A DNA stretch of 64,000 bases. Origin: an uncultured Pseudoruegeria sp. (GTDB taxonomy: Bacteria > Pseudomonadota > Alphaproteobacteria > Rhodobacterales > Rhodobacteraceae). The translations under genes and the position numbers were made by a program. The stretch covers positions 1 to 64,000 of the forward strand of contig CANMJD010000006.1 in assembly GCA_947498155.1 (NCBI GenBank), in the 5' to 3' direction. The notes beneath the pieces were generated by a model. That model was given only the letters and a program-made list of their open reading frames with translations. It was not told where the DNA came from and searched no databases. This document shows, one piece after another, positions 1 through 64,000 of this stretch (positions are counted from its first letter, which is position 1; every line of letters begins with the position of its first letter).

Positions 1-62
1 CATCCGGCCAGACTTTCTCTAGCCAGGGTGACACCGTCACAAGCACCACAATCGGTGACTAA
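1..62 (+). CDS. Flp-type pilin, C-terminal end only (cut by the window edge)
   Basis: Only the last 19 codons are present. They read in frame to a TAA at 60-62 and end in TSTTIGD. The full pilin that follows at 269-499 ends in TATTVGD, and the preceding residues also match in pattern (FSSQGDTVTS against FAEQGNNVTA). This is therefore the tail of a paralogous pilin in tandem with it. A good terminator follows at 91-124. The start and the processing site lie outside the window, so it cannot be judged whether this copy is the major pilin. Confidence 0.7.
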   Translation, partial: SGQTFSSQGDTVTSTTIGD

Positions 63-90
63 GCTGATCTGATCTGACCTGAGATCATAA

Positions 91-124
91 GAGGCTGTGC
101 CAACTGGCGCGGCCTCATTTTTTT
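91..124 (+). terminator. Rho-independent terminator after the first pilin
   Basis: Arms of 11 bases, GAGGCTGTGCC (91-101) and GGCGCGGCCTC (106-116), pair with two G-U pairs around an AACT loop and are followed at once by A and seven T. It separates the partial pilin from the next pilin, so the two are probably transcribed separately or the second by partial read-through. Confidence 0.85.
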
Positions 125-268
125 GATCTTAGAGAATCTACAAAACCACCAGGTCTCATTGGTGCCATAATTTTTTGGTTACTTGAGAGTTAACCTGCGC
201 CCATCGTGGCGGAAAAGAATGTGTAAAGTAACTAGAAACTCCAGTTGTTATCCCTGATCGGAGGAAAC

Positions 269-499
269 ATGAAAGATCTGTTGATTAGATTGAAAATATT
301 CAAGGCCGATGAAGACGGTGCTGTCTCTGTAGACTGGGTAGTGCTGACGGCTGCCCTGGTTGCTTTTACAATCGCAGTGTTGCCTTCTGTCTTTCTCGGT
401 GTGGACGCCAACAGAAAAAACATGAAAGCTTCGTTTGAAAGCAACGCAAGTTTTGCTGAGCAGGGTAACAATGTCACGGCAACGACGGTCGGCGACTAA
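269..499 (+). CDS. Flp-type IVb pilin subunit
   Basis: A 76-residue protein. The ATG at 269 is chosen over an in-frame upstream start at 245 because GGAGG lies at 260-264, five bases before it. A short charged N-terminal leader ends in ADEDGAVSVDWV, followed by a single hydrophobic stretch (about residues 25-45) and a polar tail. This is the layout of Flp prepilins cleaved after Gly by the CpaA/TadV peptidase; the glycine is followed by AVSVD, so the usual Glu at mature position 5 is an Asp. It would be the fibre subunit of the pilus built by the genes downstream. The tail resembles that of the truncated paralogue at 1-62. The gap 500-681 contains two inverted repeats (549-564 and 604-625). 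Confidence 0.8.
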   Translation: MKDLLIRLKIFKADEDGAVSVDWVVLTAALVAFTIAVLPSVFLGVDANRKNMKASFESNASFAEQGNNVTATTVGD

Positions 500-603
500 T
501 CCCCTCGCCGCGACAGGGAACGTCCTTAATGGCCATCCCACCGAAACTGTTCCTAAATTGGAACCAAATACCCAAACAAACCCGCCTTTGATCATCTTTT
601 TGC

Positions 604-625
604 CCTAATCCCCTTTTAAATTAGG
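604..625 (+). other. Inverted repeat in the pilin-cpaB gap
   Basis: CCTAAT (604-609) and ATTAGG (620-625) are perfect arms around a C/T/A-rich 10-base spacer. A second small repeat, GTTCC-N6-GGAAC, lies at 549-564. They may attenuate read-through from pilin into cpaB or bind a protein; there is no T-tract typical of a terminator. Confidence 0.35.
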
Positions 626-681
626 AATCGGACTAGGGATCGGCGTTGGCAGGTCCGAAATTACTCACGGAGGATACGACA

Positions 682-1518
682 ATGCGTATGGTTTTTGGGC
701 TCGTGCTCATCCTCGGCCTTGGTATGGCTGGCTTTGCCGTCTACATGGCCAAAGATTACGTTGGCTCTTATGAACGCGCTTTGCAAGCGGAGCGTGCCGT
801 AACGGCCCAGATGGTACCAACAGTCGAAGTGTTCACACTGAACCGGGCGCTGAAATACGGTGAGAAGATCACACCCGAAGACATAAATCGGATCAAATGG
901 CCGGAAAATGCAATTCCCAAAGGGGCCTTCCTGACCGAGGAAGACCTGTTTCCCAACGGCGTCGACGTATTGCGCACCGTTGTGCGTGCTATGGAGCAAG
1001 ACGAGGCCATTCTAGCCATTAAGGTGACAGAGCCGGGTGAAGATGCCGGCATTACCTCGCGGCTTACGAAAGGCATGCGCGCCTTTGCCATTCGTGTTGA
1101 TGTGTCGACCGGTGTCTCCGGCTTCCTGCGCCCCGGCGACCGTGTTGATGTATACTGGAGCGGTGACAGCCAAGGCGAACGCGTAACCCAATTGATCGAA
1201 GCAGGTGTGCAGCTGATCGCTGTAGATCAGGTGGCAGATGAAGATCGCAACGAAGCCAAAATCGCGCAAACCGTCACCGTGCAAGTCTCACCTCAGCAGG
1301 TCGCTTCTTTGGCACAGGCCCAGTCCACCGGGAGCCTTTCCCTGTCCTTGGTTGGTGCAAAAGACGATACAATTGCCGAAGCCATCGAAGTAGATCAACA
1401 GCTTTTGCTAGGGATCGAAGAAGAGGTCGTGGTTGAATCCCAGCAGAAAAAAATCTGTACGATCCGCACACGTCGGGGCAATGAGGTGGTCGAAATTCCG
1501 ATCCCCTGCACCAACTAA
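682..1518 (+). CDS. cpaB: Flp pilus assembly protein CpaB (RcpC)
   Basis: A 278-residue inner-membrane-anchored periplasmic protein of the Flp/tad machine, thought to support or gate the secretin. One N-terminal membrane helix (about residues 3-23) precedes a SAF-type domain (about 46-110), recognisable in TLNRALKYGEKITPEDI, and the CpaB/RcpC core containing GFLRPGDRVDVYW. The ATG at 682 is preferred because GGAGG lies at 669-673; an in-frame TTG at 646 would add 12 residues but has no clear ribosome site. It follows the pilin and precedes the secretin cpaC, the usual order. Confidence 0.92.
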   Translation: MRMVFGLVLILGLGMAGFAVYMAKDYVGSYERALQAERAVTAQMVPTVEVFTLNRALKYGEKITPEDINRIKWPENAIPKGAFLTEEDLFPNGVDVLRTVVRAMEQDEAILAIKVTEPGEDAGITSRLTKGMRAFAIRVDVSTGVSGFLRPGDRVDVYWSGDSQGERVTQLIEAGVQLIAVDQVADEDRNEAKIAQTVTVQVSPQQVASLAQAQSTGSLSLSLVGAKDDTIAEAIEVDQQLLLGIEEEVVVESQQKKICTIRTRRGNEVVEIPIPCTN

Positions 1519-1546
1519 AAGATTACTTTCGGGTAAATTCAAACAC

Positions 1547-1569
1547 AAGCGGGGCAATTTGCCCCGCTT
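1547..1569 (+). terminator. Strong hairpin after cpaB (weak or atypical terminator)
   Basis: AAGCGGGGC and GCCCCGCTT are perfect 9-base arms around AATTT. No uninterrupted T-run follows (ACAGATTCAAG), so it may stabilise the 3' end of the cpaB message or attenuate rather than terminate fully. Confidence 0.45.
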
Positions 1570-1592
1570 ACAGATTCAAGTTTTCGAACATG

Positions 1593-1691
1593 TGTTGCGC
1601 GATACCCACATTAGAACAGGGGCGCAACATGTTGATTCTTGCAAAAATTCAACATCTCGGTCATTCTCTCCGAAACGGACAAAAGATCCGT
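1593..1691 (+). promoter_or_regulatory. Structured leader before cpaC
   Basis: After the cpaB hairpin the cpaC leader contains TGTTGCGC (1593-1600) paired with GCGCAACA (1622-1629) across 21 bases, then ACGGA (1675-1679) paired with TCCGT (1687-1691). The second ends 29 bases before the cpaC start. The gap of 202 bases is unusually long for this otherwise compact locus, so cpaC may have its own promoter or a folded 5' leader. Confidence 0.35.
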
Positions 1692-1720
1692 CCTTGAAGT
1701 GATCATAGAGGCAGGGTCAC

Positions 1721-3133
1721 ATGAGACTTATGAATATATTTTCGGCAGCCCTAATCGGTGCTGCTTTGCTTACATCACACGCTCCGACCGCGCAGGCTGA
1801 AACCCTGCGTGTTTTGCGTGGCTCTGTAACAAGTGCTCTGGCGGTTCCGATGAACCGGGCCGTGGTGGTCGAAAGCGAAAACCCCTTTGCGGAAATCTCC
1901 ATCGCCAACCCCGGCATTGCCGACATCTCGACCCTCTCGGATCGCACGATCTATGTGCTTGGCAAAATCCCGGGCCGCACCACTATGACCCTTTTGGGCG
2001 TTGATGGCGGGTTGATCGCGAATGTCGAGGTGCAGGTCACACCGGATGTGGCAGAATTCAAAGAACGTCTGCGCCAGATCCTTCCCGGTGAAAAAATCGA
2101 AGTTCGAACTGCAAACGACGGCATTGTACTATCCGGCACCGTGTCCAGCGCGGCCCGACTTGATCGGGCTCTGGACCTTGCAGAACGTTACGCCCCCGAG
2201 CGGGTGTCCAACCTGTTGGTTGTTGGTGGCACCCAGCAGGTGATGCTGAAAGTGCGTTTTGCTGAGATGCAACGGTCGGTTAGCAAAAGCCTCAACTTAA
2301 GTGCTGCAGCAAGCGGCACCATTTTTGGCGGCGACTCCACGCTTGATGCGGGGAACAACGTTTTTTCGGATAGTTCTAACATTGTTGATGGTGGGATCGT
2401 TTCCCCCAATGAGGCCGCCGGTCGGGCATTGCTGGGCTTTAGCGCTGGCAGTCTTGAGTTTAATGTCCTACTGGAAGCTCTTGAATCCAAGGGTGTTGTA
2501 CGCACGTTGGCCGAACCAAACCTGACCGCCCTTTCCGGGCAAGAAGCCTCTTTCCTTGCTGGTGGCGAATACCCGATTCCTGTCGCGCAGGACAACGGCA
2601 CCACCTCGATCGAGTTTAAACCCTTCGGTGTAGAGCTGAAATTCACCCCGCGCGTGGTGGATGGTAACCTGATCAACCTTTCCATGGTCGCCGCTGTCAG
2701 TTCGCTGGATTCGTCTTCCGGGATTGTGGCCGATGGCTTCACCGTCAACGCCTTTCGCCGTCGCGAAACATCGACCACGGTAGAAATGCGCGACGGCGAA
2801 AGCTTTGCGATTGCCGGCTTGCTGCTGGATGATTTCCAGGACACCGTCGGACAGGTGCCGTGGATTGGTGACATTCCGGTGCTGGGCACTTTGTTCCGCA
2901 GCACCGATTTCCAACGGGATCAAAGCGAGCTGGTGATCATAATCACGCCGCATCTGGTCACTCCGACACGCGGCGAAGTCTTGGCCCTGCCTACCGACCG
3001 CATCCGCCCCCCCTCAGAATCCGAACTGTTTCTCTTTGGAAAAACCTACGGCAAAGCCAAAAAAGTCTCTGGCGCTGCCGGTGAAGTCGCAAGTCAGGAC
3101 TTTGGTGGCTCTTATGGCTACGTGATGGAGTAA
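1721..3133 (+). CDS. cpaC: Flp pilus outer-membrane secretin CpaC (RcpA)
   Basis: A 470-residue type II/III secretin that forms the outer-membrane pore for the Flp pilus. A cleavable signal peptide ends near residue 26 (AQA/ET). A pilus-assembly N-terminal domain (about 28-100, including NPGIADISTLSDRTIYVLG) and a BON-like segment (about 105-170) follow, then the secretin core from about residue 230 to 430, ending with the family pattern PWIGDIPVLGTLFRS and the terminal strand ELVIIITPHLV. The length is normal for the family. It is followed one base later by the OmpA-like lipoprotein, so the two are translated together. Confidence 0.94.
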   Translation: MRLMNIFSAALIGAALLTSHAPTAQAETLRVLRGSVTSALAVPMNRAVVVESENPFAEISIANPGIADISTLSDRTIYVLGKIPGRTTMTLLGVDGGLIANVEVQVTPDVAEFKERLRQILPGEKIEVRTANDGIVLSGTVSSAARLDRALDLAERYAPERVSNLLVVGGTQQVMLKVRFAEMQRSVSKSLNLSAAASGTIFGGDSTLDAGNNVFSDSSNIVDGGIVSPNEAAGRALLGFSAGSLEFNVLLEALESKGVVRTLAEPNLTALSGQEASFLAGGEYPIPVAQDNGTTSIEFKPFGVELKFTPRVVDGNLINLSMVAAVSSLDSSSGIVADGFTVNAFRRRETSTTVEMRDGESFAIAGLLLDDFQDTVGQVPWIGDIPVLGTLFRSTDFQRDQSELVIIITPHLVTPTRGEVLALPTDRIRPPSESELFLFGKTYGKAKKVSGAAGEVASQDFGGSYGYVME

Positions 3134-3134
3134 G

Positions 3135-3773
3135 ATGATGCAAAAACCAATCATAACTCTATGCACCATCGCAGGGATCACCGCGCTTAGTGCTTGCGGA
3201 CAGGATTTTTATCAAGAAGCCGGAGCCAGTCTTGACGAAGGCAACTTTGGCAACCCGACGATGAATAACATCCAGCTGCAAAACGGCGAAAAGTCATACA
3301 CAGAAAGTCTTGCCCGTCGCTTTGCCGAAGAGGTGAACTCTACGATTACTTTTGCGTTCGACAGCACTGTGCTGGATCAGAATGCCCGCGCGACCCTGGA
3401 CAAGCAGGCCCACTGGATTCGCCAGTTCCCCGAAGTGCGCTTTAAGGTCTATGGCCACACCGATAAAGTTGGCTCTCCCAGTTACAATAAGTCCCTCGGA
3501 AAACGCCGCGCAGACGCGGTTGTACGCTATCTGGGCACCCGTGGCATCAGCCGCTCGCGCCTCGAGGCGGTTGTTTCCTTTGGTGAGACACAACCACTGA
3601 TCGTAACGGATGGCCGCGAACGGCGTAATCGCCGGACCGTGACGGAAGTGTCCGGATTTGTAGAGCGTCATCCTACTGTTTTAAATGGAAAATATGCCGA
3701 AGTTATCTGGCGTGAGTATGTCGCAAGCGCAACAGAGAAGTCGGCAACTGAAAGCGGAACGGGCGGCGATTGA
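3135..3773 (+). CDS. OmpA-family lipoprotein of the pilus locus
   Basis: About 212 residues. The start is ATG at 3135 or the adjacent ATG at 3138. A lipoprotein signal with lipobox ALSAC (Cys21) is followed by a linker and an OmpA/MotB peptidoglycan-binding domain (about residues 68-175; TFAFDSTVLD, VYGHTDKVGS, KRRADAVVRYL). It occupies the place of CpaD/RcpB in other tad loci and would tether the CpaC secretin to peptidoglycan. That role is inferred from position and domain; CpaD itself has no OmpA domain. It ends before a 155-base gap containing two small inverted repeats. Confidence 0.82.
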   Translation: MMQKPIITLCTIAGITALSACGQDFYQEAGASLDEGNFGNPTMNNIQLQNGEKSYTESLARRFAEEVNSTITFAFDSTVLDQNARATLDKQAHWIRQFPEVRFKVYGHTDKVGSPSYNKSLGKRRADAVVRYLGTRGISRSRLEAVVSFGETQPLIVTDGRERRNRRTVTEVSGFVERHPTVLNGKYAEVIWREYVASATEKSATESGTGGD

Positions 3774-3793
3774 TCGTCTCAAAATAACGAATA

Positions 3794-3873
3794 ATTACGG
3801 CTTTTTGGCCGTAATGTTGCCCAGATTGCCCCCCATCTTCCTTCAATAGACGAGTGCGACTCAATCCGAGTCG
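3794..3873 (+). promoter_or_regulatory. Two hairpins between the lipoprotein and cpaE
   Basis: ATTACGGC-TTTTTG-GCCGTAAT (3794-3815) and CGACTC-AATCC-GAGTCG (3857-3873) are perfect arms in the 155-base gap before cpaE. Neither is followed by a long T-run. They may be attenuators between the secretin part and the motor part of the locus. Confidence 0.35.
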
Positions 3874-3928
3874 TTTACGATTAGCCCGCGAAGATGTTTG
3901 GCGGGTCGGTGAAAGAAGGACGTGAGAC

Positions 3929-5179
3929 ATGAGCAGTGGTAGCCCCATGCTAAATCCGGAACCAGCCCCGTTGCTGGCCTGTACGATTTCTCGCGATGTA
4001 CAGAATTTTGAACTCCTCATCGAGGACATGGAAACCGAGCTCGGCGAAAGCTGGGGGGATCTGGGATTTGAAGACGCCCATTTGTTCCTTCAACAAAGCG
4101 AAGCACAGGCACTCGAATTTGTTGCAATCGCCGTTGACAAGGAAGACGAAGCCGAGATCGATCTTGTTGGAAAGCTTGTTAAACAGGCCGAGGAACGCGG
4201 GATCAAGGTTATCCTGATCGCCGACAGCGTTTCCCCTAACAGTTTGCACCGTTTGATGCGCATGGGGGCAGAGTGCTTTATCCCCTACCCGCTTCCGGAA
4301 AATGAATTGCATGACGCGATTGAAAACATTCGACGTCCAGCGCCCTCAGCAGAAACGCCCGTCGATGCTGCGCAGGAACCGGTGCATAAGGCCACCGGTG
4401 ATCGCAGTGCTGTTGTGTTGCCGGTTCATGGCATGGCAGGGGGCACCGGTGCTTCTACGCTGGCTGTGAACCTGGCGTGGGAATTGGCCACCATTGATAA
4501 GAAAAATCCACCCAAAGTCTGCCTGATCGATCTGGATTTCCAGTTCGGGACGATCTCGACCTATCTGGATTTGCCCCGCCGTGAGGCCGTGTATGAGCTG
4601 CTGTCGGACACCGACGTCATGGATGGCGATAGCTTCATGCAGGCCTTGGTTTCTTTCAAAGACACGCTTCAGGTCCTGACGGCCCCCCCGGAAATGCTGC
4701 CCCTTGATCTGGTCGGTCCCGAAGATATCGACAAGATCATCGAGATGGCGCGGACCAATTTTGACTATGTGGTCATTGATATGCCCTCGACGGTCGTCAG
4801 CTGGACCGAGGCGGTGCTGTCACAGGCGCATATCTATTTTGCGACTCTGGAACTGGACATGCGCTGCGCGCAAAACATCCTGCGCATGGTTAAAGCGTTG
4901 AAATCCGAGGACCTCCCGGTTGAGAAACTACGCTATGTTTTGAACCGCGCCCCGAAATTCACGGATCTTTCCGGTAAATCTCGCGTGAAGCGTATGGGGG
5001 AAAGCCTTGATATTAAAATAGAATTGCAAATGCCTGATGGTTCAAAGCAAGTCAGCCAATCCGAAGACCATGGACTGCCTCTGGCTGATAACGCCGCAAA
5101 GAACCCCCTGCGCAAAGAAATTCTGAAGCTGGCCATATCCATCCACGATCGCAACGTGTCCCAAGAAGCCGCGGCTTAA
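3929..5179 (+). CDS. cpaE: Pilus polar-localisation ATPase-like protein CpaE (TadZ)
   Basis: 416 residues. A receiver-like N-terminal domain (about 15-130) precedes a MinD/ParA-like domain (about 163-400). The P-loop region at residues 168-178 reads GMAGGTGASTL: the glycines remain, but the invariant lysines of KGGxGKT are absent. Atypical Walker A motifs are known in TadZ proteins, which localise the pilus machine rather than drive it. The Asp-containing segment CLIDLDFQFG is retained. It precedes cpaF, as usual. I infer nucleotide binding without strong hydrolysis. Confidence 0.88.
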   Translation: MSSGSPMLNPEPAPLLACTISRDVQNFELLIEDMETELGESWGDLGFEDAHLFLQQSEAQALEFVAIAVDKEDEAEIDLVGKLVKQAEERGIKVILIADSVSPNSLHRLMRMGAECFIPYPLPENELHDAIENIRRPAPSAETPVDAAQEPVHKATGDRSAVVLPVHGMAGGTGASTLAVNLAWELATIDKKNPPKVCLIDLDFQFGTISTYLDLPRREAVYELLSDTDVMDGDSFMQALVSFKDTLQVLTAPPEMLPLDLVGPEDIDKIIEMARTNFDYVVIDMPSTVVSWTEAVLSQAHIYFATLELDMRCAQNILRMVKALKSEDLPVEKLRYVLNRAPKFTDLSGKSRVKRMGESLDIKIELQMPDGSKQVSQSEDHGLPLADNAAKNPLRKEILKLAISIHDRNVSQEAAA

Positions 5180-5188
5180 CAAGGTAGA

Positions 5189-5200
5189 AGGAGGCCTCCT
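5189..5200 (+). promoter_or_regulatory. Palindromic ribosome-binding site of cpaF
   Basis: AGGAGGCCTCCT is a perfect 12-base palindrome lying directly against the GTG start at 5201. The first half is a full Shine-Dalgarno sequence. A loopless hairpin cannot form in one RNA molecule, but flanking bases could pair partly, and two messages or a protein could use the symmetry. Confidence 0.5.
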
Positions 5201-6637
5201 GTGTTTTCACGATATAGCAAGAGCCCGAAGTCATCGAGCCCGGATAAAGCCAAAAAGCCAGAACAGGCTGCGGTAAAGGCTGCCCCTGCCGTTGCGTCAA
5301 CCAGCCTGCGCAAGGTAAGCAAGACAACCGCCACAGTGCAGCCCGCGGACAAAGAAAAAAAACGCAAAGAACGGCTTCAGGACGTAAAGGTCGAGCTGCA
5401 CAAACGTCTGCTGGACAACTTGAACCTCTCGGCGTTGGATGCCGCCACAGACAAAGAGCTGCGCGCGGAAATCATTGATATCGCTTCAGAATCCCTTGAA
5501 GAACTGGGGATCGTTCTGAACCGCGAAGAGCGCACTGCGCTTAATCAGGAACTCTTTGATGAGGTGACGGGCCTTGGCCCGTTGGAACCGCTGCTTAAGG
5601 ATGACACGGTCAACGATATTCTGGTCAACGGCCCGCAGCAGATTTTTGTTGAGCGTGACGGTAAGCTGGAGCTTTCAAACATCACCTTTAAAGATGAACG
5701 CCATCTATTGCGGATCATCGATAAAATCGTGTCCGCTGTTGGGCGACGGGTTGATGAATCCAATCCTTACGTGGATGCGCGTCTGGCAGATGGGTCGCGC
5801 TTTAACGCCATGATCCCGCCGATCGCGGTGGACGGATCGCTGGTTTCTATCCGGAAGTTTAAAAAAGACAAGTTGGGCATCGATGATCTGGTGGCTTTCG
5901 GGGCTTTTTCCGAGGAAATGGCTGCATATCTGCAAGCCGCCGTTGCAACGCGTCTGAATGTTATCGTCTCTGGCGGTACCGGTTCAGGTAAAACAACCAC
6001 GCTGAATGCGCTGTCTTCATTCATTGATGACAGTGAACGCATCCTGACGATTGAGGATACGGCAGAGCTGCAACTGCAACAGACACATGTGGGCCGGATG
6101 GAGAGCCGTCCCCCCAACGTAGAGGGCAAAGGGGCCGTCACCCCGCGCGACTGCTTGAAAAACGCCCTGCGGATGCGGCCGGACCGGATCATCGTGGGTG
6201 AAACCCGTGGTGAAGAAGTCATCGACATGCTGCAGGCGATGAATACCGGCCATGATGGATCAATGACAACGATCCACGCCAACTCTGCGCGCGATGGTGT
6301 GTCGCGTTTGGAAAACATGATCGCCATGGCAGGGATGGAAATGCCAATCAAGGCTGTGCGCAGCCAGATTTCCTCGGCGGTAAACCTGATCGTTCAGGCC
6401 AGTCGACTTCAGGACGGGTCGCGCCGCATGACATCAATCACCGAAATCACCGGCATGGAAGGTGACGTTATCTCCATGCAAGAAGTTTTCCGCTACCAAC
6501 GTGTGGGGCTAACGCCGGAAAACAAGATTCTCGGTCATTTTACAGCAACAGGTGTGCGTTCGCACTTCTCAGAGCGGTTCCGGATGTGGGGTTATGATTT
6601 GCCCCCGTCCCTGTTTGAACCCTATGCATCGGAGTAA
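5201..6637 (+). CDS. cpaF: Pilus assembly ATPase CpaF (TadA)
   Basis: 478 residues with a GTG start supported by GGAGG seven bases upstream. This is the secretion ATPase (type II/IV family) that powers Flp pilus assembly on the cytoplasmic face. A charged, lysine-rich N-terminal extension (about 1-60) precedes the N-terminal domain and the motor domain. The Walker A motif SGGTGSGKTTT is near residue 257, ILTIEDTAEL follows, and Walker B/His-box sequences include ALRMRPDRIIVGETRG and MTTIHANSARD. TadB follows after three bases, so the two are coupled. Confidence 0.95.
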   Translation: MFSRYSKSPKSSSPDKAKKPEQAAVKAAPAVASTSLRKVSKTTATVQPADKEKKRKERLQDVKVELHKRLLDNLNLSALDAATDKELRAEIIDIASESLEELGIVLNREERTALNQELFDEVTGLGPLEPLLKDDTVNDILVNGPQQIFVERDGKLELSNITFKDERHLLRIIDKIVSAVGRRVDESNPYVDARLADGSRFNAMIPPIAVDGSLVSIRKFKKDKLGIDDLVAFGAFSEEMAAYLQAAVATRLNVIVSGGTGSGKTTTLNALSSFIDDSERILTIEDTAELQLQQTHVGRMESRPPNVEGKGAVTPRDCLKNALRMRPDRIIVGETRGEEVIDMLQAMNTGHDGSMTTIHANSARDGVSRLENMIAMAGMEMPIKAVRSQISSAVNLIVQASRLQDGSRRMTSITEITGMEGDVISMQEVFRYQRVGLTPENKILGHFTATGVRSHFSERFRMWGYDLPPSLFEPYASE

Positions 6638-6640
6638 ACC

Positions 6641-7609
6641 ATGCAGATCAACGCAGAACTCATCATTTACGGCGTCATCTTTATCTCTGTCCTGCTATTG
6701 GTCGAGGGGATTTACCTAACCGTTTTCGGGAAATCCATCAGCCTTAACAGCAAGGTCAACCGCCGTCTGGAAATGCTCGAAAAAGGCGCCGGGCGCGAAG
6801 AAGTACTGGAACAACTCCGCAAGGAGATGAGCCAGCACATGAAATCCAAGTCCATGCCGCTCTATTCGCTTTTGGCGGCCAAGGCGCAGAAGGCCAATAT
6901 TGCCTTTTCCCCGGTTCAACTGATCCTGGTCATGTTAGTCTTGTCGATGGTGGCCTTTGTCGGCCTGACCATTGGTACTGGCGCCGGCTTGACCGTGCGC
7001 ATTGTCGTGGCGATCGGTATGGGTGTCGGCGGCGTTTATATGTGGGTGAACGGCAAGGCCAAAAAACGTCTGGCCCTGCTCGAAGAACAACTGCCCGATG
7101 CGGTAGAGCTAATGGTGCGCTCGCTGCGGGTCGGGCATCCCTTTTCATCCGCCATGCAAATCGTTGCCAATGAGGTACCCGATCCATTGGGTTCTGAAAT
7201 TGGGGTAATCTCTGATGAGGCTGCCTATGGTCGCGATGTCGGAGATGCATTGAAAGCCATGGCCGAACGTCTGGACATGCAGGATTTACGCTTTCTGGCG
7301 GTGGCCGTGACGATCCAGCAAACCTCGGGTGGTAACCTCGCCGAAATTCTGGCCGGTCTGGCACAGGTGATCCGCGCGCGTTTCCGCCTGTTCCGGCGGG
7401 TGAAAGCCATCACCGCAGAAGCCAAATGGTCCGGCATGTTCCTGTCGATCTTTCCCTTCGGTGCGCTGGCAATGGTGTCGATCATCCAACCTGATTACTA
7501 CGACGAAGTAAAAGAAACCTCTGTTTTCATCCCGGCCTGTCTGGTGGTCGCGGGTTTCCTCTTGGCCAACATGATCGTCATGCGTCGCCTAGTAGACATC
7601 AAAGTATAA
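6641..7609 (+). CDS. tadB: Pilus inner-membrane platform protein TadB
   Basis: 322 residues. An N-terminal helix (about 6-26), a cytoplasmic segment, two central membrane helices (about 88-135) and a type II secretion F domain (about 170-290) with LPDAVELMVRSLRVGHPF are followed by C-terminal helices. It forms the inner-membrane platform with TadC, on which CpaF acts. It starts three bases after cpaF and is followed by tadC after 12 bases with AAGGAG before the latter. Confidence 0.93.
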   Translation: MQINAELIIYGVIFISVLLLVEGIYLTVFGKSISLNSKVNRRLEMLEKGAGREEVLEQLRKEMSQHMKSKSMPLYSLLAAKAQKANIAFSPVQLILVMLVLSMVAFVGLTIGTGAGLTVRIVVAIGMGVGGVYMWVNGKAKKRLALLEEQLPDAVELMVRSLRVGHPFSSAMQIVANEVPDPLGSEIGVISDEAAYGRDVGDALKAMAERLDMQDLRFLAVAVTIQQTSGGNLAEILAGLAQVIRARFRLFRRVKAITAEAKWSGMFLSIFPFGALAMVSIIQPDYYDEVKETSVFIPACLVVAGFLLANMIVMRRLVDIKV

Positions 7610-7621
7610 GGAGCGGGACCC

Positions 7622-8620
7622 ATGGAATTACTCAATACGTTCAACGCCCTCCTGCAAGACAATTTTGGTGAGCTTGGACCCTTTATTATTGTGGGGGTGC
7701 TGGGATTTCTGATGATCCTGCTAACCTTGCCGTTCTTGCTGAACCGCAAAGAGGACCCGCTTGATAAAATCAAGAAATCACGTGTCGCGTCTTCGGCCAA
7801 AGCCTCCGACAAATCGACCCTGCGTTTTGAATCCAAACACGACAAGCTCGAAAAATACTCCAACTTTCTGGAACCCCAGGACGAAGAAGAATACTCCGCA
7901 GCTCGGCTGAACCTTCTGCGTGCAGGCTATCGCGGCAAAAACGCGGTGCGCATGTTCCATTTCGCCCAATTCTCTTTGGGGCTCGGGCTGTTGGGAGTTG
8001 GCGCGCTGTTTGCGGTGATTGCCACCCAGACCAACCCTGATACATCGATGCAAAAGACCCTGATGACCGTGCTGATCCCGGGTGTCATCGGCTATATGGT
8101 GCCGCGCTACTGGGTGACCAAACGGGTCGAAAAACGCAAAGAAGAAATCATCAACGGCTTTCCCGATGCGCTGGACATGATGCTTGTCTGCGTCGAAGCT
8201 GGTCAATCGCTTGACCAATCCATCATCCGTGTGAGCCGCGAACTTCAGGCAGGTTTTCCGGCCCTCGCCGAAGAATTTGCCACCGTCGCCTATGAATTAA
8301 AGGCCGGTAAAGACCGTATGCTGGTGCTTAAGGATATGTCCGAACGCGCCGGCGTGCCCGATGTCGCCAGCTTTGTCACCGTGCTGATCCAGTCGACCAG
8401 CTTCGGGACATCCATTGCCGATGCCTTGCGGGTGTTTGCCTCGGAAATGCGGGACAAACGGGTCATGCGGGCCGAGGAAAAAGCCAACACCCTGCCGACA
8501 AAAATGACTCTGGCAACAATGATGTTGACGATCCCACCATTGCTAATCATCCTGATCGGGCCTTCTGTTTACGGTATCGCAACGATGCTGGGCGCTGGCG
8601 GAGCAGCAATCGGAAACTAA
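7622..8620 (+). CDS. tadC: Pilus inner-membrane platform protein TadC
   Basis: 332 residues and homologous in layout to TadB: an N-terminal helix (about 18-38), a charged cytoplasmic region, two helices near 110-160, then an F domain with FPDALDMMLVCVEAGQSLDQS (about 178-300) and a C-terminal helix. It pairs with TadB in the pilus platform. AAGGAG lies at 7608-7613, nine bases before the ATG. The stop is six bases from the next gene. Confidence 0.93.
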   Translation: MELLNTFNALLQDNFGELGPFIIVGVLGFLMILLTLPFLLNRKEDPLDKIKKSRVASSAKASDKSTLRFESKHDKLEKYSNFLEPQDEEEYSAARLNLLRAGYRGKNAVRMFHFAQFSLGLGLLGVGALFAVIATQTNPDTSMQKTLMTVLIPGVIGYMVPRYWVTKRVEKRKEEIINGFPDALDMMLVCVEAGQSLDQSIIRVSRELQAGFPALAEEFATVAYELKAGKDRMLVLKDMSERAGVPDVASFVTVLIQSTSFGTSIADALRVFASEMRDKRVMRAEEKANTLPTKMTLATMMLTIPPLLIILIGPSVYGIATMLGAGGAAIGN

Positions 8621-8626
8621 GATTTC

Positions 8627-9208
8627 GTGACGTTAAAACTTACCGCTCAGTTAATCGCAATTTTGCTTCTCACCGCCTGTCAGTTGACGGGCGGTGAAGA
8701 CGTTCCGCCCCTGCCCGAAGACCCCTATGCGCCCTCTGTCGATCTGAGCAGCGATACAGGGGTGGACGGGCTGATCGTTGGTCACAGGTTGATGGCCGCC
8801 GGAGAATACGAACTTGCGCTGAAATCCTATTACCGCGCCGCCGCTGAAAATGGCGTAACCCCGGACGTGCTCAGCGCCGTGGGCTCGGCGAATTTGCGTC
8901 TTGGCCGTTTGGGGCAGGCCGAAAAACTTTTGCGCAAGGCGGTTAAGGAAAACCCCGACTTTGTTCCGGCGTGGAACAATTTAGGCGTGACCCTGATGGA
9001 GCAGGGCAACTTCGGCGAAGCAAAAGAGGTATTTCGCCGCGCCTATGCGCTGGATAGTGGCGAAAGTGACGCCATCCGCGAGAATTTTCGAATTTCTGCT
9101 GAAAAAATTGATTCACAGGGCTATGCTACCAGCAATAATAATGAATTTGCGCTGGTGCGACGCGGAAGCAACGAATTCCTGATCCTCCAGACGCCTGAGG
9201 CAACATAG
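8627..9208 (+). CDS. TPR lipoprotein of the tad locus (TadD-like)
   Basis: 193 residues with a GTG start six bases after tadC. The lipobox LLLTAC puts the lipidated Cys at residue 18. Three tetratricopeptide repeats cover about residues 48-150 (SYYRAAAENG, AEKLLRKAVKENPDFVPAWNNLGV, AKEVFRRAYALD). By position and fold it corresponds to TadD, a pilotin-like or scaffolding lipoprotein needed for pilus assembly. The exact role is inferred. A second TPR lipoprotein follows. Confidence 0.78.
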   Translation: MTLKLTAQLIAILLLTACQLTGGEDVPPLPEDPYAPSVDLSSDTGVDGLIVGHRLMAAGEYELALKSYYRAAAENGVTPDVLSAVGSANLRLGRLGQAEKLLRKAVKENPDFVPAWNNLGVTLMEQGNFGEAKEVFRRAYALDSGESDAIRENFRISAEKIDSQGYATSNNNEFALVRRGSNEFLILQTPEAT

Positions 9209-9225
9209 CAGTAAGGACGCAAAAA

Positions 9226-10074
9226 ATGCGCCACCCTATCTTTGTTTCGCTGTTTCTGGCGGGCACGGTTGTGCTTTCCGCTTGCGAAAAATCCGAAGAA
9301 GCCGAAGTCGAGCGGGCTGTTCAGGACCTGAATGTCATCGATGAAACCAATCTGAACGACATCATGTTGACGGTGGCTGATCCGACAGAGGCAGTGAGTT
9401 ATTTCAGAAAATCGGCCTTAGCAGATCCCACCCGCATCGATTTCCAACGCGGGCTGGCGGAATCCCTGATCCGCGCAAAAAAACCGCGTGAGGCCGAAAC
9501 CGCTTGGAAAAAAGTCGTCGCCTTTGAGGACTCCACCAATGCCGATATTGTGGCCCTTGCCGGTGCGCAAATCCGCAACAGCGACTGGGATGCGGCCCGT
9601 GCAACGCTGAACTCTGTTCCCCCGACCTATGAAAGCTACACCCGTTACCGGTTGGAAGCGATGGTCGCGGATGCCAATAAACAGTGGAAAAAGGCGGACA
9701 CTTTTTACGAAACGGCCCTTGGTCTGACCACCTCTCCTGCCGGTGTTTTGAACAACTGGGGGTATTCCAAGCTGACCCGTGGTGACTATGCCGCGGCTGA
9801 AAAGCTGTTTGGCGAAGCCATTGCCTATGACGACAAACTGTTCACCGCAAAGAACAATTTGGTTCTGTCGCGTGGTGCGCAGGGGCAATATGATTTGCCG
9901 ATCCTGAATGTTACCCAAACCGAACAGGCGCAGCTTTTGTATACGATGGCGCTTACGGCGATCAAACAGGGGGATGTGCGAACCGGTCAGGGCTTGCTGA
10001 AGGACGCCATCGATACGCATCCACAACACTTTGAAGATGCCTCCCGCGCCCTAAACGCTTTGGAAAACGGCTAA
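9226..10074 (+). CDS. Second TPR lipoprotein of the tad locus
   Basis: 282 residues. A lipoprotein signal with VLSAC places the lipidated Cys at about residue 20. At least four degenerate TPR units follow (about 60-270; for example LGLTTSPAGVLNNWGYSKLTRGDYAAAEKLF, whose key features are the spaced small and aromatic residues). It sits between the TadD-like gene and the prepilin peptidase, in the same direction with 17- and 6-base gaps, so it is most likely another periplasmic scaffold of the pilus machine. Its precise partner is unknown. Confidence 0.75.
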   Translation: MRHPIFVSLFLAGTVVLSACEKSEEAEVERAVQDLNVIDETNLNDIMLTVADPTEAVSYFRKSALADPTRIDFQRGLAESLIRAKKPREAETAWKKVVAFEDSTNADIVALAGAQIRNSDWDAARATLNSVPPTYESYTRYRLEAMVADANKQWKKADTFYETALGLTTSPAGVLNNWGYSKLTRGDYAAAEKLFGEAIAYDDKLFTAKNNLVLSRGAQGQYDLPILNVTQTEQAQLLYTMALTAIKQGDVRTGQGLLKDAIDTHPQHFEDASRALNALENG

Positions 10075-10080
10075 GCGAAA

Positions 10081-10584
10081 ATGATCCAGCTCGACGTCTC
10101 GGCCACTGCGGCATTGATCTTTTTGCCGTTCTGCCTGCCCATCGCTGTTTGGGTTGCTTTTAACGATATGAAATTTATGAAGATTCCCAATCTGGCAGTA
10201 GCCTGCTTGATGGGGGTCTTTTTGATCGGAGGTCTGTTTCTGCTGCCGCTGGATGTGTATTTTCAGCGCTGGCTACAGTTCGTCGTCATCCTAATTGTCG
10301 GCTTTATCGCAAATATGTTCGGCCTGCTGGGTGCAGGGGATGCAAAATTCGGGGCGGCAATGGCCCCGTTCATTGCATTGGGCGACATCGGCAGCTTTAT
10401 GATCCTGTTTGCGATTGTTTTGATTGCCGCTTTCACCACCCACCGACTTGCCCGCAAAAGCACCCTGATACGGGGTGCGACGCAGGACTGGGAATCCTGG
10501 GAAGTCAGCGATTTTCCCATGGGACTGACCTTGGGAAGTGTTTTGATCTTCTACCTTGGATTGGGTGCGGTTTACGGCGCATAG
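10081..10584 (+). CDS. cpaA: Flp prepilin peptidase CpaA (TadV)
   Basis: 167 residues with about five membrane helices. It is an A24-family aspartic peptidase that removes the pilin leader after Gly. The two catalytic aspartates are visible in FNDMKFMKIPN (about residue 29) and GLLGAGDAKFG (about residue 85). It is the short form without the methylase domain, as is normal for tad loci. The last pilus gene of the window, six bases after the TPR lipoprotein. Confidence 0.9.
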   Translation: MIQLDVSATAALIFLPFCLPIAVWVAFNDMKFMKIPNLAVACLMGVFLIGGLFLLPLDVYFQRWLQFVVILIVGFIANMFGLLGAGDAKFGAAMAPFIALGDIGSFMILFAIVLIAAFTTHRLARKSTLIRGATQDWESWEVSDFPMGLTLGSVLIFYLGLGAVYGA

Positions 10585-10646
10585 CCGAAATAACTCTGTT
10601 TTCGCCCGATTTTGGCCCAGATTCTTTGATCTTAAGAAGGGAACGC

Positions 10647-10663
10647 GCCCTTTGAACAAGGGC
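10647..10663 (+). other. Hairpin upstream of the AAA ATPase
   Basis: GCCCTT-TGAAC-AAGGGC, perfect 6-base arms, 23 bases before the next start. It could be the weak end of the tad transcript or a leader element of the ATPase gene; no T-run follows. Confidence 0.35.
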
Positions 10664-10686
10664 CAACTATGTTGAGGTCCCTCTAG

Positions 10687-11997
10687 ATGAACATGCAAAC
10701 CGGCTCGGTAATCGCCCCCCCTGCCCCGCGCTCGATCGACGAGATGCGAATCCCGATCGTCATGATGCGGGATATTCTGCTTAAAACCATTTTTCGCAAG
10801 AATGTTGATATCGTTACGGAAATCGCGCAGGCGATCTGCCTGCCTGTGCCGGTCACACAAGAACTTGTCGATATGGCGCGCGAACAGCGGTTGGTCGAGG
10901 CCACAGGGACATTGCACGCAAATTCTGGCGGCGTGATGGGCTATCAGCTGACCGATGCCGGTAAGGCGCGCGCGCTGGATGCGCTGTCACAGTCTGAATA
11001 TTACGGCGCGATGCCCGTGCCGCTCTCGGTCTATCGTGAGCAGGTCAAGCGCCAGTCGATCCGCAATATCCAGATCACCCGCGATCAGCTCACCGGTGCC
11101 ATGGGCCATCTGGTTTTGCCACCAACCCTATTGGGGCAACTCGGACCGGCGGTCAGCTCTGGTCGCTCGATCCTGATGTACGGACCGCCCGGTAACGGTA
11201 AATCTTCAATTTCCAATGGGATACGCGATGCTTTGGGGGATAAGATTTATGTACCCCGTGCCATTGAATACGCCGGGCAGGTCATTACGGTATACGACCC
11301 CATCGTCCATAGTGCCGCCGAGGATCAAGTAGATGATCCCAATTCTCTGCGCCGCTCTTCCAACCGGTTTGATACACGCTATGTGCGCTGCGAGCGGCCC
11401 ACCGTCATTACCGGCGGCGAGTTGTCGCTGGATATGCTGGATCTGGTCTATAACCCCACGGCCCGCACCTATCAGGCCCCGCTGCAGTTAAAATCCACCG
11501 GCGGCGTTTTCATCGTGGATGACCTTGGTCGACAGGCCGAACCGCCACAAGCGCTGGTCAACCGCTGGATTGTGCCTCTGGAAGAAAGCAAAGATATTCT
11601 GGCCCTGCAATCCGGTGAAAAATTCGAAGTGCCGTTTGACACGCTGGTGATCTTTTCGACCAACTTCCACCCGAACGAGATTTTCGACAAAGCTGCGTTG
11701 CGCCGGATCTTTTTCAAGATCAAAATCGACGGCCCCAGCCAGCAGGACTTTCTAAAGATTTTCTCTCTGGTGGCGCGCAAAAAGAAAATGCCGCTCAATG
11801 AAAAAGCTTTGATGCATCTGCTCAAGGTCAAATACCCGACGATCGACAACGTCTACGCCAACTACCAGCCGATTTTCCTGATCGACCAGATGATTGCGAT
11901 CTGCGAGTTTGAGGGCATCCCCTATCAAATGACGCCAGAGCTGATTGATCGGGCTTGGGCGAATATGTTCGTGCGCGAAGAGGCGATCGTTCATTAA
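10687..11997 (+). CDS. AAA-family ATPase, role unknown
   Basis: 436 residues. A winged-helix-like N-terminal region (about 15-110) precedes an AAA domain with Walker A YGPPGNGKSS near residue 165 and Walker B-like GVFIVDDLGRQ near residue 276; IFSTNFHPNEIFDKAALRRIFFKI supplies sensor residues and an arginine finger. No membrane segment is seen. Cytoplasmic ATPases of this kind often sit next to tad loci in alphaproteobacteria, but I do not know a defined substrate. It is 102 bases from cpaA and may be transcribed apart from it. Confidence 0.72.
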   Translation: MNMQTGSVIAPPAPRSIDEMRIPIVMMRDILLKTIFRKNVDIVTEIAQAICLPVPVTQELVDMAREQRLVEATGTLHANSGGVMGYQLTDAGKARALDALSQSEYYGAMPVPLSVYREQVKRQSIRNIQITRDQLTGAMGHLVLPPTLLGQLGPAVSSGRSILMYGPPGNGKSSISNGIRDALGDKIYVPRAIEYAGQVITVYDPIVHSAAEDQVDDPNSLRRSSNRFDTRYVRCERPTVITGGELSLDMLDLVYNPTARTYQAPLQLKSTGGVFIVDDLGRQAEPPQALVNRWIVPLEESKDILALQSGEKFEVPFDTLVIFSTNFHPNEIFDKAALRRIFFKIKIDGPSQQDFLKIFSLVARKKKMPLNEKALMHLLKVKYPTIDNVYANYQPIFLIDQMIAICEFEGIPYQMTPELIDRAWANMFVREEAIVH

Positions 11998-12046
11998 TCG
12001 CGACCATGTGATTTTCATTCGCGCTGGGGTGTCCTAACCTGACCCT

Positions 12047-14455
12047 ATGCGCGAATTACCCCCCCTATTTAGCGATTGGTTCCAGAAACGCGGCTGGCAG
12101 CTTCATCCCCATCAGAAACAGATGCTGGAGCGGGCCAACCTGCCGGCCCAACTGCTGATTGCCCCGACGGGGGCGGGTAAAACGCTTGCAGGGTTCCTAC
12201 CTTCGCTGATTGAAATCAGCGAAAAACCCGCTGAAGGCTTGCACACAATCTACATTTCACCGCTCAAGGCGCTGGCAGCGGACATCAAGCGAAACCTCAG
12301 CACGCCAATTGCAGAATTGGGGCTTTCCATTCGGGTCGAAGATCGCACCGGCGATACATCCTATACCAAAAGACGCCGTCAACGGGCCGATCCTCCGCAT
12401 ATTCTGCTGACCACACCGGAAAGCCTTGCCTTGATGCTGTCCTATGAGGATTTCGCTCGTACGTTTGCAGGGGTACAGCGGGTCATCATTGACGAGATTC
12501 ACGCTTTGACAGAATCCAAACGGGGCGATCAACTGATGCTGGGACTGTCCCATCTGCAGGCGCAGTTTCCTGATTTGCGGCGGGTGGGCTTATCGGCCAC
12601 TGTGGAAAACCCGAAAGCCATTGCCACCTATCTGGCCCGTGCCCCGGACCCCTGCCCCATTTTGAATGCCGACCCCGGACCTGACCCCGACATTGCGATG
12701 TTGCGTACCGATGTTCCGCCTCCGTGGTCAGGCGGTGGCGCTGCCTATGCGATTGACGCAGTCATGGCGCAGATCAAAGCCCATAAAACCACGTTGATAT
12801 TTCACAATACCCGCGCGCAGGCGGAAATCTTCTTTCATAACTTGTGGTTGGCCAATGACGACGCCCTCCCGATTGGCATTCATCACGGCTCTTTAGATCG
12901 TGCCCAACGGGATCGGGTCGAAGCTGCCATGGTCGCCGGAGACCTGCGGGCCATTGTTTGCACCGGCAGTCTTGATCTGGGCATTGATTGGGGGGATGTC
13001 GATTTGGTCATCCAGATTGGCGCTCCTAAAAACGTAAAGCGGCTGGTGCAGCGGATCGGGCGGGCAAACCACCAGTATAATGCGCCCTCCAAGGCGTTGC
13101 TGGTGCCCGCCAACCGCTTTGAGGTCATCGAATGTGTTGCCGCGCTTCAGGCGGTGATCGCGCATGATCTTGACGGGGACCCAAAGGGGGCAGGCCCCCG
13201 CGATGTGCTGTGCCAACATATACTGATCTGTGCCACCGCAGGACCGTTTGAGGCTACGGAACTGTATCAAGAGGTCACGACTGTAGGGTCCTATCGCGGG
13301 CTGACCCGCGCGGCTTTTGACGCCTGCCTCGACTATTGCGCCACCGGCGGCTATGCCCTACGGCGCTATGATCAATGGCAGCGCCTGCAGCAGCGCCCAG
13401 ACGGGATGTGGCAATTGCGTGATCCCAGAACGGCGCAACGTATTCGTATGAATATCGGCACGATTCAGGACAGCGACACCCTGAAGGTGCGGCTGCGGGG
13501 TGGACGCGGTGGAAAAATTCTGGGGGAGGTCGAAGAAGCATTCGCGGCCACTTTGACCAAGGGGGATACGTTCCTGATCGGCGGCGAGATCGTGCGCTAT
13601 GAGGGCTTGCGCGACCTGATCCTGGAGGTCAGCCGGGACGCCAAGAAAAAACCCAAAATCGCTACGTTTTCCGGTAGCAAATTTTCAACCTCGACCCAGC
13701 TTTCCCATCGCATTCTGGATTTACTGAACGGTCGTGATTGGCAGGGGTTGCCCGATCACACTGTGCAGTGGCTGAACCTGCAGGCCAAGCTGTCCAAACT
13801 TCCGCAACGGGCACGACTTTTGGTTGAAAGCTTTGAACATGACGGGCGGCATCATTTCTGCGTCTACGGCTTTGCCGGGCGCAACGCCATGCAAACGCTG
13901 GGTCTTTTACTGACCCAACGCATGGAAGAGGCAGGGCTGCATCCGATGGGGTTTGTCGCCACCGATTACGCGGTTTTGATCTGGGGGCTGGATCAGGTCA
14001 GCGACCCTGCTGCGCTTCTGAACCCCGATGGCCTGCGCGACGGAATGGAGAACTGGCTGGCCGAAAACGCGGTTATGAAACGATCGTTCAGGACTACCGC
14101 CATCATCGCCGGACTGATTGAGCGCAATACCACCAGCCAAAAGAAATCCGGCCGCCAGACAATGTTTTCATCCGATATTCTCTACGACACATTGCGCAAA
14201 TACGACCCCGACCACCTGCTGCTTCAGATCACCCGCGAAGAGGCCTTGCGCGGGCTGGTGGATTTTGGACGGATCGAAGAAATGCTGACCCGGACCAGAG
14301 GACGCATAGATCATGTCACGGCCACGGGCATCACCCCGTTTGCCGCGCCGCTGTTGCTGGAGGTCGGCAAAGTGCCCGTGCGCGGTGCGGCAGAGGACCG
14401 CTTGCTGCTTGAGGCGGCATCGGCGGTACTCTCTAAAGCCGAACCACAGGAATAA
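12047..14455 (+). CDS. Ligase-associated DNA repair DEXH helicase (Lhr-like)
   Basis: 802 residues; a superfamily 2 3'-5' helicase of the Lhr type. Motif I APTGAGKTLAG (about residue 39), motif II IIDEIHAL (about 150), motif III GLSATV, and motif VI RIGRANHQ are all visible, followed by the long Lhr C-terminal region. In proteobacteria this form is encoded with an ATP-dependent DNA ligase, an exonuclease and the PdeM phosphoesterase; only the phosphoesterase is next to it here. It likely unwinds or remodels DNA or RNA-DNA hybrids during repair. Confidence 0.9.
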   Translation: MRELPPLFSDWFQKRGWQLHPHQKQMLERANLPAQLLIAPTGAGKTLAGFLPSLIEISEKPAEGLHTIYISPLKALAADIKRNLSTPIAELGLSIRVEDRTGDTSYTKRRRQRADPPHILLTTPESLALMLSYEDFARTFAGVQRVIIDEIHALTESKRGDQLMLGLSHLQAQFPDLRRVGLSATVENPKAIATYLARAPDPCPILNADPGPDPDIAMLRTDVPPPWSGGGAAYAIDAVMAQIKAHKTTLIFHNTRAQAEIFFHNLWLANDDALPIGIHHGSLDRAQRDRVEAAMVAGDLRAIVCTGSLDLGIDWGDVDLVIQIGAPKNVKRLVQRIGRANHQYNAPSKALLVPANRFEVIECVAALQAVIAHDLDGDPKGAGPRDVLCQHILICATAGPFEATELYQEVTTVGSYRGLTRAAFDACLDYCATGGYALRRYDQWQRLQQRPDGMWQLRDPRTAQRIRMNIGTIQDSDTLKVRLRGGRGGKILGEVEEAFAATLTKGDTFLIGGEIVRYEGLRDLILEVSRDAKKKPKIATFSGSKFSTSTQLSHRILDLLNGRDWQGLPDHTVQWLNLQAKLSKLPQRARLLVESFEHDGRHHFCVYGFAGRNAMQTLGLLLTQRMEEAGLHPMGFVATDYAVLIWGLDQVSDPAALLNPDGLRDGMENWLAENAVMKRSFRTTAIIAGLIERNTTSQKKSGRQTMFSSDILYDTLRKYDPDHLLLQITREEALRGLVDFGRIEEMLTRTRGRIDHVTATGITPFAAPLLLEVGKVPVRGAAEDRLLLEAASAVLSKAEPQE

Positions 14456-14492
14456 GCTTGCGTTTGCGGTGGACAAAAGACATGAACGAAGC

Positions 14493-15143
14493 ATGAACAG
14501 TGTTTCGTTTGAATTTGGTGGTGCCACGTTTTGCGCTCTTGGGTCGGGAGCGTTGTACTGGCCTGCGCAATCGCTGCTCTGCGTTTCCGACCTGCATCTC
14601 GGCAAAAGCGAGCGGATCGCCCGCAGGGGAGGCCCGTTGATCCCGCCTTATGAGGTCCGTGAAACGCTGGAAAAGCTTCAAAGTGATATCGAGGCGACAG
14701 CGCCCGCTACGGTGATCTGCCTTGGCGACAGCTTTGATGACCCCACCGCGGCAACCTCTTTGCCAGAGGCCGAGACCCTCTGGATTACGCGCTTGCAAGC
14801 CGGGCGTCACTGGGTCTGGATCGAAGGCAATCATGATCCCGGCCCTGTGAACCTCGGTGGCAGCCACGCCGCCCATTTGACCCGAGAGGGGCTTGTGTTT
14901 CGTCATATTGCGTCTAAGGCGCCGATGCAGGAAATTTCCGGGCATTATCATCCCAAAACAACAGTATCGATCAAAGGTCGGCGCATCACCCGCCCTTGTT
15001 TCTTGTTTGATCAACGCAGGCTCATTCTGCCTGCCTACGGGGTGTTTACCGGCGGCCTGCGGGGCGAAAACCCGATCTTAAGCGCGCTTTTTTCAGGACA
15101 GCCAGATCGGATATTAACAGGAAAGATACCGATCCGTTTGTAA
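14493..15143 (+). CDS. pdeM: Ligase-associated metallophosphoesterase (PdeM-like)
   Basis: 216 residues from the ATG at 14493. A GTG at 14469 would add eight residues; neither has a strong ribosome site. Calcineurin-like metal motifs are complete: SDLHLGKSE (about residue 32), GDSFDD (about 73), EGNHDPG (about 110) and GHYHPKT (about 150). The family acts as a DNA-processing endonuclease/phosphoesterase with the Lhr-like helicase upstream, 37 bases away. The ligase and exonuclease partners are not in this window. Confidence 0.85.
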   Translation: MNSVSFEFGGATFCALGSGALYWPAQSLLCVSDLHLGKSERIARRGGPLIPPYEVRETLEKLQSDIEATAPATVICLGDSFDDPTAATSLPEAETLWITRLQAGRHWVWIEGNHDPGPVNLGGSHAAHLTREGLVFRHIASKAPMQEISGHYHPKTTVSIKGRRITRPCFLFDQRRLILPAYGVFTGGLRGENPILSALFSGQPDRILTGKIPIRL

Positions 15144-15214
15144 GCCGCAGCTCCGCCGGTGGCCTATACCGGTTTTTATAGATTTATTTAGATCAATATT
15201 GAGTTATGCTGCCT

Positions 15215-15228
15215 TATACGTGCGTATA
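15215..15228. promoter_or_regulatory. Inverted repeat before the hybrid kinase gene
   Basis: TATACG-TG-CGTATA, perfect 6-base arms, 41 bases upstream of the TTG start at 15270 and in an A/T-rich stretch. The size fits a dimeric repressor or response-regulator site. No regulator can be named. Confidence 0.35.
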
Positions 15229-15269
15229 TTTCCCCTGCACAATCATAAGAAATGTGAGGTATCCCCGTT

Positions 15270-16793
15270 TTGCATCCGGCCCTTACAGCGCTCAATGACA
15301 TTAGCGTTAGCATGATTTACTGCCCCGTGGAGGGCAGGATGGCGGACTTTTGGTCCAACAGTTATGCCAAAGATCTTTTTGAAAAGGCGGGAAAAACCCG
15401 GAATTTCAAATTCTCTCAGGCAGAGATTACCCGCACCCTTGCGGGTCTTGTCTTTGGCCCAGTCGATAAACCGCCCGCCGGATGGAGCCAATTTCTAGCG
15501 GAAATTGAAACCGGTAAGCCAATGGCCCGGTTGGAAATCAACATCTTTCCGGACACGCATTACCTGCTCAGCATCTGTAACGCCGGAATGCAGGGCACCA
15601 TTGTCTCTATTTCTGACATCAGTCAAATGGGACATATCCGTAAACGACAGCAACAGTTAGACAAGCTTGCGACTTTGGGACGTCTGGCCGCAAACTACGC
15701 CCATGATTTCAATAACTATCTGGCAATCATCGACCGGCAGTTGGAACTCCTGAGCCTGCAAGACCCCCTGCCCGAGCATACCCAGATTTTGCTAAGCCGG
15801 GCACAGGAAACCACCCGTGCGGCGGCTGGACGATCCAATGAGTTGCTGACCTTTTCACGCCCCCGGTCCCAGCAACGGCAATCCGTTCTGATCTCGGAAA
15901 TTACCGATCGCCTGAAAGCCAGCACCGCCTATATGCAGTCGGATAACCTAACGATCGAGGTCGTCACGGAATTGGAAGCCGCGCTAAAATGTGACGCGAT
16001 ATATTTGCATTCAGCGCTGCTCAATTTGATCGTCAATGCCTGCGATGCCTGCGCCAGTGCAGGCCATATCAAAGTGAGCTTCAGCGAGCCGAGCGACGAT
16101 TTGCTCGCCGCAGAGCTGCCCAACCGGACCCCCGACCTGAACTGGATCAAGCTATCGGTCTCTGATACCGGAAAGGGGATCGATCCGGACATTCGGGATC
16201 AGGTCTTTGATCCGTTTTTTACCACCAAACAGGATCAAGGCGGCAGCGGCTTGGGACTCAGCATCGTCGACAATTTGATAAAGAATTCCGAAGGTACAAT
16301 TTTTGTTGAAGAAACCTCTGATAAGGGCACCACGATTTCGCTGATATTACGATCCTGCTCCAGTCCCGAGGTGCTCAATGCGGGAAAACACCTGACCCAC
16401 AGGGAACCGTCCAACCAAAGGATTCTGCTGGTTGAAGATGAGTTCTACCTCGCGGAATCAACACGCAACCTATTGGTTAGAAAAGGTTTCCTTGTCAGCT
16501 TGGCCCGTGGATATACCGAGGCCAAAGGTCTGATGGAAACCGAAGACTTTGACGCAATCCTAAGCGACGTCATGATGCCGGACGGCAATGGCGTGGATCT
16601 CTGTACAGAGAGTAAAGCCAAAAACCCGCAGCTGCCGTTTGTTCTGATTTCCGGTAATATTCCGGATTCGCTGAGCCAGCCCTTTAAAAATTGCAGGGCG
16701 GATCTGGTCCTCACCAAACCCGCCCCAATCGCGATGCTGACCAAAGCCCTGCTGCGCGTCATCGATGATGCACAGAATCCCGATACTCGTTAG
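15270..16793 (+). CDS. Soluble hybrid sensor histidine kinase/response regulator
   Basis: 507 residues with a TTG start and GTGAGG 10 bases before it; a later in-frame ATG would cut the N-terminus. No membrane helix is seen. A PAS-like sensor region (about 1-120) precedes a dimerisation domain with the phospho-acceptor in YAHDFNNYLAI (about residue 145), an ATPase domain (LIVNACDACA, DTGKGID, GSGLGLSIVDN) and a C-terminal receiver with the phospho-Asp in LSDVMMPDG (near residue 432). The HDFNN form of the H-box is typical of roseobacter hybrid kinases. The signal and the output partner are unknown. It converges on the next gene with a four-base overlap of stop codons. Confidence 0.82.
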   Translation: MHPALTALNDISVSMIYCPVEGRMADFWSNSYAKDLFEKAGKTRNFKFSQAEITRTLAGLVFGPVDKPPAGWSQFLAEIETGKPMARLEINIFPDTHYLLSICNAGMQGTIVSISDISQMGHIRKRQQQLDKLATLGRLAANYAHDFNNYLAIIDRQLELLSLQDPLPEHTQILLSRAQETTRAAAGRSNELLTFSRPRSQQRQSVLISEITDRLKASTAYMQSDNLTIEVVTELEAALKCDAIYLHSALLNLIVNACDACASAGHIKVSFSEPSDDLLAAELPNRTPDLNWIKLSVSDTGKGIDPDIRDQVFDPFFTTKQDQGGSGLGLSIVDNLIKNSEGTIFVEETSDKGTTISLILRSCSSPEVLNAGKHLTHREPSNQRILLVEDEFYLAESTRNLLVRKGFLVSLARGYTEAKGLMETEDFDAILSDVMMPDGNGVDLCTESKAKNPQLPFVLISGNIPDSLSQPFKNCRADLVLTKPAPIAMLTKALLRVIDDAQNPDTR

Positions 16794-17113
16794 CGTCCGC
16801 GACCGCCACCGCGTCCGCCACCACCGCCAGAAGGACGCGACGGGCGCGATACGCTTGGCGGTTTGACCGAAGGCGGTCTTACACCGGGTGCCGGCGCTGG
16901 TAACGGCGTTGGTCGAACGGGACGATCCGGTTTCCCCGGACGGTCCGGCGGATTGATATCAATATCAATGTCATTGTCGTAGATGGAATCCCGATAGGGG
17001 TAGTAGTCCCAGCCATAGCCGTAAGATGCGCCGACAGTAACGCCGTCACATGCGGTCAATCCCATACCGGCAACAAGAAGCAATCCAGTAGCGCCAAATA
17101 ATCTATTTTTCAT
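16790..17113 (-). CDS. Small proline- and Gly/Arg-rich lipoprotein
   Basis: 107 residues from ATG 17113, which has AAGGGA upstream; an ATG at 17131 overlaps the previous stop as ATGA and is possible. The lipobox GLTAC gives an N-terminal lipidated Cys near residue 22. The mature part has an aromatic patch (YGYGWDYYPYRD), an Asp/Ile stretch, a proline-rich PxRP/PPSV region and a C-terminal tail of glycines and arginines. No known domain is recognised; low complexity suggests a cell-wall or surface-binding role. It follows a secreted protein in the same direction. Confidence 0.65.
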   Translation of the reverse strand: MKNRLFGATGLLLVAGMGLTACDGVTVGASYGYGWDYYPYRDSIYDNDIDIDINPPDRPGKPDRPVRPTPLPAPAPGVRPPSVKPPSVSRPSRPSGGGGGRGGGRGR

Positions 17114-17127
17114 CTGAGCTGTCCCTT

Positions 17128-17697
17128 TCATTGGCCGACACGGAATGAACGCACGATGTCATTCAGCTCATCACGGTACAGGCTGCGCGCGCCGTGTTCA
17201 CCGGCAATAACGAAGATCGCAACACGGTTTGACGGCAGATCGATCACGCCCACGGTAAAATCTACAGGTTTGCCGTTACGCTGCCCCTCTCCGTGAAAAT
17301 AAGTAGCACTGCGTCCGCCGATAGAAGTTGTCCGCTTTTCCTCAATCTGCGGCGATTCAACCAGCCGTTTATCGAGGTTGCGAATATAGCTGCCCGCCTG
17401 CGCGACGTTCGACACCCCATCCGGAGACAAGAAACCGACCCAAAGGCGGTTATCATTCTCGGGCCGCATGCCAAGAACACGCGGCACGGCGGGCTTTTCG
17501 GACGCCTCTGATGCGTAATTCTCAAACCCGCCGGTGGCCAATACCCAATGATCCGGCACAGCAATGTTAAACAGATCACGGCCCCCGCCATCATAGGTCG
17601 CTGTGACCTCGGCAAGGGACGGTGCCGTCATAAAGCCTAGGGAAAGCACAGAGGCACAAGCGACTCTGGCGATGCCCTGTAACGAAAACATGTTCAT
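17128..17697 (-). CDS. Secreted protein of unknown function
   Basis: 189 residues from ATG 17697, with AGGAG upstream; a TTG 18 bases earlier is less likely. A signal peptide is followed by a probable cleavage at SLA/EV (about residue 29). The mature protein is a single mixed alpha/beta domain with no cysteine pairs and no motif I recognise; the C-terminus YRDELNDIVRSFRVGQ resembles the end of small periplasmic stress or lipid-binding domains. Its stop overlaps a possible start of the lipoprotein gene. It lies behind the Crp/Fnr gene and may be co-transcribed with it. Confidence 0.65.
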   Translation of the reverse strand: MNMFSLQGIARVACASVLSLGFMTAPSLAEVTATYDGGGRDLFNIAVPDHWVLATGGFENYASEASEKPAVPRVLGMRPENDNRLWVGFLSPDGVSNVAQAGSYIRNLDKRLVESPQIEEKRTTSIGGRSATYFHGEGQRNGKPVDFTVGVIDLPSNRVAIFVIAGEHGARSLYRDELNDIVRSFRVGQ

Positions 17698-17786
17698 AAA
17701 ATGTGTCTCCTGCAATTTTCAGTCAGTAGAGACAGGGCAAAAGCCATGATGCAAGCAAATTGTCCCCCATGCCCTCCCCCGCGGTG

Positions 17787-18482
17787 TTAGAAATCCGCCG
17801 TTAGCGGCGCTGCATTCACGATCCGGATTTTTCCATATCCGATTTCCACAGCGCCGTCCTGTTGCAGCTTTTTCAGAACCCGCTGCACCGTCGGCGCAGA
17901 CACCCCCGAAACCTCTGCAAGGCGACATTGGGTGATCCGGACCCAGTCTGCATTATTCTCTCCGCTGCTCACAGCATCCCGCTGCAAACGCTGCAACGCT
18001 TTATAGACCCGCCCACTGGGGCTATGTCCCAAAGAACGCCCGACAATATTCAGCGCCAAAGCCATATTCAAATAGGTCAAATGATATAGTGCCTGCCAGA
18101 TTTCAGGGTCATTCTGTGTCAGCCGGAGCAAACGTTTTGCCGGCAGATGCACGGTCGTGGTTTCAGACAGGCAGCGCACCGAAACCAGTCGTTTTTGTCG
18201 GCTGAGCAATGCCAAATCCCCGACCCAGAATCCCGTAGTGACTTGATGGAAAACCTCTTCCTGCCCAGCATCATTTTGCATCAAGATATGGGCATCGCCT
18301 TTCAGTAGTCCGAACAAGCCATTTGCGTCATCCCCGGACTTATAAAAATACTCGCCCTCCTGCAGATGGACGAGACGGGCAACGCTTAGAAACTTGGATT
18401 TCACCCCATCGCTCAGCCCGCCGAACCAAACGGAATCAAGGAGAGGGGCAACTGAAACCCCCTCTAAGGTTGTAGATCGCAT
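17787..18482 (-). CDS. Crp/Fnr-family transcription regulator
   Basis: 231 residues. A cyclic-nucleotide-binding fold (about 15-130; EGEYFYKSGDDANGLFGLLKG) is followed by a dimer helix and a Crp-type helix-turn-helix (about 165-215; CRLAEVSGVSAPTVQRVLKKLQQDG). The cysteine set of oxygen-sensing Fnr is absent, so the ligand is not an Fnr-type iron-sulfur cluster. It is divergent from the sulfatase operon with 113 bases between the two starts. A long inverted repeat lies against its own start codon, which suggests autoregulation and control of that operon. Confidence 0.88.
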   Translation of the reverse strand: MRSTTLEGVSVAPLLDSVWFGGLSDGVKSKFLSVARLVHLQEGEYFYKSGDDANGLFGLLKGDAHILMQNDAGQEEVFHQVTTGFWVGDLALLSRQKRLVSVRCLSETTTVHLPAKRLLRLTQNDPEIWQALYHLTYLNMALALNIVGRSLGHSPSGRVYKALQRLQRDAVSSGENNADWVRITQCRLAEVSGVSAPTVQRVLKKLQQDGAVEIGYGKIRIVNAAPLTADF

Positions 18483-18483
18483 C

Positions 18484-18513
18484 TCTGAATTTCCTCATTT
18501 GATTAAATTCAGA
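18484..18513. promoter_or_regulatory. Long inverted repeat in the crp-sulfatase divergent promoter
   Basis: TCTGAATTT (18484-18492) and AAATTCAGA (18505-18513) are perfect 9-base arms around 12 bases. The arms are 21 bases centre to centre, two helical turns. The site touches the regulator start codon and abuts a TATAAT on the plus strand. It is a good candidate binding site for the Crp/Fnr protein, although the spacer is longer than in a classical Crp or Fnr box. Confidence 0.55.
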
Positions 18514-18519
18514 TATAAT
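18514..18519 (+). promoter_or_regulatory. Candidate -10 element of the sulfatase operon
   Basis: A perfect TATAAT 76 bases before the sulfatase start. No good -35 lies 16-18 bases upstream; that position falls inside the inverted repeat 18484-18513, as expected for a promoter that needs an activator. Confidence 0.4.
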
Positions 18520-18595
18520 TACTTTTTCCAGCGGTAGGCAAAAAAAAAGAATGCACTTAAGCTCTGGCCATCATTACGTTTTAAGGATTACAGCC

Positions 18596-20146
18596 ATGAG
18601 ATTCAAATCCTCGATGGGGCAAGGCTTCGCCGCTCTTGTTGCCATCAGCATTGCAACCCCGGTTTTTGCCCAGACGGAAAAGCCAAATATCCTCGTGATT
18701 TGGGGGGATGATATCGGTCAGTCCAATATCTCTGCCTATACGATGGGGGTCATGGGGTATCGTACGCCAAATATTGATAGCATCGCCGAAGAAGGTATGA
18801 TTTTTACCGACTATTACGGGGAACAATCTTGTACGGCGGGGCGGTCTTCCTTCATTATGGGCCAGTCGGTTTTCCGGACCGGTCTGTCCAAAGTCGGCAT
18901 GCCCGGTGCAACCGAAGGTATGCAGATCGAAGACCCGACCATCGCGGGGCTGTTGAAGGCACAAGGCTATGCCACCGGTCAGTTCGGTAAGAACCACTTG
19001 GGCGACCGTGACGAAATGCTGCCAACGAACAATGGCTTTGACGAGTTTTTCGGTAATCTCTACCACCTGAACGCCGAAGAAGAGCCAGAGCTGGAAGATT
19101 ACCCGCAAGATCCGGCTTTCCGTGAACGTTTTGGCCCGCGCGGCGTGATCAAATCCTCTGCTGACGGCACCATCGAAGACACCGGACCGTTGACCAAAAA
19201 GCGTATGGAAACTGTGGATGATGAAACCTCGGCTGCGGCCTTGGACTTTATCGAACGCAAGACAGCCGAAGGCACCCCATGGTTCACATGGTGGAGCGGT
19301 ACACGCATGCACTTCCGCACCCACGTCAAAGACGAACTGCGCGGCATTTCCGGTCAGGACGAATATGCTGACGGTATGATCGAGCATGACCGCCATATCG
19401 GCCTGTTCCTTGATAAACTGGAAGAGCTGGACATCGAAGACAACACTTTCGTCTTCTATTCCACCGACAACGGCCCGCATATGAACAGCTGGCCCGATGC
19501 GGCCATGACCCCGTTCCGTGGTGAAAAGAACACCAACTGGGAAGGCGGCTGGCGCGTGCCTGCCATGGTGCGCTGGCCCGGCAAAATCGAGCCCGGTTCG
19601 GTTTCCAACGAAATCATGCACCACATGGACTGGCTACCGACTTTCCTAGCCATGGCCGGCGTTCCAGACATCAAGGAACAGTTGTTGGAAGGTGGCGTCC
19701 AAGCTATCGGGCGTGAATACAAAGTGCATCTTGATGGATACAACACACTTGCCTATCTCAAAGGCGAAGAAGAAGAGACACCCCGTCGTGAAATCTTTTA
19801 CTTCTCTGATGATGGCGATCTGACAGCGCTTCGGTACGATGACTGGAAGGCAATCTTCCTAGAGCACCGGTATCCACAAACCCTGCGCGCATGGGCCGAG
19901 CCTTGGACCGAACTGCGTATTCCGTTGCTGTTCAACCTGCGCCGTGACCCTTATGAACGGGCGAACATCACATCCAACACCTATTACGACTGGTATCTGG
20001 ATCACGTGTTCCTGCTGCTGCCCGCAGCTGACTACGTCAACAAGTTCCTTTCAACTTTCGAAGAGTTCCCACCCCGTCAAAAACCGGGTAGCTTTACAAT
20101 TGGCGACGCGAAAGACAAGATCCTGAGCAACGCTGGATCGCAATAA
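18596..20146 (+). CDS. Periplasmic type I sulfatase (arylsulfatase-like)
   Basis: 516 residues from ATG 18596, with AAGGAT upstream; an in-frame earlier ATG at 18551 lacks a site. A signal peptide ends at VFA/QT (about residue 25). Metal ligands WGDDIG (38-39) and the formylglycine motif C79-T-A-G-R83 are present, and STDNGPH supplies further metal ligands. This is the C-x-A-x-R variant; Cys means activation by FGE or another maturase, not found in the window. It would hydrolyse a sulfate ester, with aryl, choline or sugar sulfates all possible. First gene of a nine-gene plus-strand run. Confidence 0.88.
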   Translation: MRFKSSMGQGFAALVAISIATPVFAQTEKPNILVIWGDDIGQSNISAYTMGVMGYRTPNIDSIAEEGMIFTDYYGEQSCTAGRSSFIMGQSVFRTGLSKVGMPGATEGMQIEDPTIAGLLKAQGYATGQFGKNHLGDRDEMLPTNNGFDEFFGNLYHLNAEEEPELEDYPQDPAFRERFGPRGVIKSSADGTIEDTGPLTKKRMETVDDETSAAALDFIERKTAEGTPWFTWWSGTRMHFRTHVKDELRGISGQDEYADGMIEHDRHIGLFLDKLEELDIEDNTFVFYSTDNGPHMNSWPDAAMTPFRGEKNTNWEGGWRVPAMVRWPGKIEPGSVSNEIMHHMDWLPTFLAMAGVPDIKEQLLEGGVQAIGREYKVHLDGYNTLAYLKGEEEETPRREIFYFSDDGDLTALRYDDWKAIFLEHRYPQTLRAWAEPWTELRIPLLFNLRRDPYERANITSNTYYDWYLDHVFLLLPAADYVNKFLSTFEEFPPRQKPGSFTIGDAKDKILSNAGSQ

Positions 20147-20155
20147 AAAATCAGT

Positions 20156-20192
20156 CGGGCGGCATTTCGATGTCGCCCGTTTACCATTTTTC
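20156..20192 (+). terminator. UUCG-capped hairpin between sulfatase and HAD genes
   Basis: CGGGCGGCAT (20156-20165) pairs with ATGTCGCCCG (20170-20179) with one G-U pair around the extra-stable loop TTCG; TTTACCATTTTTCTT follows. It can act as a partial terminator that makes the sulfatase message more abundant than the genes behind it. Confidence 0.65.
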
Positions 20193-20219
20193 TTAATCCT
20201 TTCTCTCAAGAGGTGTCTC

Positions 20220-21200
20220 ATGCGGACTTCCCTCCCTGTTTTGTTCCTTTGTTCCACAGCATCTTTTGCTGGTCTGGCTGCGGCTGATCCCCTGCCGTCC
20301 TGGAATGACACCGCCACAAAAACGCGGATCATCGATTTTGTAGAAGCGGTCACCGACCCTGACTCTGATGCGTATGTGACCCCTGCAGATCGGATTGCGA
20401 CTTTTGATAATGACGGCAATCTCTGGGGCGAGCAGCCGGTCTATTTCCAGCTGATCTTCGCCATCGATCGCATTGCCGATCTGGCCGCCCAAAACCCCGA
20501 TATCGCCCAATCTGACGCCATGAAAGCGGCTGCCGCCAAGGATTACAAAGCGGTGATTGCCTCTGGCAAAGAAGGCCTGATCGAAGTGCTTTCTGCCTCG
20601 CATTCTGGTGACTCCGAAGAATTCATCGCCGCCGCCAGCGACTGGCTGAATACGGCCACCCATCCGGAAACCGGCTTGCTGTATCGGGACATGACCTATC
20701 AGCCGATGGTAGAGCTTTTGCGCTATCTGCGGGATGAGGACTTTGAAACCTTCATCGTTTCCGGTGGCGGCATTCATTTCATCCGGGCCTACGCCGACGC
20801 TGCCTATGGCATCCCACCGCAAAATGTCGTCGGCACTCAAACCGTCACCAGCTATGAAGTTGTGGACGGTGTGCCCTCGATCGTCAAACAGCCAGAAATC
20901 TTCTTTGTGGATGACAAAGTGGGTAAACCCGTCGGCATCGACAACCACATCGGCAAACGCCCGATCCTTGCCAGCGGCAATTCCGATGGTGATTTCCAGA
21001 TGCTGGAATATACAACCGCTGGCGACGGTCTGCGTCTAGGCATTCTGCTGCATCACACCGATGCGGAACGCGAAGTCGCCTATGACCGCGAGGGTCACAT
21101 TGGCGTACTGGACAAAGGGCTGGATGAGGCCGAAGATCGGGGTTGGTTGGTCATTGATATGGCCGCAGACTGGTCACGCATTTATACAGGGCAGCCATGA
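20220..21200 (+). CDS. Periplasmic HAD-family phosphatase
   Basis: 326 residues. A signal peptide ends near AAA/DP (residue 22). HAD motif I is FDNDGNLW (about residue 62), motif II is IVSGGG (about 182), the motif III lysine follows, and motif IV is GNSDGDF (about 258). It resembles the phosphoserine-phosphatase-like branch. It probably acts on a phosphate monoester in the periplasm, in step with the sulfatase before it; the substrate is unknown. The last codons overlap the MoxR start as ATGA, so translation is coupled. Confidence 0.8.
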   Translation: MRTSLPVLFLCSTASFAGLAAADPLPSWNDTATKTRIIDFVEAVTDPDSDAYVTPADRIATFDNDGNLWGEQPVYFQLIFAIDRIADLAAQNPDIAQSDAMKAAAAKDYKAVIASGKEGLIEVLSASHSGDSEEFIAAASDWLNTATHPETGLLYRDMTYQPMVELLRYLRDEDFETFIVSGGGIHFIRAYADAAYGIPPQNVVGTQTVTSYEVVDGVPSIVKQPEIFFVDDKVGKPVGIDNHIGKRPILASGNSDGDFQMLEYTTAGDGLRLGILLHHTDAEREVAYDREGHIGVLDKGLDEAEDRGWLVIDMAADWSRIYTGQP

Positions 21201-22201
21201 ACACAGAGCTGAACGCACATGAACAGGTCACGGCCCTAAAGGCGCGCATGTCGCGCTCTATCGTCGGGCAAGAGGCCGTCATTGATCGATTGTTGATCGG
21301 GCTTCTGGCCAATGGCAACCTCTTGGTTGAGGGCCTGCCCGGCCTTGCAAAAACCCGTGCAATCAAGGCTTTGGCCAAGAACCTAGAGGCCGATTTTTCG
21401 CGCATCCAGTTCACACCGGACCTTTTGCCTGCCGATGTCACCGGCACCGAAATTTATCACCAAACCGCGGCGGGCTCGGAGTTCCGCTTTGAGCCCGGCC
21501 CGATTTTTGCCAACATCGTGCTTGCTGATGAGATCAACCGTGCCCCCGCCAAAGTGCAATCCGCCCTGCTGGAGGCGATGGAAGAACGCCAGGTCACCGT
21601 TGCGGGTACAACCCATAAGATGGAACCGCTGTTCATGGTGATGGCGACCCAAAACCCGGTTGAACAGGAAGGCACCTATCCGCTGCCCGAGGCGCAAATG
21701 GACCGGTTCCTGATGCATGTGATGATCACCTACCCTCCCATCGAAGATGAGGTTTTGGTGGTGCGTATGGTACGGAATGAAGAAATTACCGCCGCAAAAA
21801 GCAGCGCTGATACCCCCGACACCAAGACGCCAGAGCCGGTCATCCCGCAATCTGCCGTCTTTGAAGCGCGTCGTGAAATTGGGGCCATCCATGTGTCGGA
21901 TGCCATAGACCGCTATATCGCCGATCTGGTCTATGCCACGCGCACCCCCGAGGTATATTCCGATGATCTGGCCCGCTGGATTGATATCGGCGGCAGCCCG
22001 CGTGCCTCTTTGGCGCTGGATAAATGCAGCCGTACCCATGCATGGCTGGCGGGACGGGACTATGTTGATCCCCAAGATGTTCAGGCCATAGCGCCGGATG
22101 TCTTTCGCCACCGACTTGCGCTCAGCTTTGAGGCCCAAGGCGAAGGCGTGACGCCGGATCAGGTGGTTGCCGACATCATCAAGCTGGTCGCCCTACCCTA
22201 G
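21197..22201 (+). CDS. MoxR-family AAA ATPase
   Basis: 334 residues. Walker A is GLPGLAKT (about residue 42) and Walker B is LADEINRAPAK (about 112); sensor ATQNPVEQEGTYPLPEAQMDRF completes the MoxR pattern. MoxR proteins act as chaperone-like ATPases that insert cofactors or mature enzymes together with von Willebrand A proteins; here the vWA partners follow directly. The start overlaps the HAD stop (21197-21200), tying this complex to the sulfatase/HAD genes. Confidence 0.92.
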   Translation: MNTELNAHEQVTALKARMSRSIVGQEAVIDRLLIGLLANGNLLVEGLPGLAKTRAIKALAKNLEADFSRIQFTPDLLPADVTGTEIYHQTAAGSEFRFEPGPIFANIVLADEINRAPAKVQSALLEAMEERQVTVAGTTHKMEPLFMVMATQNPVEQEGTYPLPEAQMDRFLMHVMITYPPIEDEVLVVRMVRNEEITAAKSSADTPDTKTPEPVIPQSAVFEARREIGAIHVSDAIDRYIADLVYATRTPEVYSDDLARWIDIGGSPRASLALDKCSRTHAWLAGRDYVDPQDVQAIAPDVFRHRLALSFEAQGEGVTPDQVVADIIKLVALP

Positions 22202-22209
22202 GAGACCCT

Positions 22210-23208
22210 ATGCGAGACCGCGCCGCCCGCAGCAGACTGGGGCTTTTCCGCCCCACCGAAACACCCGCTCTGGCGGACCGACGGGTTTATGTCGATCTTG
22301 ATCACCTCCGAGGATTGGAACGCGCGGCACGGCAGATCACCTTTTTGCCGAACCAGCCGGCGGGATCTGTTTTGAATGGCCGACACACGTCGCGCCTGCG
22401 CGGGCGGGGGCTGAATTTCGAAGAGCTGCGCGATTATCAACCCTCGGATGATGTGCGCTCTATTGATTGGAAAGTCACCGCCCGCACCGGATCGCCCTAT
22501 GTGCGGGTCTATACCGAAGAACGCGACCGTCCCGCATTGATCGTTGTGGACCAGCGTATGTCGATGTTCTTTGGCACCGAGTTGAATATGAAGTCGGTCA
22601 CCGCTGCGGAAACCGCCGCCCTTGCCGCCTTTCGCATTCTGGATCAGGGGGATCGTGTCGGGGGGATCATATTCGGAGATCAGGCGGATGTTGTCGAATT
22701 CCGCCCCAAACGCAGCCGGTCCTGCGTTACCGCCTTTTTGACCGCCCTGGCAAAAGCCAATCAGGCGCTTCATGCCGATGCGCCGACTCATGTGCCCCTG
22801 CAGCTCAATACTGTGTTAAAATCGATCAGCCGGATCGCCCGCCGCGATCACCTTATTCTGCTGATCAGCGATTTTGACGGGGTAGACGAGCGCACCCAAA
22901 CCCTGCTCAGCGGCATCGCCCAACATAATGATCTGATCCTTTGTCCGGTGAGCGACCCTTCGGCACAACAAATCCCGTGGCGGGAAAATATCATCTTGTC
23001 CGATGGCACACGACAGGCCCAGATCGACACGGCAAAAGACACCGTTGTTCAGGGCCTTGAGGAAACAGGCAAAACCCGTGCCAAACGCATAAGCGACTGG
23101 CAGAATAAGATGGGGGCACCGGTTCTTCCCCTATCCTGCGCTGCACCGACCTTGCCGCAAATCCGTCGGCTTATGGGGCTGGGACCACAGGGGCCGCGCC
23201 GCAAATGA
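22210..23208 (+). CDS. DUF58 protein
   Basis: 332 residues, cytoplasmic by appearance. The DUF58 signature is seen in GRGLNFEELRDYQPSDDVRSIDWKVTARTG-type sequence (about residues 64-95; key residues F-E-x-R-x-Y and I-D-W). A vWA-like fold follows with IVVDQRMSMFFG, a partly degenerate metal site. It regularly stands between MoxR and the Bat-like genes and is thought to bridge them. GGAGA precedes the start by six bases, and the end overlaps the next gene as ATGA. Confidence 0.88.
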   Translation: MRDRAARSRLGLFRPTETPALADRRVYVDLDHLRGLERAARQITFLPNQPAGSVLNGRHTSRLRGRGLNFEELRDYQPSDDVRSIDWKVTARTGSPYVRVYTEERDRPALIVVDQRMSMFFGTELNMKSVTAAETAALAAFRILDQGDRVGGIIFGDQADVVEFRPKRSRSCVTAFLTALAKANQALHADAPTHVPLQLNTVLKSISRIARRDHLILLISDFDGVDERTQTLLSGIAQHNDLILCPVSDPSAQQIPWRENIILSDGTRQAQIDTAKDTVVQGLEETGKTRAKRISDWQNKMGAPVLPLSCAAPTLPQIRRLMGLGPQGPRRK

Positions 23209-23678
23209 GCGATACAGCCCCCGACGCACCCGACAGCTTGATCAGCCTGCTAGACCAACTGCAGGAGGTTCCCGAACCTATGCCTGTTTCGTTGTTTCCG
23301 CAAACCGTGGGCTGGCTGATCTTGGGCGGTGTTTTGCTTGTGATCCTTGGCTATTATGCATGGCGCTGGTTCCAGAAGTATCAGGCCAACGCCTACCGAC
23401 GGGCTGCCTTGGCTGAAATCGCCGCTGCTGAAAATGACCCTGCGACGCTGGAAAACATCCTGCGCCGCGCCGCCCTATCGGCCCTTGGGCGAGAGCGGGT
23501 TGCAGGGGTGCACGGGGCCGACTGGCTTGCCCTGTTACAGGCAGCCCTGCCAAACCGCGACATGGATATCGATCTTGCGACAACACTGGCCGCCGCCCCC
23601 TATCGTCCGACCGCCCCGTCTGCCGAGCTGACGCGTTTTGTGCAGGACTGGGTCCGACATCACGAGGGCCTTGCCTAG
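23205..23678 (+). CDS. DUF4381 membrane protein
   Basis: 157 residues. An N-terminal soluble stretch, one membrane helix (about 30-52, VGWLILGGVLLVILGYYAW), and a cytoplasmic tail with helical repeats. DUF4381 proteins occur only in MoxR-vWA operons and their biochemical role is unknown. Start overlaps DUF58 by four bases; the next gene begins on the base after its stop. Confidence 0.8.
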   Translation: MSDTAPDAPDSLISLLDQLQEVPEPMPVSLFPQTVGWLILGGVLLVILGYYAWRWFQKYQANAYRRAALAEIAAAENDPATLENILRRAALSALGRERVAGVHGADWLALLQAALPNRDMDIDLATTLAAAPYRPTAPSAELTRFVQDWVRHHEGLA

Positions 23679-24665
23679 ATGCTTGAGTTCCTCTTTCCCT
23701 TTGCCTTTCTGGCTCTGCCGCTGCCGCTGATCATCTGGTGGCTGGCCCCACCGCGCCGTGAACGGGTCCCTGCCCTGCGTGTGCCCTTTTTTGACGAGAT
23801 CACCGCCGCCACCGGTGCCGAACCCCAGGCCGGTTCGGTGGTCCTGCGGCGCAAACGCATCCAGATAATCGGGGCAATCCTGATCTGGCTGCTCTGTGTT
23901 TTGGCGATGGCGCGCCCTGTTCTGTTGGGGCAACCAATTGAGGATAGCAAAGCCGCCCGCGATGTGATCCTCGCGATTGATATTTCCGGATCGATGGATG
24001 CGCGCGACATGCCCGGCCCGGATGGCGCACCGCAGCAACGGCTGGAAACGGTCAAACAAGTCGTCGGCGATTTCATTGCTGCCCGTGAAGGCGACCGCGT
24101 AGCGCTGATTGTTTTTGGCTCCAACGCCTATTTGCAAGCGCCGCTGACGGAAGATCTGGAAACCGTGGCCGAGCTTTTGGCGCAAACAGAGGTCGGCATT
24201 GCCGGACCGCATACGGCCATTGGCGATGCGATCGGCCTGTCGATCCGCACCTTTGAAAACTCCGAAATCGAACAGCGCTTGCTGATCCTGCTCTCTGATG
24301 GCTCTGATACCAACAGCCGTATGAGCCCCGTCAACGCCGCCGAAATCGCCGCCGACAGCGGGGTAGAGATTTACACCGTTGCCGTCGGTGATCCCGAAGC
24401 TGAAGGCGAAAACAAGGTTGATCTGAAAACACTACAAGACATCGCTCAACGCACGGGTGGCGAAAGCTTTTTTGCCGGAGATGCCGATACGCTGGCCCAG
24501 ATTTATGCGCGCATCGACGACCTGACGCCGCGCGAAACCGAAACCCTGACCTACCGCCCGCGCGACCCGCTTTCAGGGGTATTGCTCGGCCTTGCCCTGT
24601 CGGTTGGCCTATTGGTTCTGCTGCTTCTTTTTGCCAGCCCCCATTTACGGAAGGGACAGGCATGA
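23679..24665 (+). CDS. vWA-domain membrane protein (BatA-like)
   Basis: 328 residues. Membrane helices near 5-22 and 58-76 and at the C-terminus (about 300-320) enclose a periplasmic von Willebrand A domain. The metal site is intact: DISGSMD (about residue 103) gives the D-x-S-x-S pattern, and LSDGSDT supplies the second Asp. BatA-type proteins assemble with BatB and BatD and are partners of MoxR. Four bases overlap with the next gene. Confidence 0.87.
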   Translation: MLEFLFPFAFLALPLPLIIWWLAPPRRERVPALRVPFFDEITAATGAEPQAGSVVLRRKRIQIIGAILIWLLCVLAMARPVLLGQPIEDSKAARDVILAIDISGSMDARDMPGPDGAPQQRLETVKQVVGDFIAAREGDRVALIVFGSNAYLQAPLTEDLETVAELLAQTEVGIAGPHTAIGDAIGLSIRTFENSEIEQRLLILLSDGSDTNSRMSPVNAAEIAADSGVEIYTVAVGDPEAEGENKVDLKTLQDIAQRTGGESFFAGDADTLAQIYARIDDLTPRETETLTYRPRDPLSGVLLGLALSVGLLVLLLLFASPHLRKGQA

Positions 24666-26188
24666 CCTTTGCGCTGTTTGTAGAAGCCTTCCATTTTTTG
24701 CGCCCGCTCTGGCTGATCGCGATACCGCTGATCGGGCTGCTGTGGTTTCTGGCGCGGCGCGGCCAGCATCAGGACGCATCACTGGCTGCACAGCTGCCGC
24801 CCCATTTGCGCGCCGCCCTGACTGTTGGGCATCACCACCGCAGGCGCCTTCAGCCCATCGATGTTGTCGCCATGGCGATGATCTGCGCTGCCCTTGGTGC
24901 GGCTGGCCCGACCTGGAGCCGTGTGCCAAATCCCTTTGTCTCGCAAACCGCGCCCTTGGTGATCGTGCTCGAAGTCAGCACGGCAATGGAAAACACCGAT
25001 GTCGCGCCGTCGCGGCTGGAACGGGCCAAGCATAAAATCCGCGACTTGATGACGGAACGCGCCGGAGGGCGCACCGCTCTTGTGGCCTATGCGGGGACGG
25101 CCCATCGGGTTGTGCCCTATACCGAGGACCCCGCCGTCATTACCCCCTATTTGGAAGGATTAAGCACCGACACCATGCCAGTAACGGGCAATAATGCGAG
25201 CGATGCTTTGGCACTGGCACAAAGCATTGCCGCAACGACCGAGGGGGCCAGTGGCATCCTTTTTGTCCTGCCGCTGCTGGATCAGGCCGATGTCGCCGCT
25301 TTCACCGCCGATAATGCCGCTGCGCAGATTGCGTTTCTAAAGGTCGCGCCGGCGGGGGCCGGCGGTGGCGCGCTTGAGGGGTTGAACACCCTTATCACCC
25401 AAGAGCTGACAGCCGACACAAGCGATATACGGGCTTTGAACCGGCAGCTGAACGCCGCGTATCAGGCGTCATTATTGCAGGATGACCGTCAGCAATGGGA
25501 TGATCGGGGCTGGCTGCTGGCTTGGCCGATGGCCCTGTTGATACTGCTGTGGTTCCGGCGCGGGATGACCCTGCGCTGGGCAGCCTATGTGCTGGCTGCC
25601 GGATTGATGATGCCCGCGCAACCGAGCCGGGCAGATGGCATTGCTGATTGGTTCTTTACCCCCGATCAGCAGGGGCAGATCGCCTATAATCGCAAGAAAT
25701 TTACAGAAGCGGCAGACCTCTTTGTCGACCCGATGTGGCACGCCTATGCACAGTATCGCGACGGGCAATATGAGGCCGCCGCCCAGTCTTTCGCCCGCAT
25801 CGACACCGCCGATGCTGCCATCGGCGAAGGCATGGCCCAGATTAAAAACCGCAGCTATCGCGACGGCGTGCGCGCTTTTGAACGGGCGCTGGAAATTGAT
25901 CCCGAGAATACCATCGCCCAGCATAACCTTGAGGTGGCCAAAATCATCGTCGATTATGTCGAAACCGCCCGTGAACAGTCCGACACAGGGGAAGATTCCG
26001 GCATCGGGGCGGATGAGGTTGTGTTTGATAATGAGGCTGCCAAAGGAGTCGATACAGAGATCGAACCGCCTACCGATGAGGCCGCAGCGCTTTTGACCAC
26101 AGAGCAATGGATGAACACCGTCGACACCAGCGCCGGGGATTTCCTGCGCCAGCGTTTCGCGCTTGAAGCAGCACAGGGAACACCATGA
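24662..26188 (+). CDS. vWA-TPR fusion membrane protein (BatB/BatC-like)
   Basis: 508 residues. N-terminal helices, a vWA domain (about 95-280), a further helix pair (about 283-330), then tetratricopeptide repeats (about 350-430; DGVRAFERALEIDPENTIAQHNL) as in BatC. The metal-site motif is LEVSTAME: Glu replaces the first Asp and Ala the second Ser, so metal binding is probably lost, in contrast with the intact gene before it. It likely serves as a structural partner. It overlaps both neighbours by four bases. Confidence 0.85.
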   Translation: MTFALFVEAFHFLRPLWLIAIPLIGLLWFLARRGQHQDASLAAQLPPHLRAALTVGHHHRRRLQPIDVVAMAMICAALGAAGPTWSRVPNPFVSQTAPLVIVLEVSTAMENTDVAPSRLERAKHKIRDLMTERAGGRTALVAYAGTAHRVVPYTEDPAVITPYLEGLSTDTMPVTGNNASDALALAQSIAATTEGASGILFVLPLLDQADVAAFTADNAAAQIAFLKVAPAGAGGGALEGLNTLITQELTADTSDIRALNRQLNAAYQASLLQDDRQQWDDRGWLLAWPMALLILLWFRRGMTLRWAAYVLAAGLMMPAQPSRADGIADWFFTPDQQGQIAYNRKKFTEAADLFVDPMWHAYAQYRDGQYEAAAQSFARIDTADAAIGEGMAQIKNRSYRDGVRAFERALEIDPENTIAQHNLEVAKIIVDYVETAREQSDTGEDSGIGADEVVFDNEAAKGVDTEIEPPTDEAAALLTTEQWMNTVDTSAGDFLRQRFALEAAQGTP

Positions 26189-27609
26189 GAGTTTTCCTGA
26201 CCTGTCTTCTGATCTCTGGCGCCTTGCCCGTTGCGGCCCAAACCACGGCAGAAGATGTGGCCAGAAAAGTTCTGGAAGCAGGCGAACCCGCATCGGCTGA
26301 ACCATCCGCCCCCGTGCCACCTGATACCGACACCACAAAGACGGACAGCACCGCATCACCCGCTGACACTTCCGAAGTGGCGGCACCGTCCCCTGCCCCT
26401 CTGCCCGCGCCGGATGTGCAGGTCGAGATAGACCTTAATGACACGCTTCCCGGTCAGCCTGTCTCTGTCAGGATCACCGTTCTGGTGCCGACATGGCTGT
26501 CAAAACCGGTCGATTTCCCGACCTATGACATCCCCAATGTCATCACGCGCCTGTCCGAAGGGGCGACCAGCCCTACCAGCGCCACGATCAACGGCGAAAC
26601 TTGGTCAGGGGTGACACGGCGCTATCGTTTTATCCCGATGATCGACGGGGATTTCACCATGCCTGCCGAAGAACTGGTTGTGCTCTATGCCGATCCCGAT
26701 GCCACAGATGCCATTGAGGCGCGCATCCGCACCGAGCCGATCCAGTTCAGCGCCACGCGTCCCGCTGGGACCGAGGACATGGACCCGTTTATTGCCGCTG
26801 AAAACCTGACTCTGAACCAGGAGATAACAGGCACCCCCACCACGCTGACGCAGGGGGGGAGCTTTAGCCGCAAAATCTCGGCGAAGATCGAGGGGACAAC
26901 GCCGATCCTCTTGCCGCAATTGCTGCCCGAGACCTCTGTTCTTGGGCTGTCGGCCTATCCCAAAGAACCGGCCCTGACCGAAACCGATAATCGCGGCACC
27001 CTGTCGGGCACCCGCAGTGAAGAGATCACCTATGTCGCTGAGGGGGGCCTAAGCGCAGAATTGCCAGCAATCACGCTGGATTGGTATGATCTGACCGCCC
27101 AAAAGGTACAAACCGCCAGTGTCGAAGCCATTTCGGTCAAAGCAGAGGGACCAGCCATCACGCTGGAGTCGCCACCAGACCTGAGGCGCTATGGCGTTAT
27201 CCTTGCCACGTTGTGTGGCTTGGGCCTTCTTTTTGCTGCCTATCTGAAATGGGCGCATCCAGCCCTGCAGCGGCACCGCGCCACGCGACGCAGGGCCTAT
27301 CTTGCCTCTGATCAATATGCCTTTACGCAACTGCGTGAAGCGGTTGAACAACAGGATTTATCCGGCGCTTTGGCCGCCCTGAAACGCTGGGAAACCTTTA
27401 CCGGCGCGCAAATCACTGCCCCTGTGAAAGCGGCCCTTTTATCCGTTGGGCAGGCGCAATATGCTACGGACGCAGTGGCCCACACTACGGCTGTCTGGCA
27501 AGAGGTAAAACCGGCGCTGGACAAAGCCCAAAAGGCCGCCCACTCTGCCAAAACCATTACACGCCACACCGCCGACTTGCCTGATTTAAACCCGAAAGCC
27601 AGTACATGA
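26185..27609 (+). CDS. BatD-like periplasmic protein
   Basis: 474 residues. A signal peptide ends at VAA/QT (residue 18), a low-complexity Pro/Thr/Ala/Glu linker covers about 30-75, beta-rich BatD domains follow (about 80-320), and one C-terminal membrane helix (about 333-352) leads to a cytoplasmic tail. BatD proteins are the oxidative-stress or maturation partners of BatA/BatB. The linker is compositionally unlike the rest of the protein. Start and stop overlap the neighbours. Confidence 0.82.
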   Translation: MRVFLTCLLISGALPVAAQTTAEDVARKVLEAGEPASAEPSAPVPPDTDTTKTDSTASPADTSEVAAPSPAPLPAPDVQVEIDLNDTLPGQPVSVRITVLVPTWLSKPVDFPTYDIPNVITRLSEGATSPTSATINGETWSGVTRRYRFIPMIDGDFTMPAEELVVLYADPDATDAIEARIRTEPIQFSATRPAGTEDMDPFIAAENLTLNQEITGTPTTLTQGGSFSRKISAKIEGTTPILLPQLLPETSVLGLSAYPKEPALTETDNRGTLSGTRSEEITYVAEGGLSAELPAITLDWYDLTAQKVQTASVEAISVKAEGPAITLESPPDLRRYGVILATLCGLGLLFAAYLKWAHPALQRHRATRRRAYLASDQYAFTQLREAVEQQDLSGALAALKRWETFTGAQITAPVKAALLSVGQAQYATDAVAHTTAVWQEVKPALDKAQKAAHSAKTITRHTADLPDLNPKAST

Positions 27610-29546
27610 AATTGAACCTTTGCGGCGTGGTGTTCTACGCTTGGACCGCCCTGATCCTATGGGCTTGCGCAGCGGTGGCGGCACCAGACTATGTGGGTTC
27701 GCACACCTGTGTGCAATGTCATACTGAAGAAACAGAAGCTTGGTCAGGTTCCCATCACGCCAAAGCATGGCTGCCCCCGACCCCGGAAAACGTATTGGGC
27801 GATTTTGGCGATACCAGTTTTACCCATAAAGGGTTAACCAGCCGTTTTTTTCGCGCCGACGGGAAGTATCAGGTCGAGGTAACCGAACCGGACGGGCAAA
27901 CCACCACCTATCCGATTCATTCAACCGCCGGCATTGCCCCGCTACAGCAATATTTGCTCGAAACCGAACCCGGCAAGCTGCAGTCTTTTGATGTGGTTTG
28001 GGATGTCGACAAACAGCGGTGGTATCATCTTTACCCTGACACCGACCTGTCGCCAGACGACGGGCTGCACTGGACAGGTCCATATAAAAACTGGAATGCC
28101 CGCTGTGCGGAATGCCACGCCACCGGTTTTGAAAAAAACTATGATGCCGCCACCCGCAGCTATGCCAGCACGCAATCAGAAATCGGCGTCACTTGCGAAG
28201 CCTGTCACGGCCCTGCCGAATACCATCTGGATTGGGCAGACACCGCGACCACGGCCCCCGACTGGGGCGCGGGCATCGGAGCGACGGGGCTGACGATTGA
28301 TTATGATCCGCAAAATGCACAGGTCGAGGTCGAACAATGCGCCAGCTGCCATTCGCGCCGCGAGGCATTTCAGGACGGCAACCCGACCCCCGGCACGCCC
28401 TATCACGCGGCCTATCGCCTGTCGCTGTTGCGACAGGGGCTTTATCACGACGATGGCACGATACAGGACGAGGTCTATGTCTATGGCTCTTTCCTGCAGT
28501 CCAAAATGGCTGCAAAAGGCGTGCGCTGTAGCAATTGCCACAAGGTGCACGAAGCGGGTCTAAAGGCCGAAGGCAACGCCCTATGTACCCAATGTCATTC
28601 TCCTGCGGGCAATCCGGATTTTGAAAGCCTGCCGCTGAAAGACTACGACACGGCCGCGCATCATTTTCACCCCGAAGGCTCGGATGGGGCGCAATGTAAA
28701 AGCTGCCACATGGTCGAGCGCACCTATATGGGGATCGATGGACGGCGCGACCACAGTTTCCGCATTCCGCGCCCTGACCTGAGCCTGACGACAAATGCGC
28801 CCAACGCCTGCACCGACTGCCATGCGGGCCAAACCGCAGCTTGGGCGGCAGAAGAGCTGGAACAACGCTTTCCCGACAGTCTCCATCGCGGTCCGCATTT
28901 TGCCACCACCCTGGCCAATGCCCGCGCTAATCCGGTGCGCCAGTTGAACGCGCTGCTTGGTATTGCCCTGTCAGACGATCAACCCAATATCGTGCGCGCC
29001 ACGGCAATGGATGTTCTGCGCCAAACCGGTGATCCTGTGGCGGCCAAAGCCGTTGAAGATTTGATCAATGATCCCGATCCGCTTATCCGTGCCTCTGCCA
29101 TTTATTTGCAGCGCGTTGCGCCGGAACACGAACGTGTGCCCCGTATCGCCCAAGCGTTGTCAGACCCGATGATGGCGGTGCGCTATGCCGCCACGCAGGA
29201 AATGCTCCCTGCCAGCCGCCTGATTGCCCGCCTGCCCAAAGCGCTGGATGCCGCTTTTGCCGCAGCCACCAACGAATGGCGCAACTCCTTGCAAAACAAG
29301 GCCGATTTTCCCGAAGCCCATCTGATCCTGGGGGGCACCGCCCTGACCCTGCGCAATTTCCCCGCCGCCCTCGAAGCCTTTGGCGAAGCCGTGCGCCTTG
29401 ATCCGCAACTGGTTCAGGCATGGTCGATCATGGTACGCATTCAGGCAGCCACCGGAGCGCCCGACGCGGCCCGCGCGACACTGGCCGAAGCCCTTGCCAA
29501 CAACCCGTCCGATCCTTTGTTGATGCAAACTGCCTCTGACCTGTGA
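27606..29546 (+). CDS. Periplasmic octaheme cytochrome c with HEAT and TPR repeats
   Basis: 646 residues. A signal peptide (to about residue 26, VAA/PD) is followed by eight CxxCH heme sites whose first Cys are at residues 35, 167, 197, 245, 308, 327, 364 and 402. The rest is HEAT-like helices (about 415-530; LDDPNI-type units with PDPLIRASAIYLQ) and one or two TPRs (about 555-640). The layout fits the c554/octaheme nitrite reductase and hydroxylamine-oxidoreductase-like superfamily, but no catalytic CxxCK and no crosslinking Tyr site can be assigned, so it may be an electron carrier. It is the last gene of the sulfatase operon and overlaps BatD by four bases. Confidence 0.85.
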   Translation: MKLNLCGVVFYAWTALILWACAAVAAPDYVGSHTCVQCHTEETEAWSGSHHAKAWLPPTPENVLGDFGDTSFTHKGLTSRFFRADGKYQVEVTEPDGQTTTYPIHSTAGIAPLQQYLLETEPGKLQSFDVVWDVDKQRWYHLYPDTDLSPDDGLHWTGPYKNWNARCAECHATGFEKNYDAATRSYASTQSEIGVTCEACHGPAEYHLDWADTATTAPDWGAGIGATGLTIDYDPQNAQVEVEQCASCHSRREAFQDGNPTPGTPYHAAYRLSLLRQGLYHDDGTIQDEVYVYGSFLQSKMAAKGVRCSNCHKVHEAGLKAEGNALCTQCHSPAGNPDFESLPLKDYDTAAHHFHPEGSDGAQCKSCHMVERTYMGIDGRRDHSFRIPRPDLSLTTNAPNACTDCHAGQTAAWAAEELEQRFPDSLHRGPHFATTLANARANPVRQLNALLGIALSDDQPNIVRATAMDVLRQTGDPVAAKAVEDLINDPDPLIRASAIYLQRVAPEHERVPRIAQALSDPMMAVRYAATQEMLPASRLIARLPKALDAAFAAATNEWRNSLQNKADFPEAHLILGGTALTLRNFPAALEAFGEAVRLDPQLVQAWSIMVRIQAATGAPDAARATLAEALANNPSDPLLMQTASDL

Positions 29547-29556
29547 AGGGTCACGC

Positions 29557-29579
29557 TTTTTGTGTTCCGCACAAAGGGA
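29557..29579 (+). terminator. Hairpin after the octaheme cytochrome gene
   Basis: CTTTTTGTG-TTCCG-CACAAAGGG forms nine pairs, two of them G-U, 10 bases after the stop. No T-run follows, so it is a stabiliser or a Rho-dependent end. TTGACA at 29583-29588 could be a -35 for acuI, but no matching -10 was found. Confidence 0.4.
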
Positions 29580-29640
29580 TCGTTGACAGAGCATTCAACT
29601 TCGCCTTTTGTGACTGGATTATTCTTCTAAGGAGGTCGGA

Positions 29641-30633
29641 ATGTTCAAAGCGCTCGTCGTCAATAAAGACGAAGACGGTACTGTCACCCAAACCATTGAT
29701 ACACTTGATGAAAGCCAGCTCCCCGAGGGCGATGTTACCGTTGCAGTTTCCCATTCCACACTCAATTACAAAGACGGATTATGCGTGAATGCCACCGGTG
29801 GGCTGGTGCGCAATTTCCCCCATGTGCCCGGAATCGATTTTGCAGGCACGGTCGAATCTTCGGATGATCCGCGCTACAAGGCTGGCGATAAGGTTGTGTT
29901 GACCGGCTGGCGCGTCGGAGAAGCCCATTGGGGCGGTTATGCGCAGAAGGCCCGTGTCAAAGCCGATTGGCTGGTGCCCTTGCCTGACGGTCTATCGCCC
30001 GCGCAAGCCATGGCGGTGGGCACTGCCGGATTTACCGCGATGCTGGCGGTGATGGCGCTTGAGGATCACGGGCTGCGCCCCGATCAAGGGCCAGTCTTGG
30101 TTACCGGCGCCGCTGGCGGTGTTGGCTCGGTCGCCACGGCTATTCTGGCAAATCTCGGCTATGATGTGGCCGGGGTGACGGGGCGTCCGGAACAAGAAGA
30201 ATACCTTAAAATGCTGGGGGCAAATTCGGTGGTGCCCCGAGAAGACATGGCAACCCCATCCGGCAGACCGCTGGACCGCGAAACATGGGCGGGCTGTGTG
30301 GATGCCGTTGGTGGCGGCATGGTGACCAAAGTGTTGACCCAGTTAAAATACGGCGGCTCGGTCGCCGCTGTCGGCTTGGCTGGCGGTGCTGCGATGGAAT
30401 CAGCCACGGTGGTGCCCTTCCTGTTGCGGGGGGTGAATCTGTTGGGCATCGACAGTGTGATGCAACCCTATGACAACCGCCTGCGCGCTTGGCAGCGTAT
30501 CGTCAAGGACCTGCCGATGGACAAACTTGAGAGCATGGTCCAACCGGCGACCCTCTCCGATCTGCCACAGCTTGGCAAAGACATCCTGAAAGGTCAGGTC
30601 AAAGGCCGCGTTGTGGTCGATGTAAACGCCTAG
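29641..30633 (+). CDS. acuI: Acryloyl-CoA reductase, AcuI/YhdH family
   Basis: 330 residues; a zinc-free medium-chain dehydrogenase that reduces acryloyl-CoA to propionyl-CoA with NADPH. The nucleotide site VTGAAGGVGSVATAILANLG (about 152-171) and the N-terminal NYKDGLCV/GIDFAGTV pattern typical of this family are visible. The ribosome site AAGGAGGT is close to perfect, implying strong expression. Marine roseobacters use AcuI to detoxify acrylate from dimethylsulfoniopropionate breakdown; no DMSP lyase is in the window. Converges with the next gene with a four-base overlap of stops. Confidence 0.88.
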   Translation: MFKALVVNKDEDGTVTQTIDTLDESQLPEGDVTVAVSHSTLNYKDGLCVNATGGLVRNFPHVPGIDFAGTVESSDDPRYKAGDKVVLTGWRVGEAHWGGYAQKARVKADWLVPLPDGLSPAQAMAVGTAGFTAMLAVMALEDHGLRPDQGPVLVTGAAGGVGSVATAILANLGYDVAGVTGRPEQEEYLKMLGANSVVPREDMATPSGRPLDRETWAGCVDAVGGGMVTKVLTQLKYGGSVAAVGLAGGAAMESATVVPFLLRGVNLLGIDSVMQPYDNRLRAWQRIVKDLPMDKLESMVQPATLSDLPQLGKDILKGQVKGRVVVDVNA

Positions 30634-31346
30634 GAAACGGCAAAATGGCGCGCGATTTTTTCGGCAAGTTCGTCGGGATTGATCGCGCGCCCCATGGTTG
30701 TCTGCGCCGCATCGACCATTGCCGGATCAAGGCCCGGCCCGCGCCGGTGGTTCAGAAGCGCCGAAGCATAATCCGAACGAAACTCCGGATGCCCCTGAAA
30801 ACTAATAGCAAACCCCGGATACCAGAGCCCGGCAACTGGGCAAAACGCCGAACGCGCGATGACATGCGCACCGGCGGGCACGCGTTCCACCTGATCCTGA
30901 TGATAGGCCTGCAAGCTGATCTGCGCCGGCGGAGTGCCCAACGCTTTGGGCCAGTCCACGACCGCGTAATCCTGCACCCCCAAGGACCAGCCCTTGTCTG
31001 ATTTACGCACCTCACCGCCCATGGCCTGCGCAATCAGCTGATGGCCAAAACAGATGCCGATCATCTTGCGCCTGGCCTGCTGGCAGGCGCGAATAAAGAT
31101 CTCTAGGGGTTCGATCCAGTCATGTGCCTCATAGACACCGAATTTGGATCCGGTGATCACCCACAGATCGCAGGCCAGCGGATCATCGGGCAATTCACCA
31201 TCCAGAATGGCATAGGGCCGATAGGTCGCATTCAGCGGCGACAGCCAGTCAGCCACCATCGTCGGGTAGTCGCTGAAGGACTCCCACAGTGCGTCCGGCC
31301 GCCGACCGGTTTCAAGGATTCCGACGGTTAGTTTACTGGCTGTCAT
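30630..31346 (-). CDS. Class I glutamine amidotransferase-like hydrolase
   Basis: 238 residues. The nucleophile Cys is in IGICFGHQLIAQAMGG (about residue 98), and the His/Glu pair is in FQGHPEF (about 178). No synthase domain is attached, so it hydrolyses a free gamma-glutamyl amide. With the glutamine-synthetase-like gene behind it, a role in removing glutamate from gamma-glutamyl intermediates (as PuuD does) is inferred; PuuD itself belongs to a related subfamily. Start is ATG 31346; the next gene is 48 bases upstream in the same direction. Confidence 0.78.
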   Translation of the reverse strand: MTASKLTVGILETGRRPDALWESFSDYPTMVADWLSPLNATYRPYAILDGELPDDPLACDLWVITGSKFGVYEAHDWIEPLEIFIRACQQARRKMIGICFGHQLIAQAMGGEVRKSDKGWSLGVQDYAVVDWPKALGTPPAQISLQAYHQDQVERVPAGAHVIARSAFCPVAGLWYPGFAISFQGHPEFRSDYASALLNHRRGPGLDPAMVDAAQTTMGRAINPDELAEKIARHFAVS

Positions 31347-31394
31347 GGGACCTCTCGGGGGGTGTGTTATTTTGCTGTTGGCTCATCGCGCGAC

Positions 31395-32738
31395 CTAAAA
31401 GCGCGACAGGTAGCTTTGGTATTCGACCGGCGTTATCTCTGCGGTAATCTGCTGGATTTCGTCCTCCTTCACCGCTGTATAGATGTCGCGATAGGCCGTG
31501 CCCAGCACATCAGCAACTGCTTCAGAGCTGGCAAAACAGGCCACGGATGTGCGCCAGTCATGGGTCAGAGGCACGACAGCGGCGGCCTTGGCGTCATCCA
31601 GCGGCAGGCCCGGATCGCAGTGCCGGTCTATGCCGCGCGCCATGCCCCCCAGAATGGCCGCCAAGACCAGATAGGGATTCACATCCGCCCCGCTGATCCG
31701 GTGCTCGAGCCGCGCGCCCGGTCCCGACACCGCAGGCACGCGCACCCCGGCGCTGCGGTTATCGATACCCCAATCCGGCGCGGAGGGGGCAAAGCTATTG
31801 GGGGTATAGCGCCGGTAGGAATTTAGATGCGGTGCAAAGACGGCCTGAAAGTCGCGCATGGTGTCAAGCACCCCGCCAATGGCGTAACGCAGCAATGCCG
31901 AGGGGGCGCTGCCCTCTTCATCAAACATATTGGCACCCGTTTCATCCAGCAGGCTGGCGTGTACATGCATCCCGTTTCCCGGTGCATCTCGATAGGGCTT
32001 GGCCATAAAACTGGCTTCCAAGCCGTGCTTTAAAGCAACCCCGCTCACCACGCGCCGGAACAAAAGCGCCGTTTCTGCCGCCGCCAAAACATCCTCGGTA
32101 TGGTGAAAGTTGATCTCAAACTGTCCGGGGCCGTATTCGGCAATCAGCGTATCCACCGACAGCCCCTGCGTCTGGCAACTCTCGGTAATCTCGCTGAGTA
32201 CCGGTTCCAGTTGCTGCAGCACCGCCAGATCGAAATTCTGCGCAACGGGCGCGCCGATCGGAGGCACCGGCGGGGCATCAGGCCTGTCGCGTTTCTGGCA
32301 AAAGTAAAACTCAAGCTCGGTGGCCACCACAGGGCGCATCCCTTTGGCGGCAAATCTTTTCAATACCGCAGCAAGCCGCTGGCGCGGGTCAAGCGCGCTA
32401 ACCGCGCCGGTGTCATCGCGCATTTCGATCTGCACCTGTACCACATGCCCCGGCATCCACGGCACCTGCCGCAAACTGCCCGCAATCGGCAGCACAACGC
32501 CATCAGGGTCCCCGACTACAAGACCAAGCCCCGTGGCGGCTACTTCTTCTCCCAAAACGTTTGGCGCATAGGTCGATAACGGGAGGCGCACCTCTCCGTT
32601 TGCGAGTTTTTTAACCCCCGCCCCGGGCAGCCATTTCCCGCGCAGCACCGCGTTCAAATCGCAGAGCATCAACTCGATACGATCCGGCACTCCATGGGCG
32701 GCACAATGGGCGTCGTATTCCTGTTGAAAAGGCATCAT
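31395..32738 (-). CDS. Glutamine synthetase family protein (gamma-glutamyl-polyamine synthetase-like)
   Basis: 447 residues. Glutamine synthetase beta-grasp (about 15-110) and catalytic domains are visible; NFHHTEDVLAA, GNGMHVHASLLD and LEHRISGADVNPYLVLAA supply ATP, metal and glutamate residues. Short, non-adenylylated forms of this kind join glutamate to putrescine or other amines (PuuA, PauA). Substrate choice is inferred from the neighbouring amidotransferase, transaminase and flavin oxidase. ATG at 32738 or 32735. A strong hairpin lies in its leader. Confidence 0.84.
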   Translation of the reverse strand: MMPFQQEYDAHCAAHGVPDRIELMLCDLNAVLRGKWLPGAGVKKLANGEVRLPLSTYAPNVLGEEVAATGLGLVVGDPDGVVLPIAGSLRQVPWMPGHVVQVQIEMRDDTGAVSALDPRQRLAAVLKRFAAKGMRPVVATELEFYFCQKRDRPDAPPVPPIGAPVAQNFDLAVLQQLEPVLSEITESCQTQGLSVDTLIAEYGPGQFEINFHHTEDVLAAAETALLFRRVVSGVALKHGLEASFMAKPYRDAPGNGMHVHASLLDETGANMFDEEGSAPSALLRYAIGGVLDTMRDFQAVFAPHLNSYRRYTPNSFAPSAPDWGIDNRSAGVRVPAVSGPGARLEHRISGADVNPYLVLAAILGGMARGIDRHCDPGLPLDDAKAAAVVPLTHDWRTSVACFASSEAVADVLGTAYRDIYTAVKEDEIQQITAEITPVEYQSYLSRF

Positions 32739-32763
32739 GGCAAAGAGTGCTCCGCTTTTGAAG

Positions 32764-32804
32764 GGCGGGATCCGGCTTTATCCAACAAAGGGTCGGATCC
32801 CGCC
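32764..32804. promoter_or_regulatory. Long inverted repeat in the divergent leader of the polyamine genes
   Basis: GGCGGGATCC (32764-32773) and GGATCCCGCC (32795-32804), perfect 10-base arms around 21 bases, about 26 bases upstream of the glutamine-synthetase-like gene. CTTT and AAAG in the loop can add pairs. In the RNA it would be a very stable hairpin. In the DNA it could be an operator for both divergent units. The rest of the 268-base gap shows nothing I can name. Confidence 0.5.
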
Positions 32805-33006
32805 AAAGACCAAATCACAGCCCCCCGGCTTAGGCAATATCATCCACACTCCACCAGATCGGCCCCACCCTTTTGGGCCGTGAAACCAGCGAATTTTCCC
32901 GCAGTCGCCAGACAATATTCGCCCCCAAACAGGGCGGCGATTTTATCACAGTTCCCATTGCCTGCAGAATCACCAATATGGATGGAATAGCTTTAAAGGG
33001 CTGACC

Positions 33007-34398
33007 ATGAATACCATCGCAAACCACCTTCCTACGGCTGAATTACAGGCGTTGGATGCCGCCCATCATATGCATCCATTCACCGATGGCACTGCGCTTG
33101 CGCAAAAGGGTGCGCGGGTGATCACCAAGGCCAGCGGTGTCACCCTGACCGATAGTGATGGCATTGAAATCATGGATGCGATGGCAGGTCTGTGGTGTGT
33201 GAACATCGGCTATGGCCGCGCAGAACTGGCACAGGCCGCCGCCGCCCAAATGACGCAACTGCCCTATTACAACACCTTTTTTCAGACCACCCACGTGCCC
33301 GCCATTGCCCTGTCCAAACGGTTGGCAGAATTGGCCCCTGCACCCCTCAACCATGTGTTCTATGCGATGGGCGGATCGGATGCCAATGACACCAATGTCC
33401 GGCTTGTGCGCCATTACTGGGCGGCCAAAGGCAAGCCCGACAAAAAGGTCATCATCGCACGCAAGAACGGCTATCACGGCTCGACCATGGCCGGCGCAAG
33501 CCTTGGCGGGATGAAACCGATGCATGCCCAAGGCGGGCTGCCCATTGCCGATATCGTGCATATCGATCAACCGGATTGGTGGGCCGAGGGCGGCGATCTA
33601 ACCCCAGTGGAATTCGGACTGGAACGCGCCCGCCAGCTCGAGGCGAAAATCCATGAATTGGGCGAAGACAAGATCGCCGCTTTCATCGCCGAACCCATAC
33701 AGGGCGCAGGCGGGGTTATCGTGCCGCCAGACAGCTATTGGCCCGAAATTCAGCGCATTTGCGACGCCTATGACATTCTGCTGATCGCCGATGAGGTCAT
33801 CTGCGGGTTTGGCCGCACCGGCAATTGGTTTGGCTCCCAGACCATGGGGATACGGCCCGATATCATGACCATCGCCAAGGGACTGTCGTCCGGCTATGCG
33901 CCCATCGGCGGCTCTCTGGTCAGTGACAAGATTGCAAACACCGTCGCCGATGCCGGAGACTTTAACCACGGGTATACCTATTCCGGCCATCCGGTGTCCT
34001 GTGCGGTGGCGTTGGAGAATCTGCGCATTATCGAAGAAGAAAAACTGATCGAAAACGTGCGCGACGTGACCGGCCCCTATCTGGCCGAGAAATGGGCTCA
34101 GCTGGTTGATCACCCATTGGTGGGGGAGGCAAAGATCGTCGGGTTCATGGGATCGATCGCGCTGACGCCGGATAAGGCTGCGCGCGCGGGCTTTGCCGCT
34201 GGGAGCGGCACCGCCGGTCTGCGCTGTCGGGATCGCTGTTTTGCCAACCAGCTGGTGATGCGCCATGTCGGTGACCGGATGATCATTTCCCCGCCGCTGA
34301 TCCTCAACAAATCGGGGGTTGATAAAATGCTCGCGCGGGCGGTGAAATCGCTGGATGAAACACTTGCCGCGCTCTTGGCCGAAGGCCTGATGAAATAG
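33007..34398 (+). CDS. Class III aminotransferase (putrescine/omega-amino acid type)
   Basis: 463 residues; a PLP enzyme of fold type I. The aspartate that holds the cofactor ring is in LLIADEVICGFGRTG, and the Schiff-base lysine is K291 in IAKGLSSGYAPIGG. The sequence resembles SpuC-type polyamine and omega-amino-acid:pyruvate transaminases, which take the amino group from putrescine, cadaverine or beta-alanine. Together with the gamma-glutamyl genes on the other strand it suggests amine catabolism. GTG of the next gene lies nine bases after the stop. Confidence 0.87.
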   Translation: MNTIANHLPTAELQALDAAHHMHPFTDGTALAQKGARVITKASGVTLTDSDGIEIMDAMAGLWCVNIGYGRAELAQAAAAQMTQLPYYNTFFQTTHVPAIALSKRLAELAPAPLNHVFYAMGGSDANDTNVRLVRHYWAAKGKPDKKVIIARKNGYHGSTMAGASLGGMKPMHAQGGLPIADIVHIDQPDWWAEGGDLTPVEFGLERARQLEAKIHELGEDKIAAFIAEPIQGAGGVIVPPDSYWPEIQRICDAYDILLIADEVICGFGRTGNWFGSQTMGIRPDIMTIAKGLSSGYAPIGGSLVSDKIANTVADAGDFNHGYTYSGHPVSCAVALENLRIIEEEKLIENVRDVTGPYLAEKWAQLVDHPLVGEAKIVGFMGSIALTPDKAARAGFAAGSGTAGLRCRDRCFANQLVMRHVGDRMIISPPLILNKSGVDKMLARAVKSLDETLAALLAEGLMK

Positions 34399-34407
34399 GC
34401 GCTGTCA

Positions 34408-35709
34408 GTGGATATTCTTACAGCAAATGACACCCACGGGCGCTATCCCGAGAGCTATTACACCGCCAGCAGCGCAACCTTGCCGCCCTTTGGTGCGGCC
34501 AAAGGGGCGCTGCGCTGTGATGTCTGCGTCATTGGTGGCGGCTATACCGGTCTGTCTGCCGCCCTGCATCTGGCCAAATCCGGCTATGATGTTGTGCTGC
34601 TGGAGGCGCAGCGTGTCGGCTTTGGGGCGTCGGGGCGCAATGGCGGACAAGTCGGCACCGGACAGCGGCTTGAACAGGACGGGTTGGAAAAACTGATCGG
34701 GGCTGAGGCCGCGCGCAAACTGTGGGATCTGTCATTGGAGTCGGTGGCGCTGGTCAAATCACTGATTGCCGAGGGGGGCATGGACTGCGGCTTTACCCCC
34801 GGCATCATCCATGCCGATCACCGTCAACGCTTGGTCGGCCACAGCCATGCCTATGCCGAGAAGCTGCAGCGCGACTACGGCTATGCGCAGATGCAGCCGC
34901 TGGATAAAACTGCCCTGCGCCAGCTTGTTGACAGCCCCGCATATCACGGTGGAGTGCTGGATATGGGCGGTGGGCACCTGCATCCCCTGCGCTACGCTCT
35001 TGGATTGGCCCGCATGGCGCAACAGGCCGGTGTCCGGATTTATGAAACCTCACGCGTGACCGCGCTGTCCGAGCAAAGCCCCGCCAAAATCAGCACCGTT
35101 GATGCCGATATCACCGCTGAATATGTGATCCTTGGGTGCAATGGGTATCTGGGCAGGCTGAACACCAAAGTGGCCGGGCGGGTGATGCCGATCAACAATT
35201 TCATCCTTGCCACCGACCCCATGCTCCCAGATGACGCCACGCGGCTGATCCGCCACGGGTATGCCGTGGCCGACAGCAAATTCGTCGTCAATTACTTTCG
35301 CTTTTCAGAAGATTCACGCCTGCTGTTTGGTGGCTCTGAAAGCTATGGCTATCGCTTTCCAAAAGACATCGCCGCCAAGGTACAAAAGCCGATGCTGGAA
35401 ATTTTTCCGCAGCTTGCAAACACCCGGATCGATTATGCGTGGGGCGGAACTTTGGGCATCACGATGAACCGTATGCCCGATTTTGCCCGTCTGCAGGGAC
35501 ATATCCTGTCGGCCAGCGGCTATTCCGGCCATGGGGTGGCGATGGCGACACTTGGCGGAAAAATGGCAGCGGATGCGATCCGCGGACAAGCCGAACAGTT
35601 TGATCTGATGGCCGCGGTGCCAACACTCACATTCCCCGGCGGTGTGGGGCTGCGCCTGCCGCTGCTGGCGGCTGCAATGCTGTGGTATTCCCTGCGCGAC
35701 AGGCTTTAA
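34408..35709 (+). CDS. FAD-dependent oxidoreductase (gamma-glutamylputrescine oxidase-like)
   Basis: 433 residues with a GTG start. The FAD-binding motif VIGGGYTGLSAALHLAKSG lies at about 36-54, and GASGRNGGQ near 72 matches the DAO/PuuB family. C-terminal YAWGGTLGITMNRMPD and SGYSGHGVAMATLGG complete it. It would oxidise the amine end of a gamma-glutamylated polyamine to an aldehyde. No aldehyde dehydrogenase (PuuC) is in the window. Follows the aminotransferase by nine bases. Confidence 0.84.
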   Translation: MDILTANDTHGRYPESYYTASSATLPPFGAAKGALRCDVCVIGGGYTGLSAALHLAKSGYDVVLLEAQRVGFGASGRNGGQVGTGQRLEQDGLEKLIGAEAARKLWDLSLESVALVKSLIAEGGMDCGFTPGIIHADHRQRLVGHSHAYAEKLQRDYGYAQMQPLDKTALRQLVDSPAYHGGVLDMGGGHLHPLRYALGLARMAQQAGVRIYETSRVTALSEQSPAKISTVDADITAEYVILGCNGYLGRLNTKVAGRVMPINNFILATDPMLPDDATRLIRHGYAVADSKFVVNYFRFSEDSRLLFGGSESYGYRFPKDIAAKVQKPMLEIFPQLANTRIDYAWGGTLGITMNRMPDFARLQGHILSASGYSGHGVAMATLGGKMAADAIRGQAEQFDLMAAVPTLTFPGGVGLRLPLLAAAMLWYSLRDRL

Positions 35710-35714
35710 TCTAT

Positions 35715-35746
35715 CCCCTGACCTGCCTAGAACGGATCAGGGGTTT
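35715..35746. terminator. Bidirectional terminator between convergent genes
   Basis: CCCCTGA (35715-35721) and TCAGGGG (35737-35743) form perfect arms, followed on the plus strand by TTTAAG. It lies in the 45-base gap between the oxidase (plus) and the lipoprotein gene (minus). Confidence 0.55.
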
Positions 35747-35754
35747 AAGAGGGC

Positions 35755-36342
35755 CTAAAGCTGGCTTCGGCTTACGCGCGACACTTCGGCAGCAATATCA
35801 GCGGCGAGCTGGGCCAGTGCCTTGGATTGGGCATCGGCAAGATCCGGTATGGTTTCACCGGCCACTGGCACCACGATGCTGAACCGTTTGGCCCGCTCAA
35901 GCGATCCCCCAGCCGGAGAGGTAAGGAAGTATTGCCCCGAGAACCGCAAGGATGCCCCCAGCGTGCCCGACATCTGTGTGACTTTCACCACGACAAGCAC
36001 ATCGGCAGGGGTGTTAAACGGCCAAGGTGCCGCCGCCACCTGCGCCGTCAGCGCGCTATCAAGATTGCCCGACAGCACCATGGTCATCGCCCGATCCGGC
36101 GAATCCGCCCATTGCACATTATCCGCCGCCCGCAAAACGCCGTTGCCGGTGACCACGGCAATACCCGTGTCCTTGGCGTAGTCCGGCAGGTCAATGGTTT
36201 CCACCTCGACCGTACGCGCCGCTGTCCCTAATTGCTTGGCCACCGGTTGTTCAGGCAACAGATACAGATCAGACGGACCGCCGCAGGCCGCAAGCCCGAT
36301 CGCAGTCACAACGGCGGCCAGCCCTGTTTGAAATCGTTTCAT
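35755..36342 (-). CDS. pqiC: PqiC-like outer-membrane lipoprotein
   Basis: 195 residues from ATG 36342, one base after the stop of the MCE gene; an upstream in-frame start at 36354 would overlap it. The lipobox GLAAC gives a lipidated Cys at about residue 20. The ABC-transport-auxiliary fold (DLYLLPEQ, VVKVTQMSG) matches PqiC/YmbA. PqiC tethers the PqiB tube to the outer membrane for phospholipid movement between membranes. It closes the pqi operon. Confidence 0.82.
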   Translation of the reverse strand: MKRFQTGLAAVVTAIGLAACGGPSDLYLLPEQPVAKQLGTAARTVEVETIDLPDYAKDTGIAVVTGNGVLRAADNVQWADSPDRAMTMVLSGNLDSALTAQVAAAPWPFNTPADVLVVVKVTQMSGTLGASLRFSGQYFLTSPAGGSLERAKRFSIVVPVAGETIPDLADAQSKALAQLAADIAAEVSRVSRSQL

Positions 36343-36343
36343 A

Positions 36344-38716
36344 TTATCTTCCAATCAAAAGCGAATTTGGTTTGCGCTCAATGGTTTTGGCCAAGGAGCT
36401 GGCATCTTCGGCGGCTTTGCGGAAGGCCCGCACCGCAAGCGTGGCCTCTCGGTTGATCGGCGAATTGCCGTCATAGGCTGCCAGTGTTGCCTCTGCCTGA
36501 TTGGCCAGACGATCCAGCCGCTGCACAAGATCAGGAAGGCTCTGGGCCGCGAGGGCGACCTCGTTGGCGGCATTTTCTGCCGAGGCCAAGGTATTGTTCA
36601 AATTGGTCACGGCACCGCCGTCTTGCAATTCGGACAAGACCGCACGGACCTGATCCAAAGCGGCGGCCAGAGATTCAGGCAGCGCCTGCATGCCTTCGGT
36701 TGCCAGAATTGCATCCGCAGATTGCAATAGGCTATCGGCAGAAGTGGCAAGTTCCGACAAGGGCAGCTCATTGGCCTTTTTGACCAACGCATCAATATCA
36801 TCTACCAACTGCGGCAGACCCTCGCTGGCGGCCCCGAATTTCTGCGCCGTTTCATTGGCGCTGGCCAGAACCGCATTCAGGTTCTCTACCGCGCCGCCAT
36901 CTTGTACCTGTTGCAGGATGCTCCGCAATTCGACCAGCGTTTTGCTTAAGGAATCCGGCAAGGTCTGCACGCCCTCGGTCTGCACAAACTGATCAATGGT
37001 TTTAATCAGATCATTGGCCGATCCGGCGACTTCCTGCATCGGAAGATCCCCCAATTTGACAACCAGCGCATCGATATTCTCTACCAATGCGGGCAGCTGT
37101 TTACTGGCAACGCTGATGTCTTCGGCGGCGTCATTCGCGCTTTGCAGCACGGCGGTCAGATTGTTGATCGCCTCGCTTTCTTCCAGATTTGACAGGATTT
37201 CCCTCAGATCGGTAATCGCCCCGCTTAGATCATCGGGTATTTTTTGCATCGCATCAGAGGCCACAAAGGCCTCTACCCCGTCCAGAATATTCACGACAGA
37301 TTCCGGAATTTCCTGTATTTTCTCGTTGTTTGTCAGCGCCTTGATCCCTGCCAAGGTTTCAATTGCTTGGTTCAACAACTCTTCGAACGGCAGCTTTGAC
37401 ACCCGCGACAGGACCCCTTCGGCGGCGCTGGCCAAAGTGTCCGGTTCCGCCGGAATTGTTGGAAAGCTCGGATAGGGAGTGGCAAAAAGATCAATCTGCG
37501 CCGGGGCGGCTTCTGCCTCTTCAACCAAATCGATGAACAGATTTGACGCCAGAATACCGGAAGACGACAATTGCGCTCGCAGCCCGCGTTTGACCAATTC
37601 GTTCAGGAACGACAGGGTTTGCTGCTCCTTCTGGTCGGGGTTAACCCCGAGCCGGTTCGGCTGAACCGCAAAATTGGCCACGAGTTTAACCACGTCTGCG
37701 CCCTCATCGTCTTTGACAACACGGGCCGACATTTCGGTGACTTCACCAACCTTCAGACCCTTATAGGACACATCCGCCCCAACCCGCAGGCCACGCAAAT
37801 TGCCGTCAAATTCGCTAGAAAGATACACAAGGGATTCAAGACTGTCGTCAAACAGGCTGTTCCGAGCTTCTTCCTCGTTTTGGTAGAGGTCAAACACCTC
37901 GCCGTTTTTGATCACAGAGCCGCCGGAAAACAGCGTATCAAAGACGATGCCGCCCTGAATGATCGAGGCAAGGCTATCAACATTCAGGTTAACCCCGCCG
38001 GAGTTCAGCGACACATCGATCCCCGACGCATTCCAGAACCGCGTGCCGGTGGTGATAAAATCATCATAAGGCGCATTAACGTAGGTATCGAAAAGCACGC
38101 TATCGCCCGCGTCGGAAAGCGCCATGGTTTCAACCTTGCCCACACCAATACCACGCAACAGGACCGGTGCCCCTACCGTCACGGACCCGGAATTCTGGGC
38201 GCGCAGGGTGATTAATGTGCCATTTCCGTCCGAGCGCGCTGGTGGCGCATCACTCAGCCCGACGAATTCTTTCTGTGCCGTGCCTTTCACATTATTCCAT
38301 GATCCGGCGATATAGGCCCCGGACAGCACCGTATCCAGCCCGCTGATCCCGCGGGCAGAGACTTCGGCGCTGACCACCCAGAACTGGGCATCTGCATCCA
38401 GATAAGGCGCCAGATCGCGGCGGATTTTGGAATAGACATGCACGCTGTTCAAATCATCGGAGAATTCAACCTTTTCAACATGGCCGACCTCAACATCGCG
38501 ATATTTGATCAAGGTTTTACCCGCAACAATGCCATTGGCCTGATTAAAGTCGATCCGCACCTCGACATCCTGCCCCCGCACGGCGGACACGGCAAAATAC
38601 AATGCGCCGATCAGGGCAATCAACGGCACCAGCCAGACCGCCGATAGACGTATCCGCTTGGGACCTTTTGCCGGTTTCACAACCATTTCGGCAGGCGTGT
38701 CAGATGAATGTGTCAC
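36344..38716 (-). CDS. pqiB: PqiB-like MCE intermembrane transport protein with extended repeats
   Basis: 790 residues; family members are usually about 540. One N-terminal membrane helix (about 25-45) is followed by three MCE domains (about 48-125, 168-262 and 303-400), recognisable by GIVAGKTLIKYRDVEVGHV, GAPVLLRGIGVGKV and GADVSYKGLKVGEV. From about residue 440 to 750 a helical region of about 92-residue repeats follows; it may lengthen the tunnel across the periplasm. Overlaps the PqiA C-half gene by four bases. It would carry lipid between inner and outer membranes. Confidence 0.88.
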   Translation of the reverse strand: MTHSSDTPAEMVVKPAKGPKRIRLSAVWLVPLIALIGALYFAVSAVRGQDVEVRIDFNQANGIVAGKTLIKYRDVEVGHVEKVEFSDDLNSVHVYSKIRRDLAPYLDADAQFWVVSAEVSARGISGLDTVLSGAYIAGSWNNVKGTAQKEFVGLSDAPPARSDGNGTLITLRAQNSGSVTVGAPVLLRGIGVGKVETMALSDAGDSVLFDTYVNAPYDDFITTGTRFWNASGIDVSLNSGGVNLNVDSLASIIQGGIVFDTLFSGGSVIKNGEVFDLYQNEEEARNSLFDDSLESLVYLSSEFDGNLRGLRVGADVSYKGLKVGEVTEMSARVVKDDEGADVVKLVANFAVQPNRLGVNPDQKEQQTLSFLNELVKRGLRAQLSSSGILASNLFIDLVEEAEAAPAQIDLFATPYPSFPTIPAEPDTLASAAEGVLSRVSKLPFEELLNQAIETLAGIKALTNNEKIQEIPESVVNILDGVEAFVASDAMQKIPDDLSGAITDLREILSNLEESEAINNLTAVLQSANDAAEDISVASKQLPALVENIDALVVKLGDLPMQEVAGSANDLIKTIDQFVQTEGVQTLPDSLSKTLVELRSILQQVQDGGAVENLNAVLASANETAQKFGAASEGLPQLVDDIDALVKKANELPLSELATSADSLLQSADAILATEGMQALPESLAAALDQVRAVLSELQDGGAVTNLNNTLASAENAANEVALAAQSLPDLVQRLDRLANQAEATLAAYDGNSPINREATLAVRAFRKAAEDASSLAKTIERKPNSLLIGR
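36467..37231 (-). repeat. Coding repeats in the MCE gene, about 276 bases each
   Basis: Residues 496-587, 588-680 and 681-750 of the MCE protein share one pattern: L-x-E-L-R-x-I/V-L, then G-A-V-x-N-L-x-x-x-L-x-S-A-x-x-x-A, then L-P-x-L-V-x-x-I-D-A-L, and E-G-x-Q-x-L-P. A partial earlier unit covers about 444-494. The copies have diverged, so this is an old duplication, not an assembly artefact. Confidence 0.8.
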
Positions 38717-39363
38717 TTAGAATCTTGTCCTTCAATCCGGTCCCAAATCCTGCGCGGGTCGAAACTCTGGGCCGAGAGCATCGTAAACGCCACAGAGACC
38801 GCAAAGCAAACCGCCCCCATGCCAGGATTAATAGAAATAACAAACCCTAAATGCACCAAAGCGGCGGTCAGGGCTACGACAAACACATCGACCATGGACC
38901 AGCGACCGATGAATTCAACGGCTTCAAACAAAAACAGACGGCGAGTCTGGCTCATGCGCCAACTGAACTGGACACTGAGGGCCAGAACCGCAATGGCAAT
39001 GAACTTGCTCACCGGAATGATCACAGAGGCCAACAACACGACAATTCCGACAAAATAGTCGCCATGGACCAAGAACTCGATCACGCCGCCAATGATCGTA
39101 CTGTCATAATGCCGCCCGAACATATCGGTGCGCAGCATCGGATAGATATTGGCCGGAATATAGAAAATCAGCCCGGCAAACCAAAGCGCCCAGACCCGTT
39201 GCAGACTGAGGCGTAAACGCCCCTGAACATGGGCACCGCACAAACGGCATTTGACCGCGTCCGGCGTGTGTACGGTTCCGCAGCGGGTACAGCCAACCAG
39301 CCCGGCGTTGCGTGCGGTGATCCCGTTTATATGTGTGTGTTCAATTGTTTCCATATCGTCCAC
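38713..39363 (-). CDS. PqiA-like membrane protein, second half
   Basis: 216 residues from GTG 39363, or 213 from ATG 39354. A zinc ribbon with CTRC...CRLC (about 25-45) is followed by four membrane helices. It corresponds to the second half of the two-domain PqiA/YebS proteins. It overlaps the first-half gene by 37 bases in another reading frame and the MCE gene by four. It feeds lipids or anchors the MCE tunnel at the inner membrane. Confidence 0.82.
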   Translation of the reverse strand: MDDMETIEHTHINGITARNAGLVGCTRCGTVHTPDAVKCRLCGAHVQGRLRLSLQRVWALWFAGLIFYIPANIYPMLRTDMFGRHYDSTIIGGVIEFLVHGDYFVGIVVLLASVIIPVSKFIAIAVLALSVQFSWRMSQTRRLFLFEAVEFIGRWSMVDVFVVALTAALVHLGFVISINPGMGAVCFAVSVAFTMLSAQSFDPRRIWDRIEGQDSK

Positions 39364-39947
39364 TTACAAACGGAAGCATCTTTTAGGGCCACGACAATGA
39401 CCAAAACGCAGTAAATCCAAAAGGCGACCCCAAAGGACAAGGACGCCAGACCGGCAATTTTCACCAGCGCCACCATAGTGCCAACGATGAATATTTCGGT
39501 CATCGCCCAAGGCAGCAAATCCTGAGCAAATTGAAAAACCTGTTTGGATTTCGGAAACGGTTCCCAGCCAAATCGCAGGGGTAGAAGCGTATAGATCAAC
39601 GCCAAAGCCCGCGTGACCGGCAAGACAATCACCAGCATCGCCACAAAAGCACCGGCAATCATCATCCAGCCATTGGAAAAGATCATCACAAGTCCAAGGA
39701 TCGACGTGGACTGGCTCAGGCCGGATTGGGACATCGACAGAAACGGAAAGCTCACCGCGCCAATCATCAGGATCGCGACCGTAATCGCCAAAGCAATCGA
39801 CACATCAACCGACTGTTTGCGCGGGGCAAAAAGCACCGTATGGCAACGTCGGCAACTTGCCCGTGCACCCCGCTCTACCGGTTGCACATTGTGCAACAGA
39901 TCGCAGGTCGGGCAAGCAATCAAACGGTCGAGGTCTTGGTCAATCAC
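39327..39947 (-). CDS. PqiA-like membrane protein, first half
   Basis: 206 residues with a GTG start at 39947. A zinc ribbon CPTC...CRRC (about 12-36) precedes four membrane helices (PqiA domain, about 50-195). Together with the following half it equals one full PqiA (about 410 residues). First gene of the pqi operon. The gap to the divergent VOC gene (157 bases) contains a small hairpin GCCGC-N9-GCGGC at 40034-40052. Confidence 0.82.
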   Translation of the reverse strand: MIDQDLDRLIACPTCDLLHNVQPVERGARASCRRCHTVLFAPRKQSVDVSIALAITVAILMIGAVSFPFLSMSQSGLSQSTSILGLVMIFSNGWMMIAGAFVAMLVIVLPVTRALALIYTLLPLRFGWEPFPKSKQVFQFAQDLLPWAMTEIFIVGTMVALVKIAGLASLSFGVAFWIYCVLVIVVALKDASVCKWTIWKQLNTHI

Positions 39948-40104
39948 GCGGAGTCAGGCTTTCAATCGAAATTTTGGTAATCAGAATAGAGTTGCGTTCA
40001 AAGGGCAACAGGCAAATATGGTTTTAAGGGGCTTGCCGCCGAATTTTAGCGGCACCGCGTTGAAAAAGTGGCAAGGCGCGCGACCCCATACGGGAAGGGA
40101 TCAG

Positions 40105-40530
40105 ATGGAAAATGCACTTGTACCGGAATTTGCGGTGTCGGACTGGCAAAGGTCGAAACGGTTCTACTGCGATCTCCTGGGCTTTGATTGTCGCTATGAG
40201 CGACCGGAGGAAGGGTTTTCCTATCTGACACTTGGCGATGCCCAACTGATGATTGATGAGATCGGCAAGGGGCGCACCTTTGGTGATGGTCATTTGCCCG
40301 ATGCCTATCCGTTCGGGCGCGGGTTAAACGTTCAAATCCGCGTTGATGCGATTGCGCCAATGCTGAAGTCTTTGGTGGACGCCGGCATAGCGCTCTATCT
40401 AGCGCCAGAAACCCGCTGGTACCGGGTTAATGACCGTGACATCGGGCAACGCCAGTTTATCGTCGCTGATCCGGATGGCTATCTTTTGCGCTTCTATGAG
40501 GAAATTGGCGACAGGCCGACGCAACCGTAA
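40105..40530 (+). CDS. VOC/bleomycin-resistance-like protein
   Basis: 141 residues from ATG 40105, with AAGGGA upstream. A single glyoxalase-fold domain: FAVSDWQRSKRFYCDLLGF at the N-terminus and IGQRQFIVADPDGYLLRFYEE at the C-terminus, the latter with the usual metal-side glutamate. The binding-protein branch (bleomycin resistance) is the closest match by pattern; it might bind an antibiotic or another small ligand. It is a lone gene that converges on tex. Confidence 0.8.
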   Translation: MENALVPEFAVSDWQRSKRFYCDLLGFDCRYERPEEGFSYLTLGDAQLMIDEIGKGRTFGDGHLPDAYPFGRGLNVQIRVDAIAPMLKSLVDAGIALYLAPETRWYRVNDRDIGQRQFIVADPDGYLLRFYEEIGDRPTQP

Positions 40531-40557
40531 TGGCCGCGCCGGTGAACTGTTGAACTG

Positions 40558-42882
40558 CTACTTGCGACGCATGGCATCCATCAGGGCCGCGCCGAGCGCG
40601 TTGTTCTCGGCCCCCTGTTTTCCCGTTGCCGGTCTGGCCGCTTGTTTCGCCGCCGGTTTGCGCCCCGGCTTTTCCTTGGCTGGACCGCGCGCGGCACGGT
40701 CTTCTTTGGCAGAGGCCCCACCATCCTTGCGCATGGAAAGCCCGATGCGTTTGCGGGGCACGTCGACTTCGGTCACGGTGACCCGTACCACATCGCCGGC
40801 CTTGACCACCTCATGGGGATCTTTGACGAAACGGTCCGCCAACTGGCTGACATGAACCAGCCCGTCCTGATGCACGCCGATATCCACAAATGCACCAAAA
40901 GCCGCGACATTGGTGACCGTACCTTCCAGTGTCATGCCAGACTTCAGATCGGTGATGGTTTCCACCCCATCGGTAAAGCTTGCGGTTTTAAATGACGGAC
41001 GCGGATCACGACCCGGCTTTTCAAGCTCGCTCAGGATGTCGCGCACGGTTGGCAAGCCAAAGGAATCGCTGACAAAATCCTCTGCGCGCACATCGCGAAG
41101 GCTTTCCGAATGGCCCATAATGCTGCGCAAATCCCGCCCACAGGCCTGCACGATTTTACGCGCCACACCATAGGCTTCGGGATGCACTGACGACGCATCC
41201 AGCGGCTCTGCCCCGTCGCGGATGCGCAAGAAGCCCGCGCATTGCTCAAAGGCATGGGGCCCAAGACGCGGCACTTCGCGCAAGGCCGCGCGCGAGGCAA
41301 AAGCGCCTTTGGCGTCACGATGGGCGACAATGGCTTCGGCCAGGCTTTGCCCCAAGCCTGAAACATGGGCAAGCAGCGGCGCCGAAGCGGTATTCAGATC
41401 AACCCCAACCGCATTCACCGCATCCTCGACCACCGCTTCCAAGGAGCGCGCAAGGCGATGCTGGTCAACATCATGCTGATACTGCCCCACCCCGATGGCC
41501 TTGGGTTCGATCTTGACCAGTTCCGCCAAAGGATCTTGCAGGCGACGGGCAATCGAGACCGCCCCACGTAAGGATACATCTAGATCGGGAAATTCTCGCG
41601 CCGCCAGTTCAGAGGCCGAATAGACAGAGGCCCCGGCCTCGGACACCACGACCTTGGTCGGCACCGGCTGGCCCTTGGGCAGAAGCTTAAGCGTATCCGC
41701 CACCAGCCGCTCGGTTTCGCGACTTGCGGTGCCGTTGCCAATGGCGATCAGTTCAATACCGTGTGTACGGATCAGGTGCAAAATCGCTTCTTGCGCCCCG
41801 CGCACATCCAGTCTGGGTTGGAACGGATAGAGCGTATCTGTGCCCACCACCCTTCCCGTGGCGTCTATGACGGCGGCCTTTACACCGGTGCGAATACCCG
41901 GATCAAGACCAAGGGTCGGGCGCGCGCCCGCCGGTGCGGCCAGAAGCAAATCCTTGAGATTGCGCGCAAAAACATCAATCGCTTCGTCATGGGCACGCCC
42001 CCGCAAATCCCCGAGCAAATCCAGATAGAGCGAGGTCGACAGTTTTACCCGCCATGTCCAACCGGCAATTTTACGCAGCCATAGATCGCCTTTGCCCTGT
42101 CCGGAAATACCGATGGCCTGCGCAATCATCCCTTCGGCGCGGGTCACGCCCTCTTCGGGGTCCGGTGCAATTTCAAGGGTCACGACACCTTCTTTGGACG
42201 CGCGCAACATGGCAAGTGCGCGATGCGAGGCCACCTTGGCCCAGGATTCGCGATGGTCGAAATAATCCGAGAATTTCGCTCCTTCCTGCTCTTTGCCAGC
42301 AACAACTGTAGTGCCGATAAGCGCTTCTTTTTGCATGAACTGCCGCAGTCGACCAATCAATGTCGCATCTTCGGATAAGCGCTCTGTCAGAATATCCCGC
42401 GCTCCGGCAAGGGCGGTTTTTACATCTGCCACCGCGTCGCTGACATAGCCTGCCGCCAGTGCTTCGGGATCAGCCATGCGATCCGCCAGTATGGCTTCGA
42501 GCAAGGGCTCCAGCCCGTTTTCCCGCGCGATCATCGCACGGGTGCGGCGCTTGGGTTTGAAGGGCAGATAAATGTCTTCCAGCACGGCTTTGGTGTCGGC
42601 CTGCGCAATGGACTTTGCCAGCGCGTCGCTCCATTTGTCCTGTTCCTTGATCGACGCCACAATCGCAGCACGGCGCTGTTCGAGCTCGCGCAGATAGGTC
42701 ACGCGTTCGTTCAGTTTACGCAACTGCGTATCATCTAAACCGCCTGTCACCTCTTTGCGGTAGCGGGCGACAAAGGGCACTGTCGCGCCTTCGTCAAGCA
42801 AAGCGATGGCCGCTTTCACCTGTTCCGGACGGGCAGCAATTTCGGTTGCGATGGTCTGAGCGATACGATGTGCGGTATCCAA
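40558..42882 (-). CDS. tex: Transcription accessory protein Tex
   Basis: 774 residues from TTG 42882, which has GGAGG five bases upstream; an open frame continues to 42981, but without support. The Tex layout is complete: an N-terminal helical region ([21 protein letters not shown]), the YqgF-like domain ([15 protein letters not shown], about 325), helix-hairpin-helix motifs ([23 protein letters not shown]), and a C-terminal S1 RNA-binding domain (about 640-710) followed by a Lys/Ala-rich tail. It binds nucleic acid and affects transcription or ribosome rescue. Stands alone. Confidence 0.94.
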
Positions 42883-43017
42883 GGAAGCCTCCAATGGGTT
42901 CAGTCGGAGCTCCGTTCTAGCGCCCCCTGTCAGGCAGGCCAAGCCAAAGCGTATGCCTGCGGCCGATAAAGTCACTTTCAATCAAAGCCATCAAGCCTGC
43001 CCCGCCAAAGGCGGTCT

Positions 43018-44163
43018 TCAGCCCAGCAAATCGCGTGCAATCCGCTCGTAAATCGCTGCCCCAATCGGGATCAGATCATCTGCGAAATCGTAATCCGGAT
43101 TATGTAGCGCCGCATGATCATTCCCCGGCCCCAAGCACAGCATGGCGGCTTTCGCCCCCCAGCCAAAGACGCCAAAATCCTCAGACGCGCGCATCGGTAC
43201 GCCTTCGGTGCCATGGGGAACACCGATCGCCTTCATGGCCTTGACCGCCACAGCATAGGCGTCGGGATGATTGATCGAGGCGGCAAAATCGTCGTGCACC
43301 TGAAAGCTGACCTGCAAGCCATCTGCATCCGCGCATTCTGTGGCAATGGTTTTGGCTCGCGCTGCAAGATCAGCCATGGCGGAATCTTGTGTGGTCCGCA
43401 GCGTCGCAAAAATGACCGCCTCACCCGGCGCGATTCCAAAGCTTGGCACCCCCATCTGCACATGGGTCAGGGTGACACGGGCAAAATCATCATCCAACCC
43501 CTTCCCCTGCCCCAAGGCCGTTAAAGCGGGGATCAATTTTGACACCGCCATCGCCGGCGACACGCCATCTTCCGGATCAGCCGCATGGGCGGTTTTGCCC
43601 GTCAGCCGGATTTCCAACCCCTGCGAGGCACAATTGATCAGCCCCGGACAGGTGGCAACAAACCCGAAGGGACGTCCCGGTTCGTTATGAATGGCAAAAG
43701 CCCAATCGGGTTTGATTGCTTCAAACGCCGGATCAGCAACCACCGCCTTGGCACCGGAACCATCTTCTTCGGCCGGTTGAAACATCAGAACCACCCTTCC
43801 GCGCGACACAGGTTTGCGCGCAATCAGGCGGCCCAGCGCCAAAAGCATCACCATATGGCCATCATGACCGCAAAGATGCCCTTTGCCGGAAATCTCCGAT
43901 AGCCAGTCCAGATCATTCAATTCCTGAATTGGTAGCGCATCCAGTTCCGCCCGAAACAGAACCGTCGGCCCGGCAACACCGCTGTCAAAAACAGCCGCAA
44001 CCCCGTGGCCACCCAGACCGGTGATTATCTGATCCGGCTGAAGATGCTGAAGGGCAGCGGATATGGTCGCGGCGGTTTGCGCTTCCTCTCCGGCGATCTC
44101 GGGCCGCCGGTGTAACGCGCGGCGCAAAGCCACAAGCTCTATCAGATCGGCATTTCCCAGCAT
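43018..44163 (-). CDS. M20-family amidohydrolase
   Basis: 381 residues from ATG 44163, with GGGAG upstream. Metal ligands are visible in GHLCGHDGHMVMLL (about 98) and EEDGSGA (about 132), and the dimerisation domain lies at about 185-290. This branch hydrolyses N-acyl amino acids (IAA-amino acid hydrolase/hippurate hydrolase type). It sits 125 bases after the sulfonate operon in the same direction; whether it belongs to that pathway is unclear. Confidence 0.82.
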   Translation of the reverse strand: MLGNADLIELVALRRALHRRPEIAGEEAQTAATISAALQHLQPDQIITGLGGHGVAAVFDSGVAGPTVLFRAELDALPIQELNDLDWLSEISGKGHLCGHDGHMVMLLALGRLIARKPVSRGRVVLMFQPAEEDGSGAKAVVADPAFEAIKPDWAFAIHNEPGRPFGFVATCPGLINCASQGLEIRLTGKTAHAADPEDGVSPAMAVSKLIPALTALGQGKGLDDDFARVTLTHVQMGVPSFGIAPGEAVIFATLRTTQDSAMADLAARAKTIATECADADGLQVSFQVHDDFAASINHPDAYAVAVKAMKAIGVPHGTEGVPMRASEDFGVFGWGAKAAMLCLGPGNDHAALHNPDYDFADDLIPIGAAIYERIARDLLG

Positions 44164-44288
44164 CCGCGACTCCCGTAAGATACGATCGGTAAAATCATCC
44201 GCACAAAGGCGGCCGGTTTTGTCATGGTGGGCAAGGCAGGTCACGGATGCAAGGGGATGCCTGCGAATGGATCAGCCAATCATACGCA

Positions 44289-45428
44289 TTATCGGGGCGC
44301 ATCTGTAGGGAAGCGACTTATTACTTTGGCAGTTTTGACCGACTCCAGATGTCGCAATCCGGTCTGCGCCATTGCGATGCTAAGCTCCTCCCCCAAAACC
44401 TCCCACAATCGGTCCAATCCGGCCGCGCCACCAGCCGCCATTGCGAATTGCAGGATACGCCCTAAAAAGACAAAGTCCGCACCGGACGCCAACGCCCGCA
44501 GGATGTCCTCTCCAGACCGAATACCGCTATCAAAAAAAATCGGATACTCAGTCCCGACGGCGGCGCGGATCGCTGGCAGGGCTTCTATCGGACAAGGGGC
44601 GCTTTCCAATTGCCGCGCCCCGTGGCTTGAGACCTGAATGCCATCAACCCCCGCCGCCTTTAGCGCGACGGCGTCTTCCACATCCAACACGCCTTTGACC
44701 ACCAGATTTCCCGACCAAAGATCCCGCAACCGCGCCAATGTCTCCCAGGTTGCTGCCGCGCGGCTTTCGGTGCGGTCAAAGTCAAAGCCCGGCCGGTCAA
44801 AATTGGCCATACGCGGCTTGCCGTTCAGAAGAGTCGAGACCGACCACTGCGGATGCAAGGCAAAATCCACAAACTGGCGGGGGCCAATTTTGAACGGCAT
44901 TTTGAACCCGTGGCGCAATTCACGCGGGCGTCGGCCGACTTCGGGTACATCGACGGTTAAGACCAGTGTTTCATAACCGGCTGCCTTGGCCCGTTCGACC
45001 AATTTGAAGGTACCGACCCCATCGCCGCTAAAATACAACTGAAACCAAGCATATCCCTGCGCCACCTCGATGATATCCTCCATCGCGGTGGAGGCGACGG
45101 TTGAAACGCAATGAGGCACTTGAAATCTGGCCGCCAACCGCGCCAGCATCAGGTCGGCACCGGGGGCCGAGAGGTTGCACATACCCATCGGCGCAATACC
45201 AAAGGGACGTTGGGTCGCCGTGCCAAAAAGGCGGCTTTCCAATGAGCGCTGGCTCACATCCCGTAAAACACGAGGACGCAGGGTGATCTGATCCAATGCA
45301 GCCCGATTTCGCGCCGCGCCGGTTTCCTGCCCTGCGGCCCCGTCGATATAGTCAAAAACCATCCAGGGCAGACGACGCCGTGCCAGTCGGCGTGCGTCCT
45401 CTGCGGAATGGATTGACACAGAACACAT
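44289..45428 (-). CDS. FMN-dependent alpha-hydroxyacid dehydrogenase, probable sulfolactate oxidase
   Basis: 379 residues; the LldD/glycolate oxidase TIM-barrel family. FMN and substrate residues are visible: YIDGAAGQE (Tyr27), LYF (Tyr132), K245 and catalytic H269 with R272. The usual SNHGGRQLD around the histidine is SSHGARQLE here, two changes near the substrate carboxylate. Its start overlaps the ComE-like stop (TGATG), so it is made with sulfopyruvate decarboxylase. I infer that it oxidises 3-sulfolactate to sulfopyruvate, replacing the NAD-dependent enzymes of other organisms. L-lactate or mandelate are alternatives. Confidence 0.78.
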   Translation of the reverse strand: MCSVSIHSAEDARRLARRRLPWMVFDYIDGAAGQETGAARNRAALDQITLRPRVLRDVSQRSLESRLFGTATQRPFGIAPMGMCNLSAPGADLMLARLAARFQVPHCVSTVASTAMEDIIEVAQGYAWFQLYFSGDGVGTFKLVERAKAAGYETLVLTVDVPEVGRRPRELRHGFKMPFKIGPRQFVDFALHPQWSVSTLLNGKPRMANFDRPGFDFDRTESRAAATWETLARLRDLWSGNLVVKGVLDVEDAVALKAAGVDGIQVSSHGARQLESAPCPIEALPAIRAAVGTEYPIFFDSGIRSGEDILRALASGADFVFLGRILQFAMAAGGAAGLDRLWEVLGEELSIAMAQTGLRHLESVKTAKVISRFPTDAPR

Positions 45429-45982
45429 CAGGCGCGTACGGCCTTCATAAAGCGGTCTTTGATAACAACAGGGTCCATCGTGATCACCGGCATTTTTGCA
45501 TTGCCGCTGTCACATTTGACAACCATGATCGTCATCTCTCCGCTGTCCAATGCTTCGGTCAATACCCGGCCTGTATCCACATCCTGACATTCGATCACCC
45601 GCTCACAACCGCAGGCCTCGGCGACTTTGGCCAGAGAGGTTTTGCGCCCCGCATAGGTCGGCTGATCCCCTGTGGACCCATAGGAGCCGTTGTCGATGAT
45701 CATCAGGATAAAGTTGCCCGTTGCGTTATTGGCGATGGTTGGCAAGGTGCCCATATTGGTCAGCACAGAGCCATCTCCATCAATGGCAATCACCGGCTTG
45801 GGTTGGGCCAGCGCCAGACCAAAGCCGATAGAGGACGCCAGTCCCATCGTGCCCAACATATAGAAATTTGTCGGCTGATCGTCGATGGCATGCAGTTCCT
45901 GGCTGGGAATGCCGATATTACACACCACAAGCTGGTCACGTAAAATCGGAGCGATTTCTTTTAGGATTTCTGAACGGATCAT
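45428..45982 (-). CDS. comE: Sulfopyruvate decarboxylase, beta subunit (ComE)
   Basis: 184 residues from ATG 45982, which overlaps the alpha-subunit stop as ATGA; an open frame to 46042 has no support. A thiamine diphosphate C-terminal domain with IDGDGSVLTNMGTL and LMIIDNGSYGSTG gives the metal and cofactor site (GDG...N). Separate alpha and beta subunits of this size are the ComDE arrangement, which turns sulfopyruvate into sulfoacetaldehyde and CO2. Phosphonopyruvate decarboxylase is a related alternative, made less likely by the DHPS genes around it. Confidence 0.84.
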   Translation of the reverse strand: MIRSEILKEIAPILRDQLVVCNIGIPSQELHAIDDQPTNFYMLGTMGLASSIGFGLALAQPKPVIAIDGDGSVLTNMGTLPTIANNATGNFILMIIDNGSYGSTGDQPTYAGRKTSLAKVAEACGCERVIECQDVDTGRVLTEALDSGEMTIMVVKCDSGNAKMPVITMDPVVIKDRFMKAVRA

Positions 45983-46485
45983 GAGTCGCCATAGCCTCCC
46001 CAGAAGTTGGCATCGGTCAGGATGGCCACCGGTTTGTTGCACATAAAGGTGTATTTAAGAATGTTGTCGAATTCCTCGACATCACTGCGATTGTGAAAGT
46101 GATAGGTCGGGATGTTCAGTTGGGCCAAAAGCGCTTTGGTATGCACAGCCATTTCGACCTGACAGGCCACCGGTTCGCGCAGCTCCCCGCGATAGGAAAT
46201 CAGCATCGGCAGGGGCATGCGGTAATATTGGATCAGGGTGGCCAAGGTGTTGATGGTGACACCAATGGCGGTGTTTTGCATGATAATCGCAGGGCGTTTT
46301 CCGCCCATCCATGCCCCTGCACAGAGGCCCATACCTTCGTCTTCTTTATTGGAGGGAATATGGAATATATCGTCGCGTTGGTCGATTTCTTCAATCACAC
46401 CGGCAAGCTGCTTGCAGGGCACGGTGGTGACAAAGGAAATGTCATTCGCAACAAGATCATCGGCGATCTTCTTGTCGATATTCAT
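45979..46485 (-). CDS. comD: Sulfopyruvate decarboxylase, alpha subunit (ComD)
   Basis: 168 residues; the pyrimidine-binding half of a split thiamine diphosphate enzyme. VPCKQLAGVIEEI (about 22), NKEDEGMGLCAGAWMGGKRP (catalytic Glu near residue 47) and ISYRGELREP (about 96) fit the ComD/phosphonopyruvate decarboxylase family. Translationally coupled to the beta subunit by ATGA. It follows the universal stress protein gene by 48 bases. Confidence 0.84.
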   Translation of the reverse strand: MNIDKKIADDLVANDISFVTTVPCKQLAGVIEEIDQRDDIFHIPSNKEDEGMGLCAGAWMGGKRPAIIMQNTAIGVTINTLATLIQYYRMPLPMLISYRGELREPVACQVEMAVHTKALLAQLNIPTYHFHNRSDVEEFDNILKYTFMCNKPVAILTDANFWGGYGDS

Positions 46486-46533
46486 CGGGGAAATACCTTT
46501 CTGATCAGACGCCCAACTGCGGCGTTTTTAGGG

Positions 46534-46944
46534 TTAGGAATGGCGGTGCACATGCACAGCACAGGGGGCATGGCGCACCACACGGGATGCCGTAGAGCCC
46601 AGAAAATAGTCGCTTAATCCGGGTTTATGTGACCCGATAACAATGCAATCAACGGCATGAGAATTGGCATAATCAATGATAGATCGTGCCGTATGCCCGA
46701 CCACGAGTTCGGCAGTGACACCACCGGTGTCATCAAGCTTGCGGGCCATCATATCCCGCGCGCGCTGATAGCCTTTTTGCACGACGTCTTCATCGAGATA
46801 GGATTTCACCGAGGATTGTGCTGCCTCATAGACATGCAGGGCAATCACCGCGCCGCCATCGGTCAGCAGCCGCTGCGCAATCTTGATTGTCTCGGGCGAG
46901 ATATCGTGATCCAGCGCCATGGGAACCAGAATTTTGTTATACAT
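46534..46944 (-). CDS. Universal stress protein (UspA family)
   Basis: 136 residues; one Usp domain with the ATP-binding pattern CIVIGSHKPGLSDYFLGSTAS near the C-terminus. Usp genes are commonly placed in TRAP transporter operons, where the protein can bind the small membrane subunit and regulate uptake. Here it lies inside the sulfonate operon, 27 bases after the alcohol dehydrogenase. Confidence 0.88.
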   Translation of the reverse strand: MYNKILVPMALDHDISPETIKIAQRLLTDGGAVIALHVYEAAQSSVKSYLDEDVVQKGYQRARDMMARKLDDTGGVTAELVVGHTARSIIDYANSHAVDCIVIGSHKPGLSDYFLGSTASRVVRHAPCAVHVHRHS

Positions 46945-46971
46945 TATGCTCTCCTTGTTTCTGTGCGGACC

Positions 46972-47952
46972 TCAACACCAGGGCGTCAGGACGATTTTGG
47001 GGGTGGCCACCTCTGCATGGCGCAGGGCTTTAAAGGCCGCCGCCCCATCCGAAAGCGGGCGGGTCTCAAACCAGTCCAACGGCCCAAGCCGACCGGTAAA
47101 AATGGCCTCTGCGGTGTCGCGAAAATCCTGCGCGGTATACGTGTAGGTGCCGATAAATGTGATTTCTTGCAGGGTCATCCGGCGAATATCCAGACCGCCA
47201 TCATCTTCGCCTAGGCCAACATGGGCGATCACCCCTCCCGGTGCGACCAGACCCGACGCAGACCTGCGCGTAGCGGCGTAACCGACTGCATCAATCACCA
47301 AAGAAAATTCTCCCTCGGCAGAGGCAACAGCCCTTTGTCCACAGCGGTCGATCAGGAAATTCCGACGCCCGTCGTTGGGTTCCACCACGGTAATATCCTC
47401 AAGCCCCATAGCCCGCACTGCAAGGGCCGCCGCAAGGCCGATTGCCCCACCACCCAGCACCAATACACGGGTGTCTTTTGTGGGCTGCAAACGCGCCAGC
47501 GCCAGCCGCGCAGCGTGCCAGCTTACAGCCAACGGCTCTGCCAGAGCGGCCTTGGCCAAGGGCACCGCTTCGGGGACTGTGACCAGATTGGCTGCTGGCA
47601 TCGTGATATATTGCGCAAAAGCCCCCTCTCGCGGCGGCATTGAGATAATCTGGCGGGTAGCACAAAGATTTTCGCGTCCCGAGCGGCAGGCCGCACAGGT
47701 CCCGCAAGTGACCAGTGGGTTCACTGTCACCCGCTCCCCGTCGCGCGCACCGCCGACAATGACACCGGCGGCTTCATGGCCAAGGATAAGTGGTGCGGGG
47801 CGGCGGTCATCATGGCCGAGATAGGCGTGCATATCAGAGCCGCAAATGCCCACCGCTTCGACGCGGATCAGATGTGCATCCTGCGGCACCACGCAGTCCG
47901 GAACATCGCGGAAATTCAACTGCTCTACACCCTCATAAACAAGCGCCTTCAT
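46972..47952 (-). CDS. Zinc-dependent alcohol dehydrogenase (HpsO/HpsP-type role)
   Basis: 326 residues; medium-chain family. Catalytic zinc ligands are in GICGSD and ILGHEAAG (about 34-60), and structural zinc cysteines in CGTCAACRSGRENLC (about 82-96). The Rossmann glycines are VLGGGAIGLAAAL. In DHPS clusters, two accessory dehydrogenases interconvert the DHPS enantiomers by oxidising and reducing C2; this one and the SDR before it fit that pair. Starts as ATGA over the SDR stop. Confidence 0.78.
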   Translation of the reverse strand: MKALVYEGVEQLNFRDVPDCVVPQDAHLIRVEAVGICGSDMHAYLGHDDRRPAPLILGHEAAGVIVGGARDGERVTVNPLVTCGTCAACRSGRENLCATRQIISMPPREGAFAQYITMPAANLVTVPEAVPLAKAALAEPLAVSWHAARLALARLQPTKDTRVLVLGGGAIGLAAALAVRAMGLEDITVVEPNDGRRNFLIDRCGQRAVASAEGEFSLVIDAVGYAATRRSASGLVAPGGVIAHVGLGEDDGGLDIRRMTLQEITFIGTYTYTAQDFRDTAEAIFTGRLGPLDWFETRPLSDGAAAFKALRHAEVATPKIVLTPWC

Positions 47953-48713
47953 TTCGCAGTGAACCCCCCGTCGACCATCAGAGTTTGGCCGGTGACATAG
48001 CCCGAGGCCTCAGAGCATAAAAACAGGATTGGCCCGTCGATATCGGCCAGAATTCCGTTGCGCCCGATACAGGTCTGGGCAGCGTTTTTCTCTGCCAGTT
48101 GCGGGTCTTCAAAAACCGCTTGCGTCAATTCGGTTGGAAAAAAACCCGGCCCGATGGCATTGGCGGTAATCCCATGGGGTGACCATGCCTCGGCCATGGC
48201 GCGGGTCAATTGGCCGATACCTGCCTTTGTCGCGCCATAGGCAATGCCGCCGGGAAAGGCGCGGGTGGTTTGCAAGCTGGCGAAATTCACAATCCGCCCC
48301 CAGCCCTTTTGCCGCATCGCAGGCACCAAGGCCTGACTGAGGAAAAACGGGGCCGAAAGGTTCAGTGCCAGGGTTTGGTCCCACCCCGCCTCGGTCACCT
48401 CATCGGCTTTCTGCCGCGTGTTGACGCCAGCGGCATGAATAAGAATGTCCGGCGGCCCGAAAGGCGCCGCAATGGCCGCACAGGTCGCGCCAAGGGTTTG
48501 CCGGTCGGCAATATCGGCGACGACAAACGCGCCGCTGGCCGCACCAAGTTCTGCCATCAGGCTTTGCAATGCCGCTTCGCGCCTTGCGACCCCGACAACA
48601 GACGCCCCCGCCGCCGCCAAAGTCAGGGCGGCCCGCCGCCCCAGCCCCGAGCTGGCACCGGTGACGCAGGCAACCTTGCCGGAGAGGTCAAAAAGGCGAC
48701 GCGGATCAGCCAT
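47949..48713 (-). CDS. Short-chain dehydrogenase (HpsO/HpsP-type role)
   Basis: 254 residues from ATG 48713, overlapping the HpsN-like stop by eight bases; the longer open frame lacks a site. The NAD(P) motif TGASSGLGRR (about 17) and the catalytic YGATK with the upstream Ser (NFASLQTTRA) are intact. It probably oxidises the secondary alcohol of the non-preferred DHPS enantiomer. The exact chemistry is inferred from neighbours. Confidence 0.8.
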   Translation of the reverse strand: MADPRRLFDLSGKVACVTGASSGLGRRAALTLAAAGASVVGVARREAALQSLMAELGAASGAFVVADIADRQTLGATCAAIAAPFGPPDILIHAAGVNTRQKADEVTEAGWDQTLALNLSAPFFLSQALVPAMRQKGWGRIVNFASLQTTRAFPGGIAYGATKAGIGQLTRAMAEAWSPHGITANAIGPGFFPTELTQAVFEDPQLAEKNAAQTCIGRNGILADIDGPILFLCSEASGYVTGQTLMVDGGFTAK

Positions 48714-50013
48714 CGGCGGAAAGATCAAAGGTTTCGTCCGGAAAATATTTTGCCAAACGGACATCAGCGGCCCGGGCGTGGCCTTCCATGCCCTCAAGTC
48801 GGGAAATCCGCGCAGTTGCCTCAGCCACGGATTTGGAGCCTTCGCGCGTTGCTTTCTGCCAGGTGACAATCTTCATATACTTGTGAACACTCAGCCCACC
48901 GGTATAGCTTGCCGCGCCGGAGGTCGGCAGCACATGGTTGGTGCCGGTGGCTTTGTCGCCGTAGGACACCGTGGTTTCTTCGCCCAGAAACAGCGAGCCA
49001 TAGCAGGTCAGCCGCGCAAGCCACCAGTCCAGATCCCGCGCCTGAACTGTCAGGTGCTCGGGTGCATAATCATCCGAGCACGCCGCCATTGCTTCGCGAT
49101 CCGCACACAGGATCACCTCTGCATAGTCGCGCCATGCGGCAAAGGCATTTTCGCGGTTCAGGTCGGGCAGATCGTCAATCAGGCCAGGCACCATTTCCAT
49201 TACACGCTCTGCCAAGACCCGATCATCCGTCACCAGCCAGACCGGCGAATTGTAGCCATGCTCGGCTTGACTAACCAGATCGGTGGCGACAACCAACGCA
49301 TCTGCCGTGCCATCTGCCAGAATAAGGCTGTCCGTCGGCCCTGCGATCATATCAATCCCGACACGCCCGAACAGGATACGCTTGGCTTCGGCGACAAACT
49401 GGTTGCCCGGTCCCACGAGGATGTTGGCCTTTGGCAGGCCGAACAGACCAAAGGTCATCGCCGCAACGCCCTGAACCCCACCCATCGCAAGGATCTTATC
49501 CGCCCCGCAAATATGCGCAGCATAGACAATCGCCGGTGCCACCCCGATGTCGGGCCGCGGGGGCGAACAGGCTGTAATATGTCCGCACCCTGCGACCTTT
49601 GCCGTTGTCACCGTCATGATGGCGCTGGCGATATGGCTATAGCGCCCGCCGGGCACATAACATCCGGCGGCATCTACCGGAATGACCTTTTGGCCCGCTG
49701 TAAACCCGGGCACGATCTCCATTTCGACATCCGAGACGGTGGATTTCTGAATTTCGGCAAAACGCCTCACGTTCTCATGGGCAAAGCGGATATCGGCCTT
49801 GAGTTTCTCGGGCACGCGGGCGCAGGCGGCTTCGATCTCTGCGGGGGTCATCAAGACGTTGCCCTCGTATTTGTCGAATTTGGCCGCGTATTCCATCGCC
49901 TTGGCATCACCGCCTTGCTCAATATCGTTCAGGATGTCCTGCACGATCTGATGCGTTTTAGATGCGTCGGATTTCGCGGTGAGCGTGGCTTTTTTCAGGT
50001 ATTCACGGGTCAT
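48706..50013 (-). CDS. hpsN: Sulfopropanediol 3-dehydrogenase (HpsN), histidinol-dehydrogenase family
   Basis: 435 residues from ATG 50013, with AGGAAA upstream. The family signature is visible in GPGNQFVAEAKRILFGRVGIDMIAGPTDSLILAD (key residues G-P-G-N and A-G-P-T), plus EHLTVQ and the C-terminal HVLPTSGAASYTGGLSVHKY. HpsN oxidises (R)-2,3-dihydroxypropanesulfonate at C3 to sulfolactate with NAD. No his genes are near, and the TRAP and ComDE genes on either side argue against histidine synthesis. Confidence 0.87.
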   Translation of the reverse strand: MTREYLKKATLTAKSDASKTHQIVQDILNDIEQGGDAKAMEYAAKFDKYEGNVLMTPAEIEAACARVPEKLKADIRFAHENVRRFAEIQKSTVSDVEMEIVPGFTAGQKVIPVDAAGCYVPGGRYSHIASAIMTVTTAKVAGCGHITACSPPRPDIGVAPAIVYAAHICGADKILAMGGVQGVAAMTFGLFGLPKANILVGPGNQFVAEAKRILFGRVGIDMIAGPTDSLILADGTADALVVATDLVSQAEHGYNSPVWLVTDDRVLAERVMEMVPGLIDDLPDLNRENAFAAWRDYAEVILCADREAMAACSDDYAPEHLTVQARDLDWWLARLTCYGSLFLGEETTVSYGDKATGTNHVLPTSGAASYTGGLSVHKYMKIVTWQKATREGSKSVAEATARISRLEGMEGHARAADVRLAKYFPDETFDLSADG

Positions 50014-50026
50014 GGCAGAGGATTTC

Positions 50027-51352
50027 CTACTTGTAGATATCGGGCAGCAGTGTGGTGGAAATTGCAGGCACATAGGCAATCAGCAGAACCACGATAAACA
50101 TGCAAAGGACAAAGGGGATCGCACGGGCGGCGATTTTCAGAATGCTTTCGCCAGTGATGCCGGAGACCACGAAAAGGTTCAATCCCAAGGGCGGTGTAAT
50201 AAAACCAACCCCCAGCGCGGTGATCATCATGATACAGAACTGAATTTCATTCATCCCGATGTTATCGGCCAGCGGTTTCAGGATCGGTGCAAGGATCACG
50301 ATATTCGGCGTGGTCTCCATTACACAGCCTGCCGCAATCAAAATACCAATCATCAAAAGGATCAAAATCCACGGCTCGTCCGTCAATGACGTGACCGAAG
50401 TCACAAACCCCTGCGGGACCCCCATAATGGCAAGCGCTTCGGCCAGTGGCGCAGAAAAGGCGATAATCGGCAGGATCACCCCGTTGACCTTGGCAGAGCT
50501 GACCAACATCGCCGGAAAATCCGCCAGCGACAGGGTGCGCAGGATAAACCCCATTGCGATGGTGACGACCACGGCCGTTGCACCGGCTTCTGTCGGGGTC
50601 AGACGGCCAGAGAAAATCCCGTAAAAGATGATGCCGGGTACGATAAACGCATACCACCCGGATTTCAGCGCACGCCCGAGATTGCCAAGCCACTCGCCCG
50701 CCGTCATCGCGCCGCCACCTTCGTAATTATAGATACGATTGACGATCAGATTGGTAATCAGAATAGAGATCAGGATTGCCAGACCGGGGATCAGGGCCGC
50801 CAGAAACAGGGTGGAGGCCGAAATCCCCAGCACAAGCCCGATGATGATATAGGCAATCGAAGGTGGGATCAGGATGCCCGTGCAGGCCCCCGCCGCCACC
50901 AGCGCACAGGCATAGGGGCGCGGATAGCCGCTTTCGACCAACCGGTCGATGGTCATCCGGCCCACAGCCGCCGCCCCTGCCGCATCCGATCCTGAAATAG
51001 CCGCGAACATCCCGCACACCAATACAGTCGCGGAGCCAAAGCCGCCTTTGGCAAAACAGGTCAGCGCTTCGGCCACATCAAGGAATTTTCGCGACAGGCC
51101 GGTTCGGACCAAGACGTCACCGGTCAGAATAAACAGCGGCACCGCCGTCAGGGCAAAAGCGTCAATGCCGGCAAACAGGCTTTCGCCGACAAGGCTCAGC
51201 GGCAGATCGCCGGACATATACAGCATGGTAATCGCCGCCACGCCAATCGCCGCCCAGACCGGTACGGCCAGCGCGATCAGCGCAACAAAAAGAATGACGG
51301 GAAGGTAAAAATCCCACCCTAGTTCGACCGTCTGGTTCACCGTGTTCCAAAG
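50027..51352 (-). CDS. TRAP transporter large membrane subunit (DctM)
   Basis: 441 residues from ATG 51352. About twelve to thirteen membrane helices. DctM patterns such as IPLFILTGDVLVRTGLSRKF-type sequence (key P-L-F and G) and LVAAGACTGILIPPS are visible. It carries the substrate, with sodium, from the DctP-bound form into the cell. Adjacent HpsN-like gene points to DHPS or a related C3 sulfonate as the substrate. Gaps are 13 bases on each side. Confidence 0.9.
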   Translation of the reverse strand, partial: LWNTVNQTVELGWDFYLPVILFVALIALAVPVWAAIGVAAITMLYMSGDLPLSLVGESLFAGIDAFALTAVPLFILTGDVLVRTGLSRKFLDVAEALTCFAKGGFGSATVLVCGMFAAISGSDAAGAAAVGRMTIDRLVESGYPRPYACALVAAGACTGILIPPSIAYIIIGLVLGISASTLFLAALIPGLAILISILITNLIVNRIYNYEGGGAMTAGEWLGNLGRALKSGWYAFIVPGIIFYGIFSGRLTPTEAGATAVVVTIAMGFILRTLSLADFPAMLVSSAKVNGVILPIIAFSAPLAEALAIMGVPQGFVTSVTSLTDEPWILILLMIGILIAAGCVMETTPNIVILAPILKPLADNIGMNEIQFCIMMITALGVGFITPPLGLNLFVVSGITGESILKIAARAIPFVLCMFIVVLLIAYVPAISTTLLPDIYK

Positions 51353-51365
51353 CATGTCGGCCCCC

Positions 51366-51878
51366 TCAATCGAACAGTTTATCGCCCTCAAAGACGGGCT
51401 TGCCATCGATGAGAGATTTGAAATCGCGGCGGAAAGACTGGATCAGCCGCACGATCATCAGCCCAAACCCAAGGGGCACAGCCATCAGGAAAAAGACTTT
51501 CGAGATCCGCAGACCGTCGGTCACCGATCCGAATTTTGCCGAGACATGGACCGTTTCATAGGACCAGTAGAGCGCGATCACCGCCACAAACAGCATCACC
51601 GCATCGCCGAAAATGTATAAAACGGCCTTCGCGCGGGGGCTGAGATAGTGCATCACCACGTCAATGCGGATGTGGGCGCGTTCTTTGACCGCCGCAGCAG
51701 CCCCGATCCACGCGAGGTAGATGAAAGAATAGCGAACAATTTCCTCACCCCAGATGGACGAATAGGAAAATACTTCCCGCCGCAGCACCTCGATCGCCAT
51801 GGTCGCGACGAGCATCACGTAAAACACCAGCAACAGCCAGCGCTCCGCGTCCCGATTGATCCTGTGAAGTAGTCCCAT
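51366..51878 (-). CDS. TRAP transporter small membrane subunit (DctQ)
   Basis: 170 residues from ATG 51878, with GGAG eight bases upstream; the longer frame is unsupported. Four membrane helices (about 15-35, 48-66, 87-107, 128-150). SSIWGEEIVRYSFIYLAWIGAA is the DctQ signature (E-E and W-x-G-A residues). It stabilises the large subunit. The periplasmic binding-protein gene ends 111 bases upstream. Confidence 0.88.
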   Translation of the reverse strand: MGLLHRINRDAERWLLLVFYVMLVATMAIEVLRREVFSYSSIWGEEIVRYSFIYLAWIGAAAAVKERAHIRIDVVMHYLSPRAKAVLYIFGDAVMLFVAVIALYWSYETVHVSAKFGSVTDGLRISKVFFLMAVPLGFGLMIVRLIQSFRRDFKSLIDGKPVFEGDKLFD

Positions 51879-51989
51879 CCCATCCGCTCCGTTTTTGGCA
51901 CCTGATGACAGACCGGCCCCTGTGGACGGCAGGCAAAGGTGCAATGCAAGGAGAGGCCGGACGCCCGCTCAAGGCGTCCGACCCGATTT

Positions 51990-53138
51990 TTAAGCGTCGT
52001 GGACGTAGTATTTCCCTTGGGTGCCCGCTGCTTCTTCAAGTTTGGCAAAGGCATCCATGGAACCGGCAAGATCTTTTTTGAACGTATCCCATTCTGCACG
52101 TTGATAGCCGCCGGCCTCTTTCCATTCGCCAAGTTGATCTTCGCTCAGGCTGTGGAATTCAACACCGGCCTTGGCCAGTTCGGCCATGGCATAGGACCGT
52201 GCCGAAGGTACTTTGGAGAGGTTTTGATGTGCGGTCATTTCAGAACCCCACATGATCCCTTCCTGAACATCCGCAGGCATCGAATTGAACCACTCAAGGT
52301 TACAGGAATAGACCTGACTATCTGGCACCGCCTGCGTAAAGGTCACATGGCTCAGGATATCTTTGAAGCCAAAGACATAGAGCGCGCCAACGGACGGATC
52401 GAGCGCATCCGCAACCCCCTGTTTGATCGCAGAGGGCGTTTCGCCCCAAGCCACTGGCGTCGGGTTGGCCCCGACCATGCGATAATATTGCTGAAGCATC
52501 TTGGAGCCCGGCACGCGGAATTTCACGCCAGACAGATCACCCGGAGACAGAACAGCCCCCGCGCCACCCTTGCGCACCGCAACAACACGCGGATCGATAT
52601 TGACGTAGAATAGCGCCTTGAACCCTGCGGCCTCGACTTTGGGATGAACCTCGGCGTTCCAGTGATCGGAATTCACCAGATTGGTAAACCGCTGATTGGA
52701 CCCGCACAAATAAGGCATGTTGATCAAATCAACCGTCGATGCAAAGGGGGCAAAGTTGGACAGGGAATGCTGTGCGGCCTGAATTGTACCGCCCTGAACT
52801 TTTTGAACCAAAGCCCCGCCTGCACCCAACTGGCCGCCGGGGGCAAGCTTAACATAGACTTTGCCATTGGTGGCGTTCTGGATGTTTTCCTTTAGATCCA
52901 GCTGCATGATCGGATAGCTACGCGACGCGCCCAGAACATAGGCCGTTGCTAGGGTCATGATATGATCCGCAGCTTTTTCACGGTCCCGCTCTTCATTAGC
53001 GGTTTGTGCCGTGGCCTCTGTCGACCATAACATTCCGCTGGCCCCCACCACCATCGCAGCAGTAAAGGCGCCGCCGGTGGTGAGCTTTAGAAAATTCCGG
53101 CGTGCCGCCGAAGCGAGTGCGCGTTTTTCGGTATCCAT
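51990..53138 (-). CDS. TRAP transporter periplasmic binding protein (DctP), Tat-type signal
   Basis: 382 residues. The leader carries RRNFLK (about 13-18) and a hydrophobic core ending at ATA/QT (about residue 45), so export by the Tat pathway is likely. The DctP fold follows: ALVQKVQGGTIQAAQHSLSNFAPF (about 105-130) and the conserved Arg in VKFRVPGSKMLQQYYRMVGA that binds the ligand acid group (here probably a sulfonate). First large gene of the catabolic operon. Confidence 0.88.
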   Translation of the reverse strand: MDTEKRALASAARRNFLKLTTGGAFTAAMVVGASGMLWSTEATAQTANEERDREKAADHIMTLATAYVLGASRSYPIMQLDLKENIQNATNGKVYVKLAPGGQLGAGGALVQKVQGGTIQAAQHSLSNFAPFASTVDLINMPYLCGSNQRFTNLVNSDHWNAEVHPKVEAAGFKALFYVNIDPRVVAVRKGGAGAVLSPGDLSGVKFRVPGSKMLQQYYRMVGANPTPVAWGETPSAIKQGVADALDPSVGALYVFGFKDILSHVTFTQAVPDSQVYSCNLEWFNSMPADVQEGIMWGSEMTAHQNLSKVPSARSYAMAELAKAGVEFHSLSEDQLGEWKEAGGYQRAEWDTFKKDLAGSMDAFAKLEEAAGTQGKYYVHDA

Positions 53139-53161
53139 TGATAGTCCTCCCGGTATGGAAA

Positions 53162-53359
53162 TCAGCTGTCGTTTTTTTGATCTCTTTTTTGATCCCTGGC
53201 AGCCTCTTTTTGTAAAATCGCCACCACGAACAGGATCGCAGCGACGAACAGAACCAGCATTTCACCCACATCTCCCAAGAAGGCATTTCCCGCGAAAGCG
53301 CCCAACACAACATTTGCGAAATAAACGGCAAAAACGGCGATGGAAGCAAAAAGGAACAT
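53162..53359 (-). CDS. Small two-helix membrane protein
   Basis: 65 residues. Helices at about 3-24 and 30-52 and a charged tail (KEAARDQKRDQKN). ATG 53359 has AGGA upstream. No family known to me; small membrane proteins of this kind are found ahead of TRAP genes in roseobacters. It would be the first gene after the LacI-type operators, 23 bases before dctP. Confidence 0.6.
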   Translation of the reverse strand: MFLFASIAVFAVYFANVVLGAFAGNAFLGDVGEMLVLFVAAILFVVAILQKEAARDQKRDQKNDS

Positions 53360-53397
53360 GACAAAATCCTAATGAGTAAAGCGATTCATTTGAAAAG

Positions 53398-53411
53398 TGT
53401 AAGCCTTTACA
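53398..53411. promoter_or_regulatory. LacI-type operator 1
   Basis: TGTAAGCCTTTACA matches the LacI-family consensus TGTAAGCGCTTACA in 12 of 14 positions. Centred 39 bases before the start of the sulfonate operon (minus) and 112 before the regulator gene (plus). Confidence 0.75.
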
Positions 53412-53418
53412 TTAAAAA

Positions 53419-53432
53419 TGCAAGCGCTTACA
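53419..53432. promoter_or_regulatory. LacI-type operator 2
   Basis: TGCAAGCGCTTACA matches the consensus in 13 of 14 positions with the central CG intact. Its centre is 21 bases from operator 1, two helical turns, so two repressor dimers would lie on the same face. A weak third site, TAAAGCGATT, is centred at 53382-53383, 22 bases beyond operator 1. Confidence 0.82.
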
Positions 53433-53516
53433 TTTTGTGGTGGAAATTCCCTGCATTTCCAATCTGCTTTAGTGTGCTAAGGACGTCAAAAGAGTTTTAA
53501 CTGCGGAAAACAAAGA

Positions 53517-54539
53517 ATGGCTGACGCTGATACACCTCCTACGTTGGACGATGTTGCCCACTACGCCGGTGTGTCCACTGCGACGGTTTCGCGTTTCATC
53601 AACAAATCCGGCAAGGTCAGCAAACGCACACAAGTGCGCGTCGAAGAGGCGATCAATACGCTGGGATATACACCCAATTTCGCGGCACGCTTTATGGCGG
53701 CTAAACGCACCTTTACGATTGGCGCTATCATTCCGACGATGGAAAACGCCATCTTTGCCCGTGGCTTGCAGGCCTTCCAAGAGGCCCTGAACGACCATGG
53801 CTACACCCTGCTGGTTTCCAGCTCTGCCTACAAACCGCAAGCCGAAGAAGAGCAAATCAGGACACTGGTGGCGCGCGGCGCCGACGGGCTTTTGCTGATC
53901 GGTCACGACCGCAAACCGGAAATCTACGATTATCTGGACCGCCAGCAGGTGCCGGTTCTGGTTGCTTGGTCCTATGATGAAACTGCGCGGGCCCCCTCTG
54001 TCGGTTTTGATAATAAAACCGCCATGCAGGCCCTTGCCGAACGGGTATTATCAATGGGGCATCGCCATATCGGTATGATTTCAGGCATCAGCGAAGGCAA
54101 TGATCGGGCGCGCAGACGGATCGAGGGGGTGCGCGCGGCGTTGCAGGGCTTTGGGTTGGATCCGGCAACCTTATCGCCTCTGGAAGTACCGTATAATATT
54201 TCCGACGGCGATCTTGCCCTAGAGACCCTGATGTCGCGCCCTACGCCCCCCAGCGTTGTGTTGTGCGGTAATGATGTTCTGGCGGCAGGGGCCTTACGCG
54301 GGGCAAAACGACTGGGGCTCGACGTCCCACGCGATGTTTCTATCACCGGCTTTGACGACATCGAACTTGCGCAAGTGGTCAGTCCCGCTTTGACCACGGT
54401 GCATGTCCCGCATCGCGAAATGGGCCGCCGCGCCGCAGAGGAGTTGATCGCCATGGTGCAGGAGAAACGCGCGGGTATCTCCTTTAAGTTAGAAACAACC
54501 CTCGTGGATCGCGGGTCAGTGGCGCGGCGTGACGGATGA
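53517..54539 (+). CDS. LacI-family transcription regulator of the sulfonate operon
   Basis: 340 residues. Helix-turn-helix TLDDVAHYAGVSTATVSRF (about 8-27) and the hinge helix are followed by a periplasmic-binding-protein-like effector domain (about 60-335). Divergent from the TRAP/hps operon, with two operators between them, it very likely represses that operon until DHPS or a metabolite binds. It overlaps the PfkB gene by four bases, so regulator and kinase are made together. Confidence 0.9.
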   Translation: MADADTPPTLDDVAHYAGVSTATVSRFINKSGKVSKRTQVRVEEAINTLGYTPNFAARFMAAKRTFTIGAIIPTMENAIFARGLQAFQEALNDHGYTLLVSSSAYKPQAEEEQIRTLVARGADGLLLIGHDRKPEIYDYLDRQQVPVLVAWSYDETARAPSVGFDNKTAMQALAERVLSMGHRHIGMISGISEGNDRARRRIEGVRAALQGFGLDPATLSPLEVPYNISDGDLALETLMSRPTPPSVVLCGNDVLAAGALRGAKRLGLDVPRDVSITGFDDIELAQVVSPALTTVHVPHREMGRRAAEELIAMVQEKRAGISFKLETTLVDRGSVARRDG

Positions 54540-55483
54540 CGCCCTCCAAAGACACGCCCATCCAGAACATAGGGGCGTACGCCCTGCACGCCGCAGAAGT
54601 TCTGGTGCTGGGAGCCGCAAGCTGGAACAGAATTGTTCAGGTGCCAAAACTGCCCCAAGGGACGTCGGCCACACTTTTTGAGGCACGGGAATATGAAACC
54701 GTCGGCTCGACCGGTGTCGGAAAATCGATGGCCCTTTCCGCGCTTGGACATGCGCCGGTGCTGCACTGTGCCCTTGGGATCGATCACTATGCAGAGAATA
54801 TCGCAGAAGCCTGTCGCGCCCGGGGCATCGCGCTAATCATTGATCCCCAAAATGCGCCGACGCCGCATCATCTGAACATTATGGATACGGCGGGGGGGCG
54901 ATATTCTTTGTTTTTGTCAAATGGCGCAGATGATCCGGAAATTGATTGCGACCGCCTATTGCCAATAATCAGCGCGGCCCGAACGATTTTTCTAAGCCTC
55001 GCCCTGTCTTCGCTGAAAGCACTGCCGCTCTTGCAGGAAACCACGGCCGACATCTGGCTCGACCTGCATGACTATGACGGACAAAACCCGTGGTATGATG
55101 ATTTCATTGCCCATGGAGATGTGATCCAGCTATCGGATGTGGCGCTGGAACAGCCCGAAGCGGTTGTGAGCCGGCTTCTGACCGGTCGCGCCCGGATGGT
55201 TGTGCTGACTAAGGCCGAAAAAGGGGCTGAAATCTATACAGAAGGGGAAAACCTGACAATCCCACCCTGCCCGGCCCGGTTTTGCGACAGCAATGGGGCG
55301 GGGGATGCTTTTTCAGTAGGGCTTTGGCACGGGCTGCAGACCGGTATGCCCTTGCGCGATGCGGGTGCGTTTGCGGCGGCAACAGCCGCCTGCGCCGTTG
55401 AATCCCTCGCCTTGTTTCCGGCCCAGACAACCGTTGAAGATATTGCCGCGCGTGTAGCGCAAAATCGCACCAATGCGCCCTAG
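54536..55483 (+). CDS. PfkB-family carbohydrate kinase
   Basis: 315 residues. The catalytic motif is DSNGAGDAFSVGL (about 248-260), and the N-terminal glycine-rich substrate loop is TVGSTGVGKSMALSALG (about 55-71). It phosphorylates a small sugar or sugar-like substrate. Translational coupling to the LacI regulator and proximity to the sulfonate genes suggest a substrate connected with that metabolism; kinases of the sulfoquinovose pathway belong to this family, but their partner genes are absent here, so this stays a possibility only. Confidence 0.78.
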   Translation: MTPSKDTPIQNIGAYALHAAEVLVLGAASWNRIVQVPKLPQGTSATLFEAREYETVGSTGVGKSMALSALGHAPVLHCALGIDHYAENIAEACRARGIALIIDPQNAPTPHHLNIMDTAGGRYSLFLSNGADDPEIDCDRLLPIISAARTIFLSLALSSLKALPLLQETTADIWLDLHDYDGQNPWYDDFIAHGDVIQLSDVALEQPEAVVSRLLTGRARMVVLTKAEKGAEIYTEGENLTIPPCPARFCDSNGAGDAFSVGLWHGLQTGMPLRDAGAFAAATAACAVESLALFPAQTTVEDIAARVAQNRTNAP

Positions 55484-55524
55484 CACCCAGCCGACCAACA
55501 TTGCCTAAGTACAGCGCTGCACAT

Positions 55525-57360
55525 TCAGGCCACACGGATCGGTTTATCGGGCACCAGATCCAGCCGGATCACCCGCTCCAGATCTTCGCCCTTCTCGTCA
55601 ATCAGAATGCTGAGCATCGATTCCAGGGTGAAATAGGCGCGCAGAACGCGAAAAATCAGATACTCCGGCAGCGCCAGAATGCCTTTGGGCACCCCGTTCA
55701 ATAGCGATGCGGCAACGGCCATGATCGCAGGTGCGCCCGTCGTCACCGCAATGATGGATTGCCATAGGATCGGGCTGTCGGGGTTGAACCGCAACCCCCA
55801 TTCCAATGTCCCATAGATGATCAGCGGTACCAACATCGCCCGCCGCGCCGAGTTGATCAGCATATAGGGCAGAATGACCTTACCGCGCAGGGTTTTATTC
55901 GGCCCGTAAATCAGATCGCGGCAGCGCGAAGAGATATGATAGATTGAGCGAAACCACCGCATGCGCTGTTCGCGCATATGGCTATAAGACGACGGCACTT
56001 CCGAGATGTAGCGGATTTTCGGATCGACCACTGAATGAAAACCCAGCTCTCCGATGCGCAGGGAAATATCGGTGTCTTCGCCATTCATCCCTTCGACAAA
56101 CCCGCCCAGATAGCGCGGGTGATGGGTCCGGTAGACAACAAACATACCGGGGATGCCGACAACCCCGTTCACCGCCCCCATGGCCACCGAGTAAAACCCG
56201 TGTTTGACCAACACCTCCAGCAGGCGCGCACGGTCAAACAGCGCCCCCCCCGGCGGCACCGGCACCCCGCCCACGACGCCAACATCGGGATTGGTAAAAT
56301 AGGGCATGGCGCGTTTGAAGTTGTCCTCGCCAACCAGCGTATCGGCATCCACGCGTACCAGAAATTCGGTCTCGCAGGCATCCAACCCCGCATTCAGCGC
56401 ATTGGATTTGCCCGGTTTGGGCACATTGATCACGCGTCCCTTGGCGGCTTTACAGGCGGCAAGGGTGTCGCGGGCGATCTCTTCGGTGTCATCGGTAGAG
56501 TTGTTGTTCATGATCAGAATATGCACCTCGCCCCCATAAGCAACGGCAGCCCGATCCATGGCGTTGATCGTATCCTTGATGATGTAGCTTTCATTATGTG
56601 CTGGTACGATGACAGAGACAGGCGGGGTGAAAGCAGGTGTTTTGGCCGTCAGCACGTCATAGATCGCCAGCAGATATAACTGGCCAAACAGCACCGGCAA
56701 AAACAAAAAGACTCCCGGACCGATACCCCCCAGCAAAGTCCATTGTCGCATGACGGCGACAGTCTTCAACTCCATTCCGCCGACCCAAACGGCAATGATT
56801 GCGGCAACCGCGATGGTTACGCCAAGGCGCAAAATAGCACGCATCTGGCTAACCGGAATATGTTCGATCCGGATGCGGGCCGGCATATGGCCGCGCTCCA
56901 GCAATTTGAACGAATACACCGCAAAGCCGAATAAACCCGAGGCAATGGCACTGAAATGCAGGGAAAACGACACCCCCAGCACCCGATGGGCAAAGGCATT
57001 GGCCAGATCAAATGCCGTACAGCCCAGTAAAAACGTCAGCGTCATATCCATACCAAAAAGGCTCCGGTTCCGCGCCTCTCCGTTGCTAAAGGCAGCAAAA
57101 GAGACAAAGAAGGAGATCAGGAAAATCCGGATCGAAATCGCATGCCGGCCTTCGTGGGGTGAAAAAACGTAATCACGGTTCGGAAAAATCTGGGTGGCGG
57201 CATCACTGTTGATCCCCCAGAGCTGCACCACAGCCAAGGTGGTAAACAACAGCAGCATCTTTGGCGCCTGCCAGTCAGATACCGCCCCGGCAAAGCGCTT
57301 TGGCGCACTGTCGACCGAGATGTAGTTGATCTGCTCGCGTTTATCCTCTGCTTCACTCAT
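55525..57360 (-). CDS. Membrane glycosyltransferase, cellulose-synthase-like (GT2)
   Basis: 611 residues. Helices at about 34-52, 75-92, 103-125, 135-152, 178-195 and 205-240 precede a GT2 catalytic domain (about 246-475): NNNSTDDT (285-292), DAD (338-340), GED (427-429) and QRMRW (465-469), the set of processive beta-glycan synthases. C-terminal helices follow. No PilZ domain, so no direct cyclic-di-GMP control. It overlaps the BcsB-like gene as ATGA and is in one operon with a UDP-sulfoquinovose synthase-like gene. Confidence 0.87.
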   Translation of the reverse strand: MSEAEDKREQINYISVDSAPKRFAGAVSDWQAPKMLLLFTTLAVVQLWGINSDAATQIFPNRDYVFSPHEGRHAISIRIFLISFFVSFAAFSNGEARNRSLFGMDMTLTFLLGCTAFDLANAFAHRVLGVSFSLHFSAIASGLFGFAVYSFKLLERGHMPARIRIEHIPVSQMRAILRLGVTIAVAAIIAVWVGGMELKTVAVMRQWTLLGGIGPGVFLFLPVLFGQLYLLAIYDVLTAKTPAFTPPVSVIVPAHNESYIIKDTINAMDRAAVAYGGEVHILIMNNNSTDDTEEIARDTLAACKAAKGRVINVPKPGKSNALNAGLDACETEFLVRVDADTLVGEDNFKRAMPYFTNPDVGVVGGVPVPPGGALFDRARLLEVLVKHGFYSVAMGAVNGVVGIPGMFVVYRTHHPRYLGGFVEGMNGEDTDISLRIGELGFHSVVDPKIRYISEVPSSYSHMREQRMRWFRSIYHISSRCRDLIYGPNKTLRGKVILPYMLINSARRAMLVPLIIYGTLEWGLRFNPDSPILWQSIIAVTTGAPAIMAVAASLLNGVPKGILALPEYLIFRVLRAYFTLESMLSILIDEKGEDLERVIRLDLVPDKPIRVA

Positions 57361-58922
57361 GTCGACACCCCGGAAATGTCCATCCCCGCAGGCACCACAA
57401 GCAGCGCAACACCGGTGCGCGGCAACGTTGCTTGCCCGCGCAGGTCCTGCACCGTTAGCTCGCGGGTGCCCGCCGCCATCGTTACCAACCAGATACTGTC
57501 GTCAGTGGGCAGGCTGAGTGGTACATCCTGCGCCGCGATAACAATAATCTGTGCTTTTGCAGCCGACGGCTTCAGGTCAGCGTGGTGCGGCACGATCTGG
57601 GAAAGCAGTGCCGCTGCCATCTGCGCCTCTGCCGCCGTCAAAGCAGAGGTTGCGCCCAAGTGAAGCGAACCAAGATCAGAGAGGGCGGCGCGCAATTTGG
57701 TCAGGCTATCCCCATAGGTGGCCTCTCCCGCAATCAACCGGCTGCCGGGGGAGAGTTCCGCCACACGTTCCGGCCCCCTGTCGCAAGGCCCGTCGCGTTC
57801 GTGGGGCGCGGAAAGGGCAATTTCGAGCAGGTTCTTTGCTGATTGCATCTCGGCCGGTAGCGCGATCTTGGTAAGATAGGCATTGTCTGACCCCGAGATC
57901 ATGTCTTGATGGATCAAACGATTGTTCAGAGTGACGATCAGCGACCAGTGTTGCGATGCCCGCAGACGCCCCAACTGAAGATCGATATATGCCGCCTCTG
58001 CAATCGGCATGGAGTCTGCGCCGCGCAAATCAAACCGCGAGCGCCAGATGGTTTTGTGGTGAAAACGCCTGACCCCCCCATTCGCGCCATTGACCGCCAA
58101 AGCGTCTGTTAAGTCAGCGCCGCCCGTCGCCTCTGTCGGGGCCGGAAAAAAACCAATCCCTTCGCGCATCTGATCCGTGCTCAACGCATCCACGGCCTGA
58201 CCACCGACAAACACTGGCTGGATGCCGCGCTGCGCAAATTGGGTGGCAAGAGCCAGCCGTCGCAGTTGCTCTTGTGGCTTGACCCACGCAGGCCAGGCCA
58301 CCCGCACCATATCGCCCCAGGCATGGATACGATCGGCGGCAGACTGCAGCGGCAAGTCCAGCGTCAGAAAAATAGCGCTGGTCGTCTCAATCTCTACAAC
58401 GGCTTTGACACCTTCGTCGGAGCTGCATTGAGAGTGCGAACCCTCCCCTTGCAGAGAAAATGAGACGACCAGTTGGTCTCTTGCGAAATCCGTCGGTGAC
58501 AGCGGAATTTGCAAGGACCGCCCGACCTCGCCCGGACGCAGCAAAATTTCGCCACGGCGGATGTTGTCGATAGAGATGCGCAGCACCCCTTCGACTCCAT
58601 CAAGCACCTGAAATGTTGCATCAATTTGGAGGTATCCAGACGTAGGGCGTGCATCAAGAGGGATCTTATATGCAACGCTCTGATAGGCGGGGAGACCGGA
58701 AAGAATGACCGGATTATTCGGATTGGCGCGGTGAACCACGGCCTGATACGCACCGGAGGCGGACACGGCGGTCCGCTCTTCAAAGACCAGTTGCGGGCCT
58801 TGGGTCATTTCGCTGACATAACGTTGTCCTTTTTCCAGAATATCCATTGTCGAAAGCAGGAGGGCCACGCCTGCAAGGAGAAATCCCAACAGCCCAATGC
58901 CGATCATTCGCATTTCATTCAC
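57357..58922 (-). CDS. BcsB-like periplasmic protein
   Basis: 521 residues. One N-terminal membrane anchor (about 6-25) and a large periplasmic part with beta-rich carbohydrate-binding-like modules. GPCDRGPERVAELSPGSRL (about 374-392) resembles the conserved segment of BcsB, with a possible disulphide (Cys376 with an earlier Cys near 168). BcsB normally has a C-terminal membrane helix; this protein ends without one and is shorter than the usual 700-800 residues. It would guide a growing glycan from the synthase through the periplasm. Confidence 0.72.
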   Translation of the reverse strand: MNEMRMIGIGLLGFLLAGVALLLSTMDILEKGQRYVSEMTQGPQLVFEERTAVSASGAYQAVVHRANPNNPVILSGLPAYQSVAYKIPLDARPTSGYLQIDATFQVLDGVEGVLRISIDNIRRGEILLRPGEVGRSLQIPLSPTDFARDQLVVSFSLQGEGSHSQCSSDEGVKAVVEIETTSAIFLTLDLPLQSAADRIHAWGDMVRVAWPAWVKPQEQLRRLALATQFAQRGIQPVFVGGQAVDALSTDQMREGIGFFPAPTEATGGADLTDALAVNGANGGVRRFHHKTIWRSRFDLRGADSMPIAEAAYIDLQLGRLRASQHWSLIVTLNNRLIHQDMISGSDNAYLTKIALPAEMQSAKNLLEIALSAPHERDGPCDRGPERVAELSPGSRLIAGEATYGDSLTKLRAALSDLGSLHLGATSALTAAEAQMAAALLSQIVPHHADLKPSAAKAQIIVIAAQDVPLSLPTDDSIWLVTMAAGTRELTVQDLRGQATLPRTGVALLVVPAGMDISGVST

Positions 58923-58998
58923 CGATTGTTAAAAGCACTCCACAGAATGATGCCGCCCCCACCTCCAAGCGGGGTCGGCATCTATTTCTGTGTTGTGG

Positions 58999-60219
58999 TT
59001 ACGCGACCTGCTGGCCGTCTATTTGAACAACACCCGGACGCTGGTTGTCTGTCCATGTGGACACACAGGGAATCATGTTATGCAGGCAGCGATAGGCGTA
59101 TTTCCCTGCAATTTCCTGTGTTTCTTCCATCAGACCTTCGGCCAGCGTGACCGGTTTCAGACCAAGAGAAATAAAGGTCTTATTAGACACGCGCAGATCA
59201 TTTTCGGCAGCCTCGTTGCGCGGATTGTCGACATTGGCAACTTCCGCGCCAGAGGTCTCGGCGACCAGTTTAGCCAAGGACCGCACCGTATGGGTTTCGG
59301 TCATCTGGTTCAGGATCGCCACTTTGCCATCCCGAACGGGGGGGTTTGCCACAGCCAGCGCAAGGCATTTCACCGTATCCTGAATATGAATAAAGGCGCG
59401 GGTCTGACCGCCGGTGCCATGCACCGTCAGCGGATGGCCCACCACCGCCTGCATCAGGAAACGGTTCAGCACGGTGCCATAATCGCCATCATAGTCAAAC
59501 CGGTTGATCAGCCGTTCATCCAGCTTGGTTTCATCGGTCTGCGTGCCCCAAACGATTCCTTGGTGCAGGTCGGTGACGCGCAGGCGGTCGTTTTTGGCAT
59601 AGAATTGGAACAGCAGTTGATCCATGGATTTTGTCATGTGATAGACACTGCCCGGATTGGTCGGATACAGAATATCGCGCTGATAGATCTTGTTGTTGTC
59701 GCCCGGGATATAGACCGGCAAATAGCCTTCGGGGATTTCGATGCCATCATCGTCATAGCCGTAAACGCCCATGGTCCCGAGGTGAACAAAATGCACATCC
59801 AGATCCAATGCGACAGAGGCCGCAAGCAGGTTGTGGGTGCCAGAGATGTTGTTGTCGACGGTATAGCGTTTTTCGGAGACGCCCTTCATTGAATAGGGTG
59901 CGGCACGCTGCTCGCCAAAGTGGATAATCGTGTCGGGGCGCAGCTTTGCCATGATCTCGGTCAGGCGGTCATATTCACGGGCGACGTCGATTTTCTCAAA
60001 GTTGATGGTCAGGCCGGTTTTTTCTTTCCAAGCGGCTTGGCGATCTTCCATGGATGCGATGGGTGTCAGGCTGTCGGCCCCCATTTGCGTATCAATATCG
60101 CGGCGGGACATGTTGTCGAGAATGGTAATTTTATGGCCCAGTTTCGACAGGTGCAGCGCTGTAGGCCAACCGCAAAATCCGTCGCCACCGACAATGATAA
60201 TTTCTTGAACATGTGTCAT
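58999..60219 (-). CDS. sqdB: UDP-sulfoquinovose synthase-like epimerase (SqdB/SQD1 family)
   Basis: 406 residues. Extended SDR with VGGDGFCGWPTALHLSK at the N-terminus (NAD loop, 10-26) and family-specific segments HFGEQRAAPYSM (100-111), LGTMGVYG (147-154), TDLHQGIVWGTQTDET (216-231) and GHPLTVHGTGGQTRAF (261-276). The catalytic Thr149, Tyr193 and Lys197 (YHMTK) are in place. These match UDP-sulfoquinovose synthase, which makes UDP-6-sulfoquinovose from UDP-glucose and sulfite, not ordinary epimerases. It is the first gene of a three-gene operon with a BcsB-like protein and a GT2 synthase. No SqdC/SqdD genes for sulfolipid are adjacent. Confidence 0.86.
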   Translation of the reverse strand: MTHVQEIIIVGGDGFCGWPTALHLSKLGHKITILDNMSRRDIDTQMGADSLTPIASMEDRQAAWKEKTGLTINFEKIDVAREYDRLTEIMAKLRPDTIIHFGEQRAAPYSMKGVSEKRYTVDNNISGTHNLLAASVALDLDVHFVHLGTMGVYGYDDDGIEIPEGYLPVYIPGDNNKIYQRDILYPTNPGSVYHMTKSMDQLLFQFYAKNDRLRVTDLHQGIVWGTQTDETKLDERLINRFDYDGDYGTVLNRFLMQAVVGHPLTVHGTGGQTRAFIHIQDTVKCLALAVANPPVRDGKVAILNQMTETHTVRSLAKLVAETSGAEVANVDNPRNEAAENDLRVSNKTFISLGLKPVTLAEGLMEETQEIAGKYAYRCLHNMIPCVSTWTDNQRPGVVQIDGQQVA

Positions 60220-60346
60220 AGTCTTAGTTCCTATACAGGGGGCCCCTCCAGGCGGCCCGAGTTGTTGATGAACTAAGTTTTAGGCCCTGCACCCGGTAAA
60301 AACCGTGGTTCGAGGGGGTAGTTTGGCGCAAATTGGCATGGGTGAT

Positions 60347-60362
60347 CTATCCCTTGGGATAG
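60347..60362. promoter_or_regulatory. Inverted repeat upstream of the sqdB-like operon
   Basis: CTATCCC-TT-GGGATAG, perfect 7-base arms, about 128 bases upstream of the sqdB-like start in the 176-base gap that must hold its promoter. A second repeat, CTTGGG-N6-CCCAAG (60387-60404), overlaps the stop of the sensor kinase. Confidence 0.45.
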
Positions 60363-60395
60363 GCCGCTCTCCTATTGGGCCGGCACCTTGGGCGG

Positions 60396-62927
60396 TCACC
60401 CAAGTTTCGCATCAAATCCTTGGCGGGATTCGATTGCACACAACTTTAATGCGACAAGCTGATTCTCAATATCAACCACCCCTCCGGCCCGGGCTTGCTC
60501 TTCCAGCTCTGCCAGTAGGCCCTCAAGCGCCGCCTGCCCCAAAAGCGCTGCCGCGCCTTTCATTTTATGCGTGGCCTCCGCCAGCCCAACCGGATCATCC
60601 CTAAATATATCTTCGTCGATCTGCTCGATATAGGCCGCTAGTTCGGCAAAAAAGCTTGCCCCGACGTTTTTCACCTTATCGCGCCCTAAAGCCTCGACCA
60701 GCACATCCAGAGAGTCGTTTTCCAGTGCAGGATCAGTGCCTTCCGTTGCGGCTTGCCGCTCCGCTGATAAAACCTGCGACAGGATGCCTTGCAATCGTGT
60801 GAGCCGGATGGGCTTGGTATGAAAAAAGCTCATGCCCGCAGCATAGGCAGCGTCACGATATTCGTCTTTGCCATGGGCGGTCAGGCCGACAATCGGCGTG
60901 GCCGCATTAAGGCCTCCCTCGCGTCGCAGCCTTTTGCTTGCTTCGATCCCGTCCATCACCGGCATGCTGATATCCATAAAGATCAGATCGAACCGGGTCT
61001 GCGCAGCCTTAACAAGGCATTCCGCCCCGTTAACCGCCTCATGGACCTCATGGCCCATGCTGTGCAGCATATCGGTCAGGACCTTGCGGTTCACGTCGTT
61101 ATCTTCAACCAAAAGCACCCGACTGGCGTGGCGAGCCGCACCGGTAGCGGCATCGGTCGGGTCGGATTGCGCCGCCGTCATTTCTCCGCGTTGCAGCGGC
61201 AGCGTCAGGGTAAAGCTCGAGCCTTGGCCCACGGTACTGTGGAGCGAAATATCGCCCCCCATACCCTGTGCAATCTTGCGCGAAATCGACAGACCCAATC
61301 CATCCCCGCGCGACTGGCGCCCCTTGCCGCTGGCCAGCGCGACAAAGTCGTCAAACACCTGTTCTTGATGTTCGGGTGCAATGCCGGCACCGGTGTCGGT
61401 CACGGTAAAAGACACCGATGAAACCGCTTGCCCGTGAATGCCCGCCACCGTCAGTGCAATATGGCCGGTGTCGGTAAATTTAATCGCATTCCCCAGCAGA
61501 TTGGTCAAAATCTGCCGGATGCGATTGCTATCGCCTATAAACCCCCTGCGCATAGAAGCATCGATCTGCAATACCATCCCTAAGTTCTTTTCACGCGCCA
61601 AGGGTTCCAGCGTCTCAACAAGAGGCTCAACCATTTCCGGAAGGTAAAAATCCTGCGGGGCCAGTTGCAATGAGCCGGTCTCAATGCGGGTGATGTCCAG
61701 CGCTTCGTTGGTATGTTCCAGCAGGATTTCGCCAGACGCGGTGGCCATTTGCACATAGCGTTCCTGCTGTTGCGTGAGCGCGGTAGTTTTCAACAAGTCC
61801 AGCACCCCCAAAATCCCATTAAGCGGCGTACGCATTTCATGGCTCATCATCCGCAGGAATTGCGATTTCGCCTGATCGGTGCGTTCGGCGCGGTTGCGGG
61901 CATCTATCAGTTTTTGCTCGTTGATCTTGCGCCCGCTGATGTCCCGAATGTAGGCAATAAAGGTCGTGCCCTGTTCATCCTGGGTCGAGGTAATGTTCAA
62001 TTCGACAGGAAATTCTTCACCAGATTTACGCAAGGCCGAAAGCTCCACCCGTCCCTTGTCGATGACCCGTGTTGTCCTTGTCTGCAGATAGCGGGTCATA
62101 CCGGTGTGATGGGCCTCTCGCATCTGTGGGGGAATGATGGTTTCCTCCATGGTTTTGCCGATGATTTCTTCCGGTGCCCATCCAAAGATCGACTGGGCCG
62201 ATGCATTAAAAGCGATGATCCGCCCTGCATCATCGGCGGTTATGATCGCATCCAGTGACGCCGCCACAGTTGACGCCAGCTGTTTGGAAGAGGTCAGCAG
62301 CTTTGCATCGCGCAGCGCTGCACGACGCAACAGGCGGTCCAGCACGATCAACAAGCCCACAAGCAACACCATAAGCGCAATAGCGATCCCGCCGGTGCGG
62401 GCTAACTGCGCGGCAAATTCTGCCCGACCCTTTTCAGTGTGTTCGGCCCCCAAGGTGACCCCGAGCAAGGCAATCTTGCGCACCACGGGGCGGATCTCCT
62501 GCACCCTGCGCCGCAGATCATCCAGATCAGCCGGTGTAAAAGCGCTGTCCTGATCCAGATAGGCAATGACGGTATCAGAAAAATCATTCATTTGCTTGAT
62601 CAGGGGAAGGGCATCGGCATTTTTGGCAAATGCGGTGCCGGTTCGGCCATAGTTGATGATGTTCAGACGGCTAAGGGCAATATCAAACCGCAACCTGATT
62701 TGGGCATCGCTCAGCGCGCCTTCGAGCAGTTGATCAGAGAGGGTCGCATTCAGATTGGCGAACTCTGTATCCAGTTGGGCAATGCTCCATTGGGTGTCAT
62801 CGCCCTCGGCAATCGATAGGTCAGAAAGCTGTGACAGAAGGTTGCTCACCATCAGCCCCAACAACAAAACAAGCAGGCCAAAGCCTGCCAGTATTGCGAT
62901 ACGATATCTATTAAGCGCAGACGTCAT
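60396..62927 (-). CDS. Membrane hybrid sensor kinase with receiver and Hpt domains
   Basis: 843 residues. Membrane helices at about 11-30 and 180-200 enclose a helical periplasmic sensor region. A PAS domain (about 220-340), dimerisation domain with MMSHEMRTPLNG (His near 361), ATPase domain (LLGNAIKF, DTGAGIAPE, GDGLGLSISRK), a receiver (phospho-Asp near 649, in FMDISMPVMDG) and a C-terminal Hpt domain (ATHKMKGAAALLG, His near 786) follow. It is a complete phosphorelay in one protein. The secreted protein gene lies 42 bases upstream in the same direction; the likely output is the divergent regulator at 63619. Confidence 0.9.
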   Translation of the reverse strand: MTSALNRYRIAILAGFGLLVLLLGLMVSNLLSQLSDLSIAEGDDTQWSIAQLDTEFANLNATLSDQLLEGALSDAQIRLRFDIALSRLNIINYGRTGTAFAKNADALPLIKQMNDFSDTVIAYLDQDSAFTPADLDDLRRRVQEIRPVVRKIALLGVTLGAEHTEKGRAEFAAQLARTGGIAIALMVLLVGLLIVLDRLLRRAALRDAKLLTSSKQLASTVAASLDAIITADDAGRIIAFNASAQSIFGWAPEEIIGKTMEETIIPPQMREAHHTGMTRYLQTRTTRVIDKGRVELSALRKSGEEFPVELNITSTQDEQGTTFIAYIRDISGRKINEQKLIDARNRAERTDQAKSQFLRMMSHEMRTPLNGILGVLDLLKTTALTQQQERYVQMATASGEILLEHTNEALDITRIETGSLQLAPQDFYLPEMVEPLVETLEPLAREKNLGMVLQIDASMRRGFIGDSNRIRQILTNLLGNAIKFTDTGHIALTVAGIHGQAVSSVSFTVTDTGAGIAPEHQEQVFDDFVALASGKGRQSRGDGLGLSISRKIAQGMGGDISLHSTVGQGSSFTLTLPLQRGEMTAAQSDPTDAATGAARHASRVLLVEDNDVNRKVLTDMLHSMGHEVHEAVNGAECLVKAAQTRFDLIFMDISMPVMDGIEASKRLRREGGLNAATPIVGLTAHGKDEYRDAAYAAGMSFFHTKPIRLTRLQGILSQVLSAERQAATEGTDPALENDSLDVLVEALGRDKVKNVGASFFAELAAYIEQIDEDIFRDDPVGLAEATHKMKGAAALLGQAALEGLLAELEEQARAGGVVDIENQLVALKLCAIESRQGFDAKLG

Positions 62928-62969
62928 AGGGGCCTCCTGATCGGGACCACCTTATGGGGCAAGATGCCT

Positions 62970-63461
62970 TTACTCCAAGACTTTCAACCGGTTCAACTGC
63001 CAGATGCTGCGCGAATAATTGGTTTCCGTGTTGTATTTTTCGTCCCTGTCAAACGGGTAGATCACCCAAAACGGGCCCTTATTGCGCACAGACATGGTTT
63101 CGCCATCCATACGAGAGGCCACAATCGGCGCATCATCTTGCAGATCGGCAATCGGCATCGACACGGCATAATCATTTAAGGCAACCATTTCGATCGTTTT
63201 GCCCTCAATGCCAAGATGCGTCAGCAAGGCCTTAAGCGGGACCCCCGAAAACCGGGTTTCGCCATCGGTCCAAATGGTGCCGGTCACAAACTCCACCTGC
63301 TCCAGCGCATCAAGGGCGGCCAAATCCAGCACCACGGGCTGCGCCGCCAGCGGGCTTATGGTCAAGGTCATCACGTCGGCCTGCGCCGCCGTGTGCTGGG
63401 CAGAAAAAGTGAACAGCGCCATTACAACCGCAAACAGACGGCTACGGGAAAGATACATCAT
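62970..63461 (-). CDS. Secreted molybdopterin-oxidoreductase-like domain protein
   Basis: 163 residues from ATG 63461 (or 63458), with AGAGGA upstream. A signal peptide ends near AQA/DV (about residue 28). The mature domain has the pattern of the sulfite-oxidase-type cofactor-binding fold (FSGVPLKALLTHLGI, MVALNDYAVSMPIADLQDD, FWVIYPFDRD), but it is short and shows no cofactor-binding Cys, so it may sense rather than catalyse. Translated with the sensor kinase and probably its periplasmic partner. Confidence 0.72.
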   Translation of the reverse strand: MMYLSRSRLFAVVMALFTFSAQHTAAQADVMTLTISPLAAQPVVLDLAALDALEQVEFVTGTIWTDGETRFSGVPLKALLTHLGIEGKTIEMVALNDYAVSMPIADLQDDAPIVASRMDGETMSVRNKGPFWVIYPFDRDEKYNTETNYSRSIWQLNRLKVLE

Positions 63462-63539
63462 CGTCAGGATCCTCTTGCTAATCTGGCCTTTGACTACGCT
63501 ATTGTGGGGAACCTGTTTTGAGGCATTGGCATAGAAACC

Positions 63540-63555
63540 TATACTTAAGAGTATA
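63540..63555. promoter_or_regulatory. Inverted repeat in the kinase/regulator divergent promoter
   Basis: TATACT-TAAG-AGTATA, perfect 6-base arms, 78 bases upstream of the secreted-protein start and 63 upstream of the response-regulator start. A candidate site for the response regulator itself. Confidence 0.4.
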
Positions 63556-63618
63556 TATGCCACGATAAGATCATATTTCCCGATATATAAGGGATGAAAC
63601 ATCAAGGAATAAGAGTCG

Positions 63619-64000
63619 ATGCCGAACATTCTTTTAGCAGATGATCACGATTTGGTCCGCGATACCATTGCTGCTTATTTGGAAACCAAAGACGACTTCA
63701 AAGTTCTGACCGCCCCCAGTTTTGACACCGCGATGGAGGTCATGCGCGGGCTTGATGTGATTGATCTTCTCATTCTGGATTACAACATGCCGGGGATGAA
63801 CGGGCTTGAGGGGTTGGAAAAAGCGCGCAAAACTTTTCCGGCCTGCAAAGTCGCCTTGATGTCCGGTGTGGCCAATCGCGATATTGCCAACACCGCCATG
63901 GCGCGCGGCGCCCATGGCTTTATTCCTAAATCGCTGACGGCGGCGTCTTTGGTTAATGCGATACAATTTGTGCTGTCCGGGGAACGCTATTTCCCGTTTG
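63619..64000 (+). CDS. Response regulator, N-terminal part (runs off the window)
   Basis: 127 codons are present, from ATG 63619 with AAGGA upstream; no stop is reached. The receiver domain is complete: acidic pair ADDHD (8-11), phospho-Asp54 in LILDYNMPGMNG, and the conserved Lys near 105 in GFIPKS. The sequence type is that of NarL/FixJ regulators, so a LuxR helix-turn-helix probably follows outside the window. Divergent from the sensor kinase unit and probably its partner. Confidence 0.85.
   Translation, partial: MPNILLADDHDLVRDTIAAYLETKDDFKVLTAPSFDTAMEVMRGLDVIDLLILDYNMPGMNGLEGLEKARKTFPACKVALMSGVANRDIANTAMARGAHGFIPKSLTAASLVNAIQFVLSGERYFPF

Follow-up and report, generated by a model that had tools for sequence, protein, structure and literature searches.

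A UDP-sulfoquinovose synthase gene conserved beside a BcsB-like and glycosyltransferase pair: a candidate export unit for a sulfoquinovose-containing polysaccharide

The gene sqdB is classically a sulfolipid gene, and its use as a sulfolipid gene marker in environmental data is mentioned in the literature (PMC4796936). Sulfolipid synthesis in Rhodobacter requires SqdA, SqdB, SqdC and SqdD (PMC11346425). What, then, is made by an operon in which sqdB is followed by two genes resembling those of cellulose synthase? This question is raised by a contig of an uncultured Pseudoruegeria sp., of which we analysed a stretch of 64,000 nucleotides (the window). At positions 55525-60219 the window carries the following genes:

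58999..60219, minus strand: sqdB, 406 amino acids, predicted UDP-sulfoquinovose synthase (UDP-glucose and sulfite to UDP-sulfoquinovose)
57357..58922, minus strand: bcsB-like gene, 521 amino acids, predicted guide subunit in the periplasm, with a single membrane anchor at its N-terminus
55525..57360, minus strand: GT2 gene, 611 amino acids, membrane glycosyltransferase and predicted processive synthase, which would polymerise and translocate a sulfoquinovose-containing glycan

A sequence-only reading of this DNA had described such a unit, with its last two genes overlapping as ATGA. The unit is present as described, and the window sequence shows ATGA shared between the bcsB-like stop and the GT2 start. 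We consider it probable that the three genes form one unit, dedicated to the synthase-dependent secretion of an exopolysaccharide that contains sulfoquinovose.

The first enzyme carries the family motifs ascribed to it. SqdB matches the structure of Arabidopsis SQD1 (1i24, E 2.8e-93), shares 60% identity with Sinorhizobium meliloti SqdB and contains the published fingerprint of the UDP-sulfoquinovose synthases SQD1, SqdB and Agl3 ([ST]MGxnYx3K; PMC8987622 Table 1), as T149-M150-G151 (within TMGVYG) and Y193-x3-K197 (YHMTK). Its NCBIfam NF041015 score (332.6 bits) lies under the curated cut-off of 575, which is uninformative here because S. meliloti SqdB (332.1 bits) and one SqdD-linked SqdB (336.5 bits) also fall below it. 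SqdB is thus predicted from its sequence to form UDP-sulfoquinovose from UDP-glucose and sulfite. Such a homologue might instead make UDP-glucose-5,6-ene or another sulfonated sugar, which the polymer would then contain, given that Agl3 without sulfite yields the 5,6-ene (PMC4388408) and that the residue matching Agl3 Glu147, which supports dehydration in the archaeal enzyme, is valine here. The same valine is, however, found in 23/23 SqdD-linked SqdB rows, S. meliloti SqdB among them. Separately, Rhodobacter sphaeroides needs the sqdB of its sqdBDC operon to make sulfolipid (PMC11346425). We regard a different UDP-sugar as very unlikely. Loss of SqdB function through the Glu-to-Val replacement was rejected, since all of the SqdD-linked rows share it.

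The two remaining proteins had been read as BcsB-like and as a processive GT2; the BcsB fold and the synthase motifs were borne out, and processivity is predicted, the fold alone not being decisive for it. The Pfam match of the BcsB-like protein is weak (PF03170, 23.2 bits, cut-off 21). Its AF2 model (pLDDT 79.5, pTM 0.65) nevertheless has the BcsB fold, with a Foldseek E of 1.8e-19 and structural matches to BcsB that span 362-405 residues (Z 12.2 and rmsd 7.9 with 405 residues aligned). In BcsB, a C-terminal membrane anchor adjoins BcsA. Unlike BcsB, the protein here has a single, N-terminal hydrophobic segment (residues 6-24), and a C-terminal segment is absent from 12/13 BcsB-like rows, this one included, which have the N-terminal anchor only.

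The GT2 falls in PF13641, and five glycosyltransferase families match the 611-residue protein. It has the motifs expected of a processive GT2 (DxD, (E)D and QxxRW, here DAD 338-340, GED 427-429 and QRMRW 465-469) and hydrophobic helices before and after the glycosyltransferase domain. An invariant arginine, Arg336, stands two positions ahead of the DxD motif. Like hyaluronan synthase, it is a membrane protein with one GT2 domain, and its AF2 model (pLDDT 85.0, pTM 0.86) aligns with that enzyme at Z of about 20-22 (21.8 over 374 residues, the longest match). Alignment with BcsA reaches Z 22.0 over 318 residues, the BcsA matches spanning 316-360 residues, and the resemblance to hyaluronan and cellulose synthases takes in part of the membrane region. 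The top structural match is the mannosyltransferase PcManGT (Z 25.9), the WrtF fucosyltransferase and other GT2 enzymes tie with the synthases in Z, and Foldseek assigns the synthases low TM-scores (0.33-0.44, normalised to query length, among the top 20 matches listed). Because other GT2 enzymes match at equal Z, we do not take the fold as proof of processivity, and regard the GT2 as a predicted processive synthase with the matching motifs and membrane segments.

In its architecture the unit comes closest to BcsA-BcsB, having a membrane GT2 with DxD, ED and QxxRW and an adjacent gene for a BcsB-fold partner. In contrast to BcsA, the GT2 has at least five hydrophobic segments ahead of the glycosyltransferase domain and no Pfam match to the c-di-GMP-binding PilZ domain, and sequence comparison links it to BcsA only marginally (E about 1e-4 to 1e-3). 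It differs from hyaluronan synthase in its BcsB-like partner and in its predicted donor, UDP-sulfoquinovose. BcsA-BcsB uses UDP-glucose as donor. The pair here might accordingly make an ordinary glucan, with SqdB feeding sulfolipid or another pathway elsewhere, for example through a broad-specificity lipid glycosyltransferase; a glycolipid transferase of broad specificity is reported from a marine bacterium (PMC8231724). This explanation bears on how tightly sqdB and the GT2 gene are linked, a feature that sets the unit apart from BcsA-BcsB.

We turn to gene neighbourhoods, which the sequence-only reading had proposed as a check. Among the best 80 of 505 sqdB loci, 52 have a same-strand downstream GT2 of this type, and a BcsB-like gene lies between sqdB and GT2 in 47 of these 52; none was seen in the other five, nor in the sqdB/GT2 neighbourhood of genome G170. 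Cultured relatives that have the unit include Ruegeria atlantica, Octadecabacter algicola and Tateyamaria omphalii. Seven of the 80 loci have neither partner set (L060, L061, L062, L063, L072, L073 and L084). In L073 a BcsB-like gene follows sqdB (hhalign 99.2%), and in L072 a glycosyltransferase gene comes next after sqdB. A GT2 profile built from sqdB-linked rows, with the best 3 to 8 candidates per genome scored, detected the GT2 family in 7/149 genomes of the family, where true members score at least 885 bits and the next GT2s at most 158 bits, and sqdB lies within 1.8 kb of the GT2 gene in all seven. The arrangement is convergent in two of them (G038 and G073), so that the link survives rearrangement. 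The class sample adds two genomes with sqdB adjoining GT2, which brings the total to 9/9.

The unit also occurs in other alphaproteobacterial families; in wider samples of Pseudomonadota, 385 at class level and 299 at phylum level, the same three genomes alone were recovered, with 3 or 4 candidates per genome scored. A plasmid search with the GT2 returned one record, a Rhodococcus qingshengii plasmid that carries in a row sqdB (60%), a BcsB-like gene (hhalign 99.1%) and GT2 (37%). On a Pseudonocardia plasmid, also actinobacterial, an annotated GT2-family gene adjoins sqdB (SqdB 43%) on the opposite strand, and this plasmid gave no match to the GT2 of the window.

The conserved order of sqdB, bcsB-like and GT2 across sqdB loci excludes chance association. 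Mere sharing of an operon is unlikely because the sqdB-GT2 pairing is so strictly kept, in rearranged orders and again on the Rhodococcus plasmid, and we consider it quite improbable that SqdB serves another pathway while the pair makes a glucan. A cellulose or plain glucan operon was likewise judged unlikely, given the strict sqdB linkage and the GT2 without PilZ.

The more familiar alternative is that the operon makes sulfolipid, the GT2 doing the work of SqdD and SqdC by transferring sulfoquinovose to diacylglycerol or a different lipid, with the BcsB-like protein as an accessory. The classical role of sqdB would fit, as would the closeness of SqdB to SqdD-linked SqdB, the membrane mannosyltransferase PcManGT as best structural match of the GT2 and the five GT2 loci without a BcsB-like gene. 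The sqdBDC operons of Rhodobacter and Sinorhizobium share their first enzyme with the unit, and in S. meliloti an SqdD-like glycosyltransferase comes next after sqdB; the unit has BcsB-like and GT2 genes in place of SqdD (GT8-like) and SqdC (epimerase-like). In a tree of SqdB, the SqdD-linked sequences form a single clade (SH-aLRT 100), and the GT2-linked SqdB, including the one here, fall outside it.

Our search for sulfolipid partners covered SqdD and SqdC. SqdD and SqdC co-occur in the same 26/149 family genomes, in which SqdC scores at least 265 bits. The genome to which the window belongs has no SqdD match (alignment-based search, all 10 candidates scored) and no protein at SqdC level, the best of 34/34 candidates scored reaching 56 bits and being other SDR proteins. 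The known sulfolipid route is therefore incomplete here. It had been suggested that a second sqdB with sqdDC should be looked for, and that a sole sqdB, together with sulfolipid loss on its disruption, would count against the polysaccharide. There is indeed one copy only, yet its lipid partners SqdD and SqdC are lacking, and for this reason the sole copy does not weigh against the idea. G025, the only family genome with both systems, retains two copies of sqdB, so that each partner set has its own adjoining sqdB. BcsB-type partners and QxxRW-type motifs belong to polymer synthases, and both features are present here. With SqdD and SqdC missing and the GT2-linked SqdB outside the SqdD-linked clade, we set aside an ordinary sulfolipid operon as first choice, and consider sulfolipid synthesis by the GT2 unlikely.

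The surroundings of the unit were also surveyed. Upstream of sqdB, the window contains:

60396..62927, minus strand: hybrid histidine kinase (Pfam: PAS, HisKA, HATPase, receiver and Hpt)
62970..63629, minus strand: Oxidored_molyb domain protein (PF00174, 34.1 bits, cut-off 24), between kinase and regulator
63619..64000, plus strand: start of a LuxR-type response regulator (PF00072 and PF00196) that runs past the window end (L092:8620-9237)

Of the triad loci among the best 80 of 505 sqdB loci, 44 reach at least 3.5 kb upstream; in 25 of these the kinase gene is the immediate upstream neighbour and the locus also contains the molybdopterin-fold and LuxR-type genes. By association only, the kinase is a possible regulator of the unit, and the Oxidored_molyb protein is tied to it by gene association only. 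Phosphate control was rejected: a scan with a Pho-box-like pattern, allowing up to 3 mismatches, placed no site in the gap upstream of sqdB (6 hits vs 3.7 expected). Scans for promoters and terminators found no excess of hits over shuffled sequence.

Some relatives have a porin-like gene as part of the cassette; that of L101 has no Pfam match of its own and matches the L054-type porin (49%). An RTX-type protein directly follows GT2 in 7 of the best 80 of 505 loci and in L097 (two of them Pfam-scanned). Among the window neighbours scanned by Pfam, we found no outer-membrane exporter. The porin-like and RTX-type neighbours agree with an exported matrix and speak against sulfolipid as the product.

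The exported sulfoquinovose-containing glycan first proposed from sequence is supported by the conservation of the unit and by the missing SqdD and SqdC, while donor and polymer are deduced. Sequence and structure prediction directly support the enzyme families, catalytic motifs, gene order and its conservation, and the SqdD/SqdC absence. For donor identity, processivity, export, and polymer composition and linkage, we infer the following scheme. In the cytoplasm, SqdB would turn UDP-glucose and sulfite into UDP-sulfoquinovose. The GT2 would add sulfoquinovose to a growing chain, either alone or alternating with a second sugar, a two-donor alternation modelled on hyaluronan synthase, and would thread the chain through its own membrane channel, from which the inner-membrane-anchored BcsB-like protein may guide it across the periplasm. 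One observation speaks against this: for the Class II hyaluronan synthase of Pasteurella, UDP-sulfoquinovose is described as acting only as a chain terminator (PMC11673988). Sulfolobus Agl3 offers a parallel, making UDP-sulfoquinovose for a surface glycan and not for lipid (PMC4388408), as predicted here; Agl3 serves protein N-glycosylation, whereas our unit is a predicted synthase-dependent polymer system. We suggest, more tentatively, that the product could be a sulfoquinovose homopolymer with a C-S sulfonate on every residue, forming an anionic matrix or capsule of marine Roseobacter-group bacteria and at least one actinobacterium.

Synthase-dependent systems are a known kind of machine; the product would be new. 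The sequence-only reading had believed it undescribed for bacteria of this group, and among the matches listed in the literature searched we likewise found no bacterial polysaccharide with sulfoquinovose. The only occurrences of sulfoquinovose given in a 2026 review are sulfolipid and archaeal N-glycans, and Roseobacter-clade bacteria figure there as sulfoquinovose degraders (PMC12890257). In one passage of a study of Shark Bay mats, UDP-sulfoquinovose synthase is listed among enzymes for extracellular-polymer sugars, with no operon or polymer given there (PMC12555021). If our reading is true, finding sqdB alone in environmental data should not be taken as a sign of sulfolipid synthesis, and a sulfonate (C-S) polysaccharide would join the known sulfate (C-O-S) ones. 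A homopolymer would further represent a natural sulfonated exopolysaccharide and a marine organic sulfonate pool other than sulfolipid. Based on our findings, we suggest that heterotrophic marine bacteria may also make sulfoquinovose, as a polymer, which would be a further source of the sulfoquinovose eaten by marine bacteria.

The sequence-only reading had described an sqdB gene in one unit with a bcsB-like gene and a GT2 glycosyltransferase gene, the last two overlapping as ATGA, and all of this was confirmed in the window:

58999-60219, minus strand, sqdB
57357-58922, minus strand, bcsB-like gene
55525-57360, minus strand, GT2 gene

A gap of 76 bases separates sqdB from the bcsB-like gene. 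A check for a second sqdB found a single copy in the source genome. SqdD has no match in this genome, and its candidates for SqdC are other SDR proteins only, scoring at most 56 bits (all 34 candidates scored) against at least 265 bits in the 26 family genomes having SqdC. The Rhodobacter sulfolipid route requires SqdA, SqdB, SqdC and SqdD (excerpt of PMC11346425); because SqdD and SqdC are absent, the known route is incomplete in the source genome, as judged on these two proteins.

Residues 3-386 of the window SqdB match the solved Arabidopsis SQD1 (E 2.8e-93), and the protein shares 60% identity with S. meliloti SqdB. It satisfies the UDP-sulfoquinovose synthase fingerprint [ST]MGxnYx3K (Table 1, the part of PMC8987622 used here) with T149-M150-G151 and Y193-x3-K197. 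Its score on NCBIfam NF041015 (332.6 bits) lies below the cut-off of 575, which does not rule out an alphaproteobacterial SqdB, since S. meliloti SqdB scores 332.1 bits and another SqdB encoded beside SqdD ("SqdD-linked") 336.5 bits. In archaeal Agl3 a Glu aids dehydration (excerpt of PMC4388408); the window SqdB has Val at this position, as do 23 of 23 SqdD-linked rows, and the change is therefore a lineage trait.

A genome-contig scan gave 505 SqdB relatives, of which the best 80 loci were analysed. Downstream of sqdB, 47 of these 80 carry bcsB-like and GT2 genes, while 5 have GT2 without a bcsB-like gene; in each of these 5, a porin-like gene stands upstream of sqdB at a distance of 120-218 bases. 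SqdD and SqdC accompany sqdB in 21 loci, and 7 have neither set. The variant cassette of porin-like gene, sqdB and GT2, with no BcsB-like gene found, was seen at L048, L050, L052, L053, L054 and L112. Among 149 evenly sampled family genomes, sqdB occurs in 37 genomes (40 copies), SqdD in 26, SqdC in the same 26 and the GT2 family in 7. By coordinates, each of the seven GT2 genes has sqdB no more than 1.8 kb away (convergent in G038 and G073), 24 sqdB copies adjoin SqdD and 9 are located elsewhere (as second copies in G066 and G105; as single copies in G003, G080, G099, G101, G120, G134 and G146). G053 has SqdD with no sqdB match, and in G080 the two are far apart. Only G025 holds both systems, with one sqdB copy for each. 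The GT2 family is sharply bounded in this sample, because its members score at least 885 bits and the next GT2 proteins at most 158, on a profile built on sqdB-linked rows with at most 8 candidates scored per genome.

The class (385 genomes) and phylum (299) samples yielded the same three genomes matching the GT2 family; sqdB adjoins GT2 in G170 and G391, the former being of the porin type with no BcsB-like match. The only plasmid record matched by GT2, from Rhodococcus qingshengii, encodes consecutively SqdB (60%), a BcsB-like protein (hhalign probability 99.1%) and GT2 (37%). The third gene upstream of the first of these three encodes a SulP anion transporter, and an alkyl sulfatase is encoded after them. 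G038 and G073 have a porin-like gene first, followed by bcsB-like and GT2, and sqdB comes last, on the opposite strand. The plasmid and this rearranged order favour a functional link over an inherited neighbourhood.

A quick maximum-likelihood tree was built from 102 SqdB rows; its deep forks are poorly resolved, and the software flagged long branches. In it all 23 SqdD-linked rows group in a single clade (SH-aLRT 100), and all 62 GT2-linked rows fall outside it. Fifty-nine of the latter share a weakly supported group (88) with 6 rows from other contexts; the remaining three, L101, L102 and the Rhodococcus row, are placed apart. In L098 sqdB is found close to a Stf0 sulfotransferase gene, and in L100 and L072 close to genes for multi-domain glycosyltransferases, which suggests that other surface glycans also contain sulfoquinovose. 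L103, L104 and L105 encode divergent homologues (38-40%) with a plant-like TMGEYG motif; that of L104 reaches 450 bits on NF041015 and is followed by a Polysacc_synt_2 gene, which the gene beside sqdB in L105 resembles by eye.

The GT2 protein carries the motifs DAD (338-340), GED (427-429) and QRMRW (465-469), with D338, A339, D340, G427, E428, D429, Q465, R466, R468 and W469 invariant in a 19-row alignment. All three occur in 50 of the 56 proteins of its cluster, the exceptions being L038, broken to 274 aa, and five other, shorter proteins pulled into the cluster. Pfam finds no PilZ domain in it. Its AlphaFold2 model (pLDDT 85.0, pTM 0.86) matches E. coli BcsA (Z 22.0, rmsd 2.8, 318 residues) and Xenopus hyaluronan synthase (Z 21.8, rmsd 4.7, 374 residues). 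Fold alone is no proof of a processive enzyme, since the mannosyltransferase PcManGT matches best (Z 25.9, rmsd 3.5, 337 residues), the synthases rank equal with the fucosyltransferase WrtF and further GT2 enzymes, and the TM-scores from Foldseek are low. Arg336, two residues ahead of the DxD, is invariant in the 19 rows and retained in Rhodococcus; our guess is that it is a candidate for holding the sulfonate.

The BcsB-like protein scores 23.2 bits on Pfam BcsB (cut-off 21). For its model (pLDDT 79.5, pTM 0.65), BcsB ranks first in Foldseek (E 1.8e-19, TM-score 0.43) and in VIA-align (Z 12.2, rmsd 7.9, 405 residues), where the top nine rows are all BcsB, one a BcsB-BcsC fusion. It differs from BcsB in having a single hydrophobic segment, at the N-terminus, and none at the C-terminus.

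Upstream of the unit (60396-64000) lie genes for a hybrid histidine kinase, a small molybdopterin-fold protein and a LuxR-type regulator, a set kept in close relatives. Of the 44 loci that carry the sqdB, bcsB-like and GT2 triad and extend at least 3.5 kb upstream, 25 have the kinase adjacent and the other two genes in the locus, and in all 25 SqdB is at least 77% identical to that of the window. On the other side, genes for a TRAP transporter, a second histidinol-dehydrogenase-family protein (three copies in the source genome) and an SDR (47949-53138, minus strand) are divergent from those for a LacI regulator and a PfkB kinase (53517-55483, plus strand). The gene order at 47949-55483 may resemble that of sulfopropanediol (DHPS) degradation clusters; if this likeness is true, sulfonate breakdown would adjoin sulfonate sugar synthesis in the window.

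The transferase tied to the window sqdB is a GT2 that resembles polymer synthases and has a BcsB-like partner. Together with the absence of SqdD and SqdC, this linkage supports the earlier proposal of an exported sulfoquinovose-containing glycan, as a putative product. The simplest account is that the putative synthase would polymerise UDP-sulfoquinovose, alone or with another sugar, and export the chain. A polysaccharide synthase can accept this donor, because Pasteurella hyaluronan synthase puts sulfoquinovose on chain ends, halting growth (excerpt of PMC11673988). An RTX-type protein is encoded less than 150 bases after GT2 in 7 of the best 80 of 505 loci and in L097, which would suit an anionic matrix. 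The gene lies directly downstream on the same strand in L015, L020, L021, L022, L024, L027, L029 and L097 (identity confirmed by Pfam in L020 and L027), and in L022, L024, L027, L029 and L097 it is followed by one for a protein with weak Sel1-repeat similarity.

Among the matches listed from open-licence literature, we found no sulfoquinovose-containing bacterial polysaccharide, which leaves novelty unproven. In excerpts of a 2026 review (PMC12890257), sulfoquinovose is placed in sulfolipid and archaeal N-glycans, and its making and degrading are typically divided between organisms, with Roseobacter as degraders. Of two further papers, again in excerpts, one on microbial mats counts UDP-sulfoquinovose synthase as one of the enzymes for sugars of extracellular polymers (PMC12555021), and the other describes glycoproteins carrying sulfoquinovose in Sulfolobus biofilms (PMC9549778). 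The unit is a variant of synthase-dependent secretion, and its putative sulfoquinovose-containing product would be new.
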